Of a stretch of 64,000 nucleotides of DNA, positions 1-64,000 are shown one piece after another. Both the position numbers and the translations under genes were made by a program. Position 1 is the stretch's first letter; every line of letters begins with the position of its first letter. Source of the stretch: an uncultured Sphingomonas sp. (lineage in GTDB: Bacteria; Pseudomonadota; Alphaproteobacteria; Sphingomonadales; Sphingomonadaceae); the NCBI RefSeq assembly GCF_937859915.1, contig NZ_CALMAW010000053.1, positions 1 to 64,000 of the forward strand, written 5' to 3'. The notes under the pieces were generated by a model. It had not been told where the DNA came from and searched no databases. It saw nothing but the letters and a program-made list of their open reading frames with translations.

Positions 1-301
1 GCGCGGCAGCCCTGCTGGACGACCTGCCCAAGGCGCAGTGGCTGCTCGGCGACCGCGGCTACGACGCCGACTGGTTCAGGAATGCGCTTCAGGAGAAGGG
101 CATCAAAGCGTGCATCCCGGGGCGAGATCGCGCAGCCAACCCGTCAAATACGACAAGCGCCGCTACCGAGGTCGCAGTCGGATCGAGATCATGTTCGGAC
201 GCCTGAAGGACTGGCGCCGTGTCGCTACCCGCTATGACCGATGCCCGACCGTCTTCCTGGCCGCCGTCGCGCTCGCGGCCACCGTCATCTTCTGGCTATG
301 A
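1..301 (+). pseudogene. IS5-family transposase, 3' fragment with a frameshift
   Basis: Only the C-terminal part of an IS5-type DDE transposase is inside the window. One frame encodes LLGDRGYDADWF, which carries the second catalytic Asp. It then runs into CIPGR and loses homology near base 120. The next frame continues the family C-terminus (VKYDKRRYRGR, IEIMFGRLKDWRR with the catalytic Glu, ending TVIFWL). Joining them needs about one extra base near 120-125, so the element carries a -1 type deletion between its second Asp and its Glu and is probably inactive, unless frameshifting rescues it. The likely right end of the element is just past the stop, around 301-320, but no partner inverted repeat is visible here. 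Confidence 0.8.
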
Positions 302-396
302 CCAATGGGTCCTGAGCTTAGGCCGTTCGAGTCGGTTTAGGCGCGCATCGGCACTTGCTCTTGACACACCCTCCGCGTTGCCCGGATCGATCGGTC

Positions 397-1158
397 TTAA
401 GACAATGAAAAATCGGCCGGCAGCTTGCCGAACGGCGCGATCATCGTTCGATACTGTCGTTCCGCATGTCCATAAGCTTCGCCGGCGACGCGTTCCAGTT
501 CGCGGCGGTCGCGGATGACGAGGCGGCCGCGATTGCATCGGACAAGGTGATCGCCCTCCAGAACATGCATCGTATCAGTGATGCTGGCACGACGGACGCC
601 GATCGCGTCCGCAATCTCTTCGTGGCGGACATGTAGTTCGTCACCATCGACGCGATCGTGGCGCATCAGCAGCCACCGGGCGAGATTCTGATCGAGGGAA
701 TGATCGAGGTGCGATGCAATGGCGCGCGCCATCTGCAGGATGATGGTCTGCACGAAGCTCAATAGGACCATTCTGAGGGTGCCACTCTCCCGACAGGCAT
801 CGAGGAAGCTTCGCACGCCGATCCGCAACGCCGATCCGTCATGGCCCTGAACGACAGCCGAGTGGCACGAGCGCGCACATCCAAGAAGAGCTGGCCAGCC
901 AAGCAATCCTTCATGCCCGACGACAGCAATCTCGATATGCCGGCGGCGGCCAATGCACTCCTCGACCGAGAAAATGCCCGAATTCGGGAAATAGACGAAG
1001 TCGAGCGCTTCGTCGGGTTGGATCAGCACCTCGCCGCGTTTCAGCTCAATCTCTTCGAAGTGCGGCTCCAGCAATTCCCGATCGCTGCGGTCCAAGGTCT
1101 GCAGCAGGATATTCCTGCTGGATGTCATCGTCCCAAACTGGCTCGAGCGCATCAGCAT
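397..1158 (-). CDS. Crp/Fnr-family transcriptional regulator
   Basis: The protein is about 253 aa. Its N-terminal half is a cyclic-nucleotide-binding-like beta-roll ([18 protein letters not shown], then VVGHEGLLG). A long dimerisation helix follows, then a C-terminal Crp-type winged helix ([19 protein letters not shown]). The start at 1158 is preceded by GGGGAAG at good spacing; a second Met at 1128 is possible. The ligand cannot be read from sequence; many sphingomonad and rhizobial members of this group respond to stress or oxygen and lack cAMP-binding residues. It diverges from the ferritin-like genes, with about 200 bases between the starts, so it may control them. Confidence 0.88.
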
Positions 1159-1365
1159 ATCGCGAACTTCCCCAACGTTCGCCGAAGATACGCGGCAAGT
1201 GCGCTTTGGATTGAACGAGCGACAATTAAGTTCGGTCCGTTCGCGAGACATTCAATCTGCGATGGCGGAGGGCTTATGTACGCTGCCGTACCCAGCCAAG
1301 CCGCTGCTGGCGTTGCCGGGAAATCGGTGCGAGCCTTCGCCAAACAAATCAAGGGAGGCTTTCGG

Positions 1366-2313
1366 ATGACCGACCAGGACCAGATCATCGACGTGCTCGA
1401 AGATCGTGCCAAACGACGCGAGGACAGGCGATCCTTCTTCCGTGCCTTCGGCGCGGTTGCTGCGGGCGGATTGGTGGCCTCGACATTGTCGAGCGCAGCA
1501 CAGGCCGCAGCAATCAGCGATGCCGACATTCTCAACTTCGCGCTCAATCTCGAATATCTCGAGGCGCAATTCTATCATTATGCGGTGTTCGGCACCGGCC
1601 TGCCGGCCAATATCCTGACCGGGACGGGGACTCAGGGCGCCGTCATCGGCGGACGGCAGGTCGCGTTCAAGGATCCCGTCGTCGCCGCCTATGCCAAGGA
1701 AATCGCGACCGACGAGGTCAATCACGTCACGTTCCTGCGCACGCAGCTCGGCGGCTCGGCGGTATCGCAGCCGGCGATCGATGTCGGCACCGATCCCAAT
1801 GGCGCCTTCTCGAGCGCAGCACGCGCCGCCGGGCTGATCGGCGCGGGGCAGAGCTTCGATCCCTATGCCAGCGACGAGGCCTTCCTGCTCGGTGCGTTCA
1901 TCTTCGAGGACGTCGGCGTCACCGCCTATAAGGGAGCCGCGCCGCTGATCACCAACAAGACCTATACCGAGGCCGCCGCCGGCATTCTCGCCGTCGAGGC
2001 CTATCATGCCAGCATCGTCAGGACGTCGCTCTACGTGAAGGGCATCCAGACGCCGTCGCTCGGGCTGATCCAGGCGACCGAGGCGATTTCCAACGCGCGC
2101 GACAGCCTCGACGGGCCGACCGACGACGACCAGGGCATCGCGCCGATCGGCAACGCCAGCAACATCGTGCCGCTCGATGCCAACGGGCTCGCCTACAGCC
2201 GTTCGACCGGCCAGGTGCTCAACATCGTCTATCTGAACAAGGCGGCGGTCGCCAAGGGCGGCTTCTTCCCGGCGGGCATGAACGGCAACATCACGATGAG
2301 CGCCGCAAACTAA
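1366..2313 (+). CDS. Tat-exported ferritin-like protein (Ferritin_2 type)
   Basis: A 315-aa protein with a twin-arginine signal ([15 protein letters not shown]) and an AQAA-type cleavage region, followed by a four-helix ferritin-like domain. Metal-ligand-like Glu/His positions occur in [35 protein letters not shown] and [11 protein letters not shown]. The family is related to plant desiccation-associated PCC13-62 proteins, and its role in bacteria is poorly defined (metal binding or oxidative/desiccation stress). The start follows AAGGGAGG at 1352-1358; the longer upstream frame is not used. It forms a tandem pair with the next gene, which has the same architecture, and lies two genes upstream of an Mn/Fe transporter. 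Confidence 0.88.
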
Positions 2314-2339
2314 AAACGCGAGCCAAGGGAGGCATTGCC

Positions 2340-3314
2340 ATGAACCAGCATCATCTCATCGCCGAAGTGCTCGAGCGCCAGGCGCGTCGACGCGACGAAC
2401 GGCGGAAATTTCTCAAGGTAGCAGGCGCCGGCACCGCGCTGATCGCGGGCTCGTCGCTGCTCGCCGGCTGCGGCGGCGACGACAAGACTACGGCCCCGGC
2501 GCCCGCCACCGTGATCGGCGATGGCGACATCCTCAACTTCGCGCTCAACCTCGAATATCTCGAGGCGCAATTTTACGTCTATGCGACCACCGGCGCGGGG
2601 CTGCCGCAAAGCATGCTCGGCGGTACCGGCACCCAGGGCGCCGTCGCCGGCGGCCGTCAGGTCGCGTTCACCGATCCGATCGTCAAGCAATATGCCAATG
2701 AGATCGCGGGCGACGAGATGGCGCACGTCGCCTTCCTGCGCTCCGCCCTCGGCGGCGCCGCGGTCGCGCAGCCGGCGATCGACATCAGCGCGAGCGCGAC
2801 GAGCGCCTTCTCCAGCGCGGCGGTCGCCGCCGGGCTGATCACCAAGGGCCAGGTGTTCGATCCCTATGCCAGCGACGAGAATTTCCTGCTCGGCGCGTTC
2901 ATCTTCGAGGACGTCGGCGTCACCGCCTACAAGGGCGCCTCGCCGCTGATCAAGAGCAGCACCTATCTCGAGGCCGCCGCCGGAATCCTTGCAGCGGAAG
3001 CCTATCACGCCGGGCTGGTGCGCACCGTGCTCTACGGCAAGGGCATCCAGGCGCCGACGCTGATCACCGCGGCGAACAAGATCTCCGACGCACGCGACAG
3101 CCTCGACGGCCCGAGCGACGACGACCAGGGGCTCACCGATTCCTCCGGCGCCGCCAACCTCGTGCCCACCGACGGCAATTCGATCGTCTACAGCCGCACC
3201 ACCGGCCAGGTGCTCGACATCGTCTATCTGACCAACGTCGCCGCACAGAAGGGCGGCTTTTTCCCGAACGGGGTCAACGGGACGATCAACATGAGCACCG
3301 TCGGCGGCGCATGA
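2340..3314 (+). CDS. Tat-exported ferritin-like lipoprotein (Ferritin_2 type)
   Basis: A 324-aa paralogue of the preceding gene, with the same four-helix blocks ([46 protein letters not shown]). The N-terminus combines a twin-arginine motif (RRKFLKVAG) with a lipobox (LLAGC, Cys about residue 42). It is therefore predicted to be a Tat-exported lipoprotein, whereas its neighbour is soluble. The ribosome-binding site AAGGGAGG lies 26 bases after the previous stop, so the two genes are one operon. The pair suggests duplication followed by a change in localisation. Confidence 0.88.
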
Positions 3315-3369
3315 ACGCGACTGCGGGGCGGTTCACGCCGTCCCGCAGGCCAGGATGGGAGGGGTGGAC

Positions 3370-4713
3370 ATGAATGCGCTTGTAGCCCTCGACATACCCG
3401 TCGACATCCGCCGGCCCGCGCCGCAGGGTGCCAGCTTGTCGGAGGTCAATCGCTCGATCGCCGTGCCGCAGGGCAAGGGCGCGTTCTGGCGTAAGCTCGC
3501 CGCCTTCTCCGGCCCCGGCTACCTCGTCGCGGTCGGCTATATGGACCCGGGCAATTGGGCGACCGACGTCGCCGGCGGCTCGGCCTATGGCTATGAACTT
3601 CTCTCTGTCGTGCTCGTCGCCAATTTCATGGCGATGCTGCTCCAGGCGCTGTCGGCGCGGCTTGGCATCGTCACCGGGCTCGATCTCGCCCAGGCCTGCC
3701 GCCAGCATTATGGCCGGCGCACCCGCGTCGCGCTGTGGCTGCTGTGCGAAGTGGCGATCGTCGCCTGCGATCTCGCCGAGGTGATTGGCACCGCGATCGC
3801 GCTGCAACTGCTGTTCCACATTCCGATGGTGATCGGCGTCTGCCTCACCGCCGCCGACGTGCTGATCGTGCTGGCGCTGCAGAAGCACGGCTTCCGCAAG
3901 CTCGAGACGTTCATCATCGCGCTGCTCGGGCTGATCGCGGGCTGCTTCATCGTCGAGCTGATCCTCGCTCAGCCGCTGGTCGCCGGGATCGCCGGCGGGT
4001 TCGTACCGCATGCCGATATTCTCACCAACCCAGGCACGCTGTATCTCGCGATCGGCATTCTCGGCGCGACGGTGATGCCGCACAATCTCTACCTTCACTC
4101 GTCGATCGTGCAGACGCGGCGGTTCGAGCGCTCGCCCCAAGGCAAGGCCGAGGCGGTCAAGCTCGCGACGATCGACAGCACGGTCGCACTGATGCTCGCC
4201 TTCGGCATCAACGCCGCGATCCTGATCCTGGCGGCCTCGACCTTCCACAAAGCCGGCATGACCGACGTCGCCGAGATTCAGGACGCCTTCCGCATGCTCA
4301 GCCCGCTGATGGGCGCGGGCGCGGCGAGCGTTTTGTTCGCGGTCGCGCTGCTTGCCTCGGGGCAGAACTCGACAATCACCGGCACGCTCGCCGGGCAGAT
4401 CGTGATGGAGGGCTTCGTCGACCTCAAGATGCCGGCCTGGAGCCGCCGGCTGATCACGCGGCTGCTCGCGGTGATCCCCGCGGCCGTCGTCGCGGCGATC
4501 TATGGGGCCAATGGCTCGGCCAGGATGCTCGTGCTCAGTCAGGTCGTGCTCAGCCTGCAACTGCCGTTCGCGGTGGTACCGCTGGTGCGGTTCACTTCCG
4601 ACAGCGCGATGATGGGCCGCTTCGCGAGCCGCGGCGTGCTCAAATGGGGTGCATGGGCGGTCGCGTTTGCGGTGATCGGGCTCAACCTCGTGCTGCTGGG
4701 AAGCCTGTGGTGA
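3370..4713 (+). CDS. mntH: Nramp-family Mn2+/Fe2+ transporter
   Basis: A polytopic membrane protein of 447 aa with the Nramp metal-site signatures: [11 protein letters not shown] in TM1 and [13 protein letters not shown] in TM6. It imports divalent metal ions with protons. The start at 3370 was chosen because GGGAGGGG precedes it at good spacing; an ATG 15 bases upstream has no such site. It lies 55 bases after the ferritin-like pair, consistent with a metal-handling role. Its TGA overlaps the GTG start of the next gene, which begins a type IV secretion cluster, an unusual junction. Confidence 0.93.
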
Positions 4714-5357
4714 GGCGCGTCGTCGGCCTCGGAGCGATCGCGATGGCGGCTACGCTAGGCGTCGGTGCGGCGCATGCGGACGTGTTCGAGGTCGCCGGCG
4801 ACGGCGCAGTGAAGACGCGTTCGGGCGTGGCGGCGGTCGTCTGGACCGAGGATGTCGCGACGATCGCGGGCGACACGCCGGAGGCCGCGCCGGAGGTGCC
4901 GGCCGCCGCGGTCACGCTGGTCGAGGCGCCGGCAATGCCGGCGGGCTACGCGCAATCGCTGGCGATGGCCGCGTCGCAATACCGGCTCAGCCCCGATCTG
5001 CTGGCGGCACTGGTCGGGCGCGAGAGCGGCTGGCGGTCAACCGCGCTGTCGACCAAGGGCGCGATCGGACTGACCCAGCTGATGCCCGCGACCGCGCGCG
5101 CGATGCAGGTCGATCCGCGCGACGCGGCCGCCAATCTTGCCGGGGGCGCCCGCTATCTGCGCCAGATGCTCGATCTGTTCGATGGCGACGTCGAGCGCGC
5201 ACTGGCCGCCTATAACGCCGGTCCCGGCCGCGTGCTGCGCGCGGGCGGCGTCCCCGCCATCGCCGAGACCCGCGCCTATGTCTCGACCATCATCGGCCGG
5301 CTGGGCGCCGTCTCGTCCGCCGTACCCACCGTCATCAGCCTAGGAGTGATACGATGA
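4710..5357 (+). CDS. virB1: VirB1-like lytic transglycosylase
   Basis: A 215-aa exported protein with an N-terminal signal peptide ([16 protein letters not shown]) and an SLT domain in the C-terminal half. The domain has the catalytic Glu in GRESGWRS, then [13 protein letters not shown] and [10 protein letters not shown]. It would open the peptidoglycan for assembly of the secretion channel. The start is a GTG overlapping the mntH stop (GTGA), with GGGAAG upstream. Its own stop overlaps the next start (ATGA), so it is translationally coupled on both sides. General cell-wall turnover is possible, but its position ahead of virB2 argues for VirB1. Confidence 0.87.
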
Positions 5358-5656
5358 TCAAACGTGCGATGGCGCTCGCCGCGCTGCTGTCGCCGAGCGC
5401 GGCCTTTGCGCAGGCTGCGGCTGACCCGGCGGGCTCGGGCCCGATCGTGGCGGCGCTCGGCTGGCTTCAGGGTACGCTGCTCGGCAACGTCGCAACCGCG
5501 GTCGCGGTCATCGCGGTCGCGATGGTCGGCTTCATGATGCTGACCGGCCGCATGAACTGGCGCTTCGGCGCGACCGTGATCGTCGGCTGCTTCGTCCTGT
5601 TCGGTGCCTCGGCAATCGTCACCGGCATCCAGTCCACCGCGGCGGTGACCCACTGA
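5354..5656 (+). CDS. virB2: VirB2/TrbC-like pilin
   Basis: A 100-aa protein with a signal peptide (MALAALLSPSAAFAQ), then two hydrophobic segments separated by a short polar loop containing GRMNWRFG. This is the layout of VirB2/TrbC pilin subunits that form the type IV secretion pilus. Mature length and the position between virB1 and virB3 support the call. The start overlaps the previous stop, and the next gene starts on the last base of its stop codon. Confidence 0.87.
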   Translation: MIKRAMALAALLSPSAAFAQAAADPAGSGPIVAALGWLQGTLLGNVATAVAVIAVAMVGFMMLTGRMNWRFGATVIVGCFVLFGASAIVTGIQSTAAVTH

Positions 5657-5934
5657 TGCTGGCGCGCGCGCCCGTATTTCGCGCGCTGACGCGTCCGCAG
5701 ATGTTCGCGGGCGTGACCTACAGCTTCTTCGTGATCAACGCGGCGGTGACCACCGAGGCGTTCCTGATGACGCGCAGCTTCCTGGCCTTGCCCGTCGCGC
5801 TCGTCGTCCACGGCGCCGGCTATCTCGCCTGCCTGCGCGAGCCACGCATCTTCGATCTCTGGCTCACCAAGGTCAGCCGCTGCCCGCGCGTCCGCAACTG
5901 GAAGCGCTGGGGCTGCAACAGCTACGCGCCATGA
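5656..5934 (+). CDS. virB3: VirB3-like inner-membrane protein
   Basis: A 92-aa protein with one or two N-terminal membrane segments (FAGVTYSFFVINAAVTTEAF and FLALPVALVVHGAGYLACL). A basic C-terminal tail with REPRIFDLWLTK is typical of VirB3/TrbD, which associates with VirB4 at the inner membrane. It sits between virB2 and virB4, with overlapping stop and start codons. Confidence 0.87.
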   Translation: MLARAPVFRALTRPQMFAGVTYSFFVINAAVTTEAFLMTRSFLALPVALVVHGAGYLACLREPRIFDLWLTKVSRCPRVRNWKRWGCNSYAP

Positions 5935-5954
5935 CGGCGCAGAAGGGGGACGGA

Positions 5955-8369
5955 ATGTCTCGTCCGAAGCAGAAGTGGATCGGCCCCGCGGCATGGGGCG
6001 CGAAGGAAGCCAAGGCGGGCGACCGGCTGCCCTACGCGCGCCATCTCGACGCGCACATGCTACGGCTGCGCGACGGATCGCTGATGCGGATGATCCAGGT
6101 GCCCGGCCTGCCGTTCGAAACCGAGGATTCGGACGCGCTCGACCATCATCTCGGCGTCCGCGAGACGATGCTGCGCTCGGTGCTCGACGCGCGCTTCGTC
6201 GTCTATCATCACGTCATCCGCAGGCGGGTCGCGGTCGCGCTCGACAATGGCTTCGACGAACCCTTCGCCGCGCTGGTCAACGCCCGCTGGCAGGCCCGGC
6301 TCGACGAGCGCCGGCTGTTCGTCAACGAGCAGGTCGTGACACTTCTGCGGCGCCCCGCGCGCGGCAAGACCGGCTGGGCCGATCGCCTGCGCCGCAAATT
6401 CGCCGGCAGCGAGGCCGAGACCGACATCGGCGATGCGCGCGCGCTCGATGCGGCGTGCACGGCGCTGATGGCGGCGCTCGAGCCCTATGGCGCGCGGGCG
6501 CTCGGCGTCTACGATGGCGCCGGGGGACGCTGTTCCGAGCCGCTCGAGATGCTGTCCGCGATCTACAATGGCGAGATGCGCCCGGTGCTGCTGCCCGAGG
6601 ACGATGTCGATCTCGGCCACCACATTCCCTATGCGCGGGTCAGCTTCGGGCTCGAGGCGATCGAGGCGCGGCGCGCGGCCGGGCGCGACTTTGCCGGCAT
6701 GCTCTCAATCAAGGACTATCCCGATGCGACCCGCGCCGGGCTGATCGACAATATCCTGCGCCTGCCGCACGAACTGGTGCTGACCGAAAGCTTCGCGCCC
6801 GCCGACCGCCAGGTCGCGCGCGAACGGATCGATCTCGCCATTCGCCGCCTGCGCTCGGCCGACGAGGAGGCCGGGGCCGAACGCCGCGAGATGCTCGCGG
6901 CGCGCGACGCGCTGGGTGCGGGCCAGGCCGGGTTCGGCGACCACCACCTCTCCCTGCTGGTCCGGGCTGCGGACATCACCGCGCTTGACGGGGCGATGGC
7001 GTCCGCCGGCGCCGCGCTCGCCGACATCGGCGCGGTCGCGGTGCGCGAGGACTTGAACCTCGAACCTTGTTTCTGGGGCCAGTTCCCGGGCAACGAGGCC
7101 TATATCGTCCGTCGCGCGCTGATCTCGACCGCCAACGCCGCGGGCTTCCTGTCGCTGCATGGGCTGCCGATCGGGCGCGGACAGGGCAATCATTGGGGCG
7201 AGGCGGTCACCGTGCTCGAGACCACCGCCGCCACGCCCTATTTCTTCAATTTCCACGAGGGCGATCTCGGGCACTTCACGGTCATCGGCCCGTCGGGCTC
7301 GGGCAAGACCGTGGTGCTCAACTTCCTCGCCGCGCAGGCGCAGCGCTTCACGCCGCGCACCATCCTGTTCGACAAGGATCGCGGCGCCGAGATCTTCCTG
7401 CGCGCCTCCGGGGGCACCTACAGCCGCCTGCTGCCGGGCGAGCCGAGCGGGCTCAATCCGCTCCAGCTGCCCGACAGCGCGGTCAACCGTGCTTTCCTGC
7501 GCGACTGGCTGGGCGTGATGCTGCAGGTCGACGGTCCCCAGGAGACCGCGACGATCGCCGCCGCGGTCGATGCCTGTTTCGACGCCGAACCCGCATTCCG
7601 CCGCCTGCGCTATTTCCGCGAACTGCTCGGCGGCGCGCGTCGGCCCGAGCCCGGCGACCTCGGATCGCGGCTCGAGCCGTGGATCGGCAATGGCGCGCAG
7701 GCGTGGCTGTTCGACAACGCTGCCGACCGGCTCGATCTCGAGGCGCGGATCATCGGCTTCGACATGACCGCGCTGCTCGACAGCCCGGTGCTGCGCACGC
7801 CGGCGATGATGTATCTCTTCCACCGCATCGACGAGCGGCTCGACGGCGAGCCCGCGATGATCCTGATCGACGAGGGCTGGAAGGCGCTCGACGACGCGGT
7901 GTTCGCCGCGCGCATCCGCGACTGGCTGAAGACGCTGCGCAAGCGCAACGCGATCGTCGGCTTCGCGACCCAGTCCGCGCGCGACGCGCTCGACAGCCGG
8001 ATCGCCTCCGCGCTGGTCGAACAGACCGCGACGATGATCTTCACGCCCAATCCCAAGGCGCGCGCGGAGGATTATTGCCAGGGCTTCGGCCTGTCCGAGC
8101 ATGAACTCGAACTGATCCGACAGCTGCCCGCGCACAGCCGCTGCTTCCTTGTCCGCCATGCCAATCATTCGGTGGTGGCGCGGCTCGATCTCGCCGGTCA
8201 GCCCGATCTGCTGACCGTGCTGTCGGGCCGCGAAGCCAGCGTCCGTCGGCTCGACATGCTGCGCGGCCAGGTCGGCGACGAACCCGCGCGCTGGTATCCG
8301 CTGCTGACCGGCCAGCCCTGGCCGGCGGGTGAGCCGGACGCGCCGCCCTATGCCGAGGCAGCCGAGTGA
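5955..8369 (+). CDS. virB4: VirB4 ATPase of a type IV secretion system
   Basis: An approximately 804-aa cytoplasmic ATPase. A CagE/TrbE/VirB4 N-terminal domain is followed by a RecA-like ATPase with Walker A GPSGSGKT at residues 445-452, Walker B-like AMILIDEGWKAL, and GFATQSARDAL. It energises pilus assembly and substrate transfer. An ATG at 5931 overlaps the virB3 stop but has no ribosome-binding site. The ATG at 5955 follows GAAGGGGGA, so I use it. Full length; all key motifs are present. Confidence 0.94.
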   Translation: MSRPKQKWIGPAAWGAKEAKAGDRLPYARHLDAHMLRLRDGSLMRMIQVPGLPFETEDSDALDHHLGVRETMLRSVLDARFVVYHHVIRRRVAVALDNGFDEPFAALVNARWQARLDERRLFVNEQVVTLLRRPARGKTGWADRLRRKFAGSEAETDIGDARALDAACTALMAALEPYGARALGVYDGAGGRCSEPLEMLSAIYNGEMRPVLLPEDDVDLGHHIPYARVSFGLEAIEARRAAGRDFAGMLSIKDYPDATRAGLIDNILRLPHELVLTESFAPADRQVARERIDLAIRRLRSADEEAGAERREMLAARDALGAGQAGFGDHHLSLLVRAADITALDGAMASAGAALADIGAVAVREDLNLEPCFWGQFPGNEAYIVRRALISTANAAGFLSLHGLPIGRGQGNHWGEAVTVLETTAATPYFFNFHEGDLGHFTVIGPSGSGKTVVLNFLAAQAQRFTPRTILFDKDRGAEIFLRASGGTYSRLLPGEPSGLNPLQLPDSAVNRAFLRDWLGVMLQVDGPQETATIAAAVDACFDAEPAFRRLRYFRELLGGARRPEPGDLGSRLEPWIGNGAQAWLFDNAADRLDLEARIIGFDMTALLDSPVLRTPAMMYLFHRIDERLDGEPAMILIDEGWKALDDAVFAARIRDWLKTLRKRNAIVGFATQSARDALDSRIASALVEQTATMIFTPNPKARAEDYCQGFGLSEHELELIRQLPAHSRCFLVRHANHSVVARLDLAGQPDLLTVLSGREASVRRLDMLRGQVGDEPARWYPLLTGQPWPAGEPDAPPYAEAAE

Positions 8370-9580
8370 TCGCCTGCCCCTCCTTGATGTCGGGCGGCTC
8401 GGCCGGCATCTCCGCCGCGCTGCGCAGCGTCGACTGCCGCACCGGCGAGGCGACCGCCTATGCCTTCGGCCGGCTGTTCGGCGCCGACGGGCGGCTGCTG
8501 ACCGCGCTGACTCTGCTGCTGACCATCTATGTCGCGCTGTTTGCGATCGGCCTTCTCACCGGCCGCACCCGGATCGGCGTCGCGGCGCTGACCCCGCGGA
8601 TGCTGACGCTTGGGCTGGTGCTGACCTTCGCGACGTCGTGGGCGGCCTATCAGAATGTCGTCTGGACGCTGGCGACCGGCGCGCCGGATCAGGTCGCGAC
8701 GCTGGTCGCGGGTACGCACGGCTCGGCGACCACCGCCTTCGCCGATCGTCTCGACCGTCTGTTCGCCGCGGTCGCCGACGCCGCGCAGGCGGCCGCCAAG
8801 CCCGCACCGACGACCGAGACCGGGATCACGCCGGCGACGACGCTGGTCGGCGGCTTCTCCGCCTCGACCGTGCTGTGGCTGTCGGCCCTGCTGCTGCTGC
8901 TCGGCACCGTCGGCGTGCTGGTCACGTCGAAGATCGCGCTCGCCGCCATGCTCGCGCTGGGGCCCGTGTTCATCGTGCTGTCGCTGTTCAAGGGGACGCG
9001 CGGCCTGTTCGAGGGCTGGCTGAAGGGCGTCGTGCTGTTCGCCTGCGTGCCGCTGTTCGCGGTGCTGATCGGTGGCGGCGCGGTGGTCGCGATGGAACCG
9101 ATCGTCAGCGGCATCGCGGGCGAGGGCGGTCAGCCGTCGAGCCGCGCGGTCGCGGTGCTGTTTCTCGGCAGCAGCGTCTATTGCGCGCTGCTGGTGATGG
9201 CGATCAAGACCGCGACGACTCTAGTGTCGGGCTGGCGCCTGTTCGGCGCCGATCGCGACCTCCGGGATAGCGTCGCCGCCTCCGGCTCCGCCACGTCCGT
9301 GTCCGGCGCGCCGCCGATGCTGATCCAGGGTGGCGCCGCGCGCGGTCCCTCGTCATCGCCCAGCGACGAGCGCGTCCGCGGCATCGTCGCCTCGCTGCCG
9401 GCACCGGCCGACAGCAGCGGCGGATCGGGCGGCGGCATGGGACGCGCCCGCCAGTCGGCGCAGGTCATCCCGATCGCGGGGGCTGCGCCGCCGCCCGCCC
9501 GCATCGATCATCGTGTCCAGGGTCTCGGCAGTCGCTTCCGCGCGCAGCCCGCTGTCCGTTCGAAGGAGCAGATCTCGTGA
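8366..9580 (+). CDS. virB6: VirB6/TrbL-like polytopic channel protein
   Basis: A 404-aa inner-membrane protein with five or more hydrophobic segments (LLTALTLLLTIYVALFAIGL, VLWLSALLLLLGTVGVLV, LAAMLALGPVFIVLSLF and others) and a long Ser/Gly/Ala/Pro-rich cytoplasmic tail. ALGPVFIVLSLFKGTRGLFEGWL matches the conserved VirB6/TrbL core. It starts with GTG overlapping the virB4 stop. The next gene is virB9, so virB8, which usually follows virB6, is absent. Confidence 0.88.
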   Translation: MIACPSLMSGGSAGISAALRSVDCRTGEATAYAFGRLFGADGRLLTALTLLLTIYVALFAIGLLTGRTRIGVAALTPRMLTLGLVLTFATSWAAYQNVVWTLATGAPDQVATLVAGTHGSATTAFADRLDRLFAAVADAAQAAAKPAPTTETGITPATTLVGGFSASTVLWLSALLLLLGTVGVLVTSKIALAAMLALGPVFIVLSLFKGTRGLFEGWLKGVVLFACVPLFAVLIGGGAVVAMEPIVSGIAGEGGQPSSRAVAVLFLGSSVYCALLVMAIKTATTLVSGWRLFGADRDLRDSVAASGSATSVSGAPPMLIQGGAARGPSSSPSDERVRGIVASLPAPADSSGGSGGGMGRARQSAQVIPIAGAAPPPARIDHRVQGLGSRFRAQPAVRSKEQIS

Positions 9581-10401
9581 AGCGCCGCCTCCTATCCATG
9601 CTCGCGCTGGCCCCGACGCTGGCGCACGCCGACCCCCGTATCGCGACGCGCGACTATCAGGGTAGCGATGTCGTGGTCCTACACGGGCACGCCGGGATCG
9701 AGTCGACGATCGTCTTCGCCGACGACGAGAAGATCGAGAATGTCGCGGTCGGCGACTCCGCCGCCTGGCAGGTCACGCCCAACAAGCGCGCCAATCTGCT
9801 GTTCGTCAAACCGGCTGGTGCGCGCGCACGGACCAACATGACGGTGGTGACCGACCAGCATACCTATCTGTTCGACCTCGTCAGCGCGGCGTCGACACCG
9901 GCGGTCTACATGCTCCGCTTCCGCTATCCGACGCCTCCGCACGCGCCGGCACCCAAACTCGCCGCCGCCGAGATCGCCGCGGCCACGACGATCGTCGCGA
10001 CCCCGCCGTCGCCACCCGCGCCAGACCCGGCAGCGCTCAATTTCGCCTGGGCCAGCCGCGGCGACAAGCATCTGCTGCCCGACCGCTCGTTCGACGACGG
10101 TCACTCGACCTATCTGCAATGGCCGAAGGACGCGACGCTGCCTGCGATCCTCGTGCGCGAGTCGAACGGGATCGAGGGCCCGGTCAATTATACGGTGCAT
10201 GGTGACACGATCGTCGTCGAGGGCGTGCCTGATCAGCTCATCCTGCGCCAGGGCAAGCAGATCGCGACGCTGACGCCGGTGCCGCACGGCCCGCCGCCCG
10301 AACGCACCGACCCGCCCACCGCCGCCGCTCGGCCCGCGACGCTCGCCGATGCGGTCACCCCGGGCCGGCCCTATGCGCATGTCGCGGACGGTCGGCCATG
10401 A
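9577..10401 (+). CDS. virB9: VirB9/TrbG-like outer-membrane core component
   Basis: A 274-aa periplasmic protein with a short signal peptide (LLSMLALAPTLAHA). The VirB9 N-terminal beta domain contains DDEKIENVAVGDSAAWQV and ANLLFVKP. A Pro/Ala linker follows around residues 125-150, then the C-terminal domain (DGHSTYLQWP, LPAILVRESNG, NYTVHGDTIVVEGV). It forms the outer-membrane core with VirB10. The GTG start overlaps the previous stop and follows AAGGAG. Confidence 0.91.
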   Translation: MKRRLLSMLALAPTLAHADPRIATRDYQGSDVVVLHGHAGIESTIVFADDEKIENVAVGDSAAWQVTPNKRANLLFVKPAGARARTNMTVVTDQHTYLFDLVSAASTPAVYMLRFRYPTPPHAPAPKLAAAEIAAATTIVATPPSPPAPDPAALNFAWASRGDKHLLPDRSFDDGHSTYLQWPKDATLPAILVRESNGIEGPVNYTVHGDTIVVEGVPDQLILRQGKQIATLTPVPHGPPPERTDPPTAAARPATLADAVTPGRPYAHVADGRP

Positions 10402-11537
10402 GCCACGACACCCCCCGCACGCTCGGTGCGACGCCCAACCGGCTGATCCTCCAGCGGCTGGGCGAGATCGATCCGCGCAGCCTGCTCGACGAACGCTCGC
10501 TGGTCGACGCCAGCCGCAACGCCTTCCCCATCGTCGCGGGCAACCGCGCGAAAAAGGATTCGTTCGGGCTCGTCGCGGGCGGCGGCATCGCGCTGCTGCT
10601 CGGTGGCCTGACCTTCTGGTCGATGAGCGGCCACCGCGCGCTGCCGCATTCCCAGGCTTCGCAGCCGACATTGCCGGTCGCCGCGCCGCTGTTGCCCGGG
10701 ACGCTTCCGGTGGCGCCGCAGGCGACCGCACCGCGATCGCTGATGATGCCCTCGGTGCCGTCGATCGCGATGACCCCGACGGCGAGGCCTTCTCCGGCGC
10801 CGGTCATGGTGTTCGATACCGGCGCCGCACCGGTCCAGACCGCCGCCCAGGCCGCAACCGCGCCATTGCCTGGCGCGACGACCGCTACCCACCCCGGCGC
10901 TGCCGGCGGCGGCTCGGACAATGACCAATTCGCCAACCGTGTCGGCGACGGTGAGGTCCAGGTCGCCAGCGCGCAGCAGCTCAGCGACCCGTCGATGACG
11001 GTGACGCAGGGCACGCTGATCCCGGCCGTGCTCGAGACCGCGATCGACACCGACCTGCCTGGCTATGTCCGCGCGCTGGTCAGCCGCGACGTGCGCTCGT
11101 TCGACGGCAAGCAGGTGCTGATTCCGCGCTCGTCGCGGCTGATCGGCCAGTATAAGTCCGGGCTCGCCGCCGGTCAGACGCGCGCCTATGTGATCTGGAC
11201 GCGGTTGATCCGCCCCGACGGCGCCTCGGTCGCGCTCGCTTCGCCCGCGGTCGATTTCGCGGGCAATTCGGGGCTGGCGGGCAAGGTCGACGGGCATTTC
11301 ATGCAGCGCTTCGGGTCCGCCGTGCTGCTCTCGGTGGTCGGCGGCCTGGGCGCGCTCGGCAGCAGCGGGACGTCGGTCGTGCTGTCGGGGGGCGGGCAGA
11401 GCGCGGCGTCGGTTGCCGCCCAGCGCGACACGGCCATCCCGCCGACGATCAAGGTGCCGCAAGGCCAGCCGATCCGCGTCTTCACCGCGCGCGATCTCGA
11501 CTTCTCGACCGTTGCACCCGTGGCGCAGTCGCGATGA
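10398..11537 (+). CDS. virB10: VirB10/TrbI-like core channel protein
   Basis: A 379-aa protein with a cytoplasmic N-terminus and a single membrane helix at about residues 56-76. A Pro/Ala-rich periplasmic stretch is followed by the C-terminal TrbI/VirB10 beta-barrel domain (VTQGTLIPAVLETAIDTDL, DGKQVLIPRSSRLIGQY). It spans inner and outer membranes and gates the channel. It overlaps virB9 upstream and virB11 downstream by 4 bases each. Confidence 0.94.
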   Translation: MSHDTPRTLGATPNRLILQRLGEIDPRSLLDERSLVDASRNAFPIVAGNRAKKDSFGLVAGGGIALLLGGLTFWSMSGHRALPHSQASQPTLPVAAPLLPGTLPVAPQATAPRSLMMPSVPSIAMTPTARPSPAPVMVFDTGAAPVQTAAQAATAPLPGATTATHPGAAGGGSDNDQFANRVGDGEVQVASAQQLSDPSMTVTQGTLIPAVLETAIDTDLPGYVRALVSRDVRSFDGKQVLIPRSSRLIGQYKSGLAAGQTRAYVIWTRLIRPDGASVALASPAVDFAGNSGLAGKVDGHFMQRFGSAVLLSVVGGLGALGSSGTSVVLSGGGQSAASVAAQRDTAIPPTIKVPQGQPIRVFTARDLDFSTVAPVAQSR

Positions 11538-12547
11538 CCGTCGCGCTCCAGACGATCGACGCCGGCGAACACAGCGGCAGCGTCTTCCTCGACGCCTATC
11601 TCGCGCCGTTCCGCGCCTGGCTCGATCGCGAGGACGTGACCGAATTGCTGATCAATCGGCCCGGCGAAATGTGGGTCGAGGCGGCGGGGATGCCCGCGAT
11701 GCAGCGCGTGCTTCTGCCCGAGGTCGACGATCGCCATATCCGCCGGCTCGCCGAGCAGATCGCGCGGGTAAGCCATCAGGGCATCAACCGCGAGCAACCT
11801 TTGCTCTCGGCGACCTTGCCCGACGGCGCCCGCGTCCAGTTCGTCGCGCCCTCGGCAACGCGCGACCATTGGGCGATGGCGATTCGGCGGCACCGCATGG
11901 TCGACCTGCCGCTCGACGCCTATGACAGCGGCGCGCTGGCGGCGACCGACCCCGCGCCGATGCGCGACAAGCAGGCCGACCCGATCGGCTTCCTCCGCCA
12001 GGCGATCGCGCAGCGCCGCACGATCCTGGTCAGCGGCGGCACCTCGACCGGCAAGACCACCTTCCTCAACGCGCTGCTCGGCGAGGTGCCCGCGCATGAG
12101 CGCATCATCCTCGTCGAGGACACGCCCGAGATCCGGCTGCGCTGCGCCAACGGGCTCGGTCTCGTCGCGGTCAAGGGCGAGACGGGCGAGGCGCGGATCA
12201 CCACCGAGGACCTGCTCCAGGCCGCGCTCAGGCTGCGCCCCGATCGGATCGTGCTCGGCGAACTGCGCGGGCGCGAAGCGGTCAGCTTCCTGCGCGCGAT
12301 CAACACCGGCCATCCCGGCTCATTCACCACGATCCACGCCAATTCGCCGTCGGGGGCGCTCGAACAGCTTGCGCTGATGGTGATGCAGGCGGGCCTCGGC
12401 CTCTCGCGCGCCGACACGATCGCCTATGCGCGCTCGATGATCGACATCGTCGTGCAACTCGAGCGGCGCGACGGGCGACGCCGGATCGCCGCGATCGAAT
12501 GGATCGGCGACGGCGGCAATCCTGCCGCGGCGGCACCGGTCGCGTGA
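11534..12547 (+). CDS. virB11: VirB11 secretion ATPase
   Basis: A 337-aa hexameric traffic ATPase with Walker A GGTSTGKT at about residues 168-175, an Asp box (IILVEDTPEI), Walker B region (LRPDRIVLGELRG) and His box (TGHPGSFTTIHA). It drives pilus assembly and substrate translocation with VirB4. It is the last secretion gene of the cluster. No VirD4 coupling ATPase or relaxase follows, so substrate choice is unknown. Confidence 0.95.
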   Translation: MTVALQTIDAGEHSGSVFLDAYLAPFRAWLDREDVTELLINRPGEMWVEAAGMPAMQRVLLPEVDDRHIRRLAEQIARVSHQGINREQPLLSATLPDGARVQFVAPSATRDHWAMAIRRHRMVDLPLDAYDSGALAATDPAPMRDKQADPIGFLRQAIAQRRTILVSGGTSTGKTTFLNALLGEVPAHERIILVEDTPEIRLRCANGLGLVAVKGETGEARITTEDLLQAALRLRPDRIVLGELRGREAVSFLRAINTGHPGSFTTIHANSPSGALEQLALMVMQAGLGLSRADTIAYARSMIDIVVQLERRDGRRRIAAIEWIGDGGNPAAAAPVA

Positions 12548-12588
12548 CGTCGACGTTACCCATACCCAACCAGAACAGGGAGTCTATC

Positions 12589-13230
12589 ATGCGTATTCTA
12601 ACCATTGCCGCACTCGCCACGATCGCGATCCAGGCTGCCCCCGCGACCGCGCAGGACATCAGCTCCGACTTTCGCGGCTTCCGGGTCGAGGGCAATGTCG
12701 GCGGCGATCGTTTCCAGTCGCAGGGCATTCACAACAACAAGCTCGGCTATGGCGCCACGGTCGGCTTCGACGGCGTGATCGCGAACCGGATCGTCGTCGG
12801 GCCGGAGGCAAGCTACTGGCGCGCCAACAACTTCTCTGAGAATTGCTCCGCCGGCGTCAACGGCGGTTCGGTGTGCGACAAGTCGTTCGAGGAATATGGC
12901 GCCGCGGTCCGGCTCGGCTATCTGATCACGCCCAACCTTCTGGTTTTCGGCAAGGGCGGCTATGTCAGCAATGAACAGCGCAAGCGGTTCGATCCGACGT
13001 CCAACATCTTCTATGTCAACGGCAGCATCGTCGGCCCGGAGAAGGGCTATTACAATCATGGCCGGACCGATGGCTATCAGGTCGGCGGCGGCGTCGAATA
13101 TGCGATGGGAAGCCGCTTCAACGGTCCGCTGTCCGGTCTCTACGTCTCGGCACAATATATCTATGCCAACTATGACGATCATACCGCCCGGCAGCGCGCC
13201 ATGGCGGGTGTCGGGATACATTTCAAATGA
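12589..13230 (+). CDS. outer-membrane beta-barrel protein (OmpA/Opa-like porin)
   Basis: A 213-aa exported protein with a clear signal peptide (TIAALATIAIQAAPATAQ). A single small beta barrel follows, with alternating amphipathic strands and aromatic girdles (VGPEASYWRANNF, LGYLITPNLLVFGKGGYV, GLYVSAQYIYANYDDH). It ends MAGVGIHFK, with Phe near the C-terminus as in BAM substrates. A Cys pair (NCSAGVNGGSVCDK) lies in one extracellular loop. The start follows ACAGGGAG. It is 41 bases downstream of virB11, so it may be co-transcribed, but a secretion role is only a guess. Confidence 0.85.
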   Translation: MRILTIAALATIAIQAAPATAQDISSDFRGFRVEGNVGGDRFQSQGIHNNKLGYGATVGFDGVIANRIVVGPEASYWRANNFSENCSAGVNGGSVCDKSFEEYGAAVRLGYLITPNLLVFGKGGYVSNEQRKRFDPTSNIFYVNGSIVGPEKGYYNHGRTDGYQVGGGVEYAMGSRFNGPLSGLYVSAQYIYANYDDHTARQRAMAGVGIHFK

Positions 13231-13663
13231 TCGGGCCGAAGATCGCTGTCCAGCGCTGCTCGGAGGTCTGGGCATAGCCGCGCCAACGCATTCTTGCCGA
13301 CTCTGAACTCGCAACCTGTGCGCATTGACAGTCTACTATCGTCAATATTCGATCATCCCTGCGGCGGATGCAGTATTCGCGTCACACATCATGTCTCGGC
13401 TTGCTGCGCGCATCGGCCGACGCATCGATCTGACGGACCGACGTTGGGATGATCGAAGCGCCAAGTGCGTCCACAGATGATGGGCCGTAGGCCCGCGTTA
13501 TACGTCGACAGTTGATAGCGAACATCGATGCACCGCAGATCATCGGGCACACCAGCCCAACGGTGTATCACGAACAGAACTCCCGTCGTGATCAGGCGGT
13601 GTCGGGGAGCGTGCGACACACGGTCTGCGCTACCCTCTCGCTCGGCGCCCAAACTTCATGCCG
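13231..13663. other. intergenic region without a supported gene
   Basis: About 430 bases between the outer-membrane barrel gene and the convergent SDR gene. Only short overlapping frames without ribosome-binding sites or recognisable motifs are present. Base composition is somewhat richer in A/T near 13320-13360. No strong terminator hairpin was found. Confidence 0.5.
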
Positions 13664-14449
13664 TCAGGGCCTCAAGACCCAACCGCCATCGACATGCAGG
13701 GTTTGGCCCGTGATCCACGCACCGGCGTCCGAGCACAGCAACAGGAGCGCACCGACCAGTTCATCCGGTTCACCCTGGGCGCGGCCGGCAACCGTCATCT
13801 TGAGAAACTGCAGAAATGCCGAGTCGTCCGGTACAAGCTGCTTGCCGGCATCGGACGTGACATTGCCAGGCGCGATCGCGTTGGCGGTGATCCCGTCCTT
13901 GCCCAGCGACTTGGCGAGTGTCGTGGTCAAGCCGACAAGCGCGAGCTTGCTGATCCCGTAGATGCCGACGGCCGGGAACGCGCCACCCGACGTCTGGTTG
14001 ACGATCCGGCCGCCACCCCGCGCCCGCATTGCGGGGATCGCCGCCTGGCAGCAGATCAAGGCGCCCGTCAGGTTGACGTTCAGCGTGCGGTTCCAATCTT
14101 CGATCGCGACATCGGCGATTGGCTGATGCCCGAGCTCCGCCATCAACGCGGCATTGTTGACGAGGATGTCGACGCCGCCGAACGCGGACGTGGCGGTATC
14201 GACCATGGCGCGTGCCGAGGCGGGGTCGGTGATGTCGACGCGCACCGCGACCGCGCGTCCGCCATGTGCGGTGATCTCGTCCGCAACGACCTTCGCGCCG
14301 TCCGCCTGGATGTCGGCGACGATGACGGCCGCGCCGGCGCCGGCGAGGCCGAGCGCATAGGCCCGGCCGATCGAGTTGCCGCGCCCGCCCGCCCCCGTGA
14401 CGATCGCGACTTTGCCGTCGAGGCGAAACTGATCGAGAGAAAATGCCAT
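13664..14449 (-). CDS. SDR-family NAD(P)-dependent oxidoreductase
   Basis: A 261-aa classical short-chain dehydrogenase. It has the nucleotide-binding motif TGAGGRGNSIG near residue 19, NNAA at about 95, catalytic YGISK, and C-terminal GQTLHVDGGW. The substrate is unknown. It lies 61 bases downstream of an aldehyde dehydrogenase in the same direction. Together they suggest alcohol-to-aldehyde-to-acid oxidation of a small or aromatic compound, under the divergent GntR-type regulator. Confidence 0.9.
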   Translation of the reverse strand: MAFSLDQFRLDGKVAIVTGAGGRGNSIGRAYALGLAGAGAAVIVADIQADGAKVVADEITAHGGRAVAVRVDITDPASARAMVDTATSAFGGVDILVNNAALMAELGHQPIADVAIEDWNRTLNVNLTGALICCQAAIPAMRARGGGRIVNQTSGGAFPAVGIYGISKLALVGLTTTLAKSLGKDGITANAIAPGNVTSDAGKQLVPDDSAFLQFLKMTVAGRAQGEPDELVGALLLLCSDAGAWITGQTLHVDGGWVLRP

Positions 14450-14510
14450 GTTGTGCGATTCCTAGTGTTGCCGGCCCGCGAGATCGTTCGGCCCTTGCCC
14501 GATGCCGGTC

Positions 14511-15983
14511 TCAGGCCTGCAGGTTGATCCAGACGTTCTTGACCTGCTGGAATTCGCGTAGTCCCTCGATCCCGCCGAGACGCCCGTGGCCCGAATGTTT
14601 CATGCCGCCGAACGGGACGCAGGGCGTCATCGCCTCGCCCGCACCATTGACCTGGACCTGACCCGCCAGCATCTGCGCCGCGACCCTGTGCGCACGGGCG
14701 AGGTTCGTCGTGTGAACATAGGCGCCCAAGCCATAGTCGCTGTCATTGGCGAGCGCGATCGCCTCTTCCTCGCTGTCGAACGGCGTCACGACGAGGACGG
14801 GCCCGAACACTTCCGTCCGCGCGATCTCGCTGGTGGGGTCGACGTCGGCGAGCACCGTGATCGGAAGGAAATAGCCCTGCGCATGATCGCCGCCCAGCCG
14901 CTCGCCACCCACGACCACCCTGCCGCCCGCAGCGATCCCGCGATCGACCATGCCCGAGATCCGGCCGAGCGCGGTCTCCGAGATGACCGGCCCCATGATC
15001 GTATCTGCCGCATAGGGATCGCCGACCTTGATATGACCGGCCATCGCTTCCAGCATCTGCAGATAGGGCTCGTAGATGTGACGCTCGACGAGCAGACGCG
15101 TGCCGTTGACGCAGCCTTGGCCGTTGGCGCTGACGGCACCGGATAGACCGCGTTTGGCGGCAGGCTGAAGGTCGGCATCGGCAAATACGATCACCGCGGA
15201 CTTTCCGCCCAATTCCAGGCCGACGGGTTTGAGCGATTGCGCAGCGTTGGCCAGGATCGTCTTCGCGGTAGCGCCGCTGCCGATGAACTCGATCTTGCCG
15301 ATCCCGGGATGCGACACCATCGCCGCGCCGACCGCGGCGCCGCCCGTCACCAGATTGACGACGCCCGGCGGGAAGCCCGCATCGCGGATCAGTTCGGCCA
15401 GACGCATGACGCTGTACGGCGCGAGATCCGGTGCCTTGAGGACGATGCAATTGCCCGCAGCGAGCGCCGGTGCCAGCACCATCGTGGTGGCGAACAGCGG
15501 CCCGTTCCACGGCACGATGACGCCGACGACGCCATACGGTTCATAGGCGACATAGTCGTGCGCCGCACCGCCCCAGGTCGCGACCGTCCGGCCCTCGATC
15601 TTGTCCGACCAGCCGCCATAATAGCGGAATTTCTGCGCCGCGTCGTAGGACATATGCGGGCCGGCCAGGATGATCGAGCCGTTCTCGGCGGTGAGCAGCG
15701 GCGCCATCTCCTGCGCCTGCGCCTCGATGATCGCGGCCAGCTTGAACATCAGGTCGCGCCGCTTGTCGCCGCTGAGCGACCGCCAAGCGGGAAACGCTGC
15801 CTGCGCCGCTTCCACGGCACGCTCGACGTCCGCCGGGCCTGCCGCGCGGATTTCGCGGGTGACGACGCCCGAGCCGGGATAGATGTGGGCAAATGTCTCG
15901 CCGACGCCGCGTTCTTCGAGCACGCCGCCAATGATGAGCGGATAGCGTGGAAGCGATTCAACTGCCGGCTGCTGGAAGGCCAT
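14511..15983 (-). CDS. NAD(P)+-dependent aldehyde dehydrogenase
   Basis: A 490-aa full-length ALDH. The general base Glu257 (GLELGGKS) and catalytic Cys291 (NGQGCVNGTR) have the usual 34-residue spacing. The C-terminal substrate loop ends in KNVWINLQA, as in benzaldehyde/phenylacetaldehyde-type enzymes. The start at 15983 was chosen over upstream codons because AGGATAGGAG precedes it. It is first in an operon with the SDR and divergent from a GntR-family regulator. It could in principle serve the distant hydroxyproline locus, but nothing in the sequence marks it as 2-oxoglutarate semialdehyde dehydrogenase. Confidence 0.93.
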   Translation of the reverse strand: MAFQQPAVESLPRYPLIIGGVLEERGVGETFAHIYPGSGVVTREIRAAGPADVERAVEAAQAAFPAWRSLSGDKRRDLMFKLAAIIEAQAQEMAPLLTAENGSIILAGPHMSYDAAQKFRYYGGWSDKIEGRTVATWGGAAHDYVAYEPYGVVGVIVPWNGPLFATTMVLAPALAAGNCIVLKAPDLAPYSVMRLAELIRDAGFPPGVVNLVTGGAAVGAAMVSHPGIGKIEFIGSGATAKTILANAAQSLKPVGLELGGKSAVIVFADADLQPAAKRGLSGAVSANGQGCVNGTRLLVERHIYEPYLQMLEAMAGHIKVGDPYAADTIMGPVISETALGRISGMVDRGIAAGGRVVVGGERLGGDHAQGYFLPITVLADVDPTSEIARTEVFGPVLVVTPFDSEEEAIALANDSDYGLGAYVHTTNLARAHRVAAQMLAGQVQVNGAGEAMTPCVPFGGMKHSGHGRLGGIEGLREFQQVKNVWINLQA

Positions 15984-16058
15984 CGCGACTCCTATCCTTT
16001 TGCATGGGGTCCGCTGATCGCGGCCAAGCTCTTCGCTCATTGGCATGGCATCAGATAC

Positions 16059-16140
16059 TATGCATACATCTTGCAGGTCCAGCCAAAGGATATCCCGATC
16101 CGAGCATCGCCACGGCAATATCTATGCTAGGATATACAAG
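16059..16140. promoter_or_regulatory. possible operator region between the ALDH and GntR genes
   Basis: The 174-base divergent spacer contains an 8-base palindrome TATGCATA (16059-16066). It also has a palindrome GGATATCC (16088-16095) and an inverted pair ATATC/GATAT (16118-16122 and 16131-16135). Palindromes of this size next to a GntR-type gene are plausible binding sites, but no repeat is long enough to be decisive. Confidence 0.35.
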
Positions 16141-16157
16141 ACCGAAGGAGGCGGTGT

Positions 16158-16850
16158 ATGGCTGAACCACGGAAGGCACGCACCAAGCTGGTCGCCACGG
16201 CTGCGGACGGGTTGCGCGACATGGTCTTCGCAGCGCCGTCCGGCAGCCGGATCGGGTCGTTGCACGATCTGACAAACGCGCTGGACGTCGGAACCGTGAC
16301 GATCCAGCAGGCCGCACGCGTGCTCGAGCATGAGGGGTTACTTGAAGCGAGGCGTGGCCCGGGGGGCGGATATTATGGCACACGGCCCGATTCGGCGGCG
16401 GTCGGTCGATCGATCGCGGCCTATGTGCGGGCCAACCCGTCGTCGTTCGAGGAAGCGATGAACCTCACGTCGCTGTTGTTCAACGAGCTGGCGGCTGCTG
16501 CGGCAGAGCGGGTCGACGACGGCGCACGGCAGGATATGGACACGCTTCTGCGCCGCGTCGGCACGTGCAAGACGAACATCGACTGCGGCGCCTTCGAGAT
16601 CGACCTTCAGGATCGTCTCTTCACGATCGTTGATTGGCCATTGCTCAGGCTGCTGACCGTCGTGACCCTTGGGGTGAGCAAAACGCAGACCCTGCACCTG
16701 TTGCGCGACGACGATGCCATTGCCCGGTGGAAGCTCGGACGGACAAGGATCATATCGGCGATCCTGTCCGGCGATCCCGACCTGGCGCGCTTTGAGGCGA
16801 ACCGCGGCAATCGTCGCGCTATCCTGGAAAGCCTCGACCTGAAGCGCTGA
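16158..16850 (+). CDS. GntR-family (FadR-like) transcriptional regulator
   Basis: A 230-aa protein with an N-terminal winged helix (LHDLTNALDVGTVTIQQAARVLEHEGLLEARRG) and the typical wing GPGGGYYGTRP. The helical C-terminal effector domain resembles FCD/FadR members, but its metal-binding His pattern is not obvious. The start follows AAGGAGG. It diverges from the ALDH-SDR operon and is followed after 29 bases by a carboxymuconolactone-decarboxylase-like gene. It probably controls both. Confidence 0.82.
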   Translation: MAEPRKARTKLVATAADGLRDMVFAAPSGSRIGSLHDLTNALDVGTVTIQQAARVLEHEGLLEARRGPGGGYYGTRPDSAAVGRSIAAYVRANPSSFEEAMNLTSLLFNELAAAAAERVDDGARQDMDTLLRRVGTCKTNIDCGAFEIDLQDRLFTIVDWPLLRLLTVVTLGVSKTQTLHLLRDDDAIARWKLGRTRIISAILSGDPDLARFEANRGNRRAILESLDLKR

Positions 16851-16879
16851 CTCGTTTCATCTTACACAGGGAGATTTCC

Positions 16880-17266
16880 ATGACGTCGTCGCGTGAGAAA
16901 GGCCTCGAGATTTTTCGGGATGTGTTTGGCGATGCCGCAGCTGATGGCGCGATCACCTATATGCAGACCGACAGCTTTGGCGTCGAAGGCGCCAAATGGG
17001 CGATGGAGTTCGCCTTTGGCACCGTCTGGGCGCGCGATCAGCTTGACCGCAAATTGCGCAGTTGCGCGGTACTTGGCATGCTCATCGCGCTGCGGCAATT
17101 CGATGAGATCGGGCATCACACGAAAATGGGATTGGCGAACGGTCTGACGCGCACCGAAATCGAAGAGATATTCTATTCATCGATACCATATTGCGGACTC
17201 CCCGCGTCGAACGTCGCCAAGGCAGCAATGATGAAGGCGTTCGAAGAGATCGATGCCGCTGCCTGA
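16880..17266 (+). CDS. carboxymuconolactone decarboxylase-family protein
   Basis: A 128-aa small all-helical protein of the CMD/AhpD fold. The conserved core is LDRKLRSCAVLGMLIALRQFDEIGHHTKMGLANG, followed by TEIEEIFYSSIPYCGLPA. It lacks the CxxC pair of AhpD peroxidases, so it fits the gamma-carboxymuconolactone decarboxylase side of the family. It follows the GntR-type gene closely (29 bases, ACAGGGAG ribosome-binding site), suggesting a shared transcript. Substrate unknown. Confidence 0.85.
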   Translation: MTSSREKGLEIFRDVFGDAAADGAITYMQTDSFGVEGAKWAMEFAFGTVWARDQLDRKLRSCAVLGMLIALRQFDEIGHHTKMGLANGLTRTEIEEIFYSSIPYCGLPASNVAKAAMMKAFEEIDAAA

Positions 17267-17361
17267 CGCGCGTGCCGGGATCAACAAACCGGATCTTCAT
17301 CCCGCACGATGGCAGCTCTCCAGAACCTGCCGGTGATTCACGCAGCCGCTCATCCGCGTCA

Positions 17362-17745
17362 TCACCGGCGCGCTTCGGCGATCGCCAGCGTGTCGATATA
17401 TTGCCGGAACCGGGTGATCTTATCGCCCTTCATCGTCCAGACATGCGCGTAGCGCGCATCGGCTCGCTTTCCCGTCGCGCCGTGCAGGCCGGTGAAGGCG
17501 CCTAGCGAGATCACCGTGTTGCCTTCGGTCACAAATTCGGTCGGGACAATCGAGAAGCTTGACCACTCGGCGGTCAGCGGCCCGAACAGGCCTGTTGCGA
17601 CCCGCTCGGGCCCGCGGCCCTCGACCTTATAGTGCCACATGGTGATCCATTCGATGTCGGGCGCCATCAGCGCGAGCGCGCCTGGCGCGTCGCCGGCTGA
17701 GAGACGGTCGTAGAAGCGGCGGACGATGTCGGTCGGATTGGTCAC
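17362..17745 (-). CDS. SnoaL-like / NTF2-fold protein
   Basis: A 127-aa cone-shaped NTF2-like domain with the typical opening (VRRFYDRLSAGDAPGALALMAPDIEWITMW) and ending (HVWTMKGDKITRFRQYIDT). Members include polyketide cyclases, limonene-epoxide hydrolase-like and uncharacterised proteins. No specific activity can be assigned. The start is GTG after AGGAG. It lies 65 bases downstream of the alpha/beta hydrolase in the same direction and is probably its operon partner. Confidence 0.82.
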   Translation of the reverse strand: MTNPTDIVRRFYDRLSAGDAPGALALMAPDIEWITMWHYKVEGRGPERVATGLFGPLTAEWSSFSIVPTEFVTEGNTVISLGAFTGLHGATGKRADARYAHVWTMKGDKITRFRQYIDTLAIAEARR

Positions 17746-17810
17746 GGAGAACTCCTGATAGCCAAGATGAGGGAACCGGGCGGCAGGGGCAACGCCGCCC
17801 GAGGCGAGGA

Positions 17811-18671
17811 TCAGCCGAGATGCCGACCAAGGAATTCACGCATGGCGGCGCCAATCTCGCCGGCGTGGGTCTCCAACGCGAAATGGCCGCTGTCTACGAA
17901 GCGGATGTCGGCTGCGGGTACGTCGCGCTTGAACGCCTCGGCGCCCGGCGGGATGAAGAAAGGGTCGCTCTTTCCCCAGATCGCCAGGAGCGGCGGCTGA
18001 TGCGCGCGCAGATACGCCTGGATCGTGCCGTACAGCGCGACATTGGTGCGGTAATCGAGCAGCAGGTCGAGCTGGATCTCGTCGTTGCCGGGGCGCGCGA
18101 GGTAGAAGTCGTCGAGATTGCGGCCGTCGGGGGACAGTTTGGACGCGTCGGCGACCCCATGGCTGTACTGGAACAGCGTCGTCTGCGGCGCGAGAAGGCT
18201 GCGTAGCGCGTTGCGATTTTCCGGGCTCGGATCATTCCAATAGGCTTGGATCGGCGCAAACGCCTCGGAGACGCCCTCCAAATAGGTGTTGCCGTTCTGG
18301 GTGACGATTGCGCTGACCTTGTCCGGGTGCTCGACCGCCAGGCGGAAGCCGACCGGCGCGCCATAGTCAAAGACATAGAGCGCGAATGTCTCTAGCCCGA
18401 TCACCTCGGTGAACCGGTGAACGACGTCCGCGATGTGCGCGAAGGTGTAGGCGAACCGGTCGCGGCCGGGCTGCTCCGTCATCCCGAAGCCGGGCATATC
18501 CGGAGCGATGACGTGGAAGTCGTCGGCGAGCTCCGGGATCAGGTCGCGGAACATGTGGCTGGCGCTCGGGAAGCCGTGAAGGAGCAGCACTGTCGGGTGA
18601 GCCGGGTTGCCGGCCTCGCGATAGAACAGCGTCAGTCCGTCGACATCGACGGTGTTGAAGGTGACGGGCAT
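17811..18671 (-). CDS. alpha/beta hydrolase (epoxide hydrolase / haloalkane dehalogenase-like)
   Basis: A 286-aa alpha/beta-fold hydrolase with oxyanion motif HGFPSAS. The nucleophile elbow YVFDYGAPVG has Asp rather than Ser, and the catalytic His lies in DSGHFALETH. An Asp nucleophile points to epoxide hydrolase or dehalogenase chemistry rather than an esterase. The start at 18671 follows AAGGAG. It diverges from a LysR regulator 117 bases away, a common detoxification layout. Confidence 0.88.
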   Translation of the reverse strand: MPVTFNTVDVDGLTLFYREAGNPAHPTVLLLHGFPSASHMFRDLIPELADDFHVIAPDMPGFGMTEQPGRDRFAYTFAHIADVVHRFTEVIGLETFALYVFDYGAPVGFRLAVEHPDKVSAIVTQNGNTYLEGVSEAFAPIQAYWNDPSPENRNALRSLLAPQTTLFQYSHGVADASKLSPDGRNLDDFYLARPGNDEIQLDLLLDYRTNVALYGTIQAYLRAHQPPLLAIWGKSDPFFIPPGAEAFKRDVPAADIRFVDSGHFALETHAGEIGAAMREFLGRHLG

Positions 18672-18788
18672 CGGGGATCTCCTTGATCGGCTTGGCCCAT
18701 AAGGCGCCGAGAGGGGAGGTACCGCCTTCCACATGACCGCAGCAGCCGTTATCCCCGAAACGCAGACTTCCGTTTTTCGAGAGGCGAC

Positions 18789-19715
18789 ATGGACCGATTT
18801 GAAGCGATGCGCACGCTGATCGCGGCGGTGGATGGCGGCAGCCTGTCGGCGGCCTCGCGCGCGCTCAACGTGCCCCTGCCAACGGTCAGCCGGCGCGTTT
18901 CGGACCTCGAGGCGATGCTCGGCTCGCAGCTCGTGGTGCGCACCAGCCGCAGGCTCCTACTGACCGAGGTCGGGACCGCCTATGTCGTATCGGCACGCCG
19001 CGTCCTCGACGAACTGGCGGAGGCGGAGCGGACGGTTTCGGGCGAATATCGCGCGCCGCGCGGGGAGCTACTGGTGACGGCACCGATCCTGTTCGGCCAG
19101 CTCAACATCGCGCCGATCGTGCACGACTTCCTCGGCGCCTATCCCGAGGTCAGCGTCCGTCTGGTGCTATCGGACAACACGATCGATCTGGTCGAACATC
19201 ATGTCGATGTCGCGATCAGGATCGGTCAGCTCCCGGACAGCGCGCTCGTCGCGCGGCGGGTGGGAGAGATACGCTGGGTCGTGTGCGCCAGCCCGGACTA
19301 TCTCAGCCGGCGCGGCAAACCCTGCGAGCCGACCCAGTTGCCCGACCACAATTGCATCGCGTTCGAGGGGCTGCAGCGCCACCGCGAGTGGCCGTTCGTC
19401 GACGCCACCGGAGCGGCACGGCAGGTTAGGATCATTCCGCGCTATTCGGTCAACACGGCCAGCGGCGTGACCGACGGCGCGGCCGCCGGCCTTGGCATCG
19501 CGCGCGTTCTGTCCTATCAGGCCGAGGACAGCGTGCGGGAGGGCAAGCTCGTCCCGATCCTCGGCGACTTCGCGCCGCCACCCTTGCCGGTGCACCTCGT
19601 GCACGCCCCGCACCTGCAGCAGCCATTGAAGCTGCGGGCGTTTCTCGACTTCGTCGCCCCTCGGCTGCACGATCGGCTACGCGCCATCGCGCAGCAAATC
19701 GCCCGTCAGACCTGA
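18789..19715 (+). CDS. LysR-family transcriptional regulator
   Basis: A 308-aa protein with an N-terminal LysR helix-turn-helix (SLSAASRALNVPLPTVSRRVSDLE, residues 18-41). A periplasmic-binding-protein-like effector domain follows (LVLSDNTIDLVEHHVDVAIRIG). It resembles the large sphingomonad/proteobacterial group that controls adjacent oxidoreductases or hydrolases. It diverges from the alpha/beta hydrolase-SnoaL pair. Its inducer is unknown. Confidence 0.93.
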   Translation: MDRFEAMRTLIAAVDGGSLSAASRALNVPLPTVSRRVSDLEAMLGSQLVVRTSRRLLLTEVGTAYVVSARRVLDELAEAERTVSGEYRAPRGELLVTAPILFGQLNIAPIVHDFLGAYPEVSVRLVLSDNTIDLVEHHVDVAIRIGQLPDSALVARRVGEIRWVVCASPDYLSRRGKPCEPTQLPDHNCIAFEGLQRHREWPFVDATGAARQVRIIPRYSVNTASGVTDGAAAGLGIARVLSYQAEDSVREGKLVPILGDFAPPPLPVHLVHAPHLQQPLKLRAFLDFVAPRLHDRLRAIAQQIARQT

Positions 19716-19765
19716 GGCTTTGCCCGCGAGCCGGGCGTCGGGTGCCGCCCGGCCCGATCGCTCGA

Positions 19766-20314
19766 TCAGGAAGCCTGTCGCACGGTCTTCGGCGGGAAGG
19801 CCATGTCGCGTTCGGTCGCAAACGTATTGTTGAAGATGTTGGTGATGAAGCTGAACGCTGTCTCCGCCACGATGTCGATCACCTGTTGATCGGTGAAGCC
19901 GGCCGCGCGCACCGCCTCCACTGCGGACGCGTCGAAGTGACCGCGGCCCTTGGCCACCTTGTAGGCGAACTGGAGCGCGGCATCGGCCTGCGGATCGGTC
20001 GAGTGTCCGTCGCGGTTGAGTTCCATGTCCTCGGCCGACAGGTGCAACTTGGCACCCAGGGCGGTATGCGCGGTCAGGCAGTAGCTGCAGCCGTTCACCT
20101 CGGCGGTCATGATATGGATCCGCTCGCGCGTCTTGTGCCCCAGGCTCTTGCCCAGCGTCTGATGCATGTCGGCAATGGCCTTCAATGCGTCGGGCGATTG
20201 CGAGATCAGCGCGAAGAAGTTCGGCACGAGGCCGAGCACCTTCACATAGTTTTCGAGGATCGGCTGGGATTTTGCCGGCGCTTCGGCGATCGTCGGAATG
20301 TGCAAGCGAGCCAT
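19766..20314 (-). CDS. AhpD/CMD-family peroxidase-related protein
   Basis: A 182-aa carboxymuconolactone-decarboxylase-fold protein with the redox motif CSYC in AEVNGCSYCLTAHTALG, as in AhpD-like alkylhydroperoxidases. Its start follows AGGAGATTAGAC. The C-terminal part (ETAFSFITNIFNNTF) matches the peroxidase-related subgroup. It converges on the LysR gene and has its own promoter. It likely reduces peroxides or protects against reactive products of nearby oxidative enzymes. Confidence 0.87.
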   Translation of the reverse strand: MARLHIPTIAEAPAKSQPILENYVKVLGLVPNFFALISQSPDALKAIADMHQTLGKSLGHKTRERIHIMTAEVNGCSYCLTAHTALGAKLHLSAEDMELNRDGHSTDPQADAALQFAYKVAKGRGHFDASAVEAVRAAGFTDQQVIDIVAETAFSFITNIFNNTFATERDMAFPPKTVRQAS

Positions 20315-20751
20315 GTCTAATCTCCTGTGATGCGAGCGACCGCCCGCCGATGAGCAGATGCTTCATTCCATCCTGGAGAATAACTGGCTGATTTTGAGAA
20401 TGTGGCTTCCACCTTGTGAGAGAAAGACGGATCACCGCCTTCTTGGATGGGCGCCATTCACGGCGCGAATGCGAAGCCGGGGCGCCGCCCATCAGCAAGC
20501 ATGTGCGCGGCAGGATCGAAATATTGCAGTCGGTCGCCTCAGCGCGCGCCGGCTAAGTGGCCGCGGCCCGACGCGCGGCCGACGTCGCGGAACAGGTCAA
20601 TGCGTCGAACGCGCTCCGTCGCACCGAGGACGGGCTTCAGCGGCATCGTGCGCCGACAAGCGCTGCCATGCCGGATTGATCAAGGGGTTGCGATTGCGGC
20701 GAAACTTCCACGCGGGCTCGCATGTTGTGCGATCGTTCGAGAGGAAGCATC
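20315..20751. other. intergenic region without a supported gene
   Basis: About 440 bases between the divergent AhpD-like and SDR genes. Several overlapping open frames occur, but they have low-complexity Arg/Ala-rich translations typical of shadow frames in GC-rich DNA. The right end holds the SDR ribosome-binding site GAGGAAG. No operator or hairpin stands out. Confidence 0.5.
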
Positions 20752-21738
20752 ATGACCGAGACGACGCGCCGCCAAATCATGTCCGCCGCTGCAACCTTGG
20801 GAGCAGCGGCCGCGATGGCATCCCCGTCGTCTGCGCAGGACGTGGCGGCCGCCCGTGGCGGCAAGCAGGACCCGCGGACCAAATACCCCAAGCCCCCCTT
20901 CACGGTGCAATCGCAGCCTTGGCCCGGGCTTGCGAGCCGGATGGAGCCTCGCCCAGATCATGGCGAGACAAGCTATGTCGGTAGCGGCCGCCTGCGCGGG
21001 CGTAAGGCTCTCATTACCGGTGGCGATTCCGGCATGGGCCGGGCGGCAGCGATCGCCTTTGCCCGCGAGGGTGCGGATGTCGCGATCAACTATCTCCCCG
21101 AGGAGGAGCCCGATGCGCGCGAAGTCGTCGACCTGATCCGCCGCGCCGGTCAGAAAGCCGCGCCGATCCCCGGCGACATCCGCTCCGAGGCCTTCTGCCA
21201 GCAGTTGGTGCAGCAAGCCGTGTCGGCGCTCGGCGGCCTCGACATCGTCGTGTGCAATGCCGGGCGCCAGCAATCGGTGCCGTCGATCCTCGATCTTACC
21301 ACGGAGGAATTCGACCGGACGATGAAGACCAACCTCTATGCACCCTTCTGGATCATCAAGGCGGCCGTGCCGCATCTCGAGCCCGGATCGGCGATCATCG
21401 GCACCACGTCCGAGCAGGCCTATGATCCCTCTCCGGATCTCTACGCCTATGCGCAGACCAAGGCAGCCACGATGAATTATATCAAGTCGCTCGCCAAGCA
21501 ACTTGGAAGCAAGGGCATCCGGGTCAACGGCGTCGCGCCGGGTCCGATCTGGACGCCGCTACAGATCTCCGGCGGCGCGCAGCCCGGCAAGGTGGTGACG
21601 TTCGGCGCCACCGCACCGCTAGGCCGTCCGGGCCAGCCGGCAGAGCTTGCCGGCATCTACGTTCGACTCGCCGAGGATGATGGCAGCTATACGACCGGCA
21701 ACATCTATGGTGCCGGCGGCGGACAGGGGCAGCCATGA
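20752..21738 (+). CDS. Tat-exported SDR-family oxidoreductase
   Basis: A 328-aa SDR preceded by an approximately 27-residue signal with TTRRQIMSAAATLGAAAAM, a twin-arginine export motif ending SSAQ. The SDR domain has TGGDSGMGRAAA, CNAGRQ and catalytic YAYAQTKAA. It is of the YghA/YhdF-like type with an N-terminal 'KYPKPPF...GSGRL' extension. Tat export suits a cofactor-loaded oxidoreductase folded before transport. It overlaps the DUF4142-like gene by 4 bases. Confidence 0.88.
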   Translation: MTETTRRQIMSAAATLGAAAAMASPSSAQDVAAARGGKQDPRTKYPKPPFTVQSQPWPGLASRMEPRPDHGETSYVGSGRLRGRKALITGGDSGMGRAAAIAFAREGADVAINYLPEEEPDAREVVDLIRRAGQKAAPIPGDIRSEAFCQQLVQQAVSALGGLDIVVCNAGRQQSVPSILDLTTEEFDRTMKTNLYAPFWIIKAAVPHLEPGSAIIGTTSEQAYDPSPDLYAYAQTKAATMNYIKSLAKQLGSKGIRVNGVAPGPIWTPLQISGGAQPGKVVTFGATAPLGRPGQPAELAGIYVRLAEDDGSYTTGNIYGAGGGQGQP

Positions 21739-22256
21739 TGCGCAGTGCAATCTTGGCCGGTGCCACCGCAATCGCCGTCCTCGCGTCCGCGGCGGCGCTT
21801 GCCCAGCAGACCGGATCACGCCAGACTCGCGAATATGTCCAGTCGGCGGGGCAGTCCGATGCGTTCGAGAAGCTCGAGGCCGAAACGGCGCTTACCCAAA
21901 GCCATGATCCGCAGGTTCAGGCCTTCGCGCACAAGATGCTTCAGGATCACAGCCGGCTGAGCAACGCGCTTCAGCAAGCGACCGCTAAGGCCGGGCTGAT
22001 GCCCGCACCGATGGATGTTGGTGCAGATCAGGCCCCTTTGCTCGCCGCCCTGCAAAGCGTCAAAGAGCCGGACTTCGATCGCGTCTACTGGAAGCAGCAG
22101 GTATTGGCCCATCGCTCCGCGCTGACCACGACCCAGCAATATGTCACAAACGGGGATAGCCCTGCTGTAAGGCAGGTGGCTGCCTCGGCCTTGCCGATCA
22201 TTACCGCGCATCTGGCGATGGCCGAGCGGATGATGGCAAAGTCGGGCGGCTCTTAA
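21735..22256 (+). CDS. DUF4142-like exported protein
   Basis: A 173-aa protein with a signal peptide (ILAGATAIAVLASAAALAQ) and a helical DUF4142-type domain: YVQSAGQSDAFEKLEAETAL, VQAFAHKMLQDHSRLSNAL and a C-terminal LPIITAHLAMAERM. Members resemble ferritin-like four-helix bundles in the periplasm, with no established activity. Its ATG overlaps the stop of the Tat-SDR gene, so the two are translationally coupled. Confidence 0.87.
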   Translation: MMRSAILAGATAIAVLASAAALAQQTGSRQTREYVQSAGQSDAFEKLEAETALTQSHDPQVQAFAHKMLQDHSRLSNALQQATAKAGLMPAPMDVGADQAPLLAALQSVKEPDFDRVYWKQQVLAHRSALTTTQQYVTNGDSPAVRQVAASALPIITAHLAMAERMMAKSGGS

Positions 22257-22479
22257 TACGCGCCCGGAGCGCGAACCCAAGCGATCGGACCGGAGGTTGA
22301 TTGCCTTCCCGTCGTGAGGGCGGCGGAGGTCGTCGAGCATGATCGGAATTCCGGGACCGTTAGGGGGCGCGAAGGCATGGACTGCGATCATCGGTTTGCT
22401 GCCTGAGCAGGCCCGTCTGCTCGGTTCGGGTGTCGCGGAGCCCGCGGCGCGGCGTAAAGCCAGCGCCGCGGCGGGGACG

Positions 22480-23217
22480 TCAATATTGTGCCGCGCCCCC
22501 ATCCACGTCCAACTCGATGCCGTTGACATAGGCGCTGTCATCGGAGGCCAGGAACAAGGCGGCCTTGCCCAGATCCTCGGCGCTGCCGAGCCGGCCGAGC
22601 GGGATCGTGTCGATGACGCCGGCGTGCGCTTCCGCCGGCAAGAGGTTGCTGAAGCCGGGCGTCAGGGTGTGACCTGGATTGAGTACGTTGATGCGGATGC
22701 CGAGGCCTTTGGTCTCGAGGATCCAGGCGCGCACCATGTTGCGGACCGCCGCTTTGGTCGACGAATAGACCCATAGCGACGGCATGCCTTTGAACGCAGC
22801 GATTGAGCCGGTGAGGATGACGGAGGCTCCGTTCGACAGCAGCGGGAGCGCTTTCTGGAACCCGAACAGCATGCCCTTCACGTTGGTGTTGTAGGTCTTG
22901 TCAAAATGGTCCTCGGTAACCTCTCCGAGCTTGGCGAAATCGAAAAAGCCAGCGTTCAGCGCCAGGACGTCGATGTGACCGTAGCTCGCCTTGACGGTCG
23001 CGTAGAGGCGGTCGAAATCCGCGAGGCTGGACGCATCGGCCTGGATGCCGACGGCCCCATTGCCGATTTCGGCGACGGCCTTGTCCAGCTCTGCCTGGCG
23101 GCGGCCCGTGATGAACACCTGTGCGCCGTCAGCGGCGAAGGCCTTGGCAATGCCAAGCCCGATGCCCGCGCTGCCCCCGGTGACGACGGCGATCTTGCCC
23201 TCAAGCTTATTGCCCAT
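22480..23217 (-). CDS. SDR-family oxidoreductase
   Basis: A 245-aa classical SDR with TGGSAGIGLGIAKAFA, LNAGF, catalytic YSSTKAAVRNM and the C-terminal GIELDVDGGAAQY. The start at 23217 follows GAAGGA; the longer frame upstream overlaps the divergent regulator's control region and is not used. It diverges from a LysR regulator across a palindromic operator-like site. This is a standard LysR-controlled SDR module, probably for quinone or aldehyde detoxification; the substrate is not determinable. Confidence 0.91.
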   Translation of the reverse strand: MGNKLEGKIAVVTGGSAGIGLGIAKAFAADGAQVFITGRRQAELDKAVAEIGNGAVGIQADASSLADFDRLYATVKASYGHIDVLALNAGFFDFAKLGEVTEDHFDKTYNTNVKGMLFGFQKALPLLSNGASVILTGSIAAFKGMPSLWVYSSTKAAVRNMVRAWILETKGLGIRINVLNPGHTLTPGFSNLLPAEAHAGVIDTIPLGRLGSAEDLGKAALFLASDDSAYVNGIELDVDGGAAQY

Positions 23218-23329
23218 GTCTCGGTCCTTCGATGTCCGTTGCGCGCAGTCCCGACGATCGGTGCCGGCGCAGGACCCCGGAAATAGGCGGTTGCGGATAG
23301 CGCGGTAGACGGACGAGCGGACTAATCGG

Positions 23330-23346
23330 TATTCCGGTTTGGAATA
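23330..23346. promoter_or_regulatory. LysR-type operator candidate (T-N11-A palindrome)
   Basis: TATTCC-GGTTT-GGAATA is a perfect 6-base inverted repeat with a 5-base centre and contains the T-N11-A core typical of LysR boxes. It lies in the 175-base divergent spacer between the SDR and LysR genes, 47 bases upstream of the LysR start. It probably serves both autoregulation and control of the SDR. Confidence 0.7.
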
Positions 23347-23392
23347 TAGAGAAGCGATGGCCCCCGCCGTCACCCTCGCAGAAGGAATGCTC

Positions 23393-24280
23393 ATGAATCG
23401 CCTTGCCGCCATGGATGCGTTTGTCCGCGTCGTCGACACCGGCTCCTTTACGGCTGCGGCGCGCCAGCTTCGCGTCGGTCAGCCGGCCGTCTCGAAGATG
23501 ATAGCCCAGCTCGAGGAGCATATCGGCGTGAAGCTCCTCCTGCGCACGACGCAGGGCCTCAAGGCCACGGAGGCAGGCGAAAACTTCTTCGAGCATGCAA
23601 AGCGCTCGGTCGAGGAAGCGGACGAGGCCGTATCCAAGGCGCGGGGCGTCGGCGCCGCGCTCACCGGCCGGCTGCGCATCTCGGGCGCAGTGACGTTCGC
23701 GCGGCTTCATATCGTACCGCGCCTGCCGAGGTTCATGGCGCTCCACCCCGCGCTCGACGTCGAGGTGTTGCTGGACGACGGCAATGTCGATCTGGTCGAG
23801 GCCGGTATCGACGTCGCGCTGCGGATGGGCGATCTCCGGGATTCCTCGCTGACCGCGCGCAGGATCGGGCAGGGGCCCCGCGTCGTCTTGGCGGCGCCCG
23901 CCTATTTCGCTGCGCGGGGCGAACCGCAGACGCCCGCGGACCTCATCGAACACGAAGCGGTGATCTATGACCAGCGGGGCGGCGGAACCGTGTGGTCGTT
24001 CAAACAGGGTGCGTCGGAAAAGATCGTCACGATCAAGGGTCGCATGCGGAGCAACGCGGCGGAGGCGGTTCGCGAAGCGGTCTTCGCGGGGATGGGGCTC
24101 GCGATCGCGTCGGAATGGATGTTCGACCGAGAGTTGGCAGCCGGCACGGTGCGGCGCGTGCTCTCGGATTGGGCACTCCCGCCCGTTGGCCTCTGGGTGG
24201 TGTTCCCGTCAGGCCGCAACGCCAGCATGAAGGCACGTGCGTTCGCCAACTTCATCGAGCAGGATATGCAATTGTCCTGA
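23393..24280 (+). CDS. LysR-family transcriptional regulator
   Basis: A 295-aa regulator with N-terminal helix-turn-helix (SFTAAARQLRVGQPAVSKMIAQLEE) and LysR substrate domain (LLDDGNVDLVEAGIDVALRMG). The start at 23393 follows GAAGGA and gives the standard MNRLAAMDAFVRVVDTGSF opening; the longer frame upstream would include the operator. It diverges from the SDR gene, which is its likely target. Confidence 0.93.
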   Translation: MNRLAAMDAFVRVVDTGSFTAAARQLRVGQPAVSKMIAQLEEHIGVKLLLRTTQGLKATEAGENFFEHAKRSVEEADEAVSKARGVGAALTGRLRISGAVTFARLHIVPRLPRFMALHPALDVEVLLDDGNVDLVEAGIDVALRMGDLRDSSLTARRIGQGPRVVLAAPAYFAARGEPQTPADLIEHEAVIYDQRGGGTVWSFKQGASEKIVTIKGRMRSNAAEAVREAVFAGMGLAIASEWMFDRELAAGTVRRVLSDWALPPVGLWVVFPSGRNASMKARAFANFIEQDMQLS

Positions 24281-24291
24281 CTCACGCTGCA

Positions 24292-25437
24292 TCAACCGGC
24301 GATCTCAAGTCGGAAGGTCGTTCGGTCCTGCGCCACATGTCGCACATCGCCGCCATGGGCGTGGGCAATCCACCGCGCGAGGCTCAATCCGACGCCGGTC
24401 CCTGCGGGCTTGGTCGTATGAAATGGCCGGAAGGCGCGGTCGATGTCGGTGCCCACCAAGCCGCGTCCCGTGTCGGTGACATCGATCCGCACTCGCCCGC
24501 TGTCGTGCCATATCGCGAGACCGACTACGGCTATGCCACCCGCCTCGAGCGCCGCCTCGGCACCGTTCTGGAGCAAAGACCAGACCGCCTGGGTGATCTG
24601 GGCGGCATCGATCGCGACCGTCGCATCGACCGGGACATCGACGCCAAACCCGACCGCGTCGCCCCGCCGCCCCGCGAACAGCCGCGCGAGATCATGGGCG
24701 AGCGCCGCCAGCGTGACCGGCGCGCGGGTCGGATCGGGCAGCCGCGCCATAAGGCGATAGGCCTCGGCGAAGCGAAGCAGCCCGTCGGTGCGGCGCGCCA
24801 ATGTGCCCAGTATGTCGGTCAGCAAGGCGTCGGCGGTCGCGGACGAGGCGATGACCGCGAGTCCGCTTTCGGCGAGCGAGACGATCGGCGCGAGGCCGTT
24901 GAGCAGTTCGTGACCCAGCACCTGGATCATGTCGGCGGTCGCGCGCGCCTCGGCGGTACGCGCTTCGGCCTCGACGTCGATCAGCGCGACGATCGAGAGT
25001 GGCCGTGCAGATACGCCACCCACCACCCGATCGATGCGGAAGCGGCGGCCCTCGTGGACGACATGCGCATCGTTGGTATCGACCAACGCGGGCGGTACGG
25101 CCAGTACGCGATCGTCGGTCGCGAACAGCGTGCGGGCGGCGCCGTTGAGCGCATGAACGCCGTCGGCGACGACGCGCAGCAGCGGCACCGGAAGTTGGTC
25201 GAGGAGCAGGCGGAGCGGTAGCACCTCGTCATCCCCGGCGGCCCCGCTCGCGGGCGGCGGTCCGCCGCGCCCGGCGGGCGCAAGGCTCGGCGTCAGCAGG
25301 GTCAGCCACGCTGCCGCCAGCATCAGACCCGCGACGGTTGCCCACAGTCCGTGGCGCCATGCGGCGAAGGTTAGGGCGCCGAGCGCGAACAGCGCAAGCC
25401 CCGAGCCGACCAAGCCTGCTTCCCGGCTAGAGGCCAT
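24292..25437 (-). CDS. sensor histidine kinase
   Basis: A 381-aa kinase with two N-terminal membrane helices (residues 8-48), no large periplasmic loop, and a PAS-like region around 75-150. The H-box is LGHELLNGLAPI with His176, followed by N-, G1- (DTGRGLVG) and G2-type (GTGVGLSLARW) ATP-binding motifs. The short loop between the helices suggests it senses a membrane or cytoplasmic signal. It overlaps the response-regulator gene by 11 bases and is co-transcribed downstream of it. Confidence 0.92.
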   Translation of the reverse strand: MASSREAGLVGSGLALFALGALTFAAWRHGLWATVAGLMLAAAWLTLLTPSLAPAGRGGPPPASGAAGDDEVLPLRLLLDQLPVPLLRVVADGVHALNGAARTLFATDDRVLAVPPALVDTNDAHVVHEGRRFRIDRVVGGVSARPLSIVALIDVEAEARTAEARATADMIQVLGHELLNGLAPIVSLAESGLAVIASSATADALLTDILGTLARRTDGLLRFAEAYRLMARLPDPTRAPVTLAALAHDLARLFAGRRGDAVGFGVDVPVDATVAIDAAQITQAVWSLLQNGAEAALEAGGIAVVGLAIWHDSGRVRIDVTDTGRGLVGTDIDRAFRPFHTTKPAGTGVGLSLARWIAHAHGGDVRHVAQDRTTFRLEIAG

Positions 25438-26728
25438 GCCGCTCCATCCGGCGATAGAGCGCGCCGCGGCTCAGCCCCAGCGCCGCTGCGGCGCGGGTCA
25501 CATTATGATGGTGCTCACGCAACGCCGCGGCGATCACCGCTTTCTCGGTATCGGACAGGTCGAAGGCGGGCGGGGCCGTCACGCGCGCGTCTGCGATCGC
25601 GGGTGGCGCGAACACTGCAGCGTCAATGACGGCATCGGTCGCGAGCAGCACGGCGCGTTCGACCGCGAGCGCGAGGCCGCGCACCTCGTCTGGCCATGGC
25701 ATCGCAAGGATCAGGGCTTCGGCGGCGGGGGTGAAGTGCGGGCGCGCCCGACCATGGCGTTCGGCGGCGATCCGGCCGAAATGCCGCGCCAGCAGCAGCG
25801 CATCGCCGCCGCGCTGGCGAAGCGGCGGCACCGCGATCTCGACGGTCGCGGATCGGCTGCGCAACGCCGGCGAGAGATCGCGCAGGCTGTCGGCGATCGC
25901 GATAGTGCGTGTCGCCGGATGCAGCCGCGCGAGCAGCCGGGACTGCGCGAGGTCGTCGAGGCGATCGACGTGGCGCAGCACGACCGTCCCGTCCGCCGCA
26001 TCCAACTGCTTCCACATCGCGTCATCGCGCAGATCGATCAGTCGCGCCGGCCGAACATCTCGGGACGCGGCGTGCAGCGCGCTGGCGACGAGCCCGCGAC
26101 CCGATCCCGGGGGACCGGTGATCGCGACCCCGGCCTCGGTCGGCCCCATCCGACGAACGAGATCGCGCACGCGGCCGATGGCGGGGCTGTCGCCGAGCAG
26201 CGACGCAATCCCGGTGGCGGCGGAGGACGCGCGCAGCGGTTCCGGTGGCGTCCGCGGCGCAATCCGGGCGGTTGCGGCCTCGACCTTGGCGAGCAGTTCG
26301 GCATTGCGCCACGGCTTCATGATAAAATCGCGCGCGCCGGCCTGCATTGCCGCGACCGCGATGCGGATGCCGCTGTGCGCGGTGATGACGACGATGCAGG
26401 CGTTCGGGTCGTCGCACATCATCCGATCGAGGCAGGCCAGACCCTCGTCGCCGCCGGTCCGCCCCGCGGTGAAATTGAGGTCGAGCAGGATCGCGTCGTA
26501 GCGTGCCGCAGCCAGCCTGGAGTAGGCCTCATCGGGCGTCGTCGCGACGTCCAGCGCATAGCCCGCCATCTCGAACAAAATCGTCATTGCGCGCCCGATC
26601 GCCGGGTCGTCGTCGACCAGCAGTATGCGGCGCCGGCTTGACACGGAATTCGAGCGTCCATTCGCGGACATCGCGTCCACAACTGGACGGTGCGTGTTGG
26701 GCAAGGGGTCGAAAAGTCGTTCATTCAT
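25427..26728 (-). CDS. NtrC-like response regulator with degenerate AAA+ domain
   Basis: A 433-aa regulator. The receiver domain covers residues 34-150 with phospho-acceptor Asp83 (LLDLNF). A shortened sigma-54-activator-like AAA+ domain follows, with Walker A GPPGSGRG at 205-212 where the usual Lys is Arg. The C-terminal Fis-type helix-turn-helix is NVTRAAAALGLSRGALYRRM. The GAFTGA loop needed to contact sigma-54 is missing. It therefore probably works as a conventional DNA-binding regulator. It diverges from the ABC exporter genes, with only 94 bases between starts; these are its likely target. Confidence 0.9.
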   Translation of the reverse strand: MNERLFDPLPNTHRPVVDAMSANGRSNSVSSRRRILLVDDDPAIGRAMTILFEMAGYALDVATTPDEAYSRLAAARYDAILLDLNFTAGRTGGDEGLACLDRMMCDDPNACIVVITAHSGIRIAVAAMQAGARDFIMKPWRNAELLAKVEAATARIAPRTPPEPLRASSAATGIASLLGDSPAIGRVRDLVRRMGPTEAGVAITGPPGSGRGLVASALHAASRDVRPARLIDLRDDAMWKQLDAADGTVVLRHVDRLDDLAQSRLLARLHPATRTIAIADSLRDLSPALRSRSATVEIAVPPLRQRGGDALLLARHFGRIAAERHGRARPHFTPAAEALILAMPWPDEVRGLALAVERAVLLATDAVIDAAVFAPPAIADARVTAPPAFDLSDTEKAVIAAALREHHHNVTRAAAALGLSRGALYRRMERHGL

Positions 26729-26822
26729 GGCGGTTTCGCTTTTCGCGCGGCCTGGCGGACACTGGCGCCATGATGACCAAACCGTTCCTCCGTGCAACCG
26801 CCAACGGTGCAGGGGCTTCCGC

Positions 26823-27503
26823 ATGATCCGTCTCGATTCCGTCCAACGCCGCTATGTCTCCGAGGAGGTCGAGACCACCGCACTCTACGACGTCGATCTC
26901 GCGGTCGAGACCGGAGAGTTCGTGGCGATCATGGGCCCGTCGGGATGCGGCAAGTCGACGCTGCTCAACATCCTCGGTACGGTCGATCGGCCGACCGGCG
27001 GCCGCTACCGGTTCGGCGAGCAGGAGCTGGCCGCGCTCGCCGAACCCGCGCTGGCCCGCTTCCGCGCCGAGACGCTGGGCTTCGTCTTCCAGAGCTTCAA
27101 CCTGATCGACGAGCTTACCGTCGAGGAGAATGTCGCGCTCGGGCTCGCCTATCGCGGATCGCGGGCGCAAGCGCGGCGCGCGCGGGTCGCCGAGGCGATG
27201 GACCGGGTCGGGATCGCGCACCGGTCGCGACACTATCCGCACCAGCTGTCGGGCGGTCAGCAGCAGCGCGCCGCGATCGCGCGGGCGATCGTCGGCGATC
27301 CCAAGCTGATCCTCGCCGACGAGCCGACCGGCAATCTCGACACCGAGAATGGCGCGCAGGTGATGAACATCCTGGCCGGGCTCAACGAGGGCGGTGCGAC
27401 GATCGTCATGGTCACCCATTCGCCCAGCCACGCCGACATGGCGAAGCGCCGCATCGACATGCTCGACGGCCGCGTCATTGCCTCCGCGCTCCGCGCGATC
27501 TGA
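26823..27503 (+). CDS. ABC transporter ATP-binding protein (LolD/MacB type)
   Basis: A 226-aa ATPase with Walker A GPSGCGKS, Q-loop FVFQSFNLIDELTVEENV, signature LSGGQQQR and Walker B LILADEPTGNLD. The EPTGNLD and SFNLI motifs place it in the MacB/LolD/FtsE group that powers mechanotransmission-type exporters. The start follows AGGGG. It is 13 bases upstream of the permease gene. Confidence 0.94.
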   Translation: MIRLDSVQRRYVSEEVETTALYDVDLAVETGEFVAIMGPSGCGKSTLLNILGTVDRPTGGRYRFGEQELAALAEPALARFRAETLGFVFQSFNLIDELTVEENVALGLAYRGSRAQARRARVAEAMDRVGIAHRSRHYPHQLSGGQQQRAAIARAIVGDPKLILADEPTGNLDTENGAQVMNILAGLNEGGATIVMVTHSPSHADMAKRRIDMLDGRVIASALRAI

Positions 27504-27516
27504 AGGGAGCGTCACC

Positions 27517-29934
27517 ATGAACCGTTTCGCCCTGCTGTCCCTGTACCGCTCGCTCACCCGCCACAAGCTGTATGCCGCGCTAAACGTAGGCGGACTGGCG
27601 GTCGGCATTGCGGTGTTCCTGGTGCTCGCGCTTTACGTTCGCTTCGAAACCGGCTTCGAGACCTGGCTGCCGCGCCACGACCAGGTCTATCTCGTCCAGA
27701 CCGAATGGCATATTCCCGACAGTCCGTTCAACGGTGCCTTTCCCAACACGATGGGCGGACTGCTCGATCAGATGCGCGAGGATTTTCCCGGTCTCGTTGG
27801 CACGCGTATCCGCGGCGGCGAGAAAGGCGGCAGCGTGCTGCGTGGCGGTGGTGCAACCACCGAGGACATCGCGCAGGTCGATCCGAATTTCTTCCGCGTG
27901 TTCGACCTGCCGATGCTGAGCGGTCGCGGCGACACCGCGCTGGCGAGTCCGGCCAGCGCGCTGATCAGCGAGACCGCCGCGCGCAAATATTTCGGGACGA
28001 GCGATCCGATCGGACAGACGCTGACGATCGCGGTCGACTCGCCGCAGGTCTACCGCGTCGCCGGCGTGTTCAGGGATCTGCCCCAAGATACCGAACTGCA
28101 ATTCTCGGTGCTGCTGCCGCTGCCCAAAACGGTGCCCAATCCCTATTGGTATCATTGGGGCAGCACCTCGATCAGCACCTATCTGCGGTTCGCGACCGCT
28201 GCGGACGCGCGGTCCTTCGCGCAGAAGCTGCCGCCGTTCATCGATCGCCGCGGCTTCAAGGATCTCGGCAAGGACGCGCACAAGACCGTCAACCTGACAT
28301 TGCTGCCGATCGCGCGCCAGCATCTCGAGCCGCAGGGACAGCAAAGTGCGAGCCGCAAGATCACCGTCGCGACGCTGGGCATCGTCGGCCTGCTGACTCT
28401 GCTGATCGCGATCATCAATTATGTAAATCTCGCCACCGCCCGCGCCGGACTGCGCGCGCGCGAGGTTGCGATCCGCAAGGTGCTGGGCGCCGATCGCGGC
28501 GCGCTGATCCGCCAGTTCCTCGGCGAGGCGGTGCTGATGGTCGCGGTTGCAGCCCTGGGCGGCCTGATCCTCGCCGAACTGGGGCTACCGCTGGTCAACG
28601 CCGCCGGCGGCCTGTCGCTGACCATCCCCTATGCGGAGATCGTGCCCGCGCTGATCGGGCTGACGCTGCTGGTCGGCATCGTGGCGGGCGCCTATCCTGC
28701 CTTGCTGCTGTCCAGCTTCCCGGCGGCGTCGGTGCTCGCCTCGGCGCGCGCGCCCGGCGGCGGTCGCGCCGGCACGCGGATGCGTGAGACGCTGGTGGTG
28801 GTCCAGTTCGGCCTCGCGATCGCGTTCATGATCGGCACCTTCGTGTTGGTGGCGCAGACCCGTCACGTCCGCAACGCCGATCTCGGCTTCAGGCGCGACG
28901 GCCTGCTCCTTGTCACCTCGCTGAGCGACAGCAATGTCACGCCCGCGCAGGCGCACGCGGTGCTTGCCGCGATGCGCACCTTGCCCGGCATCACCGCGGT
29001 CGGCATCGCCAACCAGATGGCCGGCGGCAGCGGCACCAACAACGCCGACAATGTGCCGCTACCCGGCAAGCCCGGCAACGGGCCGTCGCTGCGCTGGATC
29101 GAGGCCGGGCAGGGCTTCTTCGATGTCTATGGCACCAAGCCGATCGCCGGCCGCCTGTTCGACGACGCGCATGGCAGCGACGACGGCACCAAGCGGGCTA
29201 AGGGGGTGGCCGAGAATATCGTCATCACCAGGAAGGCGGTGGCGACGCTGGGCTTCCGCACACCGGCGGATGCGGTCGGCAAGACCGTCGGCGGGAGCAA
29301 TCCGCTGACCATCATCGGCGTGGTGCCCGATCTGCGCTTCCTGTCGCCACGACTGCCCAATGATCCGACCTATTACGTCTACAAGCGCGACTTGCCGTCG
29401 GATCCGGTCGCGTCGCTGCGGGTCAGCGGCGACCCGCGCGCGATCCTGGCAAGCGTGCGGACGCTCTGGCAGCAGATGGTGCCGCAGGTTCCCTTCGACG
29501 GCGACACCGCAGACGCCAGGCTCGGCAGGCTCTACCAGGCCGACGACCGCGCGACGCGATTGTTCGCGATCGGCGCAGGGCTGGCGGTGCTGATCGGCTG
29601 CGTCGGGCTGTGGGGGCTTGCCTCGTTCAACACCCAGCGGCGGGTGAAGGAAATCGGCATCCGCAAGACGCTCGGTGCCTCGTCGGGCGACATCGTGCGT
29701 CTGCTGATCGGCCAGTTCCTGCGACCGGTGATGATCGCCAATCTGCTTGCCTGGCCGCTTGCGTTCGTCGCGATGCGCACCTGGCTGGCGGGCTTCGACG
29801 ACCGGGTGGCGCTGTCGCCGCTCTATTTCGGCGCCGCGACCCTGCTTGCGGTGGCGATCGCGGTGCTGACGGTGATCGGCCAATCGCGCCGGGCAAGCCG
29901 CGCCGCACCGGCGTGGGCGATGCGTCACGAGTGA
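27517..29934 (+). CDS. MacB/FtsX-type ABC transporter permease
   Basis: An 805-aa permease of the double-FtsX type. N-terminal TM helix (residues 22-40), a large periplasmic domain, FtsX core TMs near 290-420, then a second unit with TM helices near 430, a second periplasmic domain and C-terminal TMs (LFAIGAGLAVLIGCVGLWGL). EVAIRKVLGADRGALIRQFLGEA and EIGIRKTLGASSGDIVRLLIGQF are the duplicated coupling regions. These systems export peptides or lipophilic compounds or confer antimicrobial-peptide resistance. Substrate unknown; no membrane-fusion partner lies beside it. Confidence 0.93.
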   Translation: MNRFALLSLYRSLTRHKLYAALNVGGLAVGIAVFLVLALYVRFETGFETWLPRHDQVYLVQTEWHIPDSPFNGAFPNTMGGLLDQMREDFPGLVGTRIRGGEKGGSVLRGGGATTEDIAQVDPNFFRVFDLPMLSGRGDTALASPASALISETAARKYFGTSDPIGQTLTIAVDSPQVYRVAGVFRDLPQDTELQFSVLLPLPKTVPNPYWYHWGSTSISTYLRFATAADARSFAQKLPPFIDRRGFKDLGKDAHKTVNLTLLPIARQHLEPQGQQSASRKITVATLGIVGLLTLLIAIINYVNLATARAGLRAREVAIRKVLGADRGALIRQFLGEAVLMVAVAALGGLILAELGLPLVNAAGGLSLTIPYAEIVPALIGLTLLVGIVAGAYPALLLSSFPAASVLASARAPGGGRAGTRMRETLVVVQFGLAIAFMIGTFVLVAQTRHVRNADLGFRRDGLLLVTSLSDSNVTPAQAHAVLAAMRTLPGITAVGIANQMAGGSGTNNADNVPLPGKPGNGPSLRWIEAGQGFFDVYGTKPIAGRLFDDAHGSDDGTKRAKGVAENIVITRKAVATLGFRTPADAVGKTVGGSNPLTIIGVVPDLRFLSPRLPNDPTYYVYKRDLPSDPVASLRVSGDPRAILASVRTLWQQMVPQVPFDGDTADARLGRLYQADDRATRLFAIGAGLAVLIGCVGLWGLASFNTQRRVKEIGIRKTLGASSGDIVRLLIGQFLRPVMIANLLAWPLAFVAMRTWLAGFDDRVALSPLYFGAATLLAVAIAVLTVIGQSRRASRAAPAWAMRHE

Positions 29935-30603
29935 ATATGTTCGTGGCAGCACCACTGCCGATTGCTTGCGCATCTCGCCGATCGTGCCGACGGCGCCCTT
30001 GCATGCGGCGGGAAATTCAGCCCGGCCGATCAAAACCGGAGCGACGTCGGGCGTTTTGCAAGTTGGCCTGCGGTGATTTTTCTACGATCCTGACGCCGCT
30101 GCCCCATGCCGGGGATATCCGTGCCATGCTCGAACGGGAGGGTCGCCAGATCGGTGGCTATTATGGCCCGATAGCTGGTCACGCCCGTACTCGGGACCTC
30201 GGTGTCGTCACGGGGTGAGCGCGGGCGAGTTCGAGCGGGTTGATGGGTTGCGTCGCGAAGACTGGTCGCCGATCAACTCGCTTCATGACGGCGGCGAATG
30301 GAGAGCCCTTACTGGGTCGGCTGGTCGACGTTGGGAAGCTGCGCGCCCTGCAGATTGCCGCTCGATACCCGTCGGTTGGATGTCGGAACGCCCGCAGCGC
30401 GTGACTTCAGGACGTCGAAGCTTGGTGGTGAAGCAACAGTCCGCTCTCGGCTGCGGTCGTGACAGAACAAGCGTCGTCGGCATGCGCTAAGTTGGCGAGA
30501 AGGCTTGGCCCGGGGAGTAATGGTCGATAAGCTAAGGCGGGCAACGATTATAGGCTGTATGTAGTTCGGATACGAGGGCGGCGCGTTTCACGGGAGATCA
30601 TCT
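29935..30603. other. intergenic region without a supported gene
   Basis: About 670 bases with only short frames. None has both a ribosome-binding site and a recognisable motif. The composition is less GC-biased than the neighbours. No long inverted or direct repeats were seen. It may be a decayed gene or a long 5' region for the next gene. Confidence 0.45.
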
Positions 30604-31491
30604 ATGAAGACTCGTTTTGCACGTTTCCTTGCGGCAGGCGGAATCGCGTTAGCTAGTCTTTGCTACGAAACGCGCAGCGTTGCGCAGGTCGCGCCCGAGG
30701 CTGCCGCAAGTCAATCCATCACGGTAAACGGTCAGTCCGCTCCGGTGGTGCGCAATTACGTCAAGAAGATCGCCAAGCCCGTGCAGGGTAGACAGATATC
30801 TCGGTGGAACGAGCCGATCTGCATAGGCATTGACGGCATCAGCGAGAAATATGCAAGCTTCATCAATGATCGCGTCTCGGTTCTCGCGCGGTCGATCAAG
30901 CTTCCGGTTCGCCGTCCCGGTTGTCATGTCAATCTCTACATCACCCTGACCGATCAGGCGGACGCACTTGCAAAGGCGTTGGTAGAGGCGCGTCCCAAGA
31001 TTGTGGGGAACGTCAATCACAACGGATTGCTGCAACCCTCTATCGTAACCGCGCTCGAAGCGCCTCGGACGGTGCGATGGATGACGGCAAGCGAAACCGT
31101 AAGCGGTGCAGGGGTGCCCTTTGGGGCGACAAACATGGTTTACAGCGATAGCCTTATTAGCCCCGGCACCCGCGAGGACGTGCTGTCCAAGACGATCATC
31201 ATCGACGAGACGAAACTAAGTGACGTGACACTTCTGCAGCTGGCGGATTATATCGCTTACGTCTCGGTAACGACGCCCGATCTGTCCACGGACTTCTCAG
31301 GGCTGGACAGCATCATGGCCCTATTCGCCTCCAATCCGGATGAACCCCGGCCCACAAGTTTGACGGATGCCGATCGCCGCTTTCTCAAAGCGCTCTACAA
31401 GACGATCCCGGATCGAACGGCATATATGGAACAAAGCGCCATCGCCAAGCAGATATTGAAGGGCGAACGCAGCGATCGGACTGATCAATAG
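30604..31491 (+). CDS. exported protein of unknown function
   Basis: A 295-aa protein with a signal peptide (residues 1-27, ending SVAQ). The domain includes WNEPICIGIDGISEKYASF, RRPGCHVNLYITLTDQADAL and a C-terminal helical tail. I have an impression of a sphingomonad-restricted family with WNEPIC and GC.VN motifs, but no function is known. The two conserved Cys (in PICIGI and RPGCHV) may form a disulfide. Base and codon use is clearly less GC-rich than the flanking genes, suggesting a recent arrival. It stands alone, with gaps over 450 bases on both sides. The start follows GGGAGATC. Confidence 0.8.
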   Translation: MKTRFARFLAAGGIALASLCYETRSVAQVAPEAAASQSITVNGQSAPVVRNYVKKIAKPVQGRQISRWNEPICIGIDGISEKYASFINDRVSVLARSIKLPVRRPGCHVNLYITLTDQADALAKALVEARPKIVGNVNHNGLLQPSIVTALEAPRTVRWMTASETVSGAGVPFGATNMVYSDSLISPGTREDVLSKTIIIDETKLSDVTLLQLADYIAYVSVTTPDLSTDFSGLDSIMALFASNPDEPRPTSLTDADRRFLKALYKTIPDRTAYMEQSAIAKQILKGERSDRTDQ

Positions 31492-31974
31492 AAGGTTCTG
31501 CAGCGGATGGCATCATCGGCACGATCGCCAGGATCGAAACCGCGACGATAGGCAAAATCGGCGCCGGGACGGCTTCTGAATATCCTATCCACGAAGCAAT
31601 GACCGCAATTGGGATGCGACTTCCGCAAGCCGAATGACGAGACCGAGCGGCGACCGGCCGTCTACCGCGCGAGAAGCGGCCGGACGGCGTTCCGGCTGCT
31701 CGCCAGTTAGAGCGCACAAGAACGCGGGAACGCGGGGTGCGCCGTCCAACCGGTACAAGTGATCTGCTCGCGCCGCCGCCGCATCTGAGCGCGAAAACGC
31801 GCTTTCCCGGATATCGTCATAGCGTGAATGGGTCGAAAGCGGGATATCGGCTCGTGGTTCACTCTCAGTCAAACGCGTGGCGTTGCGATCGCGACACACA
31901 TGAGGGTATTGCCAAACTTCGACCCTTATTATATGGAATATCGTATACGAATGATGCGCTGGAGGACTGGAATT
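31492..31974. other. intergenic region with promoter of the hydroxyproline operon at its right end
   Basis: About 480 bases. No supported gene lies in the left 430. The right end carries operator copy A (31936-31951) and the ribosome-binding site GGAGG (31961-31965) for the DapA-family gene. Confidence 0.5.
31936..31951. promoter_or_regulatory. operator-like site A of the locus-wide regulon
   Basis: GAATATCGTATACGAA, with the perfect 10-base palindrome TCGTATACGA at 31941-31950. It shares the word ATATCGTAT with sites B-E and lies 23-39 bases upstream of the DapA-family start. I infer it is bound by the GntR/FCD regulator encoded at 39448-40092. Confidence 0.72.
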
Positions 31975-32898
31975 ATGACGTTTGACGGGACGCTTTGGAA
32001 AGGCGTCTATCCCGCGGCGACGACGCAGTTTGACAACGATCTCTCGGTTGACTGGGATGCGACCCAGAGAGTTCAGGTCGCGCTGGTCGACGATGGCGTC
32101 GATGGCCTGATCTTGCTTGGCACCTGCGGCGAGAATAATTCGCTCGAGCCTGACGAAAAGCGCGCCATCCTGAAGGGTGCGGTGGAAGCTGTTGCCGGCC
32201 GCGCTCCGTTGGTCGCCGGCGTATCCGAGTTCACGACGGCGCGCGCTATCGACTATGTGCGCGATGCGGAGAAGCTTGGCGTCGATGCGCTGATGCTGCT
32301 GCCCGCCATGGTGTATGTGCCGAGCCCGGCTGAGCTTCAGGCGCATTTCCGCGCGGTCGCCGCCGCCACCTCGCTGCCCATCATGCTCTACAACAACCCG
32401 CCAGCCTACCGCGTCAATGTCGATTTCGAGACGCTCGACGCACTGTCCGACGTCAAGAATATCGTTGCGGTCAAGGAAAGCGCGCCCGATCCGCGCCGCT
32501 TTACGGATATGCTCAACCGCTTCGGCGACCGCTACGAGGTGATGGCGGGGCTCGACGATATCGCGCTCGAAGGGCTGATGCTCGGCGCCTCGGGCTGGGT
32601 GTCCGGTCTGACCAGCGCGTTCCCCGTCGAGTCGGTCCGCCTCGTCGCGGCGTTCAACGAAGGCAATTGGCAGGAGGCACGCGACATCTATCGCTGGTTC
32701 ATGCCGCTGCTCCATCTCGATGCCGAGCATGATCTCGTCCAGTCGATCAAGCTCGCCGAGCAGATCATGGGCCGCGGCAGCGAGCGCGTTCGCATGCCGC
32801 GGCTGCCGCTCACCGGGCAGCGCCGGGCCGAGGTGATCAAGTGGGTTGAAGAGGCTGCGGCGACGCAGCCAAGCAAGCGGACTGCGAAGGCGGCCTGA
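31975..32898 (+). CDS. DapA-family deaminase, likely 1-pyrroline-4-hydroxy-2-carboxylate deaminase
   Basis: A 307-aa class-I aldolase-type protein of the dihydrodipicolinate synthase family. The Schiff-base Lys167 is in NIVAVKESAPDPRR, the conserved Tyr139 in MLYNNPPAYRV, and an N-terminal GTCGENNSL loop is present. In hydroxyproline catabolism such a protein converts 1-pyrroline-4-hydroxy-2-carboxylate to 2-oxoglutarate semialdehyde plus ammonia. The assignment rests mainly on the next gene being a hydroxyproline epimerase. Lysine biosynthesis is unlikely in this context. The start follows GGAGG. Confidence 0.85.
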   Translation: MTFDGTLWKGVYPAATTQFDNDLSVDWDATQRVQVALVDDGVDGLILLGTCGENNSLEPDEKRAILKGAVEAVAGRAPLVAGVSEFTTARAIDYVRDAEKLGVDALMLLPAMVYVPSPAELQAHFRAVAAATSLPIMLYNNPPAYRVNVDFETLDALSDVKNIVAVKESAPDPRRFTDMLNRFGDRYEVMAGLDDIALEGLMLGASGWVSGLTSAFPVESVRLVAAFNEGNWQEARDIYRWFMPLLHLDAEHDLVQSIKLAEQIMGRGSERVRMPRLPLTGQRRAEVIKWVEEAAATQPSKRTAKAA

Positions 32899-32904
32899 GA
32901 AGCC

Positions 32905-33903
32905 ATGCGACACACCTTCTTTTGCATCGACGGTCATACCGCCGGCAACCCCGTCCGCCTCGTGGCGGGCGGGGCGCCCTTGCTCCGGGGCGCGACGATG
33001 ATCGAGCGGCGCGCGGACTTCATTGCCCGCTTCGACTGGATCCGCACCGGCCTCTGCTTCGAGCCGCGCGGGCACGACATGATGTCGGGCGGGTTCCTCT
33101 ATCCGCCGACGCGCGAGGACGCCGATTGCGGCATTCTGTTCATCGAGACCTCGGGCTGCCTGCCGATGTGCGGCCACGGTACGATCGGGATGGTCACCTT
33201 CGGGCTCGAACACGGCCTGATCACGCCGCGCGAGCCCGGCAGGTTGCGCATCGAGGTGCCTGCCGGGCTGATCGACATCGAATATGGTGCCGAGGGCGAC
33301 CGCGTCCGCTGGGTCCGGATCCGCAACGTGCCGGCCTATGTGGCAGCGACGGGGATTAAGATCGACGTGCCGGGCTTCGGTCCGCTTAGCGTCGACGTCT
33401 CCTATGGCGGCAACTACTACGCGATCATCGAGCCGCAGGGCGCCTATGTCGGGCTCGACGATCTCGGCGCGTCGCGCATCGTCGCGCTCAGCCGCACGGT
33501 CCGGTCGCTGGTGCAGGCAGCGTTCGAACCCGTGCATCCGCTCGACGATCGCATCCGCGGCGTCAGCCATGTGTTATGGGCGGACAAGCCCAAGGGTGAG
33601 GGCGCGGACGGGCGCAACGCGGTGTTCTACGGCGAGAAGGCGATCGATCGCAGCCCGTGCGGCACCGGCACCTCGGCGCGGCTGGCGCATCTCGTCCACA
33701 AGGGCGTGCTCGCGGTCGGCGATCGCTTCGTGCACGAAAGCTATATCGGCAGCCGCTTCGTCGGCCGCGTCGAGGCGGCGGTGGACGTCGGCGGCGTGTC
33801 CGGCATCATCCCCTCGATCGAGGGATCGGCGACCGCGACCGGGTTCAACACGATCTGGATCGATCGCGAGGATCCTTTCTGGTCGGGATTCTCCGTCGTC
33901 TGA
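32905..33903 (+). CDS. proline racemase-family enzyme, likely 4-hydroxyproline 2-epimerase
   Basis: A 332-aa enzyme with both catalytic cysteines of the racemase/epimerase type: Cys89 in MCGHGTIG and Cys252 in RSPCGTGTSAR. This excludes the dehydratase subgroup, which has Thr. IDGHTAGNPVR is the typical N-terminus of hydroxyproline epimerases. It would convert trans-4-hydroxy-L-proline to cis-4-hydroxy-D-proline. It lies 6 bases after the DapA-family gene and 22 before the permease, one operon. Confidence 0.92.
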   Translation: MRHTFFCIDGHTAGNPVRLVAGGAPLLRGATMIERRADFIARFDWIRTGLCFEPRGHDMMSGGFLYPPTREDADCGILFIETSGCLPMCGHGTIGMVTFGLEHGLITPREPGRLRIEVPAGLIDIEYGAEGDRVRWVRIRNVPAYVAATGIKIDVPGFGPLSVDVSYGGNYYAIIEPQGAYVGLDDLGASRIVALSRTVRSLVQAAFEPVHPLDDRIRGVSHVLWADKPKGEGADGRNAVFYGEKAIDRSPCGTGTSARLAHLVHKGVLAVGDRFVHESYIGSRFVGRVEAAVDVGGVSGIIPSIEGSATATGFNTIWIDREDPFWSGFSVV

Positions 33904-33925
33904 CTGCAACCATGAGGATGTGTGA

Positions 33926-35347
33926 ATGGGCGTTTTGGGGCCGATCAAGCCGATTGCACGCAGTATCGACCCCGATGCGGCCCATCGCCTCAAAGCGACG
34001 CTGTCCTGGCCGCATCTGATCGCGATGGGGGTCGGCGCGATCGTCGGCACCGGCATCTATACGCTGATCGGCGTCGGCGCCGAGCGCGCCGGACCCGCGG
34101 TGATCCTCGCCTTCTTCGTGGCCGGCGCGGTCTGCGCCTGCGCCGCGCTTGCCTATGCCGAGCTGGCGACGATGATCCCGACCGCGGGCAGCGCCTATAC
34201 CTACACCTATTCGGTGGTCGGCGAGACGCTCGCCTGGGTGGTGGGCTGGAGCCTGATCCTCGAATATTCGCTGGCCTGCTCGACGGTCGCGGTCGGCTGG
34301 TCGGGCTATCTGGTCGGCTGGCTGCAGTCGGCCGGGCTGCACCTGCCCGCGCTGCTGCTCAATGGTCCGCATGCCGGCGGCCTCGTCAACCTGCCGGCGG
34401 TGCTGGTGTCGCTGGCGATCGCGGGGATGCTGATGGCGGGCACGCGCGAGAGCGCGACGCTCAACATCGTGCTGGTGGTGATCAAGCTGGTCGCGCTCAG
34501 CGCCTTCGTCGCGCTGTCGCTGCCCGCCTTCGATGCGACGCACCTCCATCCCTTCATGCCCTATGGCTTCGCCAGCCATGCCGACGGCAGTAGCACCAAG
34601 GGCGTGATGGCGGCGGCCGCGATCGTGTTCTTCGCCTTCTACGGCTTCGATGCGGTAGCGACGTCGGCAGAAGAAGCGCGCAATCCTGGGCGCGACCTCA
34701 CCATCGGCATCATCGGATCGATGGCGTTGTGCACCACGATCTACATCCTCGTCGCGATCGCCGCGATCGGCGCGATGCCATTCGCGACGCTCGGCAATTC
34801 GCCCGAGCCGCTGGCGCTGGTGCTGCGTACGCTGCACCACCCGTTTGCCTCCTGGGCGATCGCGGGGGCGGCGCTGGTCGCGCTGCCGTCGGTGATCCTG
34901 GTGATGATGTACGGGCAGAGCCGCATCTTCTTCGTGATGGCGCGCGACGGGCTGCTGCCGCCGGTGCTGGCGAAGGTGTCGAAGCGGACCGGATCGCCGG
35001 TGTTGGTCACCGGGATCACCGGGCTGTTCGTCGCGGCCGTCGCCGGCTTTTTCCGGCTCGACGAGATCGCCGAACTCGCCAATGCCGGCACGCTGATCGC
35101 GTTCATCGCGGTTGGCGGGTGCATGATGATCCTGCGCCGCCGCGCGCCGGATGCCGCGCGCGTGTTCCGCTGCCCCCAGCCTTATGTCGTGGGCACGCTG
35201 GCGATCCTCGGCTGCCTCTATCTGCTGTTCTCGCTCCCCGAGAAGACACTCGTGCGCTTCCTGCTCTGGAACCTGTTCGGGCTCGCCGTCTATTTCGCCT
35301 ATAGCCGCTCGCGCAGCGTCTTGACGCGCGCGGCGGTCAAGATCTGA
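33926..35347 (+). CDS. APC-superfamily amino acid permease
   Basis: A 473-aa transporter with about 12 membrane helices. The APC signature GVGAIVGTGIYTLIG is in TM1, followed by AALAYAELATMIPTAGSAYTY and YGFDAVATSAEEARNP. It belongs to the cationic/small amino-acid (YfnA-like) branch. Context suggests uptake of hydroxyproline, proline or small neutral amino acids across the inner membrane. It is the last gene of the operon starting at 31975 and converges with a DUF885 gene 10 bases away. Confidence 0.91.
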   Translation: MGVLGPIKPIARSIDPDAAHRLKATLSWPHLIAMGVGAIVGTGIYTLIGVGAERAGPAVILAFFVAGAVCACAALAYAELATMIPTAGSAYTYTYSVVGETLAWVVGWSLILEYSLACSTVAVGWSGYLVGWLQSAGLHLPALLLNGPHAGGLVNLPAVLVSLAIAGMLMAGTRESATLNIVLVVIKLVALSAFVALSLPAFDATHLHPFMPYGFASHADGSSTKGVMAAAAIVFFAFYGFDAVATSAEEARNPGRDLTIGIIGSMALCTTIYILVAIAAIGAMPFATLGNSPEPLALVLRTLHHPFASWAIAGAALVALPSVILVMMYGQSRIFFVMARDGLLPPVLAKVSKRTGSPVLVTGITGLFVAAVAGFFRLDEIAELANAGTLIAFIAVGGCMMILRRRAPDAARVFRCPQPYVVGTLAILGCLYLLFSLPEKTLVRFLLWNLFGLAVYFAYSRSRSVLTRAAVKI

Positions 35348-35357
35348 GGCGCGTCGA

Positions 35358-37070
35358 TCAGGGCAGCGCCTTCGTCGCCAGCCGGCTGGCGATCCAGCGG
35401 CTGACCTGATCGTGCAACACGGACAGCGGCATCGGCCCATCGTCGAGCACCGCGTCATGAAAGGCGCGGATGTCGAAACGCGCGCCCAAGTCCTGCTCAG
35501 CGCGTCGACGCTCGGCCAGGAACTGCAACTCACCGATCTTGTAGGCGAGCGCCTGCGCAGGCCAGGCGATGTATCGTTCGGTCTCGCCCTTCACCACTCG
35601 CTCGGGCAATGCCGTGTTGTCCTCGAGGCAACGCATCGCCTGATCGGCGCTCCATCCCTTGGCGTGGAGGCCGACATCCATGATCAGCCGGCAGGCGCGC
35701 CACATGTCGAACGACAGCCGGCCGAAGCGCTCATAGGGCGTGCGGTAGACGCCCATCTCTTCGCCAAGCTGCTCGGAGTAGAGCGCCCAGCCTTCGATGA
35801 AGGCGGTGGGTTCGTCGCGACGTCGGAAAGCGGGCAGATCGGTGCGTTCCTGGCTTAGCGCGATCTGCAGATGGTGTCCGGGGACGCCCTCATGGAGGAT
35901 CCAGGCGGGCAGTCCGAACAGCGGGTCGCCGTAGGAGGACCGGCCGACCATCACGGTGCCGGGTACGCCCTTGCTGGGATCGCCCAGATTATAGCCGCCC
36001 GACGACGCCTCCATCTCGGGTGATTTGGTCCGGATCGTCCAGGTCAGGCGCGGGAGCGTACCGAACCATAGCGGCAGCAAGCCGTCGATCCGCTTGCCGA
36101 TCTCGCTGGCCTTTTCGATGTAGGTCTCGAGATCGGGGGCGTAGAATTGCTTGTCGGTGCGCAGTTTAACGAGGAATTCGGGGAGCGTGCCGGTGAAGCC
36201 CGTGGCGCGCATCTCGACTGCCATTGCCGAACGGATCCGCGCCACTTCTGTCTCGCCCAAGGCGAAGATCTGGTCCGGAGTAAGGTCGGTGGTGGTCGAG
36301 CGGCGGACGGTGAAGGCGTAATAGGCGGCGCCATCGGGCAGGCTGGCGACACCCAAGGCGGCGCGCGCATGCGGGACATAATCCTGCGCGAAGAACGCGA
36401 CCATGCGCGCCTGTGCGGGCTTTACGGCGTCCACGACGGCTTGCCGCGCCGCGAGGCGTAGCGCCGCCTGCCGGTCGGCGGGAATGGTATCGGGCAGGGA
36501 TTTGAACGGAGACAACAGCGGGCTCGCGTCGGCGGGCTGATCGGCGGCGATCTTGAGGATGGCGAGCACGGCGTCTGCCGTGCGCCGCGGCTGGACGAAG
36601 CCGGTCGCCAGCCCGCGGCGCATGTTGGCGATTTCCTGGTCGTAATAGCCGGGGAAAGCGCGAATACGCGCGATCCAGGCTTTCGCGTCCGCCTCGTTAC
36701 GGATTACCGTGGTCATCGCGGCATAGTTGGCGGTGTTGAAGAAGCCGTCGCCATTGTCGAACGGGATGCGGTCCTCGTCCCAGCGCGCACCTTCGATCTC
36801 GATGCCCAGCCGCCAGTCGAGCAAGCGGCGGGTCAATGCCTCCTCGCTGCCCGCGGGCGAGGCGGGTGCGGTGTCGAGCCGAGTCCTGAGCGCCGCAGAG
36901 GCCTGCGCGCGCCGGTCGGCGGCGGCCTTGCGCATGTCCGGCCAGCCGGGGCCGTCGTCGGCGCTGGCCTGGCGGCCGAGCGCTTCATACGCCGTCACCA
37001 CGTCATCGACACGCGAAGCACGCACCGGCGCGGATGCCAGCAGCGCGGCGACGAGGGCGAAGCGGATCAT
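35358..37070 (-). CDS. DUF885 exported metallopeptidase-like protein
   Basis: A 570-aa protein with a signal peptide (FALVAALLASAPVRA). The C-terminal DUF885 domain contains HEGVPGHHLQ (His393 region) and EGWALYSEQLG, an HExxPGH...E arrangement expected for a gluzincin-like zinc peptidase. No activity is established for the family as far as I know. It starts on the last bases of the S9 peptidase gene (ATGA overlap), placing it in the GntR-S9-DUF885 operon. A second DUF885 gene lies at 42728-44491. Role inferred: trimming of periplasmic proline/hydroxyproline-rich peptides. Confidence 0.9.
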   Translation of the reverse strand: MIRFALVAALLASAPVRASRVDDVVTAYEALGRQASADDGPGWPDMRKAAADRRAQASAALRTRLDTAPASPAGSEEALTRRLLDWRLGIEIEGARWDEDRIPFDNGDGFFNTANYAAMTTVIRNEADAKAWIARIRAFPGYYDQEIANMRRGLATGFVQPRRTADAVLAILKIAADQPADASPLLSPFKSLPDTIPADRQAALRLAARQAVVDAVKPAQARMVAFFAQDYVPHARAALGVASLPDGAAYYAFTVRRSTTTDLTPDQIFALGETEVARIRSAMAVEMRATGFTGTLPEFLVKLRTDKQFYAPDLETYIEKASEIGKRIDGLLPLWFGTLPRLTWTIRTKSPEMEASSGGYNLGDPSKGVPGTVMVGRSSYGDPLFGLPAWILHEGVPGHHLQIALSQERTDLPAFRRRDEPTAFIEGWALYSEQLGEEMGVYRTPYERFGRLSFDMWRACRLIMDVGLHAKGWSADQAMRCLEDNTALPERVVKGETERYIAWPAQALAYKIGELQFLAERRRAEQDLGARFDIRAFHDAVLDDGPMPLSVLHDQVSRWIASRLATKALP

Positions 37071-39376
37071 GGCGCCTTGGCCTCCTTTTGGTTCCAGTCG
37101 GGCGACGGCGCGCCGAGCAGGTTGCGGACGAAGAACCCGAACTGGCGGCGCGCGACATAGTCGATCGGGCCGGTCGAGCGACCGACGGTATGCTCGCCGC
37201 CAGGCACCACCAGCAGATCGAAATCCTTGTTCGCCTTGATCAGCGCATCCACCACCTGTCCGGTCGAGGCGGGATCGACATTGCTGTCCTGCTCGCCGAC
37301 GATCAGCAGCAGCTTGCCGGTCAGCCGCCACGCATTGTCGACGCCGGAGGCCGCCGAATAGCTTTGATCGACGGGCCAGCCGAGCCACTGTTCGTTCCAG
37401 CTGATCTTGTCCATGCGGTTGTCGTAGCAGCCGGCATAGGCGACCCCGACCTTGTAGAAATCGCCGTGGAACAGCAGCGCGTCGAGCGTGCTCTGCCCGC
37501 CCGCCGAGGCACCGTAGATGCCGACGCGGCTGATGTCGTAGGAGGGATCTCGCGCCGCCATTGCTTTGTGCCAGGCGATGCGATCGGGAAAGCCCGAGTC
37601 CGCCAGGTTCTTCCAGGCGACGTCCTGGAAGGCCTTGGACCGGTTGGCAGTGCCCATGCCGTCGATCTGGACGACGATGAAGCCGAGATCGGCCTGCTCC
37701 TGCATGCCGATCACCTTGTCGCCGCCCGAATGATAACCGAACGGCCAATAATCCTTGGGTACGAAGCTGTCGTGCGGACCGGCGTAGATGTTCTCGATCA
37801 CCGGATATGTCTTGGCCGGATCATAGTCGTGCGGCCGGACCACCACGCCCCAGATGTCGGCCTTGCCGTCGCGGCCCTTGGCGACGAACACCTCGGGTGG
37901 CCTGAAGCCCGCGGCGCGGAGCTGGCGGTCGTCGCCGCGCGTGATCGTCGCGACCAGCGCGGCATCGCTCGACCGGTGCAACTCGCTGATCGTGGGCAGA
38001 TCGACGCGCGAATAGGTGTCGACGTACAGCGTCATGTCGGGCGAGAAGCTGGCGTCGTGATCGGCGTTGGCAGGGGTCAGCGGCTTAAGGTTTCGGCCGT
38101 CGAAATCGATCCGGTAATAATGTTTGAAATACGGGTCCTCGCTGGGACGCATGCCGCTTGCGGCGAACCAGACCTGGCGTTTCGCATCGTCGACCTTGAT
38201 GACGTCGCGCACGACCCAGTCACCCGTGGTGATGCGGTTCTTCACGCGTCCGGTCCGGCCATCGACGAGATAGAGGTGGTTCCAGCCATCGCGCTCGGAC
38301 GCCCAGACGATCTCGTCGCCGAGCCCGTCCACATCGTGCGAGAAGCGCCGGTCGGCAAAGACGAAGGTCCTGGCGTCCTCGGTGATAGCGGCATGCGGCA
38401 CGCCGCTCGCGGCATCGACTGCGATCACACGCGCCTGCTGAAAGCCTCGCCGCACATAGTCGAACGCGACGCTCGCGCCGTCCTTGCGCCAGCGCGGCGC
38501 CGACAATTCATAGGGGTTGGGAAACAGCGCGGCGTCGATCACCGTCTCGCGATGGCGCGCGACATCGAACAGCACCGGCTGTTCCTGATCGATCGCGTCG
38601 CCCGGCTTGGGATAGAGCTGACTGCGTAGCGCGGGCTGACGCTGGCCCTCCGGGGCGGCGGCGACGCGCAGCACATGGCGGGCGAAGCCGGGGCGGACGC
38701 GGTAGATGATGATCCGACGGCTGTCGGGCGACCAGGCCAGCGTCTCGGGATCGTAGAAGTCGCCGGTCGAGCCATCGGTGCTGAGTGGGGTCACGGCCTG
38801 CGTGCCGGGGCGGCGGACGACGAGGTTGTCGTCGCGCACGAAGGCTTCCCATTGGCCATCTGGCGAGCGCTGCGGTTCGTTGGCGGCAGGCACCGAGAGA
38901 TCGCGCACCACGCCGAAGCCGCGCGGGCGTCGGTGGTGCGGCTCAAGCGCGCAGCGATCGTCGGCGAGCGTGCAGCGCCAGCCGTCCTCGTCGATCTCGA
39001 AGCGGATCGCCGTCCCGCCATCGACATAGTCGAATTCGGAGAAGGGAAGGCGGAGCGGTGCGATCGTCCGTCCCAGCGCGGCGCTCAGCCCTGCGGCGAG
39101 CTTCGTCTGATCGAATGCGGGGGCTTTCGCGAGCGTGTGCGCGTCGACGCTTTCGAACGCGAACCCGCCCTCGACGGTCTTGCGATAGGCGAAATGGCTG
39201 CCGTCGGCCATCCAATGCGCCGGCCATGCGACCTCGCGCGTCAGATATTCCCAGCTGTCGCGCAATCCGATCGAGCGCGTGAACGCGGCCTCGTCGGGGG
39301 CAGCCACGAGGCTGCTCGGAACGCATAACAGCGCGAGCGCGAGCGCGCGGGCTCGCACGGCGGTCTTGATCATCAT
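37067..39376 (-). CDS. S9-family peptidase (DPP-IV-like prolyl dipeptidyl peptidase)
   Basis: A 769-aa protein with a signal peptide (ALALALLCVPSSLVAA), a beta-propeller region (residues ~60-520) and a C-terminal alpha/beta hydrolase domain. The nucleophile is Ser624 in YGASAGGQS, with Asp in VGEQDSNVD and His in GGEHTVG. The DPP-IV group releases Xaa-Pro or Xaa-Ala dipeptides from N-termini. It is followed by the DUF885 gene (4-base overlap) and preceded by the GntR gene, 71 bases away. It fits degradation of a proline-rich backbone. Confidence 0.91.
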   Translation of the reverse strand: MMIKTAVRARALALALLCVPSSLVAAPDEAAFTRSIGLRDSWEYLTREVAWPAHWMADGSHFAYRKTVEGGFAFESVDAHTLAKAPAFDQTKLAAGLSAALGRTIAPLRLPFSEFDYVDGGTAIRFEIDEDGWRCTLADDRCALEPHHRRPRGFGVVRDLSVPAANEPQRSPDGQWEAFVRDDNLVVRRPGTQAVTPLSTDGSTGDFYDPETLAWSPDSRRIIIYRVRPGFARHVLRVAAAPEGQRQPALRSQLYPKPGDAIDQEQPVLFDVARHRETVIDAALFPNPYELSAPRWRKDGASVAFDYVRRGFQQARVIAVDAASGVPHAAITEDARTFVFADRRFSHDVDGLGDEIVWASERDGWNHLYLVDGRTGRVKNRITTGDWVVRDVIKVDDAKRQVWFAASGMRPSEDPYFKHYYRIDFDGRNLKPLTPANADHDASFSPDMTLYVDTYSRVDLPTISELHRSSDAALVATITRGDDRQLRAAGFRPPEVFVAKGRDGKADIWGVVVRPHDYDPAKTYPVIENIYAGPHDSFVPKDYWPFGYHSGGDKVIGMQEQADLGFIVVQIDGMGTANRSKAFQDVAWKNLADSGFPDRIAWHKAMAARDPSYDISRVGIYGASAGGQSTLDALLFHGDFYKVGVAYAGCYDNRMDKISWNEQWLGWPVDQSYSAASGVDNAWRLTGKLLLIVGEQDSNVDPASTGQVVDALIKANKDFDLLVVPGGEHTVGRSTGPIDYVARRQFGFFVRNLLGAPSPDWNQKEAKAP

Positions 39377-39447
39377 GTGATCCTGATAGTGGAAGACGGA
39401 AAGCGGTCGGGTTCAGCCAGGCGGCGGCGCGGGGCCCGACGCGGTGG

Positions 39448-40092
39448 TCACCGGCCGAGTTGCCGCCGGAGGTCGGCAAGCGTCCCGCTGATGTGCGCGG
39501 CGGCCAGCGCCTTGGCTCGCTTGGCGTCGCGTGCCAGCCAGACACTGATCAGAATGTCGTGCTCGAGATGCGCGCGATCCTCGCGGCCGGCGGGCTCGAG
39601 GTGCTTGTAGACATAGCGTTCCGACAGCACCTGCAACCGCTCGATCAGCTGCGTGGTCAGCAATTTGCCGCTGGGGCGAACCAGCGCCATATGGAAGTCT
39701 CGGTTGCGCGCGGCGACTTCGTCGAGCTGCGCGGTGGCGGCCTGGTCGAGCGCCGCGAGCGTCTCCGACGCGATCTTCTGCTGCTGCTCGGTCGCGGCCA
39801 GCGCCGCCGCGGCGACAGCGGCCGGTTCGATCGACAGCCGTAGCGCGAAGATTTCCTCGGCTTCCTCGGCCGACATCGGGCGGACGAAGAAGCCGCGATT
39901 GGCCTGGCTGACGAGCAGCCCCTCCTGCTCGAGCCGCGCCAGAGCCTCGCGGAGTGGAATCTTGCTGACACCGAGTTCGTTGGCGAGCGCATCCTGGCGG
40001 ATCGCCTGGTCGACAGGCAATTGCCCCGTGACGATCTGTTCGCGGACGATGCTGAAAATCTGTTCGGACAAGGTGCGAACGACGATGCTCAT
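39448..40092 (-). CDS. GntR-family regulator with FCD domain
   Basis: A 214-aa regulator: N-terminal GntR winged helix (DALANELGVSKIPLREALARLEQEGLL, residues ~33-60) and a helical FCD effector domain with candidate metal-binding positions (NRDFHMALV, HLEHDILISVW). FCD regulators commonly bind carboxylic or amino acids and palindromes centred on GTAYAC-like words. It sits in the middle of the locus beside the best copy of the shared palindrome (site B). It is therefore the natural regulator of all five operons. The start at 40092 is used; the longer frame begins with a GTG lacking a ribosome-binding site. Confidence 0.92.
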   Translation of the reverse strand: MSIVVRTLSEQIFSIVREQIVTGQLPVDQAIRQDALANELGVSKIPLREALARLEQEGLLVSQANRGFFVRPMSAEEAEEIFALRLSIEPAAVAAAALAATEQQQKIASETLAALDQAATAQLDEVAARNRDFHMALVRPSGKLLTTQLIERLQVLSERYVYKHLEPAGREDRAHLEHDILISVWLARDAKRAKALAAAHISGTLADLRRQLGR

Positions 40093-40232
40093 CGTCTTTG
40101 GAACTCCATCAGGAAGTGGAGGACTATGCCGTAGCGCGAACGGTTCCGCCACTAGGATGCAGCGCGATCATGCTGATTTTCGCGGGAAAAGCCGGCAGGC
40201 GTCGAAGTCATCCAGCTTCTCCATTGCATCGA

Positions 40233-40248
40233 TATATCGTATACGATA
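40233..40248. promoter_or_regulatory. operator-like site B (best palindrome) of the locus-wide regulon
   Basis: TATATCGTATACGATA includes the perfect 14-base palindrome TATCGTATACGATA at 40235-40248. It lies between the GntR gene (start 40092, minus) and the oxidoreductase gene (start 40275, plus), 27 bases from the latter. This is the strongest site and the model for the consensus. Confidence 0.78.
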
Positions 40249-40274
40249 GATCCGCCGGGGCATCAAGGCAGGAT

Positions 40275-41528
40275 ATGGACCGCAACGCTATCATCATCGG
40301 CGGCGGCGTCGTCGGATTGGCCAGCGGGTTGGCGATAGCCCGACGCGGCCTGGCCGTCACGATCGTGGACGCGGACGTAGCGCGTACCGCCGCCTCGTGG
40401 GGAAATGCCGGGCACATCGCGATCGAGCAGGTCGGGCCGCTCGCCTCCTATGCAGCGATCCGCTCGGCGCCCGGACGTCTATTCTCGCGCGGCGGGGCGC
40501 TGGCTTTCCCCCCCGGTCAGTATCGCGCCTGGGCGCCGTTTGCGTGGCGGATGCTGGGCGCCGCCACGCCACGGCGTTTCGAGGCGGGCAAGGCCGCCCT
40601 GTCCGCTTTGGCGGGTGCGGCGATGCCGGCTTGGCAGCGTCTCGCCGCGACACTGCCCGAACCCGATCTGCTGCGGGAAGACGGTCATTACGTTCTGTGG
40701 GGATCGCAAGCGGCGGCGGCGCGGGGCAGGGTGGCGTGGCAGACAGCGGATACCGGGACCGCGCGCTTCCGCGATATCGATCAGGGCGAACGGACGACGC
40801 TTGCCGGGCTGACGCGGTCGGCGTCGATCGACGCCATCCGCTTTACAAACAGCGGACAGGTCGCCGATCTCGATCGGCTTGCCGATGCGCTCGAAGCCGC
40901 GCTGGTCGCGGCGGGCGGCACGATCGTGCGCGGACGGGCGGAGTTGGTCGCGATCGGTGCGCGTGCCGGCGTGATGGTCGACGGTGTGGCGATGGAGGCG
41001 GATCATATCGTTCTCGCAGCCGGCGTGCGCTCGGGCCGTCTGATCGCGCCGCTTGGCCACGCGGCGCCGATCGTCGCCGAGCGAGGCTATCATATCCGTA
41101 CGCGCAGCCATGATTGGCCCGCGGAGTTGCCGCCCGTCGTGTTCGAGGATCGCGCGATGATCGTCACCCGCTATGCGGAGTGCGTGCAGGCGGCGAGCTT
41201 CGTCGAGCTGGGAGATCCGGATGCGCCACCGGATGAGGCCAAATGGCAGCGGCTAGAGCGGCACGTCGCCGCGCTGGGACTGCCGATGCGCGGTCCGTTC
41301 GACCGCTGGATGGGATCGCGGCCGACGCTGCCCGATTATCTGCCCGCGATCGGGCGCAGCCACCGGGCACCGAACCTGTTGTATGCGTTCGGCCATCAAC
41401 ATCTTGGGCTCACCTTGGCGCCGATCACCGGCGAGATCATCGCCGCGCTGGTCGCGGACGAGGCGCCGCCTGTAGACACACGCCCGTTCGATATTGGGCG
41501 GTTCGACAAACAAGGACAGCGGACATGA
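40275..41528 (+). CDS. FAD-dependent oxidoreductase, likely D-hydroxyproline dehydrogenase (DadA-like)
   Basis: A 417-aa flavoprotein of the DAO fold. It has the N-terminal Rossmann motif IIIGGGVVGLASGLAIARRG (residues 6-25), AASWGNAGHI as in DadA-like enzymes, and the C-terminal FAD contact YAFGHQHLGLTLAPITGEI. In the hydroxyproline pathway a DadA-like protein oxidises cis-4-hydroxy-D-proline to 1-pyrroline-4-hydroxy-2-carboxylate, the substrate of the DapA-family deaminase at 31975. The start at 40275 follows AAGGCAGGAT and lies downstream of site B. It overlaps the M24 peptidase gene by 4 bases. Confidence 0.88.
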   Translation: MDRNAIIIGGGVVGLASGLAIARRGLAVTIVDADVARTAASWGNAGHIAIEQVGPLASYAAIRSAPGRLFSRGGALAFPPGQYRAWAPFAWRMLGAATPRRFEAGKAALSALAGAAMPAWQRLAATLPEPDLLREDGHYVLWGSQAAAARGRVAWQTADTGTARFRDIDQGERTTLAGLTRSASIDAIRFTNSGQVADLDRLADALEAALVAAGGTIVRGRAELVAIGARAGVMVDGVAMEADHIVLAAGVRSGRLIAPLGHAAPIVAERGYHIRTRSHDWPAELPPVVFEDRAMIVTRYAECVQAASFVELGDPDAPPDEAKWQRLERHVAALGLPMRGPFDRWMGSRPTLPDYLPAIGRSHRAPNLLYAFGHQHLGLTLAPITGEIIAALVADEAPPVDTRPFDIGRFDKQGQRT

Positions 41529-42715
41529 GCATAGGCGGATCGACCGCAGCGGCCGAATTGGCGAGCATCACCCCCTGGGCCACAAAGGCGCCAGCGATCA
41601 CGCGGGCCGAGCGACTGCAACGGATCGAGCGTGCGCGTGCCCTTACCGCGGCAATGGGCGCGGATGCGCTGCTGATCGCCGCGGGCGCCTCGCTGCGCTA
41701 TTTCGCGGGCGTGCCATGGGGGGCGACCGAGCGCCTGGTCGCGATGCTGCTGCCGGTGCGCGGCGAGCCTGTGGTCGTCTGTCCGCGGTTCGAACTGGGC
41801 TCGTTGCAGGCGGATCTGCTGATCGACGTCGATATCCGCCTCTGGGAGGAGGATGACAGTCCCCATGCGCTGATCGCCGATGCGCTGGTCGGATTGCGCG
41901 CCGCCACGCTGGCGATCGACCCGGCGCTGCCCTTCCAGATGGCGGAGCGGCTGCGCCACGCGGCCCCCGGCGTCGCGCTGGTGGATGGCGCGCCGGCGAT
42001 CGATGGTTGCCGGATGCGCAAGTCTGCCGCCGAGATCGCGCTGATGCAGCAGGCCAAGGACATGACCCTCGAGGTCCATCACCGCGCCGCGCGTATGCTG
42101 GCGCCGGGGATCACGACCACCGAGGTCAAGCGCTTCATCGATCAGGCGCACCGCGCGATGGGCGCTTCGGGATCGAGCTTCTGCATCGTCCAGTTCGGTC
42201 GGGCCACCGCCTTTCCGCACGGTCTGCCCGGCGAACAGAGCCTTGCGGACGACGACCTTGTGCTGATCGACACCGGCTGCACGGTCGAAGGCTATCATTC
42301 GGACATCACGCGCAGCTACACTTTCGGCAAGCCCAGCGATGACGAGCGTGCGATCTGGGATCTCGAAAAGGAAGCGCAGGCCGCCGCCTTCGCCGCAGCG
42401 GTGCCCGGCGCGCCGTGCGAAACCGTCGACGCCGCCGCGCGCGCGATACTCGAAAAGGGTGGGTTGGGACCGGATTATCGCCTGCCCGGCTTGCCGCATC
42501 GCACCGGCCACGGCATCGGCCTGTCGATTCACGAACCGGCCTATCTGGTCCGCGGCGACCGCACCCTGCTCGATACCGGCATGTGCTTCTCGAACGAGCC
42601 GATGATCGTGATGCCCGATCGCTTCGGCGTGCGGCTCGAGGATCATTTCTACATGACCGACCAAGGCCCGCGCTGGTTCACCCAGCCGCAGGCCGCGATC
42701 GATCGACTGTCCTGA
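41525..42715 (+). CDS. M24-family Xaa-Pro peptidase (prolidase-like)
   Basis: A 396-aa protein with a creatinase-type N-terminal domain and a pita-bread C-terminal domain. All five dinuclear metal ligands are present: Asp249 and Asp260 (LIDTGCTVEGYHSDITR), His329 (TGHGIG), Glu358 (SNEPMI) and Glu372 (RLEDHF). No signal peptide, so cytoplasmic. It would split Xaa-Pro or Xaa-Hyp dipeptides and feed free Pro/Hyp to the pathway. Its ATG overlaps the oxidoreductase stop, so the two are translationally coupled. Confidence 0.92.
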   Translation: MSIGGSTAAAELASITPWATKAPAITRAERLQRIERARALTAAMGADALLIAAGASLRYFAGVPWGATERLVAMLLPVRGEPVVVCPRFELGSLQADLLIDVDIRLWEEDDSPHALIADALVGLRAATLAIDPALPFQMAERLRHAAPGVALVDGAPAIDGCRMRKSAAEIALMQQAKDMTLEVHHRAARMLAPGITTTEVKRFIDQAHRAMGASGSSFCIVQFGRATAFPHGLPGEQSLADDDLVLIDTGCTVEGYHSDITRSYTFGKPSDDERAIWDLEKEAQAAAFAAAVPGAPCETVDAAARAILEKGGLGPDYRLPGLPHRTGHGIGLSIHEPAYLVRGDRTLLDTGMCFSNEPMIVMPDRFGVRLEDHFYMTDQGPRWFTQPQAAIDRLS

Positions 42716-42739
42716 CGAGGCGCGTCCTCATTCCTCGTC
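42714..42739. terminator. possible bidirectional hairpin between convergent genes
   Basis: GACGAGG (42714-42720) and CCTCGTC (42733-42739) form a perfect 7-base stem with a 12-base loop. It lies at the convergent ends of the M24 and DUF885 genes and overlaps the last codons of the latter. No U-tract follows, so it is a weak intrinsic terminator at best. Confidence 0.35.
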
Positions 42740-44491
42740 GGGATAGGGGCCCTTGCCGCCTTCGGCGATGAAGCGGTCGACGCGCGCCTGCAGCACCGGC
42801 AGCGGCACCGAGCCGAGCTGCAGCACGGTATCGTGGAAGGCGCGGATGTTGAATTTGGCGCCTAGCGCCTTTTCGGCCTTGGCGCGCGAATCCAGGATCG
42901 CCTTCTCGCCGAGATAATAGCTCAACGCCTGACCGGGCCATGCGATGTAGCGATCGACTTCGGTCTCGATCTCGTGATCGGCGAGCGCGGTGTTGTCGTG
43001 GAGATAGCGTTGCGCCTGCTCGCGGCTCCAGCCCATCGAGTGGATGCCGGTGTCGACCACCAGCCGCGCCGCGCGCCACATCTGGTAGCTCAGCATGCCG
43101 AAGCGATCGTAGGGCGTGTCGTACATGCCCATCTCGACGCCGAGCTTTTCGCAGTAGAGCGCCCAGCCCTCGCCATAGGCCGAGATGTAGCCTTGCTGGC
43201 GGAAGGGGGGCAGATCCTTGTTCTCGGCGGCGAGCGGCATCTGGAAGGCGTGGCCCGGTGCGCTCTCGTGCAGCGTCAGCGCGGTCAGCGAATAGAGCGG
43301 GCGCGAAGGAAGATTGTAGGTGTTGACCAAATAGACGCCCGGCCCGCCGCGTCCGCCGGTGTAGAAGGGCGCGATGTCGTCTGGCACCGGGATGATCGCG
43401 AAGCGGCTGCGCGGCAGACGACCGAACCAGCTCTTGGCCTTGCCGTCGAAGGTCTTGGCGATCCAGGCGGCGCGATCGAGCAGATCCTGCGGCGTCTTGG
43501 CGTAGAAGCGCGGATCGGTGCGCAGATAGGCGAGGAAGGCGGGCAGGTCGCCCTTGAAGGCGACCTGGCGCATCACGTCGAGCATTTCGGCATGGATCTT
43601 CGCGACCTCGTCGAGGCCGATCTGGTGGATCTGCTGCGGCGGCAGATCGAGCGTGGTGAACTCGCGGATCTTCGATTGGTAATAGGCTTTGCCGTCGGGC
43701 AGCGAATAGGCGTCGAGCGCGGTGCGCGCATGCGGAATATAGTCGTCGCGCAGGAAGGCGAGCAGCGCCTGGTGTGCGGGCACGACGGCCTCGGCGATGA
43801 CCGTCACCGCCGCCGCGCGCAAGTCGGCCTGCGTCGCCGCCGGAATCGTCGCCGGCATCGTGCGGAATGGCGCATAGAATGGATTGTCCTGCGGCGTCTT
43901 TGCGTCGGTGATCGGCGTGACCGTGGCGTCGCGACCCTCGAGCGTGATCTTCGGCGGCGTGAAGCGGCGCGCCGCGCCGGCCTTCATATTGGCGATCTGC
44001 TGCGCGAAATAGCGCGGCATTTCGCCCAGCATCGAGAGATAGTGGCGATAATCCTGCTCGGTCTTGAAGCTCTGTCGCGCCGAACCCGCAACATTGCCCC
44101 AAAAGCTCGTGTCGGCGTTGAGCGGCTTCTCATAGTCGCGGTAGCGCTGTGCGGCGAGCAGCGTGGCGATCTGGTTGCGGTAGATTTGCAAATTGATGCG
44201 GTTCTCGGGGCTGAGCCTGGTCGCGTCGATCGTGGCGAGTTGCGTCATCACGGTCGACCACCGCTCGAGCCGCGACGCCTGCGCCGCCGGGCCGACGTCG
44301 GGCAGGTGTGCGGAGATGCGATCGCCGCTGTCCTCGTCGTCGGCCTGCTGATGCTCCCGCCAGGTCCATTCGGCCGAATAGATCGCGGTGAACCGGGCGT
44401 CCTCACTGGTCTGGGCAGCGATCCCTGCGCTCGCCATGGTCAGTGCCGATGCGGTCATCATCGCCAAGAGTCCCGCCTTGAAAGCCTGCAT
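42728..44491 (-). CDS. DUF885 exported metallopeptidase-like protein (second copy)
   Basis: A 587-aa paralogue of the gene at 35358, with a signal peptide (ALTMASAGIAAQ) and the C-terminal motifs HESAPGHAFQ (His408 region) and EGWALYCEKLGVEMG. The Gly-Val pair of the first copy's HEGVPGH is Ser-Ala here, so the two copies may differ in specificity. It diverges from the GH127 gene across operator site C. Inferred role: periplasmic peptidase acting on deglycosylated Pro/Hyp-rich peptides. Confidence 0.9.
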   Translation of the reverse strand: MQAFKAGLLAMMTASALTMASAGIAAQTSEDARFTAIYSAEWTWREHQQADDEDSGDRISAHLPDVGPAAQASRLERWSTVMTQLATIDATRLSPENRINLQIYRNQIATLLAAQRYRDYEKPLNADTSFWGNVAGSARQSFKTEQDYRHYLSMLGEMPRYFAQQIANMKAGAARRFTPPKITLEGRDATVTPITDAKTPQDNPFYAPFRTMPATIPAATQADLRAAAVTVIAEAVVPAHQALLAFLRDDYIPHARTALDAYSLPDGKAYYQSKIREFTTLDLPPQQIHQIGLDEVAKIHAEMLDVMRQVAFKGDLPAFLAYLRTDPRFYAKTPQDLLDRAAWIAKTFDGKAKSWFGRLPRSRFAIIPVPDDIAPFYTGGRGGPGVYLVNTYNLPSRPLYSLTALTLHESAPGHAFQMPLAAENKDLPPFRQQGYISAYGEGWALYCEKLGVEMGMYDTPYDRFGMLSYQMWRAARLVVDTGIHSMGWSREQAQRYLHDNTALADHEIETEVDRYIAWPGQALSYYLGEKAILDSRAKAEKALGAKFNIRAFHDTVLQLGSVPLPVLQARVDRFIAEGGKGPYPDEE

Positions 44492-44525
44492 GCGACCTGC
44501 CCCTGTTTGCAATATGCCAAGGATC

Positions 44526-44540
44526 GTATATCGTATTCTT
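44526..44540. promoter_or_regulatory. operator-like site C of the locus-wide regulon
   Basis: GTATATCGTATTCTT shares ATATCGTAT with the other sites and differs from site E at one position of its 13-base core. It lies in the 70-base spacer between the divergent DUF885 (start 44491) and GH127 (start 44562) genes, so one site could control both. Confidence 0.7.
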
Positions 44541-44561
44541 GTGACAGGCAAGGAGAGTGCG

Positions 44562-46958
44562 GTGCGCGAGGCGTTGGCGGGAACACGGCGGGAATGGCTG
44601 ACGGGGGCCGGCATCGTGGCGTTGGCGAGCGGTCTCAGCGCGCGTGGATCTGCTGCGCTGGCGGCCAGTCCGGGGCTGCTGCCTGACCGCGTCGAACCGC
44701 TACCGCTCGCTGCGGTGCGTCTGCTGCCGTCGCCCTTCCTGGATGCTGTGAACGCCAACCAGCGCTATCTGGCATCGCTCGACCCGGATCGCCTGCTGCA
44801 CAATTTCCGGACCGGCGCGAGGCTTTCGCCAAAGGCCGCGGCTTATGGCGGTTGGGAGGGCGACACGATCGCCGGCCACACGCTCGGCCATTATCTTTCC
44901 GCGCTCGCGCTGATCCATGCGCAGACCGGCGACACCGAGGCCAGGCGCCGCGTCGACTACATCGTCGCAGAGCTCGCCGCTTGCCAGCGGGCGCGCGGCA
45001 ACGGCTATGTTGCGGGCTTGCTGCGCAAGCGCAAAGACGGCAGCCGTGTCGACGGCGAGGAGATATTCGGGGAGATCGCGCGCGGCGACATCCGCTCCGG
45101 CGGCTTTGATCTCAACGGCGCCTGGTCGCCACTCTATAATATCCACAAGACCTTTGCCGGTCTGCTCGATGCACAGCTGCATTGCGACAATCGACAGGCG
45201 CTCGACGTCGCCATCGGGCTGGCGCGCTATTTCCAGCGGCTGTTCGCCGCCTTGAGCGACGAGCAGATGCAGGCGATGCTCGGCTGCGAATATGGCGGAC
45301 TGAACGAGAGCTTCGCCGAATTGTCGGCGCGCACGAGCGATCCGCAATGGATGGCCGTTGCCGAGCGTATCCACGACAATGCGGTGCTCGTGCCGTTGGA
45401 GCGCGGGCAGGACGATCTGCCCAACATCCACGCCAACACCCAAATTCCAAAACTGATCGGCCTCGCGCGCATCCACGAGATCACCGGCCGCGCGACCCCC
45501 GGCGTCGGCGCGCGCTTCTTCTGGGACACGGTGACGCGCCATCACAGCTATGTCATCGGGGGCAATGCCGATCGCGAATATTTCTTCGCTCCCGATGCAA
45601 TATCCCAGCATATCACCGAGCAGACCTGCGAACATTGCAACAGCTATAATATGCTCAAGCTGACCCGGCATATCTACGGCTGGCAGCAGCCTGACGCTGC
45701 ACTGTTCGACTATTATGAACGGACCCACTTCAACCATATCCTCGCAGCACATGACCCCAAGACGGGGATGTTCACCTATATGACGCCGCTGATGTCGGGC
45801 ATCAAACGCGATTGGTCGTCGCCGACCGAGGATTTCTGGTGCTGCGTCGGCTCGGGAATGGAAAGCCACGCCAAGCATGGCGAGTCCATCTATTGGGTGG
45901 GCAAGGCGGCGCTTCTGGTCAATCTCTTCATTCCATCTCGCGCGCATTGGGCGGCAAAGGGCGCGGATATCGAGCTCACCACCGCCTACCCCTATCACGG
46001 CGAGATCACGCTGAGACTGGCGACATTGAAGCAGGTCGGTGCCTTTGCGATCGCGCTACGCGTGCCGGGCTGGTCGACGTCGGCCGCGATCGCGGTCAAC
46101 GGGCAGCCGGTCGAGGCCGAACGTGCGGCCGGCTATGCGGTCGTACGTCGCCGCTGGCAGGAGGGCGATATCGTGACGATGACATTGCCGATGGACCTGC
46201 GCATGGAATCCACCTCCGACGATCCCGACACGATCGCCATCCTGCGCGGGCCGCTGGTGCTCGCGGCGGATCTGGGGGCAGCCGATTTGCCGGTCGTGAG
46301 TGGCGCAGCACCGGCGCTGGTCGGCAACGACATCCTCGCCGGCTTCCGCGCGGATCCGGCGCAGCCGGCACTCTACCATACGAAGGGGCTGGGCCGACCG
46401 GCGGACATGCGTTTCGGTCCCTTCTACAGCGCCTATGACCGACGCAGCGCAGTCTATTTCAAGCGGTTCACCGATGCCGGCTGGGAAACCGAGAAGGTCG
46501 CGTTCGCGGCGGAGCAGGCGCGGCTTGCCGATCTCGCGGCGCGCTCGGTCGACGTCATGCATCTTGGCGAGATGCAACCCGAACATGATCACGGCCTGAC
46601 CTCCGACATCTCCTATCCGGTGGTCTATCGCGGCCGTAACGGACGCGATGCCCGCAGCGGCGGCTTCTTCCAGTTCGTGATGAAAACCCGCCCCGGCCCC
46701 CTCCTGCTCGAGGCAACCTACTGGGGCGACGAGCGCAAGCGCGCCTTCGACATCCAGATCGACGGCCATACGATCGCGACGCAGCAGCTCGAGGCGCTCA
46801 GACCCGGTCAGTTCGTTGACGTCGACTATCCGCTGCCCGAAGCGCTGACCCGCGGCAAGCCGAGCGTCACCGTCCGCTTCCAGCCGCACGTCGGGCATAC
46901 GGCGGGGCCGGTCTTCGGCGTGCGCCTGTTCACGCCCAAGCCGGTTCCCACAGTCTGA
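44562..46958 (+). CDS. GH127-type beta-L-arabinofuranosidase
   Basis: A 798-aa protein with a Tat signal (TRREWLTGAGIVALASGLSA) and a GH127-like (alpha/alpha)6 barrel. The zinc/cysteine active-site signature is complete: Glu357-His-Cys359 in CEHCNSYNMLK and Cys427-Cys428 in WCCVGSGMESH. It corresponds to Glu338, Cys340, Cys417 and Cys418 of HypBA1 of Bifidobacterium longum. HypBA1 removes beta-L-arabinofuranose from hydroxyproline-linked arabino-oligosaccharides. The GTG start at 44562 follows AAGGAG; the upstream ATG frame runs through the operator. GH146 is the alternative family label, with the same linkage. Confidence 0.9.
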   Translation: MREALAGTRREWLTGAGIVALASGLSARGSAALAASPGLLPDRVEPLPLAAVRLLPSPFLDAVNANQRYLASLDPDRLLHNFRTGARLSPKAAAYGGWEGDTIAGHTLGHYLSALALIHAQTGDTEARRRVDYIVAELAACQRARGNGYVAGLLRKRKDGSRVDGEEIFGEIARGDIRSGGFDLNGAWSPLYNIHKTFAGLLDAQLHCDNRQALDVAIGLARYFQRLFAALSDEQMQAMLGCEYGGLNESFAELSARTSDPQWMAVAERIHDNAVLVPLERGQDDLPNIHANTQIPKLIGLARIHEITGRATPGVGARFFWDTVTRHHSYVIGGNADREYFFAPDAISQHITEQTCEHCNSYNMLKLTRHIYGWQQPDAALFDYYERTHFNHILAAHDPKTGMFTYMTPLMSGIKRDWSSPTEDFWCCVGSGMESHAKHGESIYWVGKAALLVNLFIPSRAHWAAKGADIELTTAYPYHGEITLRLATLKQVGAFAIALRVPGWSTSAAIAVNGQPVEAERAAGYAVVRRRWQEGDIVTMTLPMDLRMESTSDDPDTIAILRGPLVLAADLGAADLPVVSGAAPALVGNDILAGFRADPAQPALYHTKGLGRPADMRFGPFYSAYDRRSAVYFKRFTDAGWETEKVAFAAEQARLADLAARSVDVMHLGEMQPEHDHGLTSDISYPVVYRGRNGRDARSGGFFQFVMKTRPGPLLLEATYWGDERKRAFDIQIDGHTIATQQLEALRPGQFVDVDYPLPEALTRGKPSVTVRFQPHVGHTAGPVFGVRLFTPKPVPTV

Positions 46959-46984
46959 CCCGGTCGACGCAGTCACTGTCCTGC

Positions 46985-48487
46985 TTACGGTGCCCGCGTA
47001 AGCCGCAACAGCATCGCGCCATGGCCGGGGATCTCCCAGGTCCGCCGTGTCGGGCTGTCGGGAACGCCGGCCCACACGTCCACGAGCCTTGCGATCCGCG
47101 CGAGGCCCGCATCCTGTAGAGTAAAGCCGATGTCGCGCGCGGTCGTGCCGCGGTTGAACAGCGCGAGCGCGACCGATCCGTCGGCGAGCGGCCGCGCCCA
47201 GATTTCGGCGTCGCCATCCTTGCGGATGCGCCGCGCCTGCCGGCCGAGCGGATCCTGGTCGATCGCGATCACGCCGCGACTTTCGAGCAGCGCGATCGTC
47301 GCCGGCGACATCGTGCGGACGTCGTTGCCGAGCATCAACGGCGCGGCCAGCATCGCCCATAGCGTCATATGCGTGCGATATTCGTCCTCGCTCATCCCGC
47401 CATTGCCGATCTCAAGCATGTCGGGATCGTTCCAGCCGCCGGGACCGGCGGTGGCCGCGTCGCCGTCCTTGTCGAAGCCGATCGCCGCCATCGCGGCATA
47501 ATTGTCCGCGATGTCGCCGGTCGTGCGCCAGAGATGACCGCCGACGCCGCTGCCCCAGGTGCCGACGCGGTCGCGGCCATATTGGCACAGGCTGTAGACG
47601 ATCGGCCGACCCGTCGCGCGCAGCGCCTGCCCCATCTGCTGATAGGCGAGCCTGACCTCGGCGGCGGTGCGGAAAATGCCCTCGCCCGAGCAGAGATCAT
47701 ATTTCAGATAGTCGACGCCCCATGCCGCGAAGGTCCGCGCATCCTGTTCGACATGACCGTAGCTGCCCGTGAAACCCGCGCAGGTCTTCGGCCCGGGCGA
47801 GCTGTAGAGGCCGAGCTTCAGGCCTCGCGTATGAACATAGGCGGCAAGCGCTGGCATGTTGGGGAAGCGGGCATTGGCGCGGATCGCGCCGTCGGCGCTG
47901 CGCGTGCCCTGCCAGCCGTCGTCGATGTTGACGTAGCGATAGCCGGCATCCCGCAGGCCGGAGCTGACGAGGTGATCGGCGATCGCGCGGACGGTGGCGT
48001 CGTCGATCGCGGCGGCAAATCGGTTCCAGCTGGACCATCCCATTGGCGGGGTCGGCGCGAGGCCGTCGGCGGCGAGCGTGACGGGCGCAGGCAGCGGCGC
48101 GCGCGGGAAGGCGAGGCGGGTGGCGTCGGTCGCGGTGCCGCGGCGGAGCGCGGACTCGACGTGGCGCTCCCAGATGTCGCCGGTGACGCGCAGGCGCGTG
48201 CCGTCGATCGTTGCGGTCCATGGCCGCGGCGGCAGGCGCGGATTGCCGTTGTCGATCAGGAAATGCGCGGTGCCCCCGGTGACGGCAAGCGCGCGCATCG
48301 GCACGTCGCCATACCAGTCGGTGGTGACCGACCCGCGCCAGCCGCCGGCGTCGCGTGACAAGCGTAGCATGCGCAGGCCGGGAAATTCCGCCGATCGCGG
48401 GAAGAGCCAGACGCCGCCCATCGCGGTCCGAGGAGCGGCCGGCGCGGCGAGGGTCAGCGCGATGAATGCCGACAGCAGCCCTCGCAT
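46985..48487 (-). CDS. GH27 alpha-galactosidase-like enzyme
   Basis: A 500-aa exported protein. A signal peptide and an extra N-terminal beta domain of about 120 residues precede a GH27 TIM barrel (PPMGWSSWNRF). The nucleophile is Asp264 in YLKYDLC, the acid/base Asp lies in WRTTGDI, and GGWNDPDMLEIGNGG follows. The C-terminal beta domain is complete. GH27 members cleave alpha-galactosides and some cleave beta-L-arabinopyranosides. In extensins Ser carries single alpha-galactose, a plausible target. It overlaps or abuts the GH2 gene; a GTG at 48496 that overlaps the GH2 stop is an alternative start. Confidence 0.92.
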   Translation of the reverse strand: MRGLLSAFIALTLAAPAAPRTAMGGVWLFPRSAEFPGLRMLRLSRDAGGWRGSVTTDWYGDVPMRALAVTGGTAHFLIDNGNPRLPPRPWTATIDGTRLRVTGDIWERHVESALRRGTATDATRLAFPRAPLPAPVTLAADGLAPTPPMGWSSWNRFAAAIDDATVRAIADHLVSSGLRDAGYRYVNIDDGWQGTRSADGAIRANARFPNMPALAAYVHTRGLKLGLYSSPGPKTCAGFTGSYGHVEQDARTFAAWGVDYLKYDLCSGEGIFRTAAEVRLAYQQMGQALRATGRPIVYSLCQYGRDRVGTWGSGVGGHLWRTTGDIADNYAAMAAIGFDKDGDAATAGPGGWNDPDMLEIGNGGMSEDEYRTHMTLWAMLAAPLMLGNDVRTMSPATIALLESRGVIAIDQDPLGRQARRIRKDGDAEIWARPLADGSVALALFNRGTTARDIGFTLQDAGLARIARLVDVWAGVPDSPTRRTWEIPGHGAMLLRLTRAP

Positions 48488-48492
48488 GATCG

Positions 48493-50958
48493 TCACGCGC
48501 CGGTGCCGATGAACGGCAGCATGGCGGCGGCGAGCCCGTCGGACGAGGCGGTCAGACGGATCGTGCCGCCGCGGTCACCGGCCTGGACGATCGCCATGCA
48601 CAGCCCGTTGAACGCGGAGCGGGCGGTGGCATGGTCGGGCTCGAGGCTGCGCGGATCGCCATTGCCGACGCCGAGCAGTTTGGCATCGCCCGACAGCGCA
48701 AAGACGACGTGATTGGACGCAGTCGGTACCTCGCGGCGGTGCGTGTCGAGGATCGCGGCGCGCACCACGGCGACTTCCCCGGGCGCGAGTTGGCGGCGAT
48801 CGCTCGACAACTTGACACGCGTCGGTGCGCCGGTCGTCTCGCGCGTCGCGATCAGCGTGCGCTGCCCGGCCCGGAATCCGTGCGCCTCGATCCGGCCGGG
48901 TACGTAGGGTACCTGCCATTCGAGGTGGCGGTTGCGCTCGACACTCTTGCGGCCGAGGCTGCGGCCGTTGACGAACAGCTCGACTGCCTCGCAATTGCTG
49001 TGCACCCAGACGGGCACCGGCTTGCCCTCGCGCCCGGGCCAGGTCCAGTGCGGGAAGAGATGGAGTATGGGGTCCGGCCCCCACCAGGCGCGGTAATACC
49101 AGTAGTCGTCCTTGGGAAAGCCGCAGCTGTCCATCTGGCCGAAATTGGAGGCGTTTTCCGGCCAGCGCTCGAAGGGTGTCGGCTCGCCGCGATAGTCGAA
49201 CCCGGTCCACACGAAGCCGCCCGCGAGGAAGGGCCGCGCGTCGTAGAAGCTCCACCAGGTCTCGGCGGTGGTCGCCCAGCGCGGGAAGTCGGTGTCGTAG
49301 GCGGGCACCACGCCGGCCTTGTCGTCGCGGACATATTCGCCGCGCGTCATCACCGTGCTGGCGACTTCGGTGCCGATCATTGGCGTGGTTGGGTGCGCGG
49401 CGTGAAAGGGGTCGACCTCGCCGAGGAAATAGTTGCAGCCCTGCACGTCGAGGATGCGTGAGGCGCCCTGGCCGAACTTGCCGTTAAACGCCTCGGTGAC
49501 GGGGCGCGTGCCGTCGAGCTCGTAGACGCGACGCTTCATCGTCTCGGCGATCCGCGCGCCGGTCTCGGTGCCGCGGTGGATCTCTTCGTTGCCGATGCTC
49601 CACAGAATGACGCTCGGGTGGTTGCGACCCTGGCGGACCAGCCGGTCGAGCTGGCTCATGCCTTCCGCATCGCTCGACATCTGCCGGGTCTCGTCCATGA
49701 CGAGAATGCCCATCCGGTCGCAGGCGTCGAGGATGGCGCTGTTGGCGGGGTGATGCGTCGAGCGATAGGCGTTGCTGCCCATCGCCTTGAGCTGCTCGAG
49801 CCGCCAGACGTGCAGGCTGTCGGTCACCGCGAAGCCGACGCCGGCATGATCCTGGTGGTTGCAGGTGCCCTTGATCTTCACCGGCTTGCCGTTGAGGAAA
49901 AAGCCGTGGTCCGCATCGAAGCGGATGCTGCGGATGCCGAACCGGGTCTCGTCGCGGTCGACGACGGCGTCGGCGACGACGATGTCGCTTGCCAGCGTGT
50001 AGCGCTGCGGCGTCTCCAGCGACCATAGGGCCGCCTGTGCGATCATCGTCTCCTGCGGGACGGTGACGCTGCCCCAGGCGGGCAGGGCGATCGGCTCCGA
50101 CAACAGGGTGGCCGCGATGCGCCCGTCGGGTCCGGTGACCGTCGAACGCACGCGCGCGCTGGCCGCGGGGCCGTCATTGTCGATCTCGGTCGCGATGCGT
50201 AGCCGCGCGTCGGCGCCGAGGATTTCGGATCGCACCGTCGCACCCCATTGGCGGATATGCGCGGGCGCGGTCTCGACCAGCCGGACGTGGCGATAGAGGC
50301 CGGCACCCTCATAGGACCAGGCTTCGCCGAGGCTGACGTCGCAACGGACGACGAGCATGTTCGTCTCGCCCGGTCTGGCGAAGTCGGTGATGTCGATGCG
50401 GAAGGGTGCGTAGCCGCTCTCGTTCGACCCGACGACGAAGCCGTTGAGGATGACGAGGCAGTTGCGCGAGACGCCGTCGAATTCGAGTGCGAGGCGTCGG
50501 CCGGCGTCCTCGGCCGCGATCGGCAGCGTGCGGCGATACCAGCCGACGCTGGTCGCGGGCCACAGCCGGCCGACCGGCTTGAACCCCTGATAGGCGCCGG
50601 TGCGATCGAGATCCGAGCCCGGCGGGCCGAACTGCTCGAACGGCAGATCGACCGCCCAGTCGTGCGGCAGGTCGACCGGCTGCCACTCCTTGTCGTCGAA
50701 GCTCGCGTCGGCGACCGGCGTGCCGACGTCGCCCGACTTGCCATAGGTATCGTGCGAGGTGCCGAAGCCGAAATCCTTGGCCGGATCGGCGGCGTGACCG
50801 AGGTGGAAGCGCCAGCCGCGATCGAGCGGCACGACGCGGCGCGGGAAGGGCGCCGTAATGGCGGCAGGCGCTGCTCGCGCCATCGCCGGCAGTAGAGCGA
50901 CCGCGCTCACCGCGCCGCCCGTTTTCAGCAGGTCGCGGCGGTGGACGCGGTCGGTCAT
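48493..50958 (-). CDS. GH2 beta-galactosidase-like enzyme, Tat-exported
   Basis: An 821-aa protein with a twin-arginine signal (HRRDLLKTGGAVSAVALLPA). Domains: GH2 sugar-binding jelly roll (~40-210), Ig-like domain (~215-320), TIM barrel (~330-610) with acid/base Glu458 in WSIGNEEIH and nucleophile Glu531 in IGTEVAST, and C-terminal DUF4982-like and Ig-like domains. Beta-galactosidase is the most common activity of this architecture, but beta-glucuronidase or others are possible. It follows the TonB receptor by 50 bases, separated by a strong hairpin. Confidence 0.92.
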   Translation of the reverse strand: MTDRVHRRDLLKTGGAVSAVALLPAMARAAPAAITAPFPRRVVPLDRGWRFHLGHAADPAKDFGFGTSHDTYGKSGDVGTPVADASFDDKEWQPVDLPHDWAVDLPFEQFGPPGSDLDRTGAYQGFKPVGRLWPATSVGWYRRTLPIAAEDAGRRLALEFDGVSRNCLVILNGFVVGSNESGYAPFRIDITDFARPGETNMLVVRCDVSLGEAWSYEGAGLYRHVRLVETAPAHIRQWGATVRSEILGADARLRIATEIDNDGPAASARVRSTVTGPDGRIAATLLSEPIALPAWGSVTVPQETMIAQAALWSLETPQRYTLASDIVVADAVVDRDETRFGIRSIRFDADHGFFLNGKPVKIKGTCNHQDHAGVGFAVTDSLHVWRLEQLKAMGSNAYRSTHHPANSAILDACDRMGILVMDETRQMSSDAEGMSQLDRLVRQGRNHPSVILWSIGNEEIHRGTETGARIAETMKRRVYELDGTRPVTEAFNGKFGQGASRILDVQGCNYFLGEVDPFHAAHPTTPMIGTEVASTVMTRGEYVRDDKAGVVPAYDTDFPRWATTAETWWSFYDARPFLAGGFVWTGFDYRGEPTPFERWPENASNFGQMDSCGFPKDDYWYYRAWWGPDPILHLFPHWTWPGREGKPVPVWVHSNCEAVELFVNGRSLGRKSVERNRHLEWQVPYVPGRIEAHGFRAGQRTLIATRETTGAPTRVKLSSDRRQLAPGEVAVVRAAILDTHRREVPTASNHVVFALSGDAKLLGVGNGDPRSLEPDHATARSAFNGLCMAIVQAGDRGGTIRLTASSDGLAAAMLPFIGTGA

Positions 50959-50975
50959 CGTAGAAACTCCCGGTG

Positions 50976-51000
50976 GCGGGCCGGCACCGGGCCGGCCCGC
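50976..51000 (-). promoter_or_regulatory. strong intercistronic hairpin between TonB receptor and GH2 gene
   Basis: GCGGGCCGG (50976-50984) and CCGGCCCGC (50992-51000) form a perfect 9-base GC-only stem with a 7-base loop, starting about 8 bases after the receptor stop. No U-tract follows, so it is more likely an RNA-stabilising or attenuating element than a full terminator. It would allow high receptor and lower enzyme expression. Confidence 0.65.
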
Positions 51001-51008
51001 ACTCGCTA

Positions 51009-53975
51009 TCAGAGGTTGACCGTCGCGCCGACGAAGATCGTGCGGCCCAGCGTGTCGTAGACGCCCGGATAGGTGTTGCCGTTGCCGAAGGATTCGAGAA
51101 TGCCGGAGGCAATCGCGGGCGGATCCTTGTCGCCGATGTTGTTGACGCCGGCGCGCAGCTGAAGGCCGTGCGGGAAGGTCTTGGTCACGGCCAGATCGAA
51201 GTAGTTGTAGGTCGGGATGTGGCTGTTGATCTGGCTGCCCACGCCGGTGAGGAAGCTGTTGCTCGACAGGCTGGACAGCTTGGTCCGGTCAATCATGCGC
51301 CAGGCCAGCGACAGCGAGGCGTCGCCCGGGATCAGCCAGGTGATGCGCGCGACATGGTGCCAGGTCGGGTTGGGCTCGCCGCAGGTATAGCCGTAATAGC
51401 CCTTGCAGTCATAGGAGCCGAGACCCGGCAGCGGTTCCGCGACTTGGTGCAGCAGCAGCGTGCCGACGAGGTTGAAGTTGATCTTGCCGTGCTTGCCGAT
51501 GCCCAGCGTGTAGTCGGTGTCGAAGTCGAGGCCCGAGGTTTGGAGATAGCCGGTGTTGTAGGTGGTCGAGACGATGTAGCCGCCGGCCGTCGTGCTCCCG
51601 AAGATCGCGCCCGACTGCGGATCGCGGTGGAACAGGCTGCAATAATAGGGATCGCCCGTCGAGATGCACTGGCTGATCGCGAGCGAGGGCGCGATCGAGC
51701 TGATATAGTCCTTCACCTTGATGTGGTAATAGTCGAGCGAGAAGGAGAAGTTGCGAATCTGGTGGGGGGTCAGCACCAGGCCGATCGTGTAGGTGTCGCC
51801 TTTTTCCGGCTTGAGCTTGGCGTTGCCGCCGTAGAGCTCGTCGCAGGTGTCGGCCGGGCACTGAGGGATCTTGCCATATTGTGCGGCGGAAACGCCGGTC
51901 AGCGCGCAGGCGGTCGTCGTCGCGGTGGGCTTGACACCGGCGCAGGGATCATCGGACGAGACGTTGCCGATGCCCTGCGAGCCGAACAACTCGCTGATGT
52001 TCGGCGCGCGGATCGCACGGTTGTAGCTGGCGCGCAGGCGGACGTCGGTCGTCGGCGCCCAGTTGAGCTCGGCCTTGTAGGTGTAGACATTGTAGTTGGA
52101 GGCGAAGCCCGTCGAGCTCTGCGAATTGTGATAGGCCGAATAGCGCACGCCGCCGTCGATCGACACTTCATGCGCGAACGGCATGTCCTGCAGGATCGGC
52201 ACCTCGATCTCGCCATAGCCCTCGTTGACGGTGATGCGGCCGTCGGTCGGCACCGCGCCGCCTTCCTGTGCCACCGCGTCGGCGGTGTAGATCAGCGATT
52301 CGTGGCGATGTTCGGCGCCGATCGCGATGTTGACGCCGCGCGTCGCCCACGGGCTGGTCAGGCCGAAGGTGCCGAGATCGCCGGTGATGCTCGCCGAGAT
52401 GACGGTCTGCGTGTCGCGCTCGGCGGTGTTGCTGTCCGCGAACAGATATTGCGCCTGGCTCGAGGAAATGCCGTTCGACTGGAAGATGTTGATCGGCACG
52501 CAGCTCGGATCACTGCCGTCGACGACCGACTGGCAGGTCGGCGTGCCGTTGACGTTGACGACATCGATCGCGCGCTGCGCCTTGATGGTGTCGACATTGT
52601 TCAAATAGGTCTCGTTGTAGCGGACCAGCGAGTGGAGATAGTTCACGTCATAGCTGAAGCCGTGGCCGATATCGCCGCGGACGCCCGCGGTATAGCGGAA
52701 GTCGTTGTGGCGCAGATCGTCGCGACGCGAGAAGTCGCTGTTGAGACGGTAGCCGATCAGCGTCTGCTCGGTGGCGTTGGTGCCCGCGGCCGCGCCGCAC
52801 AGCGTTGTCGCCTGCTGCGCGCTCATCAGCGGATTGTCGCAGTTGAGCGTGAAACTGCTGCCGAGGAACAGCGCGGAGGGCGCGACCTGCGAGAAGGTCG
52901 TATCGCGCATGAACATGAAGCTGCCGTAGAGTTCGGCGGCGGGGCTGATCTTGAACTTGCCGAAGGCGCCGGCGGTGTAGCGCTTGTCGGAGCGCTGGAT
53001 GTAGTTGCTCGGGGAATAATTATAGGCGTAGCTGCTGTCGTAGGGCACCCAGGTCTTGGAGCCGTCCTTCGAATTGGTCAGATACTGACCTCCGGCGCTG
53101 GGGCCGGTCAGCGGCAGGAAGGTGCCGTAGGTCGAGGTGCTGGAACCGCCGCAGACCAGGCCGGTGCCGGCGGTGTCGAGCTGATTGAGCGCGCAGCTCG
53201 AGACGTCGCGGGTCGATTCGAGCACCGGATCGGCCTGGCGATAGCCGCCATAGACGGTGATGTTGCCGCGGCCGTCGGCGAAATTCTTGCCATAGGCGAC
53301 GTTGACGTTCTGCTTACCGCCGTCGAGCACGGTGTCCGGCGCGGTGGTATAGCCCGCCGCGCGGTTAACGCCGCGCACATAATTGTTGCCATTGTCGTGC
53401 TGGTCGATGCCGGTCTGAGCATCGATCCGCAGGCCGTCGAGATGATCCTCGATGATGAAATTGACCACGCCCGACAGCGCGTCCGAACCATAAACGGCCG
53501 AGGCGCCGCCGGTGACGACGTCGACGCGCTTGACCAGCGACGACGGGATGAAATTGAGATCGATCGCCTGCGACGACATCATCCGCTGGCCGTTGATCAG
53601 CGTCAGGACGCGGCTGGAGCCGAGGTTGCGCAGATTGACCTGCGAGGTGCCGTTCGAGCCGTTGGAGACGTTCTCGTTGGCATCGGCGGTAAACTGCGGC
53701 AGCCGATTGAGCACGTCGACGATATTGGTCGCGCCCTCGAGCTTGACCTCCTGGTCGCTCACCGTCGTCAGCGGGCTATTGCTCTGCAGATCGGGGCGCT
53801 TGATGCGCGTGCCGGTGACGAGAATCTCGTTCGAGCTGTCGCCGGTATTGTTGGGCGAGGCATCCGCCGCAGTCGGCACGGGCGTCACCTGCGCATAAGT
53901 GGTCGACGACAATAACGCCGTAACCAAGGCGCCGATCGCGGCATTGCGTCTGGTCGCAGCCGTATAGTTTCGCAT
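51009..53975 (-). CDS. TonB-dependent outer-membrane receptor
   Basis: A 988-aa receptor with a signal peptide (ALVTALLSSTTYAQ) and a TonB-box-like EILVTGTRI. The plug domain (DVLNRLPQFTADANEN, LRNLGSSRVLTLINGQR, YGSDALSGVVNFII) is followed by a 22-strand-type barrel ending GRTIFVGATVNL. It is the large sphingomonad/xanthomonad type that takes up glycans or glycopeptides. The Met at 53975 follows AAGGGGAA and is preferred to the upstream Met. It heads the TonB-GH2-GH27 operon under site D. No SusD-like protein is present, as usual in Proteobacteria. Confidence 0.95.
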   Translation of the reverse strand: MRNYTAATRRNAAIGALVTALLSSTTYAQVTPVPTAADASPNNTGDSSNEILVTGTRIKRPDLQSNSPLTTVSDQEVKLEGATNIVDVLNRLPQFTADANENVSNGSNGTSQVNLRNLGSSRVLTLINGQRMMSSQAIDLNFIPSSLVKRVDVVTGGASAVYGSDALSGVVNFIIEDHLDGLRIDAQTGIDQHDNGNNYVRGVNRAAGYTTAPDTVLDGGKQNVNVAYGKNFADGRGNITVYGGYRQADPVLESTRDVSSCALNQLDTAGTGLVCGGSSTSTYGTFLPLTGPSAGGQYLTNSKDGSKTWVPYDSSYAYNYSPSNYIQRSDKRYTAGAFGKFKISPAAELYGSFMFMRDTTFSQVAPSALFLGSSFTLNCDNPLMSAQQATTLCGAAAGTNATEQTLIGYRLNSDFSRRDDLRHNDFRYTAGVRGDIGHGFSYDVNYLHSLVRYNETYLNNVDTIKAQRAIDVVNVNGTPTCQSVVDGSDPSCVPINIFQSNGISSSQAQYLFADSNTAERDTQTVISASITGDLGTFGLTSPWATRGVNIAIGAEHRHESLIYTADAVAQEGGAVPTDGRITVNEGYGEIEVPILQDMPFAHEVSIDGGVRYSAYHNSQSSTGFASNYNVYTYKAELNWAPTTDVRLRASYNRAIRAPNISELFGSQGIGNVSSDDPCAGVKPTATTTACALTGVSAAQYGKIPQCPADTCDELYGGNAKLKPEKGDTYTIGLVLTPHQIRNFSFSLDYYHIKVKDYISSIAPSLAISQCISTGDPYYCSLFHRDPQSGAIFGSTTAGGYIVSTTYNTGYLQTSGLDFDTDYTLGIGKHGKINFNLVGTLLLHQVAEPLPGLGSYDCKGYYGYTCGEPNPTWHHVARITWLIPGDASLSLAWRMIDRTKLSSLSSNSFLTGVGSQINSHIPTYNYFDLAVTKTFPHGLQLRAGVNNIGDKDPPAIASGILESFGNGNTYPGVYDTLGRTIFVGATVNL

Positions 53976-54014
53976 GGATTTCCCCTTCGCCGTTGAGGCT
54001 TTGTGGGGGCAATC

Positions 54015-54035
54015 CATCATGATCGCAGCATGATG
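54015..54035. promoter_or_regulatory. perfect inverted repeat in the leader of the TonB-receptor gene
   Basis: CATCATG (54015-54021) and CATGATG (54029-54035) are a perfect 7-base inverted repeat with a 7-base spacer, between site D and the receptor start. It could form a leader hairpin or bind a second regulator. No other copy was noticed in the window. Confidence 0.45.
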
Positions 54036-54040
54036 TCAAA

Positions 54041-54056
54041 TATATTATACGATATA
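54041..54056. promoter_or_regulatory. operator-like site D of the locus-wide regulon
   Basis: TATATTATACGATATA reads ATATCGTATAATATA on the minus strand, sharing ATATCGTAT with the other sites. It lies 66-81 bases upstream of the TonB-receptor start on the minus strand, in an A/T-rich island. Confidence 0.72.
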
Positions 54057-54084
54057 ACGGGCGAAATTATTCGAAACAATCGCA

Positions 54085-56388
54085 TTACCCGATGTCGACC
54101 CGGATGTGTCGATGCCGTGGCCCTTGCGAGAGCAAGATAATGTCTCGGCCGTCCTCGATACGGACCGGGGCTCCGGCGACGGTCGCCCGGTGGATTATCT
54201 GGCCCTTGGGGAAGCGAATGCGCAGGCGCGTCTCGCGCGGCGCGCGCGGCGGAAGCTGGATCTCGCCTTCAATGAGCTGGGGCGACGTCGCGCGCAGCGA
54301 GAAGCCGACCGGGCCCCAGCGCGTCGGCGCGTCGGCGATCGCGATCGGCCGGCCCGATGCGATCCAGCGCGTCGGCACGGCGCGCGCGAGATGGAGCCGG
54401 TCGGCATCGGCATCCTCATAAACGAGCATCCAGCGGACCAGCGTCGGGATGGTCAGCTGCGCGGGAATGCAGAACAGCGCGAGATCGCCGTTGATCCCCG
54501 AGACCTCCCCGCCCATCCAACTGCCGCGCGTGTGCGCGTGGAAACGGTGCGCATAGAGGAACAACAGATATTCCTCGATCCGGTCCTGCCGCAGCAGCGC
54601 CTCAGCATAGCCGTAGGAGATGAAGCCAAGGATATCGCGGCTCTCGGCATTGGGCCGCCCGATATTGGCAACGACGCCCAGCGTCGTGCCGCCATGCCCG
54701 CGCAGGCAGTCGATCACCAGCGCCTCGAGGTCCGCGGGCAGCACGCCGGGCTGGAGCAGCTCGGCATAGGCTCGATGCGGCCAGCCCTGTTCGGATTCGG
54801 TCTCGCGCGTCAGCGCCTCGCGAAAGGTCTCGCTGACACCGGGCAGTGGGCCGACATAGGGTGGTTTGAGGTCATGGCGGATATTGGCGCGAAGCCGCTG
54901 GACGAGCTGCGCCTGCAACCGATCGGCGCGCGCTGACCAGTCGCGCGCATCGGCGGACGTGCCGCCGATCGCAGGCCAGACCGCGGCGATCTCGCGCCAG
55001 CCGCGGACCGCGAAGGCGGAATTGGCCCAATAGGGCTTCCACCAGATCGTCGGATCGGGATGGAGGCAGGAATCGGACTCGTTCCAGCCGTGGATGAGGC
55101 CGTAGCCGCGGTCGGTAACGGACAAAGCGAGGCTCTGGTCGTGCAACTCGGCGAGCAGCGTCGCGGTCGCGCGGATCTTGTCGCGGTGCCGGCCGAGCGT
55201 CGCGACGTCGCCGGTCAGCTGCAGGTAGCGCGCGAGCAGCGCCAGCGTGAGGCCATATTGCGCGGTTTCGGGGCCGCGCATGTCGACGAGGCCATCGGGC
55301 TGGACGAAGGCGGTGAAATATTGGTCGAGCACCGCGCGGGCCTGCGTGAAACGGCCCCACAGCAGATTGGCGTAGAGCGAGCTGGTGAACGTGTCCTGGA
55401 AGCCGTCATATTCCGAGCCGTAATAGTCGCGGTCGACCGCGCCATATTTGGGCCAGACGCCGTTCGGGCGGACGATCAGCTCCTTGGCGAAGGCGTGATC
55501 GACCATGTCGGTCCATTCCGGATCGGGCAGCGTGGCCGAGGTGCCCTCGGCGAGCTCGGCCTGCCAGCTCCGCGCGAAGCGGAACAGCGCGGTGTAGAAG
55601 GCCTCGGGCGTCGGATGCTCGCGGCGAGGCGGATAGGGGGCGTAGCTGTGGCCATAGTCGGCAGCGACGATTTTGCCCTGCTCGACATGCAGCGTGCGAT
55701 GCCAGGTCTCGACGATGAAGCGATTGTCGGCGTCGGTATCCGCGAAGACGATCATATCCCAGACGCCGCCCGCCTTGCGCGGGATGACCTTGTGCACCGC
55801 CGGCAGCCAACCGCCGAGCAGCCCCTCGCGGCGTTTGAGCGCGACGTCGTCGCCGGACAGCTCGGGGAAACGGTGCTCGGGGCGGTAGGTGCGCGTACGG
55901 CCGTTGCGCATCACCGGCATCGTGTCCTCGGCCTGCTTGGTCCCGACCAGCGTCGTCCACGGCAGCCGCGCGCCGATCTCGTCGGCCTTGAAGTTCGACG
56001 CGCTCGGCGGGGCGGCGTCGCGTACCCGGTCGGGATCGGGGTCGCCGCCGCCGGCGAGCAGCGCGTCGGCGAGCAGGTCGGCGTCGGCGAGCGCGATGTC
56101 GCGCATTCGCAGGCCAAGATGCGCGGGCGCGGCGGTGGCGAACATCGCCTCGGTCCGCTTGGCGAGCTGCAGCGCGCCCGAGGCCGACGAGAAGCTGATC
56201 GCGCCGTCGGGATCGCGCAGATCCTCCCACACCGCGAAGCGCGTGCCGTCGATCGTGACGTCGAGCAGATGCGTGTGCCCTGCCAGCGCGCTTTCCGGCA
56301 GGATCGGTAGCGGCGCCGCGCGCAGTGTTTCGCTGGTGAGGGCCGCGGTGGCGACGACAGAGGATTGCAGGAAATCACGGCGGTTCAT
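54085..56388 (-). CDS. Tat-exported glycoside-hydrolase-like protein, family unassigned
   Basis: A 767-aa protein with a clear twin-arginine signal (NRRDFLQSSVVATAALTSE). I cannot place it in a named family. The central half is rich in helices and aromatics (YGSEYDGFQDTFTSSLYANL, GPETAQYGLTLALLARYLQL, GLIHGWNESDS), which looks like an (alpha/alpha)6 toroid. The C-terminal part is a beta-sandwich typical of toroid glycosidases. Carboxylates in HGWNESDS and GPETAQYG are candidates for catalysis. It overlaps the POT transporter gene by 4 bases (ATGA), in the site E operon. I infer a glycosidase for plant cell-wall glycoprotein sugars. Confidence 0.75.
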   Translation of the reverse strand: MNRRDFLQSSVVATAALTSETLRAAPLPILPESALAGHTHLLDVTIDGTRFAVWEDLRDPDGAISFSSASGALQLAKRTEAMFATAAPAHLGLRMRDIALADADLLADALLAGGGDPDPDRVRDAAPPSASNFKADEIGARLPWTTLVGTKQAEDTMPVMRNGRTRTYRPEHRFPELSGDDVALKRREGLLGGWLPAVHKVIPRKAGGVWDMIVFADTDADNRFIVETWHRTLHVEQGKIVAADYGHSYAPYPPRREHPTPEAFYTALFRFARSWQAELAEGTSATLPDPEWTDMVDHAFAKELIVRPNGVWPKYGAVDRDYYGSEYDGFQDTFTSSLYANLLWGRFTQARAVLDQYFTAFVQPDGLVDMRGPETAQYGLTLALLARYLQLTGDVATLGRHRDKIRATATLLAELHDQSLALSVTDRGYGLIHGWNESDSCLHPDPTIWWKPYWANSAFAVRGWREIAAVWPAIGGTSADARDWSARADRLQAQLVQRLRANIRHDLKPPYVGPLPGVSETFREALTRETESEQGWPHRAYAELLQPGVLPADLEALVIDCLRGHGGTTLGVVANIGRPNAESRDILGFISYGYAEALLRQDRIEEYLLFLYAHRFHAHTRGSWMGGEVSGINGDLALFCIPAQLTIPTLVRWMLVYEDADADRLHLARAVPTRWIASGRPIAIADAPTRWGPVGFSLRATSPQLIEGEIQLPPRAPRETRLRIRFPKGQIIHRATVAGAPVRIEDGRDIILLSQGPRHRHIRVDIG

Positions 56389-57731
56389 GCGGCCTCGCGG
56401 GTCGGATAGAGGGGGGCGGAGAGCGGCCTTCTGAGCACCAGCGCGATCAGCACGCCGGCCGCCGCGATCGCCGCCTGCAGCATCCAGAAGCGCGTCGGGC
56501 CGAGCGGTGCGTAGAAGCGCGCGAGCCAGCCTGCGGTCAGATTGGCGACGAACAGGCCGGCATAGGCGACACCCATCAGCGTCGCGGTCAGCCGCGCCGG
56601 TGCGGCGCGCGACACCGCGGCAAGCAGCACGGGCATCACATACAGATAGGCGGACGAGGACAGCAGGAAATAGCCGAACCCCCAGAAGGCGCCGAGCGCG
56701 TGCGGGGTCGGCCAAGCATATGCGAACAGCGCGAGCAATCCGTCCGCTGCCGCCATCATCGCGCAGCCGATCGCGAATTTGGAGGCGACGCGCGGCTCGC
56801 GCCCAGCCGCCGCCTGGCGTTTCCACAGGAACATCACCAGCGGCGTCGACAGCACCGTTATCAGCCCGTCGCTCGACAAATACCAGGCGACGGGAATCTC
56901 GAACCCGCCGACATGGCGGTCCGCGGCGTCCCGGATCCACAAGGGGAAAACGTCATAGCCCTGCCCGAACGGGACATTGTAGCAGAGCGACACCGCGACG
57001 AGCCCGAGCAGCGCGGCGATCCGGCGCCCCTCGCCCGCCTGTCCGGCCTCGCGCACCGCGTCGCGGCCGCGTGGTCGGTCGGCTGGAAGATGACGCCAGC
57101 CCGCGGCGTAGATCGCGATGCCGACGAGCATGCCGATGCCGGCGCTGGCGAAGCCGAGATGCCAGTTGTGCGTCTCGCCGATCGAGCCGCAGACCAGCGG
57201 GCCTGCGAAGGCGCCGATGTTGATGCCAAAGTTGAACAGCAGAAAGGCGCGGTCGCGCCGCATGTCGTCTGGCGCGTAAAGTCTGCCGACTTGGGTCGCT
57301 ATATTGCCCTTGAGGCAGCCCGAACCGCAGATCAGCGCGGCGAGCGCGATCAGGAAGCTGGCGTCGAAGGCGAGGAGGAAATGGCCGAGCGCCATCAGCC
57401 CCGCGCCAAGCAGGACAGTGCGGCGGCCACCAAGCAGGCGATCGCCGACGAGCCCGCCGATCAGCGGGGAGAGATAGACCAGGCCGGTATATAGCCCGAA
57501 AATCTGCGACGCGAGCGCTTGGTCGGAAAGAGGCCCCGTGACCGCCTCCACGCACGTCCGGAACAGCGCGAAGCCCCAAATCACCCGGCCGCCGCCGGAC
57601 GGCAATAACACCGTGGCCATGTAGAGCATGAGGAGCGCCTGCATGCCGTAGAAGGAAAATCTTTCCCACGCCTCCGTGCCGGACAGAATGGCCAAGCCGC
57701 GGGGGTGGCTGACGGTCGCGTCGCGGGTCAT
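56385..57731 (-). CDS. POT-family proton-dependent oligopeptide transporter
   Basis: A 448-aa membrane protein with about 12 helices. The POT signature ExxERF is in EAWERFSFYGMQALLMLYM (residues 20-38), followed by LSPLIGGLVGDRLLGGRR and FLLFNFGINIGAFAGPLVCG. POT proteins import di- and tripeptides with protons. Its presence in a glycosidase operon is unusual and points to a peptide-bearing substrate. It overlaps the genes on both sides by 4 bases, so expression is coupled to both hydrolase-like proteins. Confidence 0.92.
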   Translation of the reverse strand: MTRDATVSHPRGLAILSGTEAWERFSFYGMQALLMLYMATVLLPSGGGRVIWGFALFRTCVEAVTGPLSDQALASQIFGLYTGLVYLSPLIGGLVGDRLLGGRRTVLLGAGLMALGHFLLAFDASFLIALAALICGSGCLKGNIATQVGRLYAPDDMRRDRAFLLFNFGINIGAFAGPLVCGSIGETHNWHLGFASAGIGMLVGIAIYAAGWRHLPADRPRGRDAVREAGQAGEGRRIAALLGLVAVSLCYNVPFGQGYDVFPLWIRDAADRHVGGFEIPVAWYLSSDGLITVLSTPLVMFLWKRQAAAGREPRVASKFAIGCAMMAAADGLLALFAYAWPTPHALGAFWGFGYFLLSSSAYLYVMPVLLAAVSRAAPARLTATLMGVAYAGLFVANLTAGWLARFYAPLGPTRFWMLQAAIAAAGVLIALVLRRPLSAPLYPTREAA

Positions 57732-60439
57732 GCGCGGACCAGCCGGATCATCGTCGTGTCGTCGGACAGCGGCACGACATGCGCGCCTCTTTCGATAGAA
57801 AGCGGTGCGGAAGCGGTATAACCCTTACCCTCAATGACCAAGCGCGCCGCCCGCGTGGTAGCGTCCCGAGCGTCGAAGACGAGCGCGACCTCGCCGCTTA
57901 CAGTATCGAAGCGCGCAGCAACGAAACGGCCGGCTTCGAGCACCAGCCACAGCCTCGCAGGCGCGATGAAGATCCGCGTCCGAGCGCTGTCCTTGGGCAC
58001 GAGGCGAATGCTCGCCCCGTCCGCGCGGACATCCCCACCGAAACCGATCCAGCCGAATTCGGGATGGTTCACCAGATAGCTGGCCGTCCCGAAGGCATGA
58101 CCGAAGTAGCTCATCCCGTAATCGCCCGAATAGGCGTCGAACCGCATCATGTCCGGATAGGAATGGAACGCGCAGGCGCCGAACCCCTCTCGATCGATGT
58201 TGGTGAGCGATCCCATCAACCCGCCGTAGGCGACGCGCAGCAAATGAATATCGTCGGGGTCGCGGCGATAGCTGTCGAACAGCGGCAGCGCGTTGAGCGT
58301 GGATCCATAATGGTGGAGCTGCCGCTCGATGCGCGCGGTCTTACCCGCGAACAGGAAATCCCAATAGCGCCGCGCGCTGCCGTTATAGCCCCAATGCGGG
58401 ATGAGGGGGTCATACCCCAGGATCACCTCGCGCGTCAGGACGGCCTTCGCATCGTCGCCGAAGTGGCGCATCCAGGCATAGACCTCCTCCTGGCCGGTCG
58501 AATCCCACGGCATCTCGCTGCCGAAGGGAAAGGCCTCCGCGCTCCATCGTGCCGCTCGCCTCTGCATGTCGGCCTCGAGTGCGTCTGCCTGCGCGGTCAT
58601 CGCCTCGCGGCGGAGGTCAGCGAGGAGTGCGACCAGCACGTCGCCTTCCATCTGCCCGAAGCCGACATATTGCGGGGCAAACCGGGTCATGGCGAGCGCG
58701 GTGCGTGCTGCGCGGTCGAGATACCAGCGCCAGTTGTGTGCCGTGACGAGACCCGTCCGGTTGCGAGCGAGCCGGTAGAGCACCCATTGTGCGGCGGCAA
58801 CGTGGACGTAGTTGAAGGACCGCACGATCGATCGCGCTTCCTCGACGTTCCAGCTCGACCAGCCCGTCCAGTCGATCGCGGGATCATAGTCCGAGGCATG
58901 GGATGGCTCGTACCAGAACAGGCTCTTGCGGACGCCGTCACGGAGCGGCCCGTCGGGCACTTGGAGATGCCGCTCGATCACCTCGACGTGGAACCGCTCG
59001 AATTTGGCGAGTTCGGAGGCCTCGGGATTATCGAGTTGCTTCATGATCGCGGCAAGCCAAGATCCGGCGCCGCCCTCGTCGCTCAGCCCGGCGATCCAGA
59101 CGCGCTTTTCCTGCGTGACCAGAGCGTTCTTTTCACGGTCGTAGCTCAGCACCGACGGACTTCGGCCGAAATGATCGTCCGGATCCTCAAACCATTGCCG
59201 GCTGAACAGGAATTTGCCGAGATCGGCGGCTACTTCCCGCGCGGGCTTCGTCACGAAATAATGGACGCTTTGGCGGCTGCCGTCTCCATGACGGAGTGTG
59301 ACGCGTGCGCGGCCCCAGTGTAGCCCGGTCAAACGGAAGCGCTGCCACGCACCGGTTGCTGCGATCTGCTCAATCGTGATCGCGCCCAGCGGGAATACGT
59401 CGATTCCCGCCACCCCGTGCGGAGACTTGACGAACAAGTCGGCAGTAAGATCAGGCGCCAGCACATAGCCGGGTATGCCCACCGCCACCGGCTGCCCCGC
59501 CTCGGCCAGCCGCCGTTCTATGGATCGGATGTTGGGGGCCAGGATGATGCGCAGGCCGAACCGACGTTCCTCGCCGGGTGCGAGCGTAAATCCGCTTGGC
59601 TCGTTCCACTGTTCGGCACCCTGCCATTCGCGGTCCGCGAAACCCCGGCTTGCCACCATCCAGCGGTAGAACCCCTCGAATGTGAGGCTGCGCTTGGTCC
59701 GATCCTTGAGCAGCGCAGCTCCGCCATCGGTTGCTTTACCGTCGGCGATCGGCATCCAGGCCTCGAACGGCGTTCCCGGCTCTGGAATGATCAGCAATGC
59801 CGGACCTTGCCCGTTCAAGCGCGTTACCTGGAGATGGCCGCCGTCTAGCCCGACATACGGGTCTGCAAAGCTCGCATGTGCGTGGGCCTGCTCGAGTGTT
59901 CGATCGGTCAATATGTTGTCGAAAGGCATGGCGAAGCCGACACCGCCGATGTCGACGGGCGACGTCGTGAGGTTGCGCAACGTGAAGCGCAGGACGAGTG
60001 CATCACCGTCGAAAAGCCATCGCCGTTCGATGCGAAACGGCAAGCCCGCGGGGAGCGTCGGCGAGAGATCGGCCGCAGCGATACTGCCGTGCTCCGCGGG
60101 CAGCGGGATGACCGGTATGCGACGGAAGGCCGTCGAAATATCCCGCCACATGCCATCGGACCGGAAGCGGATGTCGATGTCGCCGAGGGCATAGTCGCCC
60201 GCTGCTATCTCCGCATGGCGATCGGGCGCGAAGTCGAAACCCGGCGTGATGGCGGGCGAAAGCGATCGCAGTACCTGTGACGACGAGGTGAGACCAACGA
60301 CCAGGGAGGAAGACGCCCAGCGGCGGCCGTCTGGCTCCGATGTCGCGCGCGCAAGCGCGCGGTTCAGAGGCCAACCGTTGCCGAGACACAATATTGGCGC
60401 TCCGGATAGGAGCTCGCGACGCCGCATTGCCACAGCCAT
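57728..60439 (-). CDS. large Tat-exported protein, DUF5695-like, probable glycoside hydrolase
   Basis: A 903-aa protein with a twin-arginine-type start (MRRRELLSGAPILCLG). An N-terminal beta-sandwich (~residues 30-370) is followed by a helical toroid-like region (WTGWSSWNVEEARSIVRS, FAPQYVGFGQMEGDV, FGSEMPWDSTGQEEVYAWMR, IPHWGYNGSARRYWDF) and a C-terminal beta domain. I recall similar proteins annotated DUF5695 in xanthomonads and fungi, but I am not certain. Candidate acids are in QMEGDV and DSTGQEEVYAW. The ATG at 60439 follows GAGGATAG; the upstream TTG is rejected. First gene of the site E operon. Confidence 0.72.
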   Translation of the reverse strand: MAVAMRRRELLSGAPILCLGNGWPLNRALARATSEPDGRRWASSSLVVGLTSSSQVLRSLSPAITPGFDFAPDRHAEIAAGDYALGDIDIRFRSDGMWRDISTAFRRIPVIPLPAEHGSIAAADLSPTLPAGLPFRIERRWLFDGDALVLRFTLRNLTTSPVDIGGVGFAMPFDNILTDRTLEQAHAHASFADPYVGLDGGHLQVTRLNGQGPALLIIPEPGTPFEAWMPIADGKATDGGAALLKDRTKRSLTFEGFYRWMVASRGFADREWQGAEQWNEPSGFTLAPGEERRFGLRIILAPNIRSIERRLAEAGQPVAVGIPGYVLAPDLTADLFVKSPHGVAGIDVFPLGAITIEQIAATGAWQRFRLTGLHWGRARVTLRHGDGSRQSVHYFVTKPAREVAADLGKFLFSRQWFEDPDDHFGRSPSVLSYDREKNALVTQEKRVWIAGLSDEGGAGSWLAAIMKQLDNPEASELAKFERFHVEVIERHLQVPDGPLRDGVRKSLFWYEPSHASDYDPAIDWTGWSSWNVEEARSIVRSFNYVHVAAAQWVLYRLARNRTGLVTAHNWRWYLDRAARTALAMTRFAPQYVGFGQMEGDVLVALLADLRREAMTAQADALEADMQRRAARWSAEAFPFGSEMPWDSTGQEEVYAWMRHFGDDAKAVLTREVILGYDPLIPHWGYNGSARRYWDFLFAGKTARIERQLHHYGSTLNALPLFDSYRRDPDDIHLLRVAYGGLMGSLTNIDREGFGACAFHSYPDMMRFDAYSGDYGMSYFGHAFGTASYLVNHPEFGWIGFGGDVRADGASIRLVPKDSARTRIFIAPARLWLVLEAGRFVAARFDTVSGEVALVFDARDATTRAARLVIEGKGYTASAPLSIERGAHVVPLSDDTTMIRLVRA

Positions 60440-60454
60440 GACTATCCTCAAATC

Positions 60455-60468
60455 GAATATCGTATTCT
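60455..60468. promoter_or_regulatory. operator-like site E of the locus-wide regulon
   Basis: GAATATCGTATTCT contains GAATA-TCG-TATTC, a 5-base inverted repeat with the shared ATATCGTAT. It lies 16-29 bases upstream of the start of the DUF5695-like gene, close to where the promoter core or transcription start would be, as expected for a repressor site. Confidence 0.72.
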
Positions 60469-60653
60469 ATCTACGAATCGCCACGGCTGTCCAGCGGTGG
60501 ATGTCGCTGACGCCTCGGCTCACGTTCGCGTGCGATCAGCGGCAGGACACCTGCCGGTCCGCCGCGAGGCGGCGATCGGGCTGATCATGAAAAATCGTTA
60601 TCTTGAGTCTTCATGCTGTTGCTGTTTCGGAGGCATCGCAACGTCTGGCGATC

Positions 60654-61466
60654 ATGGAGATCAGACCGGTGACAGATGCGGCAGGGATTGACGCGTCGCG
60701 TGCGGATGCCGGGGCGGTGCCTCGGCGCTTGCTGGCGTCGATCCACGACGTCGGGCCGCTGTTCGAGGACCAAGTCGATCAACTCGCCGATCGCATCGAG
60801 CGCCATCTGGGATCGCCGCGCTATGCCATGCTCGTCGTGCCGGACCATTGGGGCGAGGCGCCGCTGGCCGGCGCGCGCGCGTTCCAGGCGAAGCTGAGGG
60901 CCTGGTCGGAGAGCGGCGTCGAGATGTTCGTGCATGGCTGGACGCATCGCGACGACAGTGTCCACCAGGGTTCAGCCGCACGGTTCAAGGCGCGCAGGAT
61001 GACCGCCGGCGAGGGGGAGTTCCTGGGGCTCGGCCGGACCGAGGCACTTCGCCGCATGGTTGCCGGGCGCCAGTTGCTCGAGGACATCACCGGTCGCCCC
61101 GTCGCCGGTTTCATCGCACCGGCGTGGCTCTACGGCTATGGCGCGCGCGGTGCGCTGGGCGACGCCGGGTTTGCGATCGCCGAGGATCATATGCGGGTCT
61201 GGAGCCCGGTCGGTGGCGCCGTACTGGCCCGCGGCCCCGTCGTGACCTGGGCGAGCCGAAGCACGCGGCGGATCCGAAGCTCGCTGGGGTTCGCGGCAGT
61301 GGCGCGCACCGCCTTGCGCCCACTCCACACGCTGCGCGTCGCGGTCCATCCCGGGGACACCGGCGTACCTGCCCTGCTTGCGAGCATCGACGCGACCCTT
61401 TCCGCCGCCTGCCGGCAGCGACGCGTTGCGCGTTATGCCGACCTTCTTGTCGGAGACGCGCAGTGA
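60654..61466 (+). CDS. polysaccharide deacetylase-family protein (DUF2334-like)
   Basis: A 270-aa protein with the DUF2334/NodB-like core: SIHDVGP with the metal Asp, VHGWTHRDD with two His, IAPAWLYGYGA, and AIAEDHMRVW. Members deacetylate N-acetylated sugars of glycolipids or glycans, though many are uncharacterised. A GTG at 60669 with GGAG upstream is an alternative start. It is the first gene of a three-gene operon and overlaps the next gene by 4 bases. Confidence 0.85.
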   Translation: MEIRPVTDAAGIDASRADAGAVPRRLLASIHDVGPLFEDQVDQLADRIERHLGSPRYAMLVVPDHWGEAPLAGARAFQAKLRAWSESGVEMFVHGWTHRDDSVHQGSAARFKARRMTAGEGEFLGLGRTEALRRMVAGRQLLEDITGRPVAGFIAPAWLYGYGARGALGDAGFAIAEDHMRVWSPVGGAVLARGPVVTWASRSTRRIRSSLGFAAVARTALRPLHTLRVAVHPGDTGVPALLASIDATLSAACRQRRVARYADLLVGDAQ

Positions 61467-62413
61467 AGCCGCTTGGCTTGGCGGTCGACGGGTCGGGGTC
61501 TGGCTGGGTTCGCGATCCGATCAATGCTCCGCGAGAGCTCGAGGCGCTCGTCGCCGAGGTGCCGCGCTGGCGGCAATGGCTCGGCCCCGCGATCTCATTA
61601 GCCATCGTCGCGGCGGTGCTGGTCCAGATCGGCGGCATTGATTTTGCGCGGATCTGGTCGATGCTCCCGAGTGACCCGCTGTTCTGGGCGGCGTTCGCCG
61701 CCTGCTACATGGCGCAGCCGGTCAGCGAATGGCTGATTTTCCGTGGCCTGTGGCGGCTTCCGCTGGGCGGGATCATGCCGCTGTTGCGCAAGCAGGTCGG
61801 CAACGAGATCCTGCTCGGCTATATCGGCGAGGTGTATTTCTACGGCTGGGCGCGCCGTCATGCCGAGATCGTCGCCGCTCCCTTCGGCGCGCTCAAGGAC
61901 GTCACAATCCTGTCCGCCATGCTCGGCAATGTCGTCACGCTGGCCGTGCTGGTCGCTGGCTGGTCGACACTGGCGGTGCTGCCGTCGGGTCTGCATCTGC
62001 GCTCGCTGGTCGCGTCGGTCGCAGTGATCATCCTGACGTCGCTGGTCGCCCTGCTGCTGAGGCGTCGCCTGTTCAGTCTTCCGCGCGCGGCGCTCGTCCG
62101 CGTTGCCGCGCTGCATCTCGCGCGGATCGTCACGATCCTGCTGCTCTCGGTGGCGATGTGGCACCTGTTGCTACCGACGGTCGCGCTGTCGGCGTGGCTC
62201 ATGCTGGCAACCCTGCGGCTTCTGGTGTCGCGCCTGCCGCTGATCCCCGACAAGGAACTTGTGTTTGCCGGTCTCACGCTGCTGTTGATCGGCCGCAATT
62301 CGCCGACCGCCGAAGCCATGACGCTGATCGCGAGCCTGTTTCTCGTCGCCCATCTCGCGATTGGCGTGACGCTGGGTGTCGCCGAACTCGCCGCGACCCG
62401 ACGCGGGCAATAG
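61463..62413 (+). CDS. lysylphosphatidylglycerol-synthase-type transmembrane protein (UPF0104-like)
   Basis: A 316-aa membrane protein with about eight helices and the LPG_synthase_TM pattern (KQVGNEILLGYIGEVYFYGWARR, AAPFGALKDVTILSAMLGNV). It lacks the soluble aminoacyl-transferase domain of MprF, so it is more like the flippase-type half. The GTG start overlaps the previous stop (GTGA). Its setting between a deacetylase and a glycosyltransferase suggests movement or assembly of a lipid-linked glycan. Confidence 0.82.
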   Translation: MKPLGLAVDGSGSGWVRDPINAPRELEALVAEVPRWRQWLGPAISLAIVAAVLVQIGGIDFARIWSMLPSDPLFWAAFAACYMAQPVSEWLIFRGLWRLPLGGIMPLLRKQVGNEILLGYIGEVYFYGWARRHAEIVAAPFGALKDVTILSAMLGNVVTLAVLVAGWSTLAVLPSGLHLRSLVASVAVIILTSLVALLLRRRLFSLPRAALVRVAALHLARIVTILLLSVAMWHLLLPTVALSAWLMLATLRLLVSRLPLIPDKELVFAGLTLLLIGRNSPTAEAMTLIASLFLVAHLAIGVTLGVAELAATRRGQ

Positions 62414-62415
62414 CG

Positions 62416-63588
62416 ATGCGGATCGTCGACGTCTGCGCCTTCTATGCGCCCCGCGGCGGCGGCGTGAAGACCTACATCGATCGCAAACTGGCGGCTGGTG
62501 CGGCGCACGGGCATGAGATCGTGATCCTGGCGCCCGGCGAAGCGCATCGGGTCGAACGGCGCGGCGCGAACGCGCGCATCATCTACATCCCGTCGCCGCG
62601 CTTCCCGCTCGATCGCGCCTATCGCTATTTTGCCGACAATGCCGCGATCCATGCCGCGCTGGATGCGCTACGCCCCGATTTCGTCGAGGCCTCGTCGCCA
62701 TGGCGCGCCGCCGAGGCGGTGGCGAGCTGGCAGGGGGCCGCGCCGCGCGCGTTGGTGATGCATGCCGATCCGCTCGCGGCCTACGCCTATCGCTGGTTCG
62801 GCATGGTCGCCCGACGCGAGACGATCGATCGCAGCTTCGGTTGGTTCTGGCGCCATCTGCGGCGACTGGACGCGCGGTATGATCTGGTCGTCAGCCCGAG
62901 CCACAGCCTTGCGGAACGATTGCGCGAGGGCGGACTGAGGCAGGTGGTGACCCACCCGCTCGGCATCACGACCGGCGAGTTCTCGCCGGCGCTGCGCAAT
63001 CTAGCGGTACGCACCGAGCTTCTGGCGCGCTGCGGGCTCGATGCGAAGGCGACGCTGCTGATCGGCGTCGGCCGGCATGCGCCGGAAAAGCGCTGGCCGC
63101 TGGTCGTCGATGCCTGCGCACGCGCCGGGGTCGTCCATCCGATCGGGCTTGTTCTCGTCGGTGACGGTCGGGATCGTGCCCGCGTGCTGCGCGCGGTCGG
63201 CGCCAATCCGCATGTGTTGACGCTCGCGCCGATCACCGATCGACCGGCGCTCGCGCAGTTGATGGCGAGCGCGGATGCGCTGATCCATGGATGCGAGGCG
63301 GAGACCTTCTGCCTCGTAGCGGCCGAAGCGCGCGCATCGGGGCTTCCGCTGATCGCCCCCGATCGCGGAGGGGCCTGCGACCAGACGCGCGAGGCCGGCG
63401 GCGAGCTGTATGCCTCGGGCGACGCCGCGTCGGCGGCGCGCGCGATCGAGCGGCTGATCGGGCGCGACGTCGCGACGGTCGGCGCGCACGCCCGCAGACA
63501 AGCCGGCGCGACGCGAACGATGGGCGCGCATTTCGCCGATCTTTTTGGCGCCTATGGCGAGGTCGTACGGCATCGGCGTGCCGCTTGA
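62416..63588 (+). CDS. GT4-family glycosyltransferase
   Basis: A 390-aa GT-B glycosyltransferase. The N-terminal donor-side opening YAPRGGGVKTYIDRK carries the GGV..Y loop. The C-terminal domain has VGRHAPEKRW, LVLVGDGRDRARV and the EX7E-like HGCEAETFCLVAAEARASGLP. It starts two bases after the previous stop, one operon. In GT4 enzymes the nucleotide sugar is bound by the C-terminal Glu pair. Substrate unknown; likely a membrane glycolipid. Confidence 0.9.
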   Translation: MRIVDVCAFYAPRGGGVKTYIDRKLAAGAAHGHEIVILAPGEAHRVERRGANARIIYIPSPRFPLDRAYRYFADNAAIHAALDALRPDFVEASSPWRAAEAVASWQGAAPRALVMHADPLAAYAYRWFGMVARRETIDRSFGWFWRHLRRLDARYDLVVSPSHSLAERLREGGLRQVVTHPLGITTGEFSPALRNLAVRTELLARCGLDAKATLLIGVGRHAPEKRWPLVVDACARAGVVHPIGLVLVGDGRDRARVLRAVGANPHVLTLAPITDRPALAQLMASADALIHGCEAETFCLVAAEARASGLPLIAPDRGGACDQTREAGGELYASGDAASAARAIERLIGRDVATVGAHARRQAGATRTMGAHFADLFGAYGEVVRHRRAA

Positions 63589-63838
63589 CGCTTGCGCCCG
63601 AGGCGGCCGATCGTTGCTAGACCTTTGATGCGGAGCCGAAGCGTCGCGTCGTGTCGCGTGTCCGGCGAATGTTAGCGCGTTTTCGATTGCAGCGGCTGCT
63701 CCACATGCAGAAGCGCGCCAGCGCAACGGAGAGGCTGCCGAGACCGCGACCGCCTGCGCCCGGCTGGGACGATATGATCATGATGGGTCTCCGTGCTGCA
63801 ATAGACGATAGACGCCGCGGCGAGGCACGATCCGTACT

Positions 63839-64000
63839 CTACGCGGCCGCCCCTGCGGGTTTCGGTGCGTGCGGACGTCTCCTCTTCCGACGGATGACCG
63901 GAACATCCGCCGGTCCGACGGGGAATGCATGGAGATACTGGGCACGCACTGCTTCGCTCACGTCGGCCGCGGCGGATGGTGATGCTTGCACGATCGGCGA
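63839..64000 (-). CDS. possible C-terminal end of a gene running off the window
   Basis: On the minus strand an open frame enters from the right edge and ends at a TAG (63839-63841). It encodes about 53 residues ending in a basic, Pro/Ala-rich tail (RRKRRRPHAPKPAGAAA). The tail and stop placement look like a real protein end, but there is no family motif. A plus-strand frame from 63669 is also open to the edge, so the call is weak. Confidence 0.3.
   Translation of the reverse strand, partial: SPIVQASPSAAADVSEAVRAQYLHAFPVGPADVPVIRRKRRRPHAPKPAGAAA

Follow-up and report, generated by a model that had tools for sequence, protein, structure and literature searches.

A Tat-signal-bearing toroid protein of unnamed family, found among genes for hydroxyproline-rich glycopeptide use, as a good candidate for a new sugar-cutting enzyme

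Extensins and other hydroxyproline-rich glycoproteins (HRGPs) carry arabinofuranosyl chains together with serine-linked galactose. To our knowledge, few enzymes are known for these glycans, namely those of GH121, GH127/146 and GH43. The window analyzed here, a stretch of 64,000 nucleotides from an uncultured Sphingomonas species, carries a gene for a protein, hereafter TOR, that a first-pass annotation could assign to no family and put forward as a candidate for a new glycosidase family in an extensin context. Structure prediction and HMM-HMM comparison had been proposed as checks. The locus raises the question of what TOR might cut and whether its family is indeed new. The absence of a library family, the toroid architecture and the extensin context all stand, whereas the description of the protein as "fused" and its general link to a peptide transporter (POT) do not.

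An open reading frame check confirmed the coordinates and the 767-residue length assigned earlier (Table 1). The frame starts with ATG, and its GC content by codon position (0.70/0.50/0.86) is coding-like. Export through the Tat system had also been claimed. The predicted signal is backed by the twin-arginine N-terminus MNRRDFLQ and by an RRxF[LIM] motif near the N-terminus in 78 of 80 homologous loci; the Pfam TAT_signal model gives TOR 19.2 bits, under its 22.7 cut-off.

The start codon of TOR and the stop codon of the POT gene share an ATGA overlap, and the POT gene itself overlaps the DUF5695 gene. This arrangement points to translational coupling between TOR and POT, as the first reading had suggested, and to two separate frames instead of a fusion. 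A 951-residue TOR-POT fusion was considered and rejected, because the GTG-started frame that would encode it merely reads into the POT gene and the ATGA overlap is present. A scan of promoters and terminators gave two weak candidates for the former and three for the latter, a yield near chance.

Table 1. Positions of TOR, its parts and the surrounding genes in the window
Feature	Positions	Strand	Basis
TOR, Tat-exported (alpha/alpha)6 toroid protein, unnamed family, 767 aa	54085..56388	-	sequence, profile searches, AF2
TOR residues 1-25, Tat-type signal peptide with estimated end	56314..56388	-	sequence; sub-threshold TAT_signal; low pLDDT 1-23
N-terminal beta-sandwich of TOR, residues 39-247	55648..56274	-	AF2/DSSP
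(alpha/alpha)6 toroid of TOR, residues 290-655	54424..55521	-	AF2; fold matches span about 286-657
Loop H1-H2, residues 307-329, holds YGAVDRDYYGSEYDG	55402..55470	-	most conserved long loop; AF2, alignment
Loop H5-H6, residues 421-453, E437 and D439, candidate general acid	55030..55128	-	alignment; GH63/GH121 position
E628 codon, before last toroid helix, candidate catalytic base	54505..54507	-	alignment
C-terminal beta-domain of TOR, residues 656-767	54088..54423	-	AF2
DUF5695 protein, upstream of POT	57728..60451	-	Pfam
POT/PTR2 oligopeptide:H+ symporter, ATGA overlap with TOR	56385..57731	-	Pfam, NCBIfam
TonB-dependent receptor, downstream of TOR	51009..54020	-	Pfam
GH2, NCBIfam beta-galactosidase GalA, 1081.7 vs 900 bits cut-off	48493..50958	-	Pfam, NCBIfam
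GH27 alpha-galactosidase-type	46985..48496	-	profile search
PF07944 GH127/GH146-type beta-L-arabinofuranosidase, best PDB match 5opj	44388..46958	+	
DUF885 protein, Pfam: function unknown	42728..44758	-	
M24 peptidase, best NCBIfam match (sub-threshold) of Xaa-Pro type	41243..42715	+	
FAD enzyme of the DAO family, sub-threshold match to D-amino acid dehydrogenase type	40098..41528	+	
S9 DPP-IV-like peptidase	37067..39376	-	Pfam
Amino acid permease	33926..35347	+	Pfam
4-hydroxyproline epimerase, NCBIfam 539.9 vs 376 bits cut-off	32905..33903	+	
DHDPS-family protein	31828..32898	+	Pfam

Among the other products of the window, the DUF885 protein is presumably peptidase-type. From its context, the DHDPS-family protein may be the deaminase of the hydroxyproline (Hyp) pathway, and the DAO-family enzyme may act on D-Hyp; these two and the amino acid permease have no NCBIfam match above cut-off. 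The genome of origin, which is 80% complete, holds a single PF07944 gene, the one in the window, gives no match to GH121 and, outside the contig of the window, matches GH43 five times, four of these above cut-off. The AlphaFold2 (AF2) model of the DUF5695 protein is poor (pLDDT 60.6, pTM 0.45), and a kinship of this protein with TOR was rejected at a profile probability of 0.1%. The name DUF5695 also occurs in one fungal paper.

The AF2 model of TOR, built from 51 sequences, is confident (mean pLDDT 87.3, pTM 0.91) and provides good support for the toroid layout that had been read from the sequence. In this model, helices lie between the N-terminal beta-sandwich and the toroid. Nearly all of the 50 Foldseek matches listed are toroid glycosidases or phosphorylases. 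The best among them is an alpha-L-rhamnosidase, and the list also includes HypBA1 (3wrf, GH127), HypBA2 (6m5a, GH121), BT_1020 (5mqr), other alpha-L-rhamnosidases, disaccharide phosphorylases and a GH116 enzyme. VIA-align scores run from Z 19.7 to 24.3 among the 50 matches listed and show no clear leader, as illustrated by Z 23.3 over 308 residues (7c25) and Z 24.3 over 466 (9ju0). Many matches to GH94, GH116, GH15, GH37, GH100 and other toroid families fall within a few Z units of each other. The choice between toroid families is thus not settled by predicted fold.

Searches by sequence and profile place TOR in no functional family of Pfam, where the sub-threshold Tat signal is the sole match, or of NCBIfam. 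Likewise, TOR, its alignments and its 51-sequence profile gave no credible sequence match in the PDB, in agreement with the earlier failure to name a family. PF07944 (GH127/GH146), PF17389 (GH78) and PF22422 (MGH1-like/GH63) yielded no match to TOR at E<=1. HypBA2 (6m5a) was not found by TOR or its profile at E<=10; the Xanthomonas GH121 protein does find it. The hhalign groups hold 1-13 sequences each, so low probabilities are weak negatives, and such values were obtained for GH121 (0.7%), GDE_C (1.8%, one or two sequences), PF22422 (0.65%, two sequences) and PF17389 (0.47%, two sequences). For GH127 the profile probability was 17.8%, confined to the C-terminal domains. Membership of TOR in GH127/146, GH121, GH78 or the MGH1-like family was rejected on these sequence comparisons.

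HMM-HMM comparison tied TOR to two uncharacterized toroid groups, which appear to be its nearest sequence relatives found: FB, at 97% profile probability (L103, L105-107 and others), and FA, at 95% (L101, L102, L104, L108). A third group is more weakly tied (68%), the remaining 13 groups all lie below 2%, and two non-toroid controls reached 0.1%. Group FB itself gives a weak PF17389 (GH78) signal. TOR thus lies within the six-hairpin superfamily and outside every family of the libraries searched. Its family is "new" relative to Pfam, NCBIfam and PDB sequences, and may correspond to an existing CAZy family. Among the papers listed by literature searches, none is about TOR by its title or abstract opening.

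Acidic residues that had looked conserved proved to be so. In the alignment of 51 homologs, E437 and D439 of the motif HGWNESDS are present in 51 of 51, E628 is equally invariant, and E374 of GPETAQYG is conserved in 96%. Also invariant are D321, E326, D328 and D332, located in loop H1-H2 and at the start of H2 (by our own helix numbering), and C441 and C640, two cysteines that might form a Zn-Cys site, are conserved at 98% or above. Positions with at least 98% identity make up 62 of 168 in the long loops, 43 of 180 in the helices and 4 of 18 in the short loops, compared with 38 of 222 in the N-domain and 11 of 112 in the C-domain. The long loops are assumed to form one active-site face, in which residues 315-328 have low pLDDT.

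Acid and base loops are described for GH63, and putative ones for GH121, in PMC7263609. Because the toroid loop positions of TOR match this plan, the general acid could be D439 (or E437) and the catalytic base could be E628, with D332 and E326 perhaps holding the sugar. When TOR is aligned with FB, D332, E374, D394, D439 and E628 each meet an identical residue and E437 meets none. In the alignment with FA, D332 and E374 are again identical, E437 is unaligned, D439 meets an alanine and E628 is also unaligned, so that this group does not confirm the proposed acid and base roles.

The distribution of TOR is patchy. With the genome of origin counted each time, it occurs in 4 of 298 genomes of the family, in 2 of 385 genomes of the class (as sampled with a four-sequence profile) and in 4 of 10 genomes of the genus. 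Among the GTDB contigs scanned there are 148 relatives, and the best 80 of the 148 were analyzed as loci (L002-L004, L015, L016 and L118 lie outside the 80). According to their record titles, these 80 comprise Acidobacteria (27), Rhodanobacteraceae (7), Asticcacaulis (6), Sphingomonadaceae (5), Lysobacterales (1) and, taken together, Xanthomonas, Stenotrophomonas and Pseudoxanthomonas (34). In a quick tree of TOR, the rows of Lysobacteraceae, Rhodanobacteraceae and Caulobacteraceae each form one group, and out_G1024 and L015 have long branches.

Neighboring genes were counted within about 10 kb of TOR at E<=1e-10 and 90 bits, using gene calls based on ORF and GC heuristics; TOR itself is present at every locus because the loci were selected by it. 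Among the best 80 of 148 loci, a TonB receptor lies near TOR in 65, a GH127-type gene in 42, GH35-type (GH35/DUF5597) in 27, GH43 in 22, GH121 in 20, DUF5695 in 16 and GH27 in 5. For the peptidase-type genes the counts are 39 (S9), 38 (DUF885) and 16 (M24), and homologs of the 4-hydroxyproline epimerase and the DHDPS-family gene occur in 6 and 13 loci, respectively. Either a GH127-type or a GH121 gene is found in 60 of these 80 loci, and in 48 of the 56 that have full flanks (58 and 47 without the weak GH127 matches at L073 and L090, which have 25-26% identity). Any of S9, DUF885 and M24 is present in 47 of the 56, and both kinds of genes occur together in 41. GH121 is restricted to Xanthomonas-type loci, GH43 to those and two Asticcacaulis loci, and DUF5695 to the Sphingomonadaceae and Acidobacteria; in four Sphingomonadaceae loci the DUF5695 gene is directly upstream of TOR. 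The recurrent setting is Hyp-rich glycopeptide use, to which the window adds Hyp catabolism through its 4-hydroxyproline epimerase, and the extensin/HRGP context claimed for the window is seen again in Sphingomonadaceae, Asticcacaulis, Xanthomonas and relatives, Rhodanobacteraceae and Acidobacteria.

How often such neighbors would occur by chance was estimated for GH127-type genes; peptidases and TonB receptors are common families, which this figure does not cover. Six TOR-positive genomes of about 24 Mb hold 13 PF07944 rows, merged to 11 genes, and about 1% of 22-kb stretches would therefore be expected to contain one. In a small control made of the five stretches, out of nine of 20 kb, that lie away from TOR (L008, L009, L011, L012, L013), GH127 and GH121 were absent, and the matches found were one to GH27 (30%, L009) and one to DUF885 (47%, L013). 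The loci come from related species, so the counts are not independent events. Gene order around TOR varies between lineages, and this variation argues against a single block having simply been inherited.

Exceptions also occur. Neither a GH127-type nor a GH121 gene is present at 8 of the 56 full-flank loci, and the GH127-type gene is not close to TOR in four of six other TOR-positive genomes (G294, G225, G052, G862). At two loci, L072 and L094, GH127, GH121, S9, DUF885, M24, DUF5695 and GH27 are all missing from the surroundings of TOR. POT had been taken for a partner of TOR, and as a general feature this was abandoned: it was found beside TOR at none of the 80 loci from other species (tblastn, at least 90 bits) and, among the close relatives compared, in L005 and L006.

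One locus stands close to a published system. In Xanthomonas euvesicatoria (L074), the contig start cuts off the N-terminus of TOR, and behind TOR come genes for a TonB receptor, a 1523-residue GH121 protein that matches HypBA2 (6m5a) at 8.6e-212 and a 528-residue GH43 protein. Judging from gene order, TOR would be XCV2731, which is our guess. The cloned XeHypAA ends at 528 residues according to PMC6085000. From the GH121 match and a GH43 protein of XeHypAA length, we infer that L074 contains the published xehypBA2-AA operon, next to which TOR has gone unnoticed. The locus tags XCV2725-2727 and XCV2730 do not appear in the main text of PMC6085000, and a full-text literature search did not find XCV2730-2732. 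For the breakdown of Ara4-Hyp this species already has three known enzymes (PMC6085000); since two of them lie beside TOR, TOR would be partly redundant on Ara4-Hyp.

Because most relatives examined sit among HRGP-degradation genes, TOR is a good candidate for a new sugar-cutting enzyme. It probably contributes to HRGP glycan degradation in some form. Plant HRGP glycopeptides would enter through the neighboring TonB receptor, and their O-glycans would be removed in the periplasm by TOR and partners of the GH127/146, GH121, GH43, GH27 or DUF5695 type. The deglycosylated peptides would then be cut by peptidases and taken up, and the released Hyp would pass into catabolism. The likeliest target of TOR would be the Hyp-linked L-arabinofuranosyl chain. 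Our tentative preference is to read TOR as an exo-glycosidase that works in the periplasm, belongs to a new family and trims such chains.

Under the main rival to this reading, TOR would be an alpha-galactosidase that removes the single alpha-galactose from the serine of extensin repeats. Ser-alpha-Gal is an HRGP linkage for which no regular enzyme was seen in the TOR loci, where the partners change between lineages and GH27 is rare, and in X. euvesicatoria the enzymes encoded next to TOR already cover Ara4-Hyp. That alpha-linked sugars are cleaved by several inverting toroid families also counts for this proposal. Yet TOR has no match to any galactosidase family in Pfam or NCBIfam, and the gene set of the window, like that of genome G225, includes a GH27 gene of alpha-galactosidase type. 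We consider a galactosidase unlikely. The GH2 gene of the window and the GH35-type genes near TOR would instead suit trimming of arabinogalactan protein side chains at terminal Araf, Arap, Rha or Gal caps, as would the rhamnosidase at the top of the Foldseek matches listed. However, no typical backbone enzyme was recognized by Pfam among 17 window proteins and 10 neighbor representatives. The recurrent partners are beta-L-arabinofuranosidase-type, peptidase-type and of Hyp catabolism, and because they point to Hyp-arabinose and peptides, the arabinogalactan proposal is the weaker one and rather improbable.

It is very unlikely that TOR is some other toroid protein, such as a phosphorylase, transglycosylase or epimerase, or a sugar-binding protein without enzymatic activity. 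Disaccharide phosphorylases and a glucose-2-epimerase do occur among the fold matches listed, and the acid/base residues are unaligned in group FA. However, the sugar phosphate from a phosphorylase is used in the cytoplasm, and an exported phosphorylase would miss this use. The invariant acids of TOR also lie at glycosidase acid/base positions, as these are given in PMC7263609.

A broader proposal, possible though doubtful, is that TOR founds a GH family for HRGP O-glycans that is common to acidobacteria, sphingomonads, caulobacters and xanthomonads and has an unrecognized member in the xehyp system. Such a family would perform a step beyond the reach of the enzymes in the known pathway, for example removal of Ser-galactose or trimming of the intact arabinosylated polypeptide. 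A TOR family in sphingomonads, xanthomonads and acidobacteria would show how the HRGP carbon and nitrogen pool gets used, and TOR could yield a tool for deglycosylating HRGPs.

For TOR, the superfamily and the pathway are known and the family is unnamed, and its likeness to known systems is correspondingly one of plan. GH63/MGH1-like, GH78, GH133, GH15 and GH94 enzymes share its fold, with 8-15% identity among the matches listed, and its presumed acid/base loop positions, but TOR has no Pfam match to them. The GH127/GH146 enzymes (HypBA1, XeHypBA1, 5opj) have the same toroid fold among the Foldseek matches listed; TOR differs from them in lacking a PF07944 match, the C-terminal domains providing the one weak tie. 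GH121 has been reported mainly from bifidobacteria and Xanthomonas, according to PMC7263609. Its members HypBA2 and XeHypBA2 combine, like TOR, a beta-sandwich, an (alpha/alpha)6 barrel and a second beta-sandwich, and conserved acids of both families fall, by position, in corresponding toroid loops. Unlike GH121, TOR lacks F5/8C and Big4 modules, and the profile comparison sets the two apart. In X. euvesicatoria the GH121 gene is next but one to TOR, and since the two occur side by side, they are not alternatives to each other.

Among the best 80 of 148 relatives of TOR, the predicted (alpha/alpha)6 toroid protein, a DUF5695 gene lies near TOR in four of the five Sphingomonadaceae loci and in 12 of the 27 from Acidobacteria. 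In four Sphingomonadaceae loci (L018, L022, L024 and L026) it immediately precedes TOR, and the stop and start codons of the two genes overlap. None of the 20 GH121-bearing loci within the same 80 carries DUF5695 near TOR. Because of this distribution, DUF5695 may replace GH121/GH43 in TOR loci. The AF2 model of the DUF5695 protein is of poor quality.

Other neighbors recur as well. GH35/DUF5597 proteins are encoded near TOR at 27 of these 80 loci, 25 of them Xanthomonas-type. Directly upstream of TOR, on the opposite strand, are genes for DUF5694 (12/77 loci) or a Pro-kumamolisin/S8-type peptidase (8/77).

Coordinates of features in the window and in loci of other genomes (L-numbers)
Feature	Location	Remark
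DUF5695 gene	window 57728-60451	also in L018, L022, L024, L026
GH35/DUF5597 protein	e.g., L018:18056-19717	
DUF5694 or Pro-kumamolisin/S8-type genes, examples	L061:8183-9385 (-), L089:1245-2903 (-)	opposite strand to TOR
Distant TOR relative	L118:3813-6230 (G1024:C347)	34% identity
Uncharacterised group FA toroid proteins	L101:1-1803, L108:1366-3129	
Protein labelled GH127 by Pfam	window 44388-46958	

The distant relative in L118 adjoins an ORF that we take to resemble tryptophan halogenase; otherwise, none of the tested hydroxyproline-rich glycoprotein partners was found on its 8.2-kb contig. Group FA is a further unnamed toroid family besides TOR, and the ORF adjoining each of the L101 and L108 genes presumably resembles a glycosyltransferase.

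When compared with known structures, the protein labelled GH127 matches 5opj, which we take to be GH146, far better (472.6 bits) than the GH127 structure 4qjy (72.1 bits).
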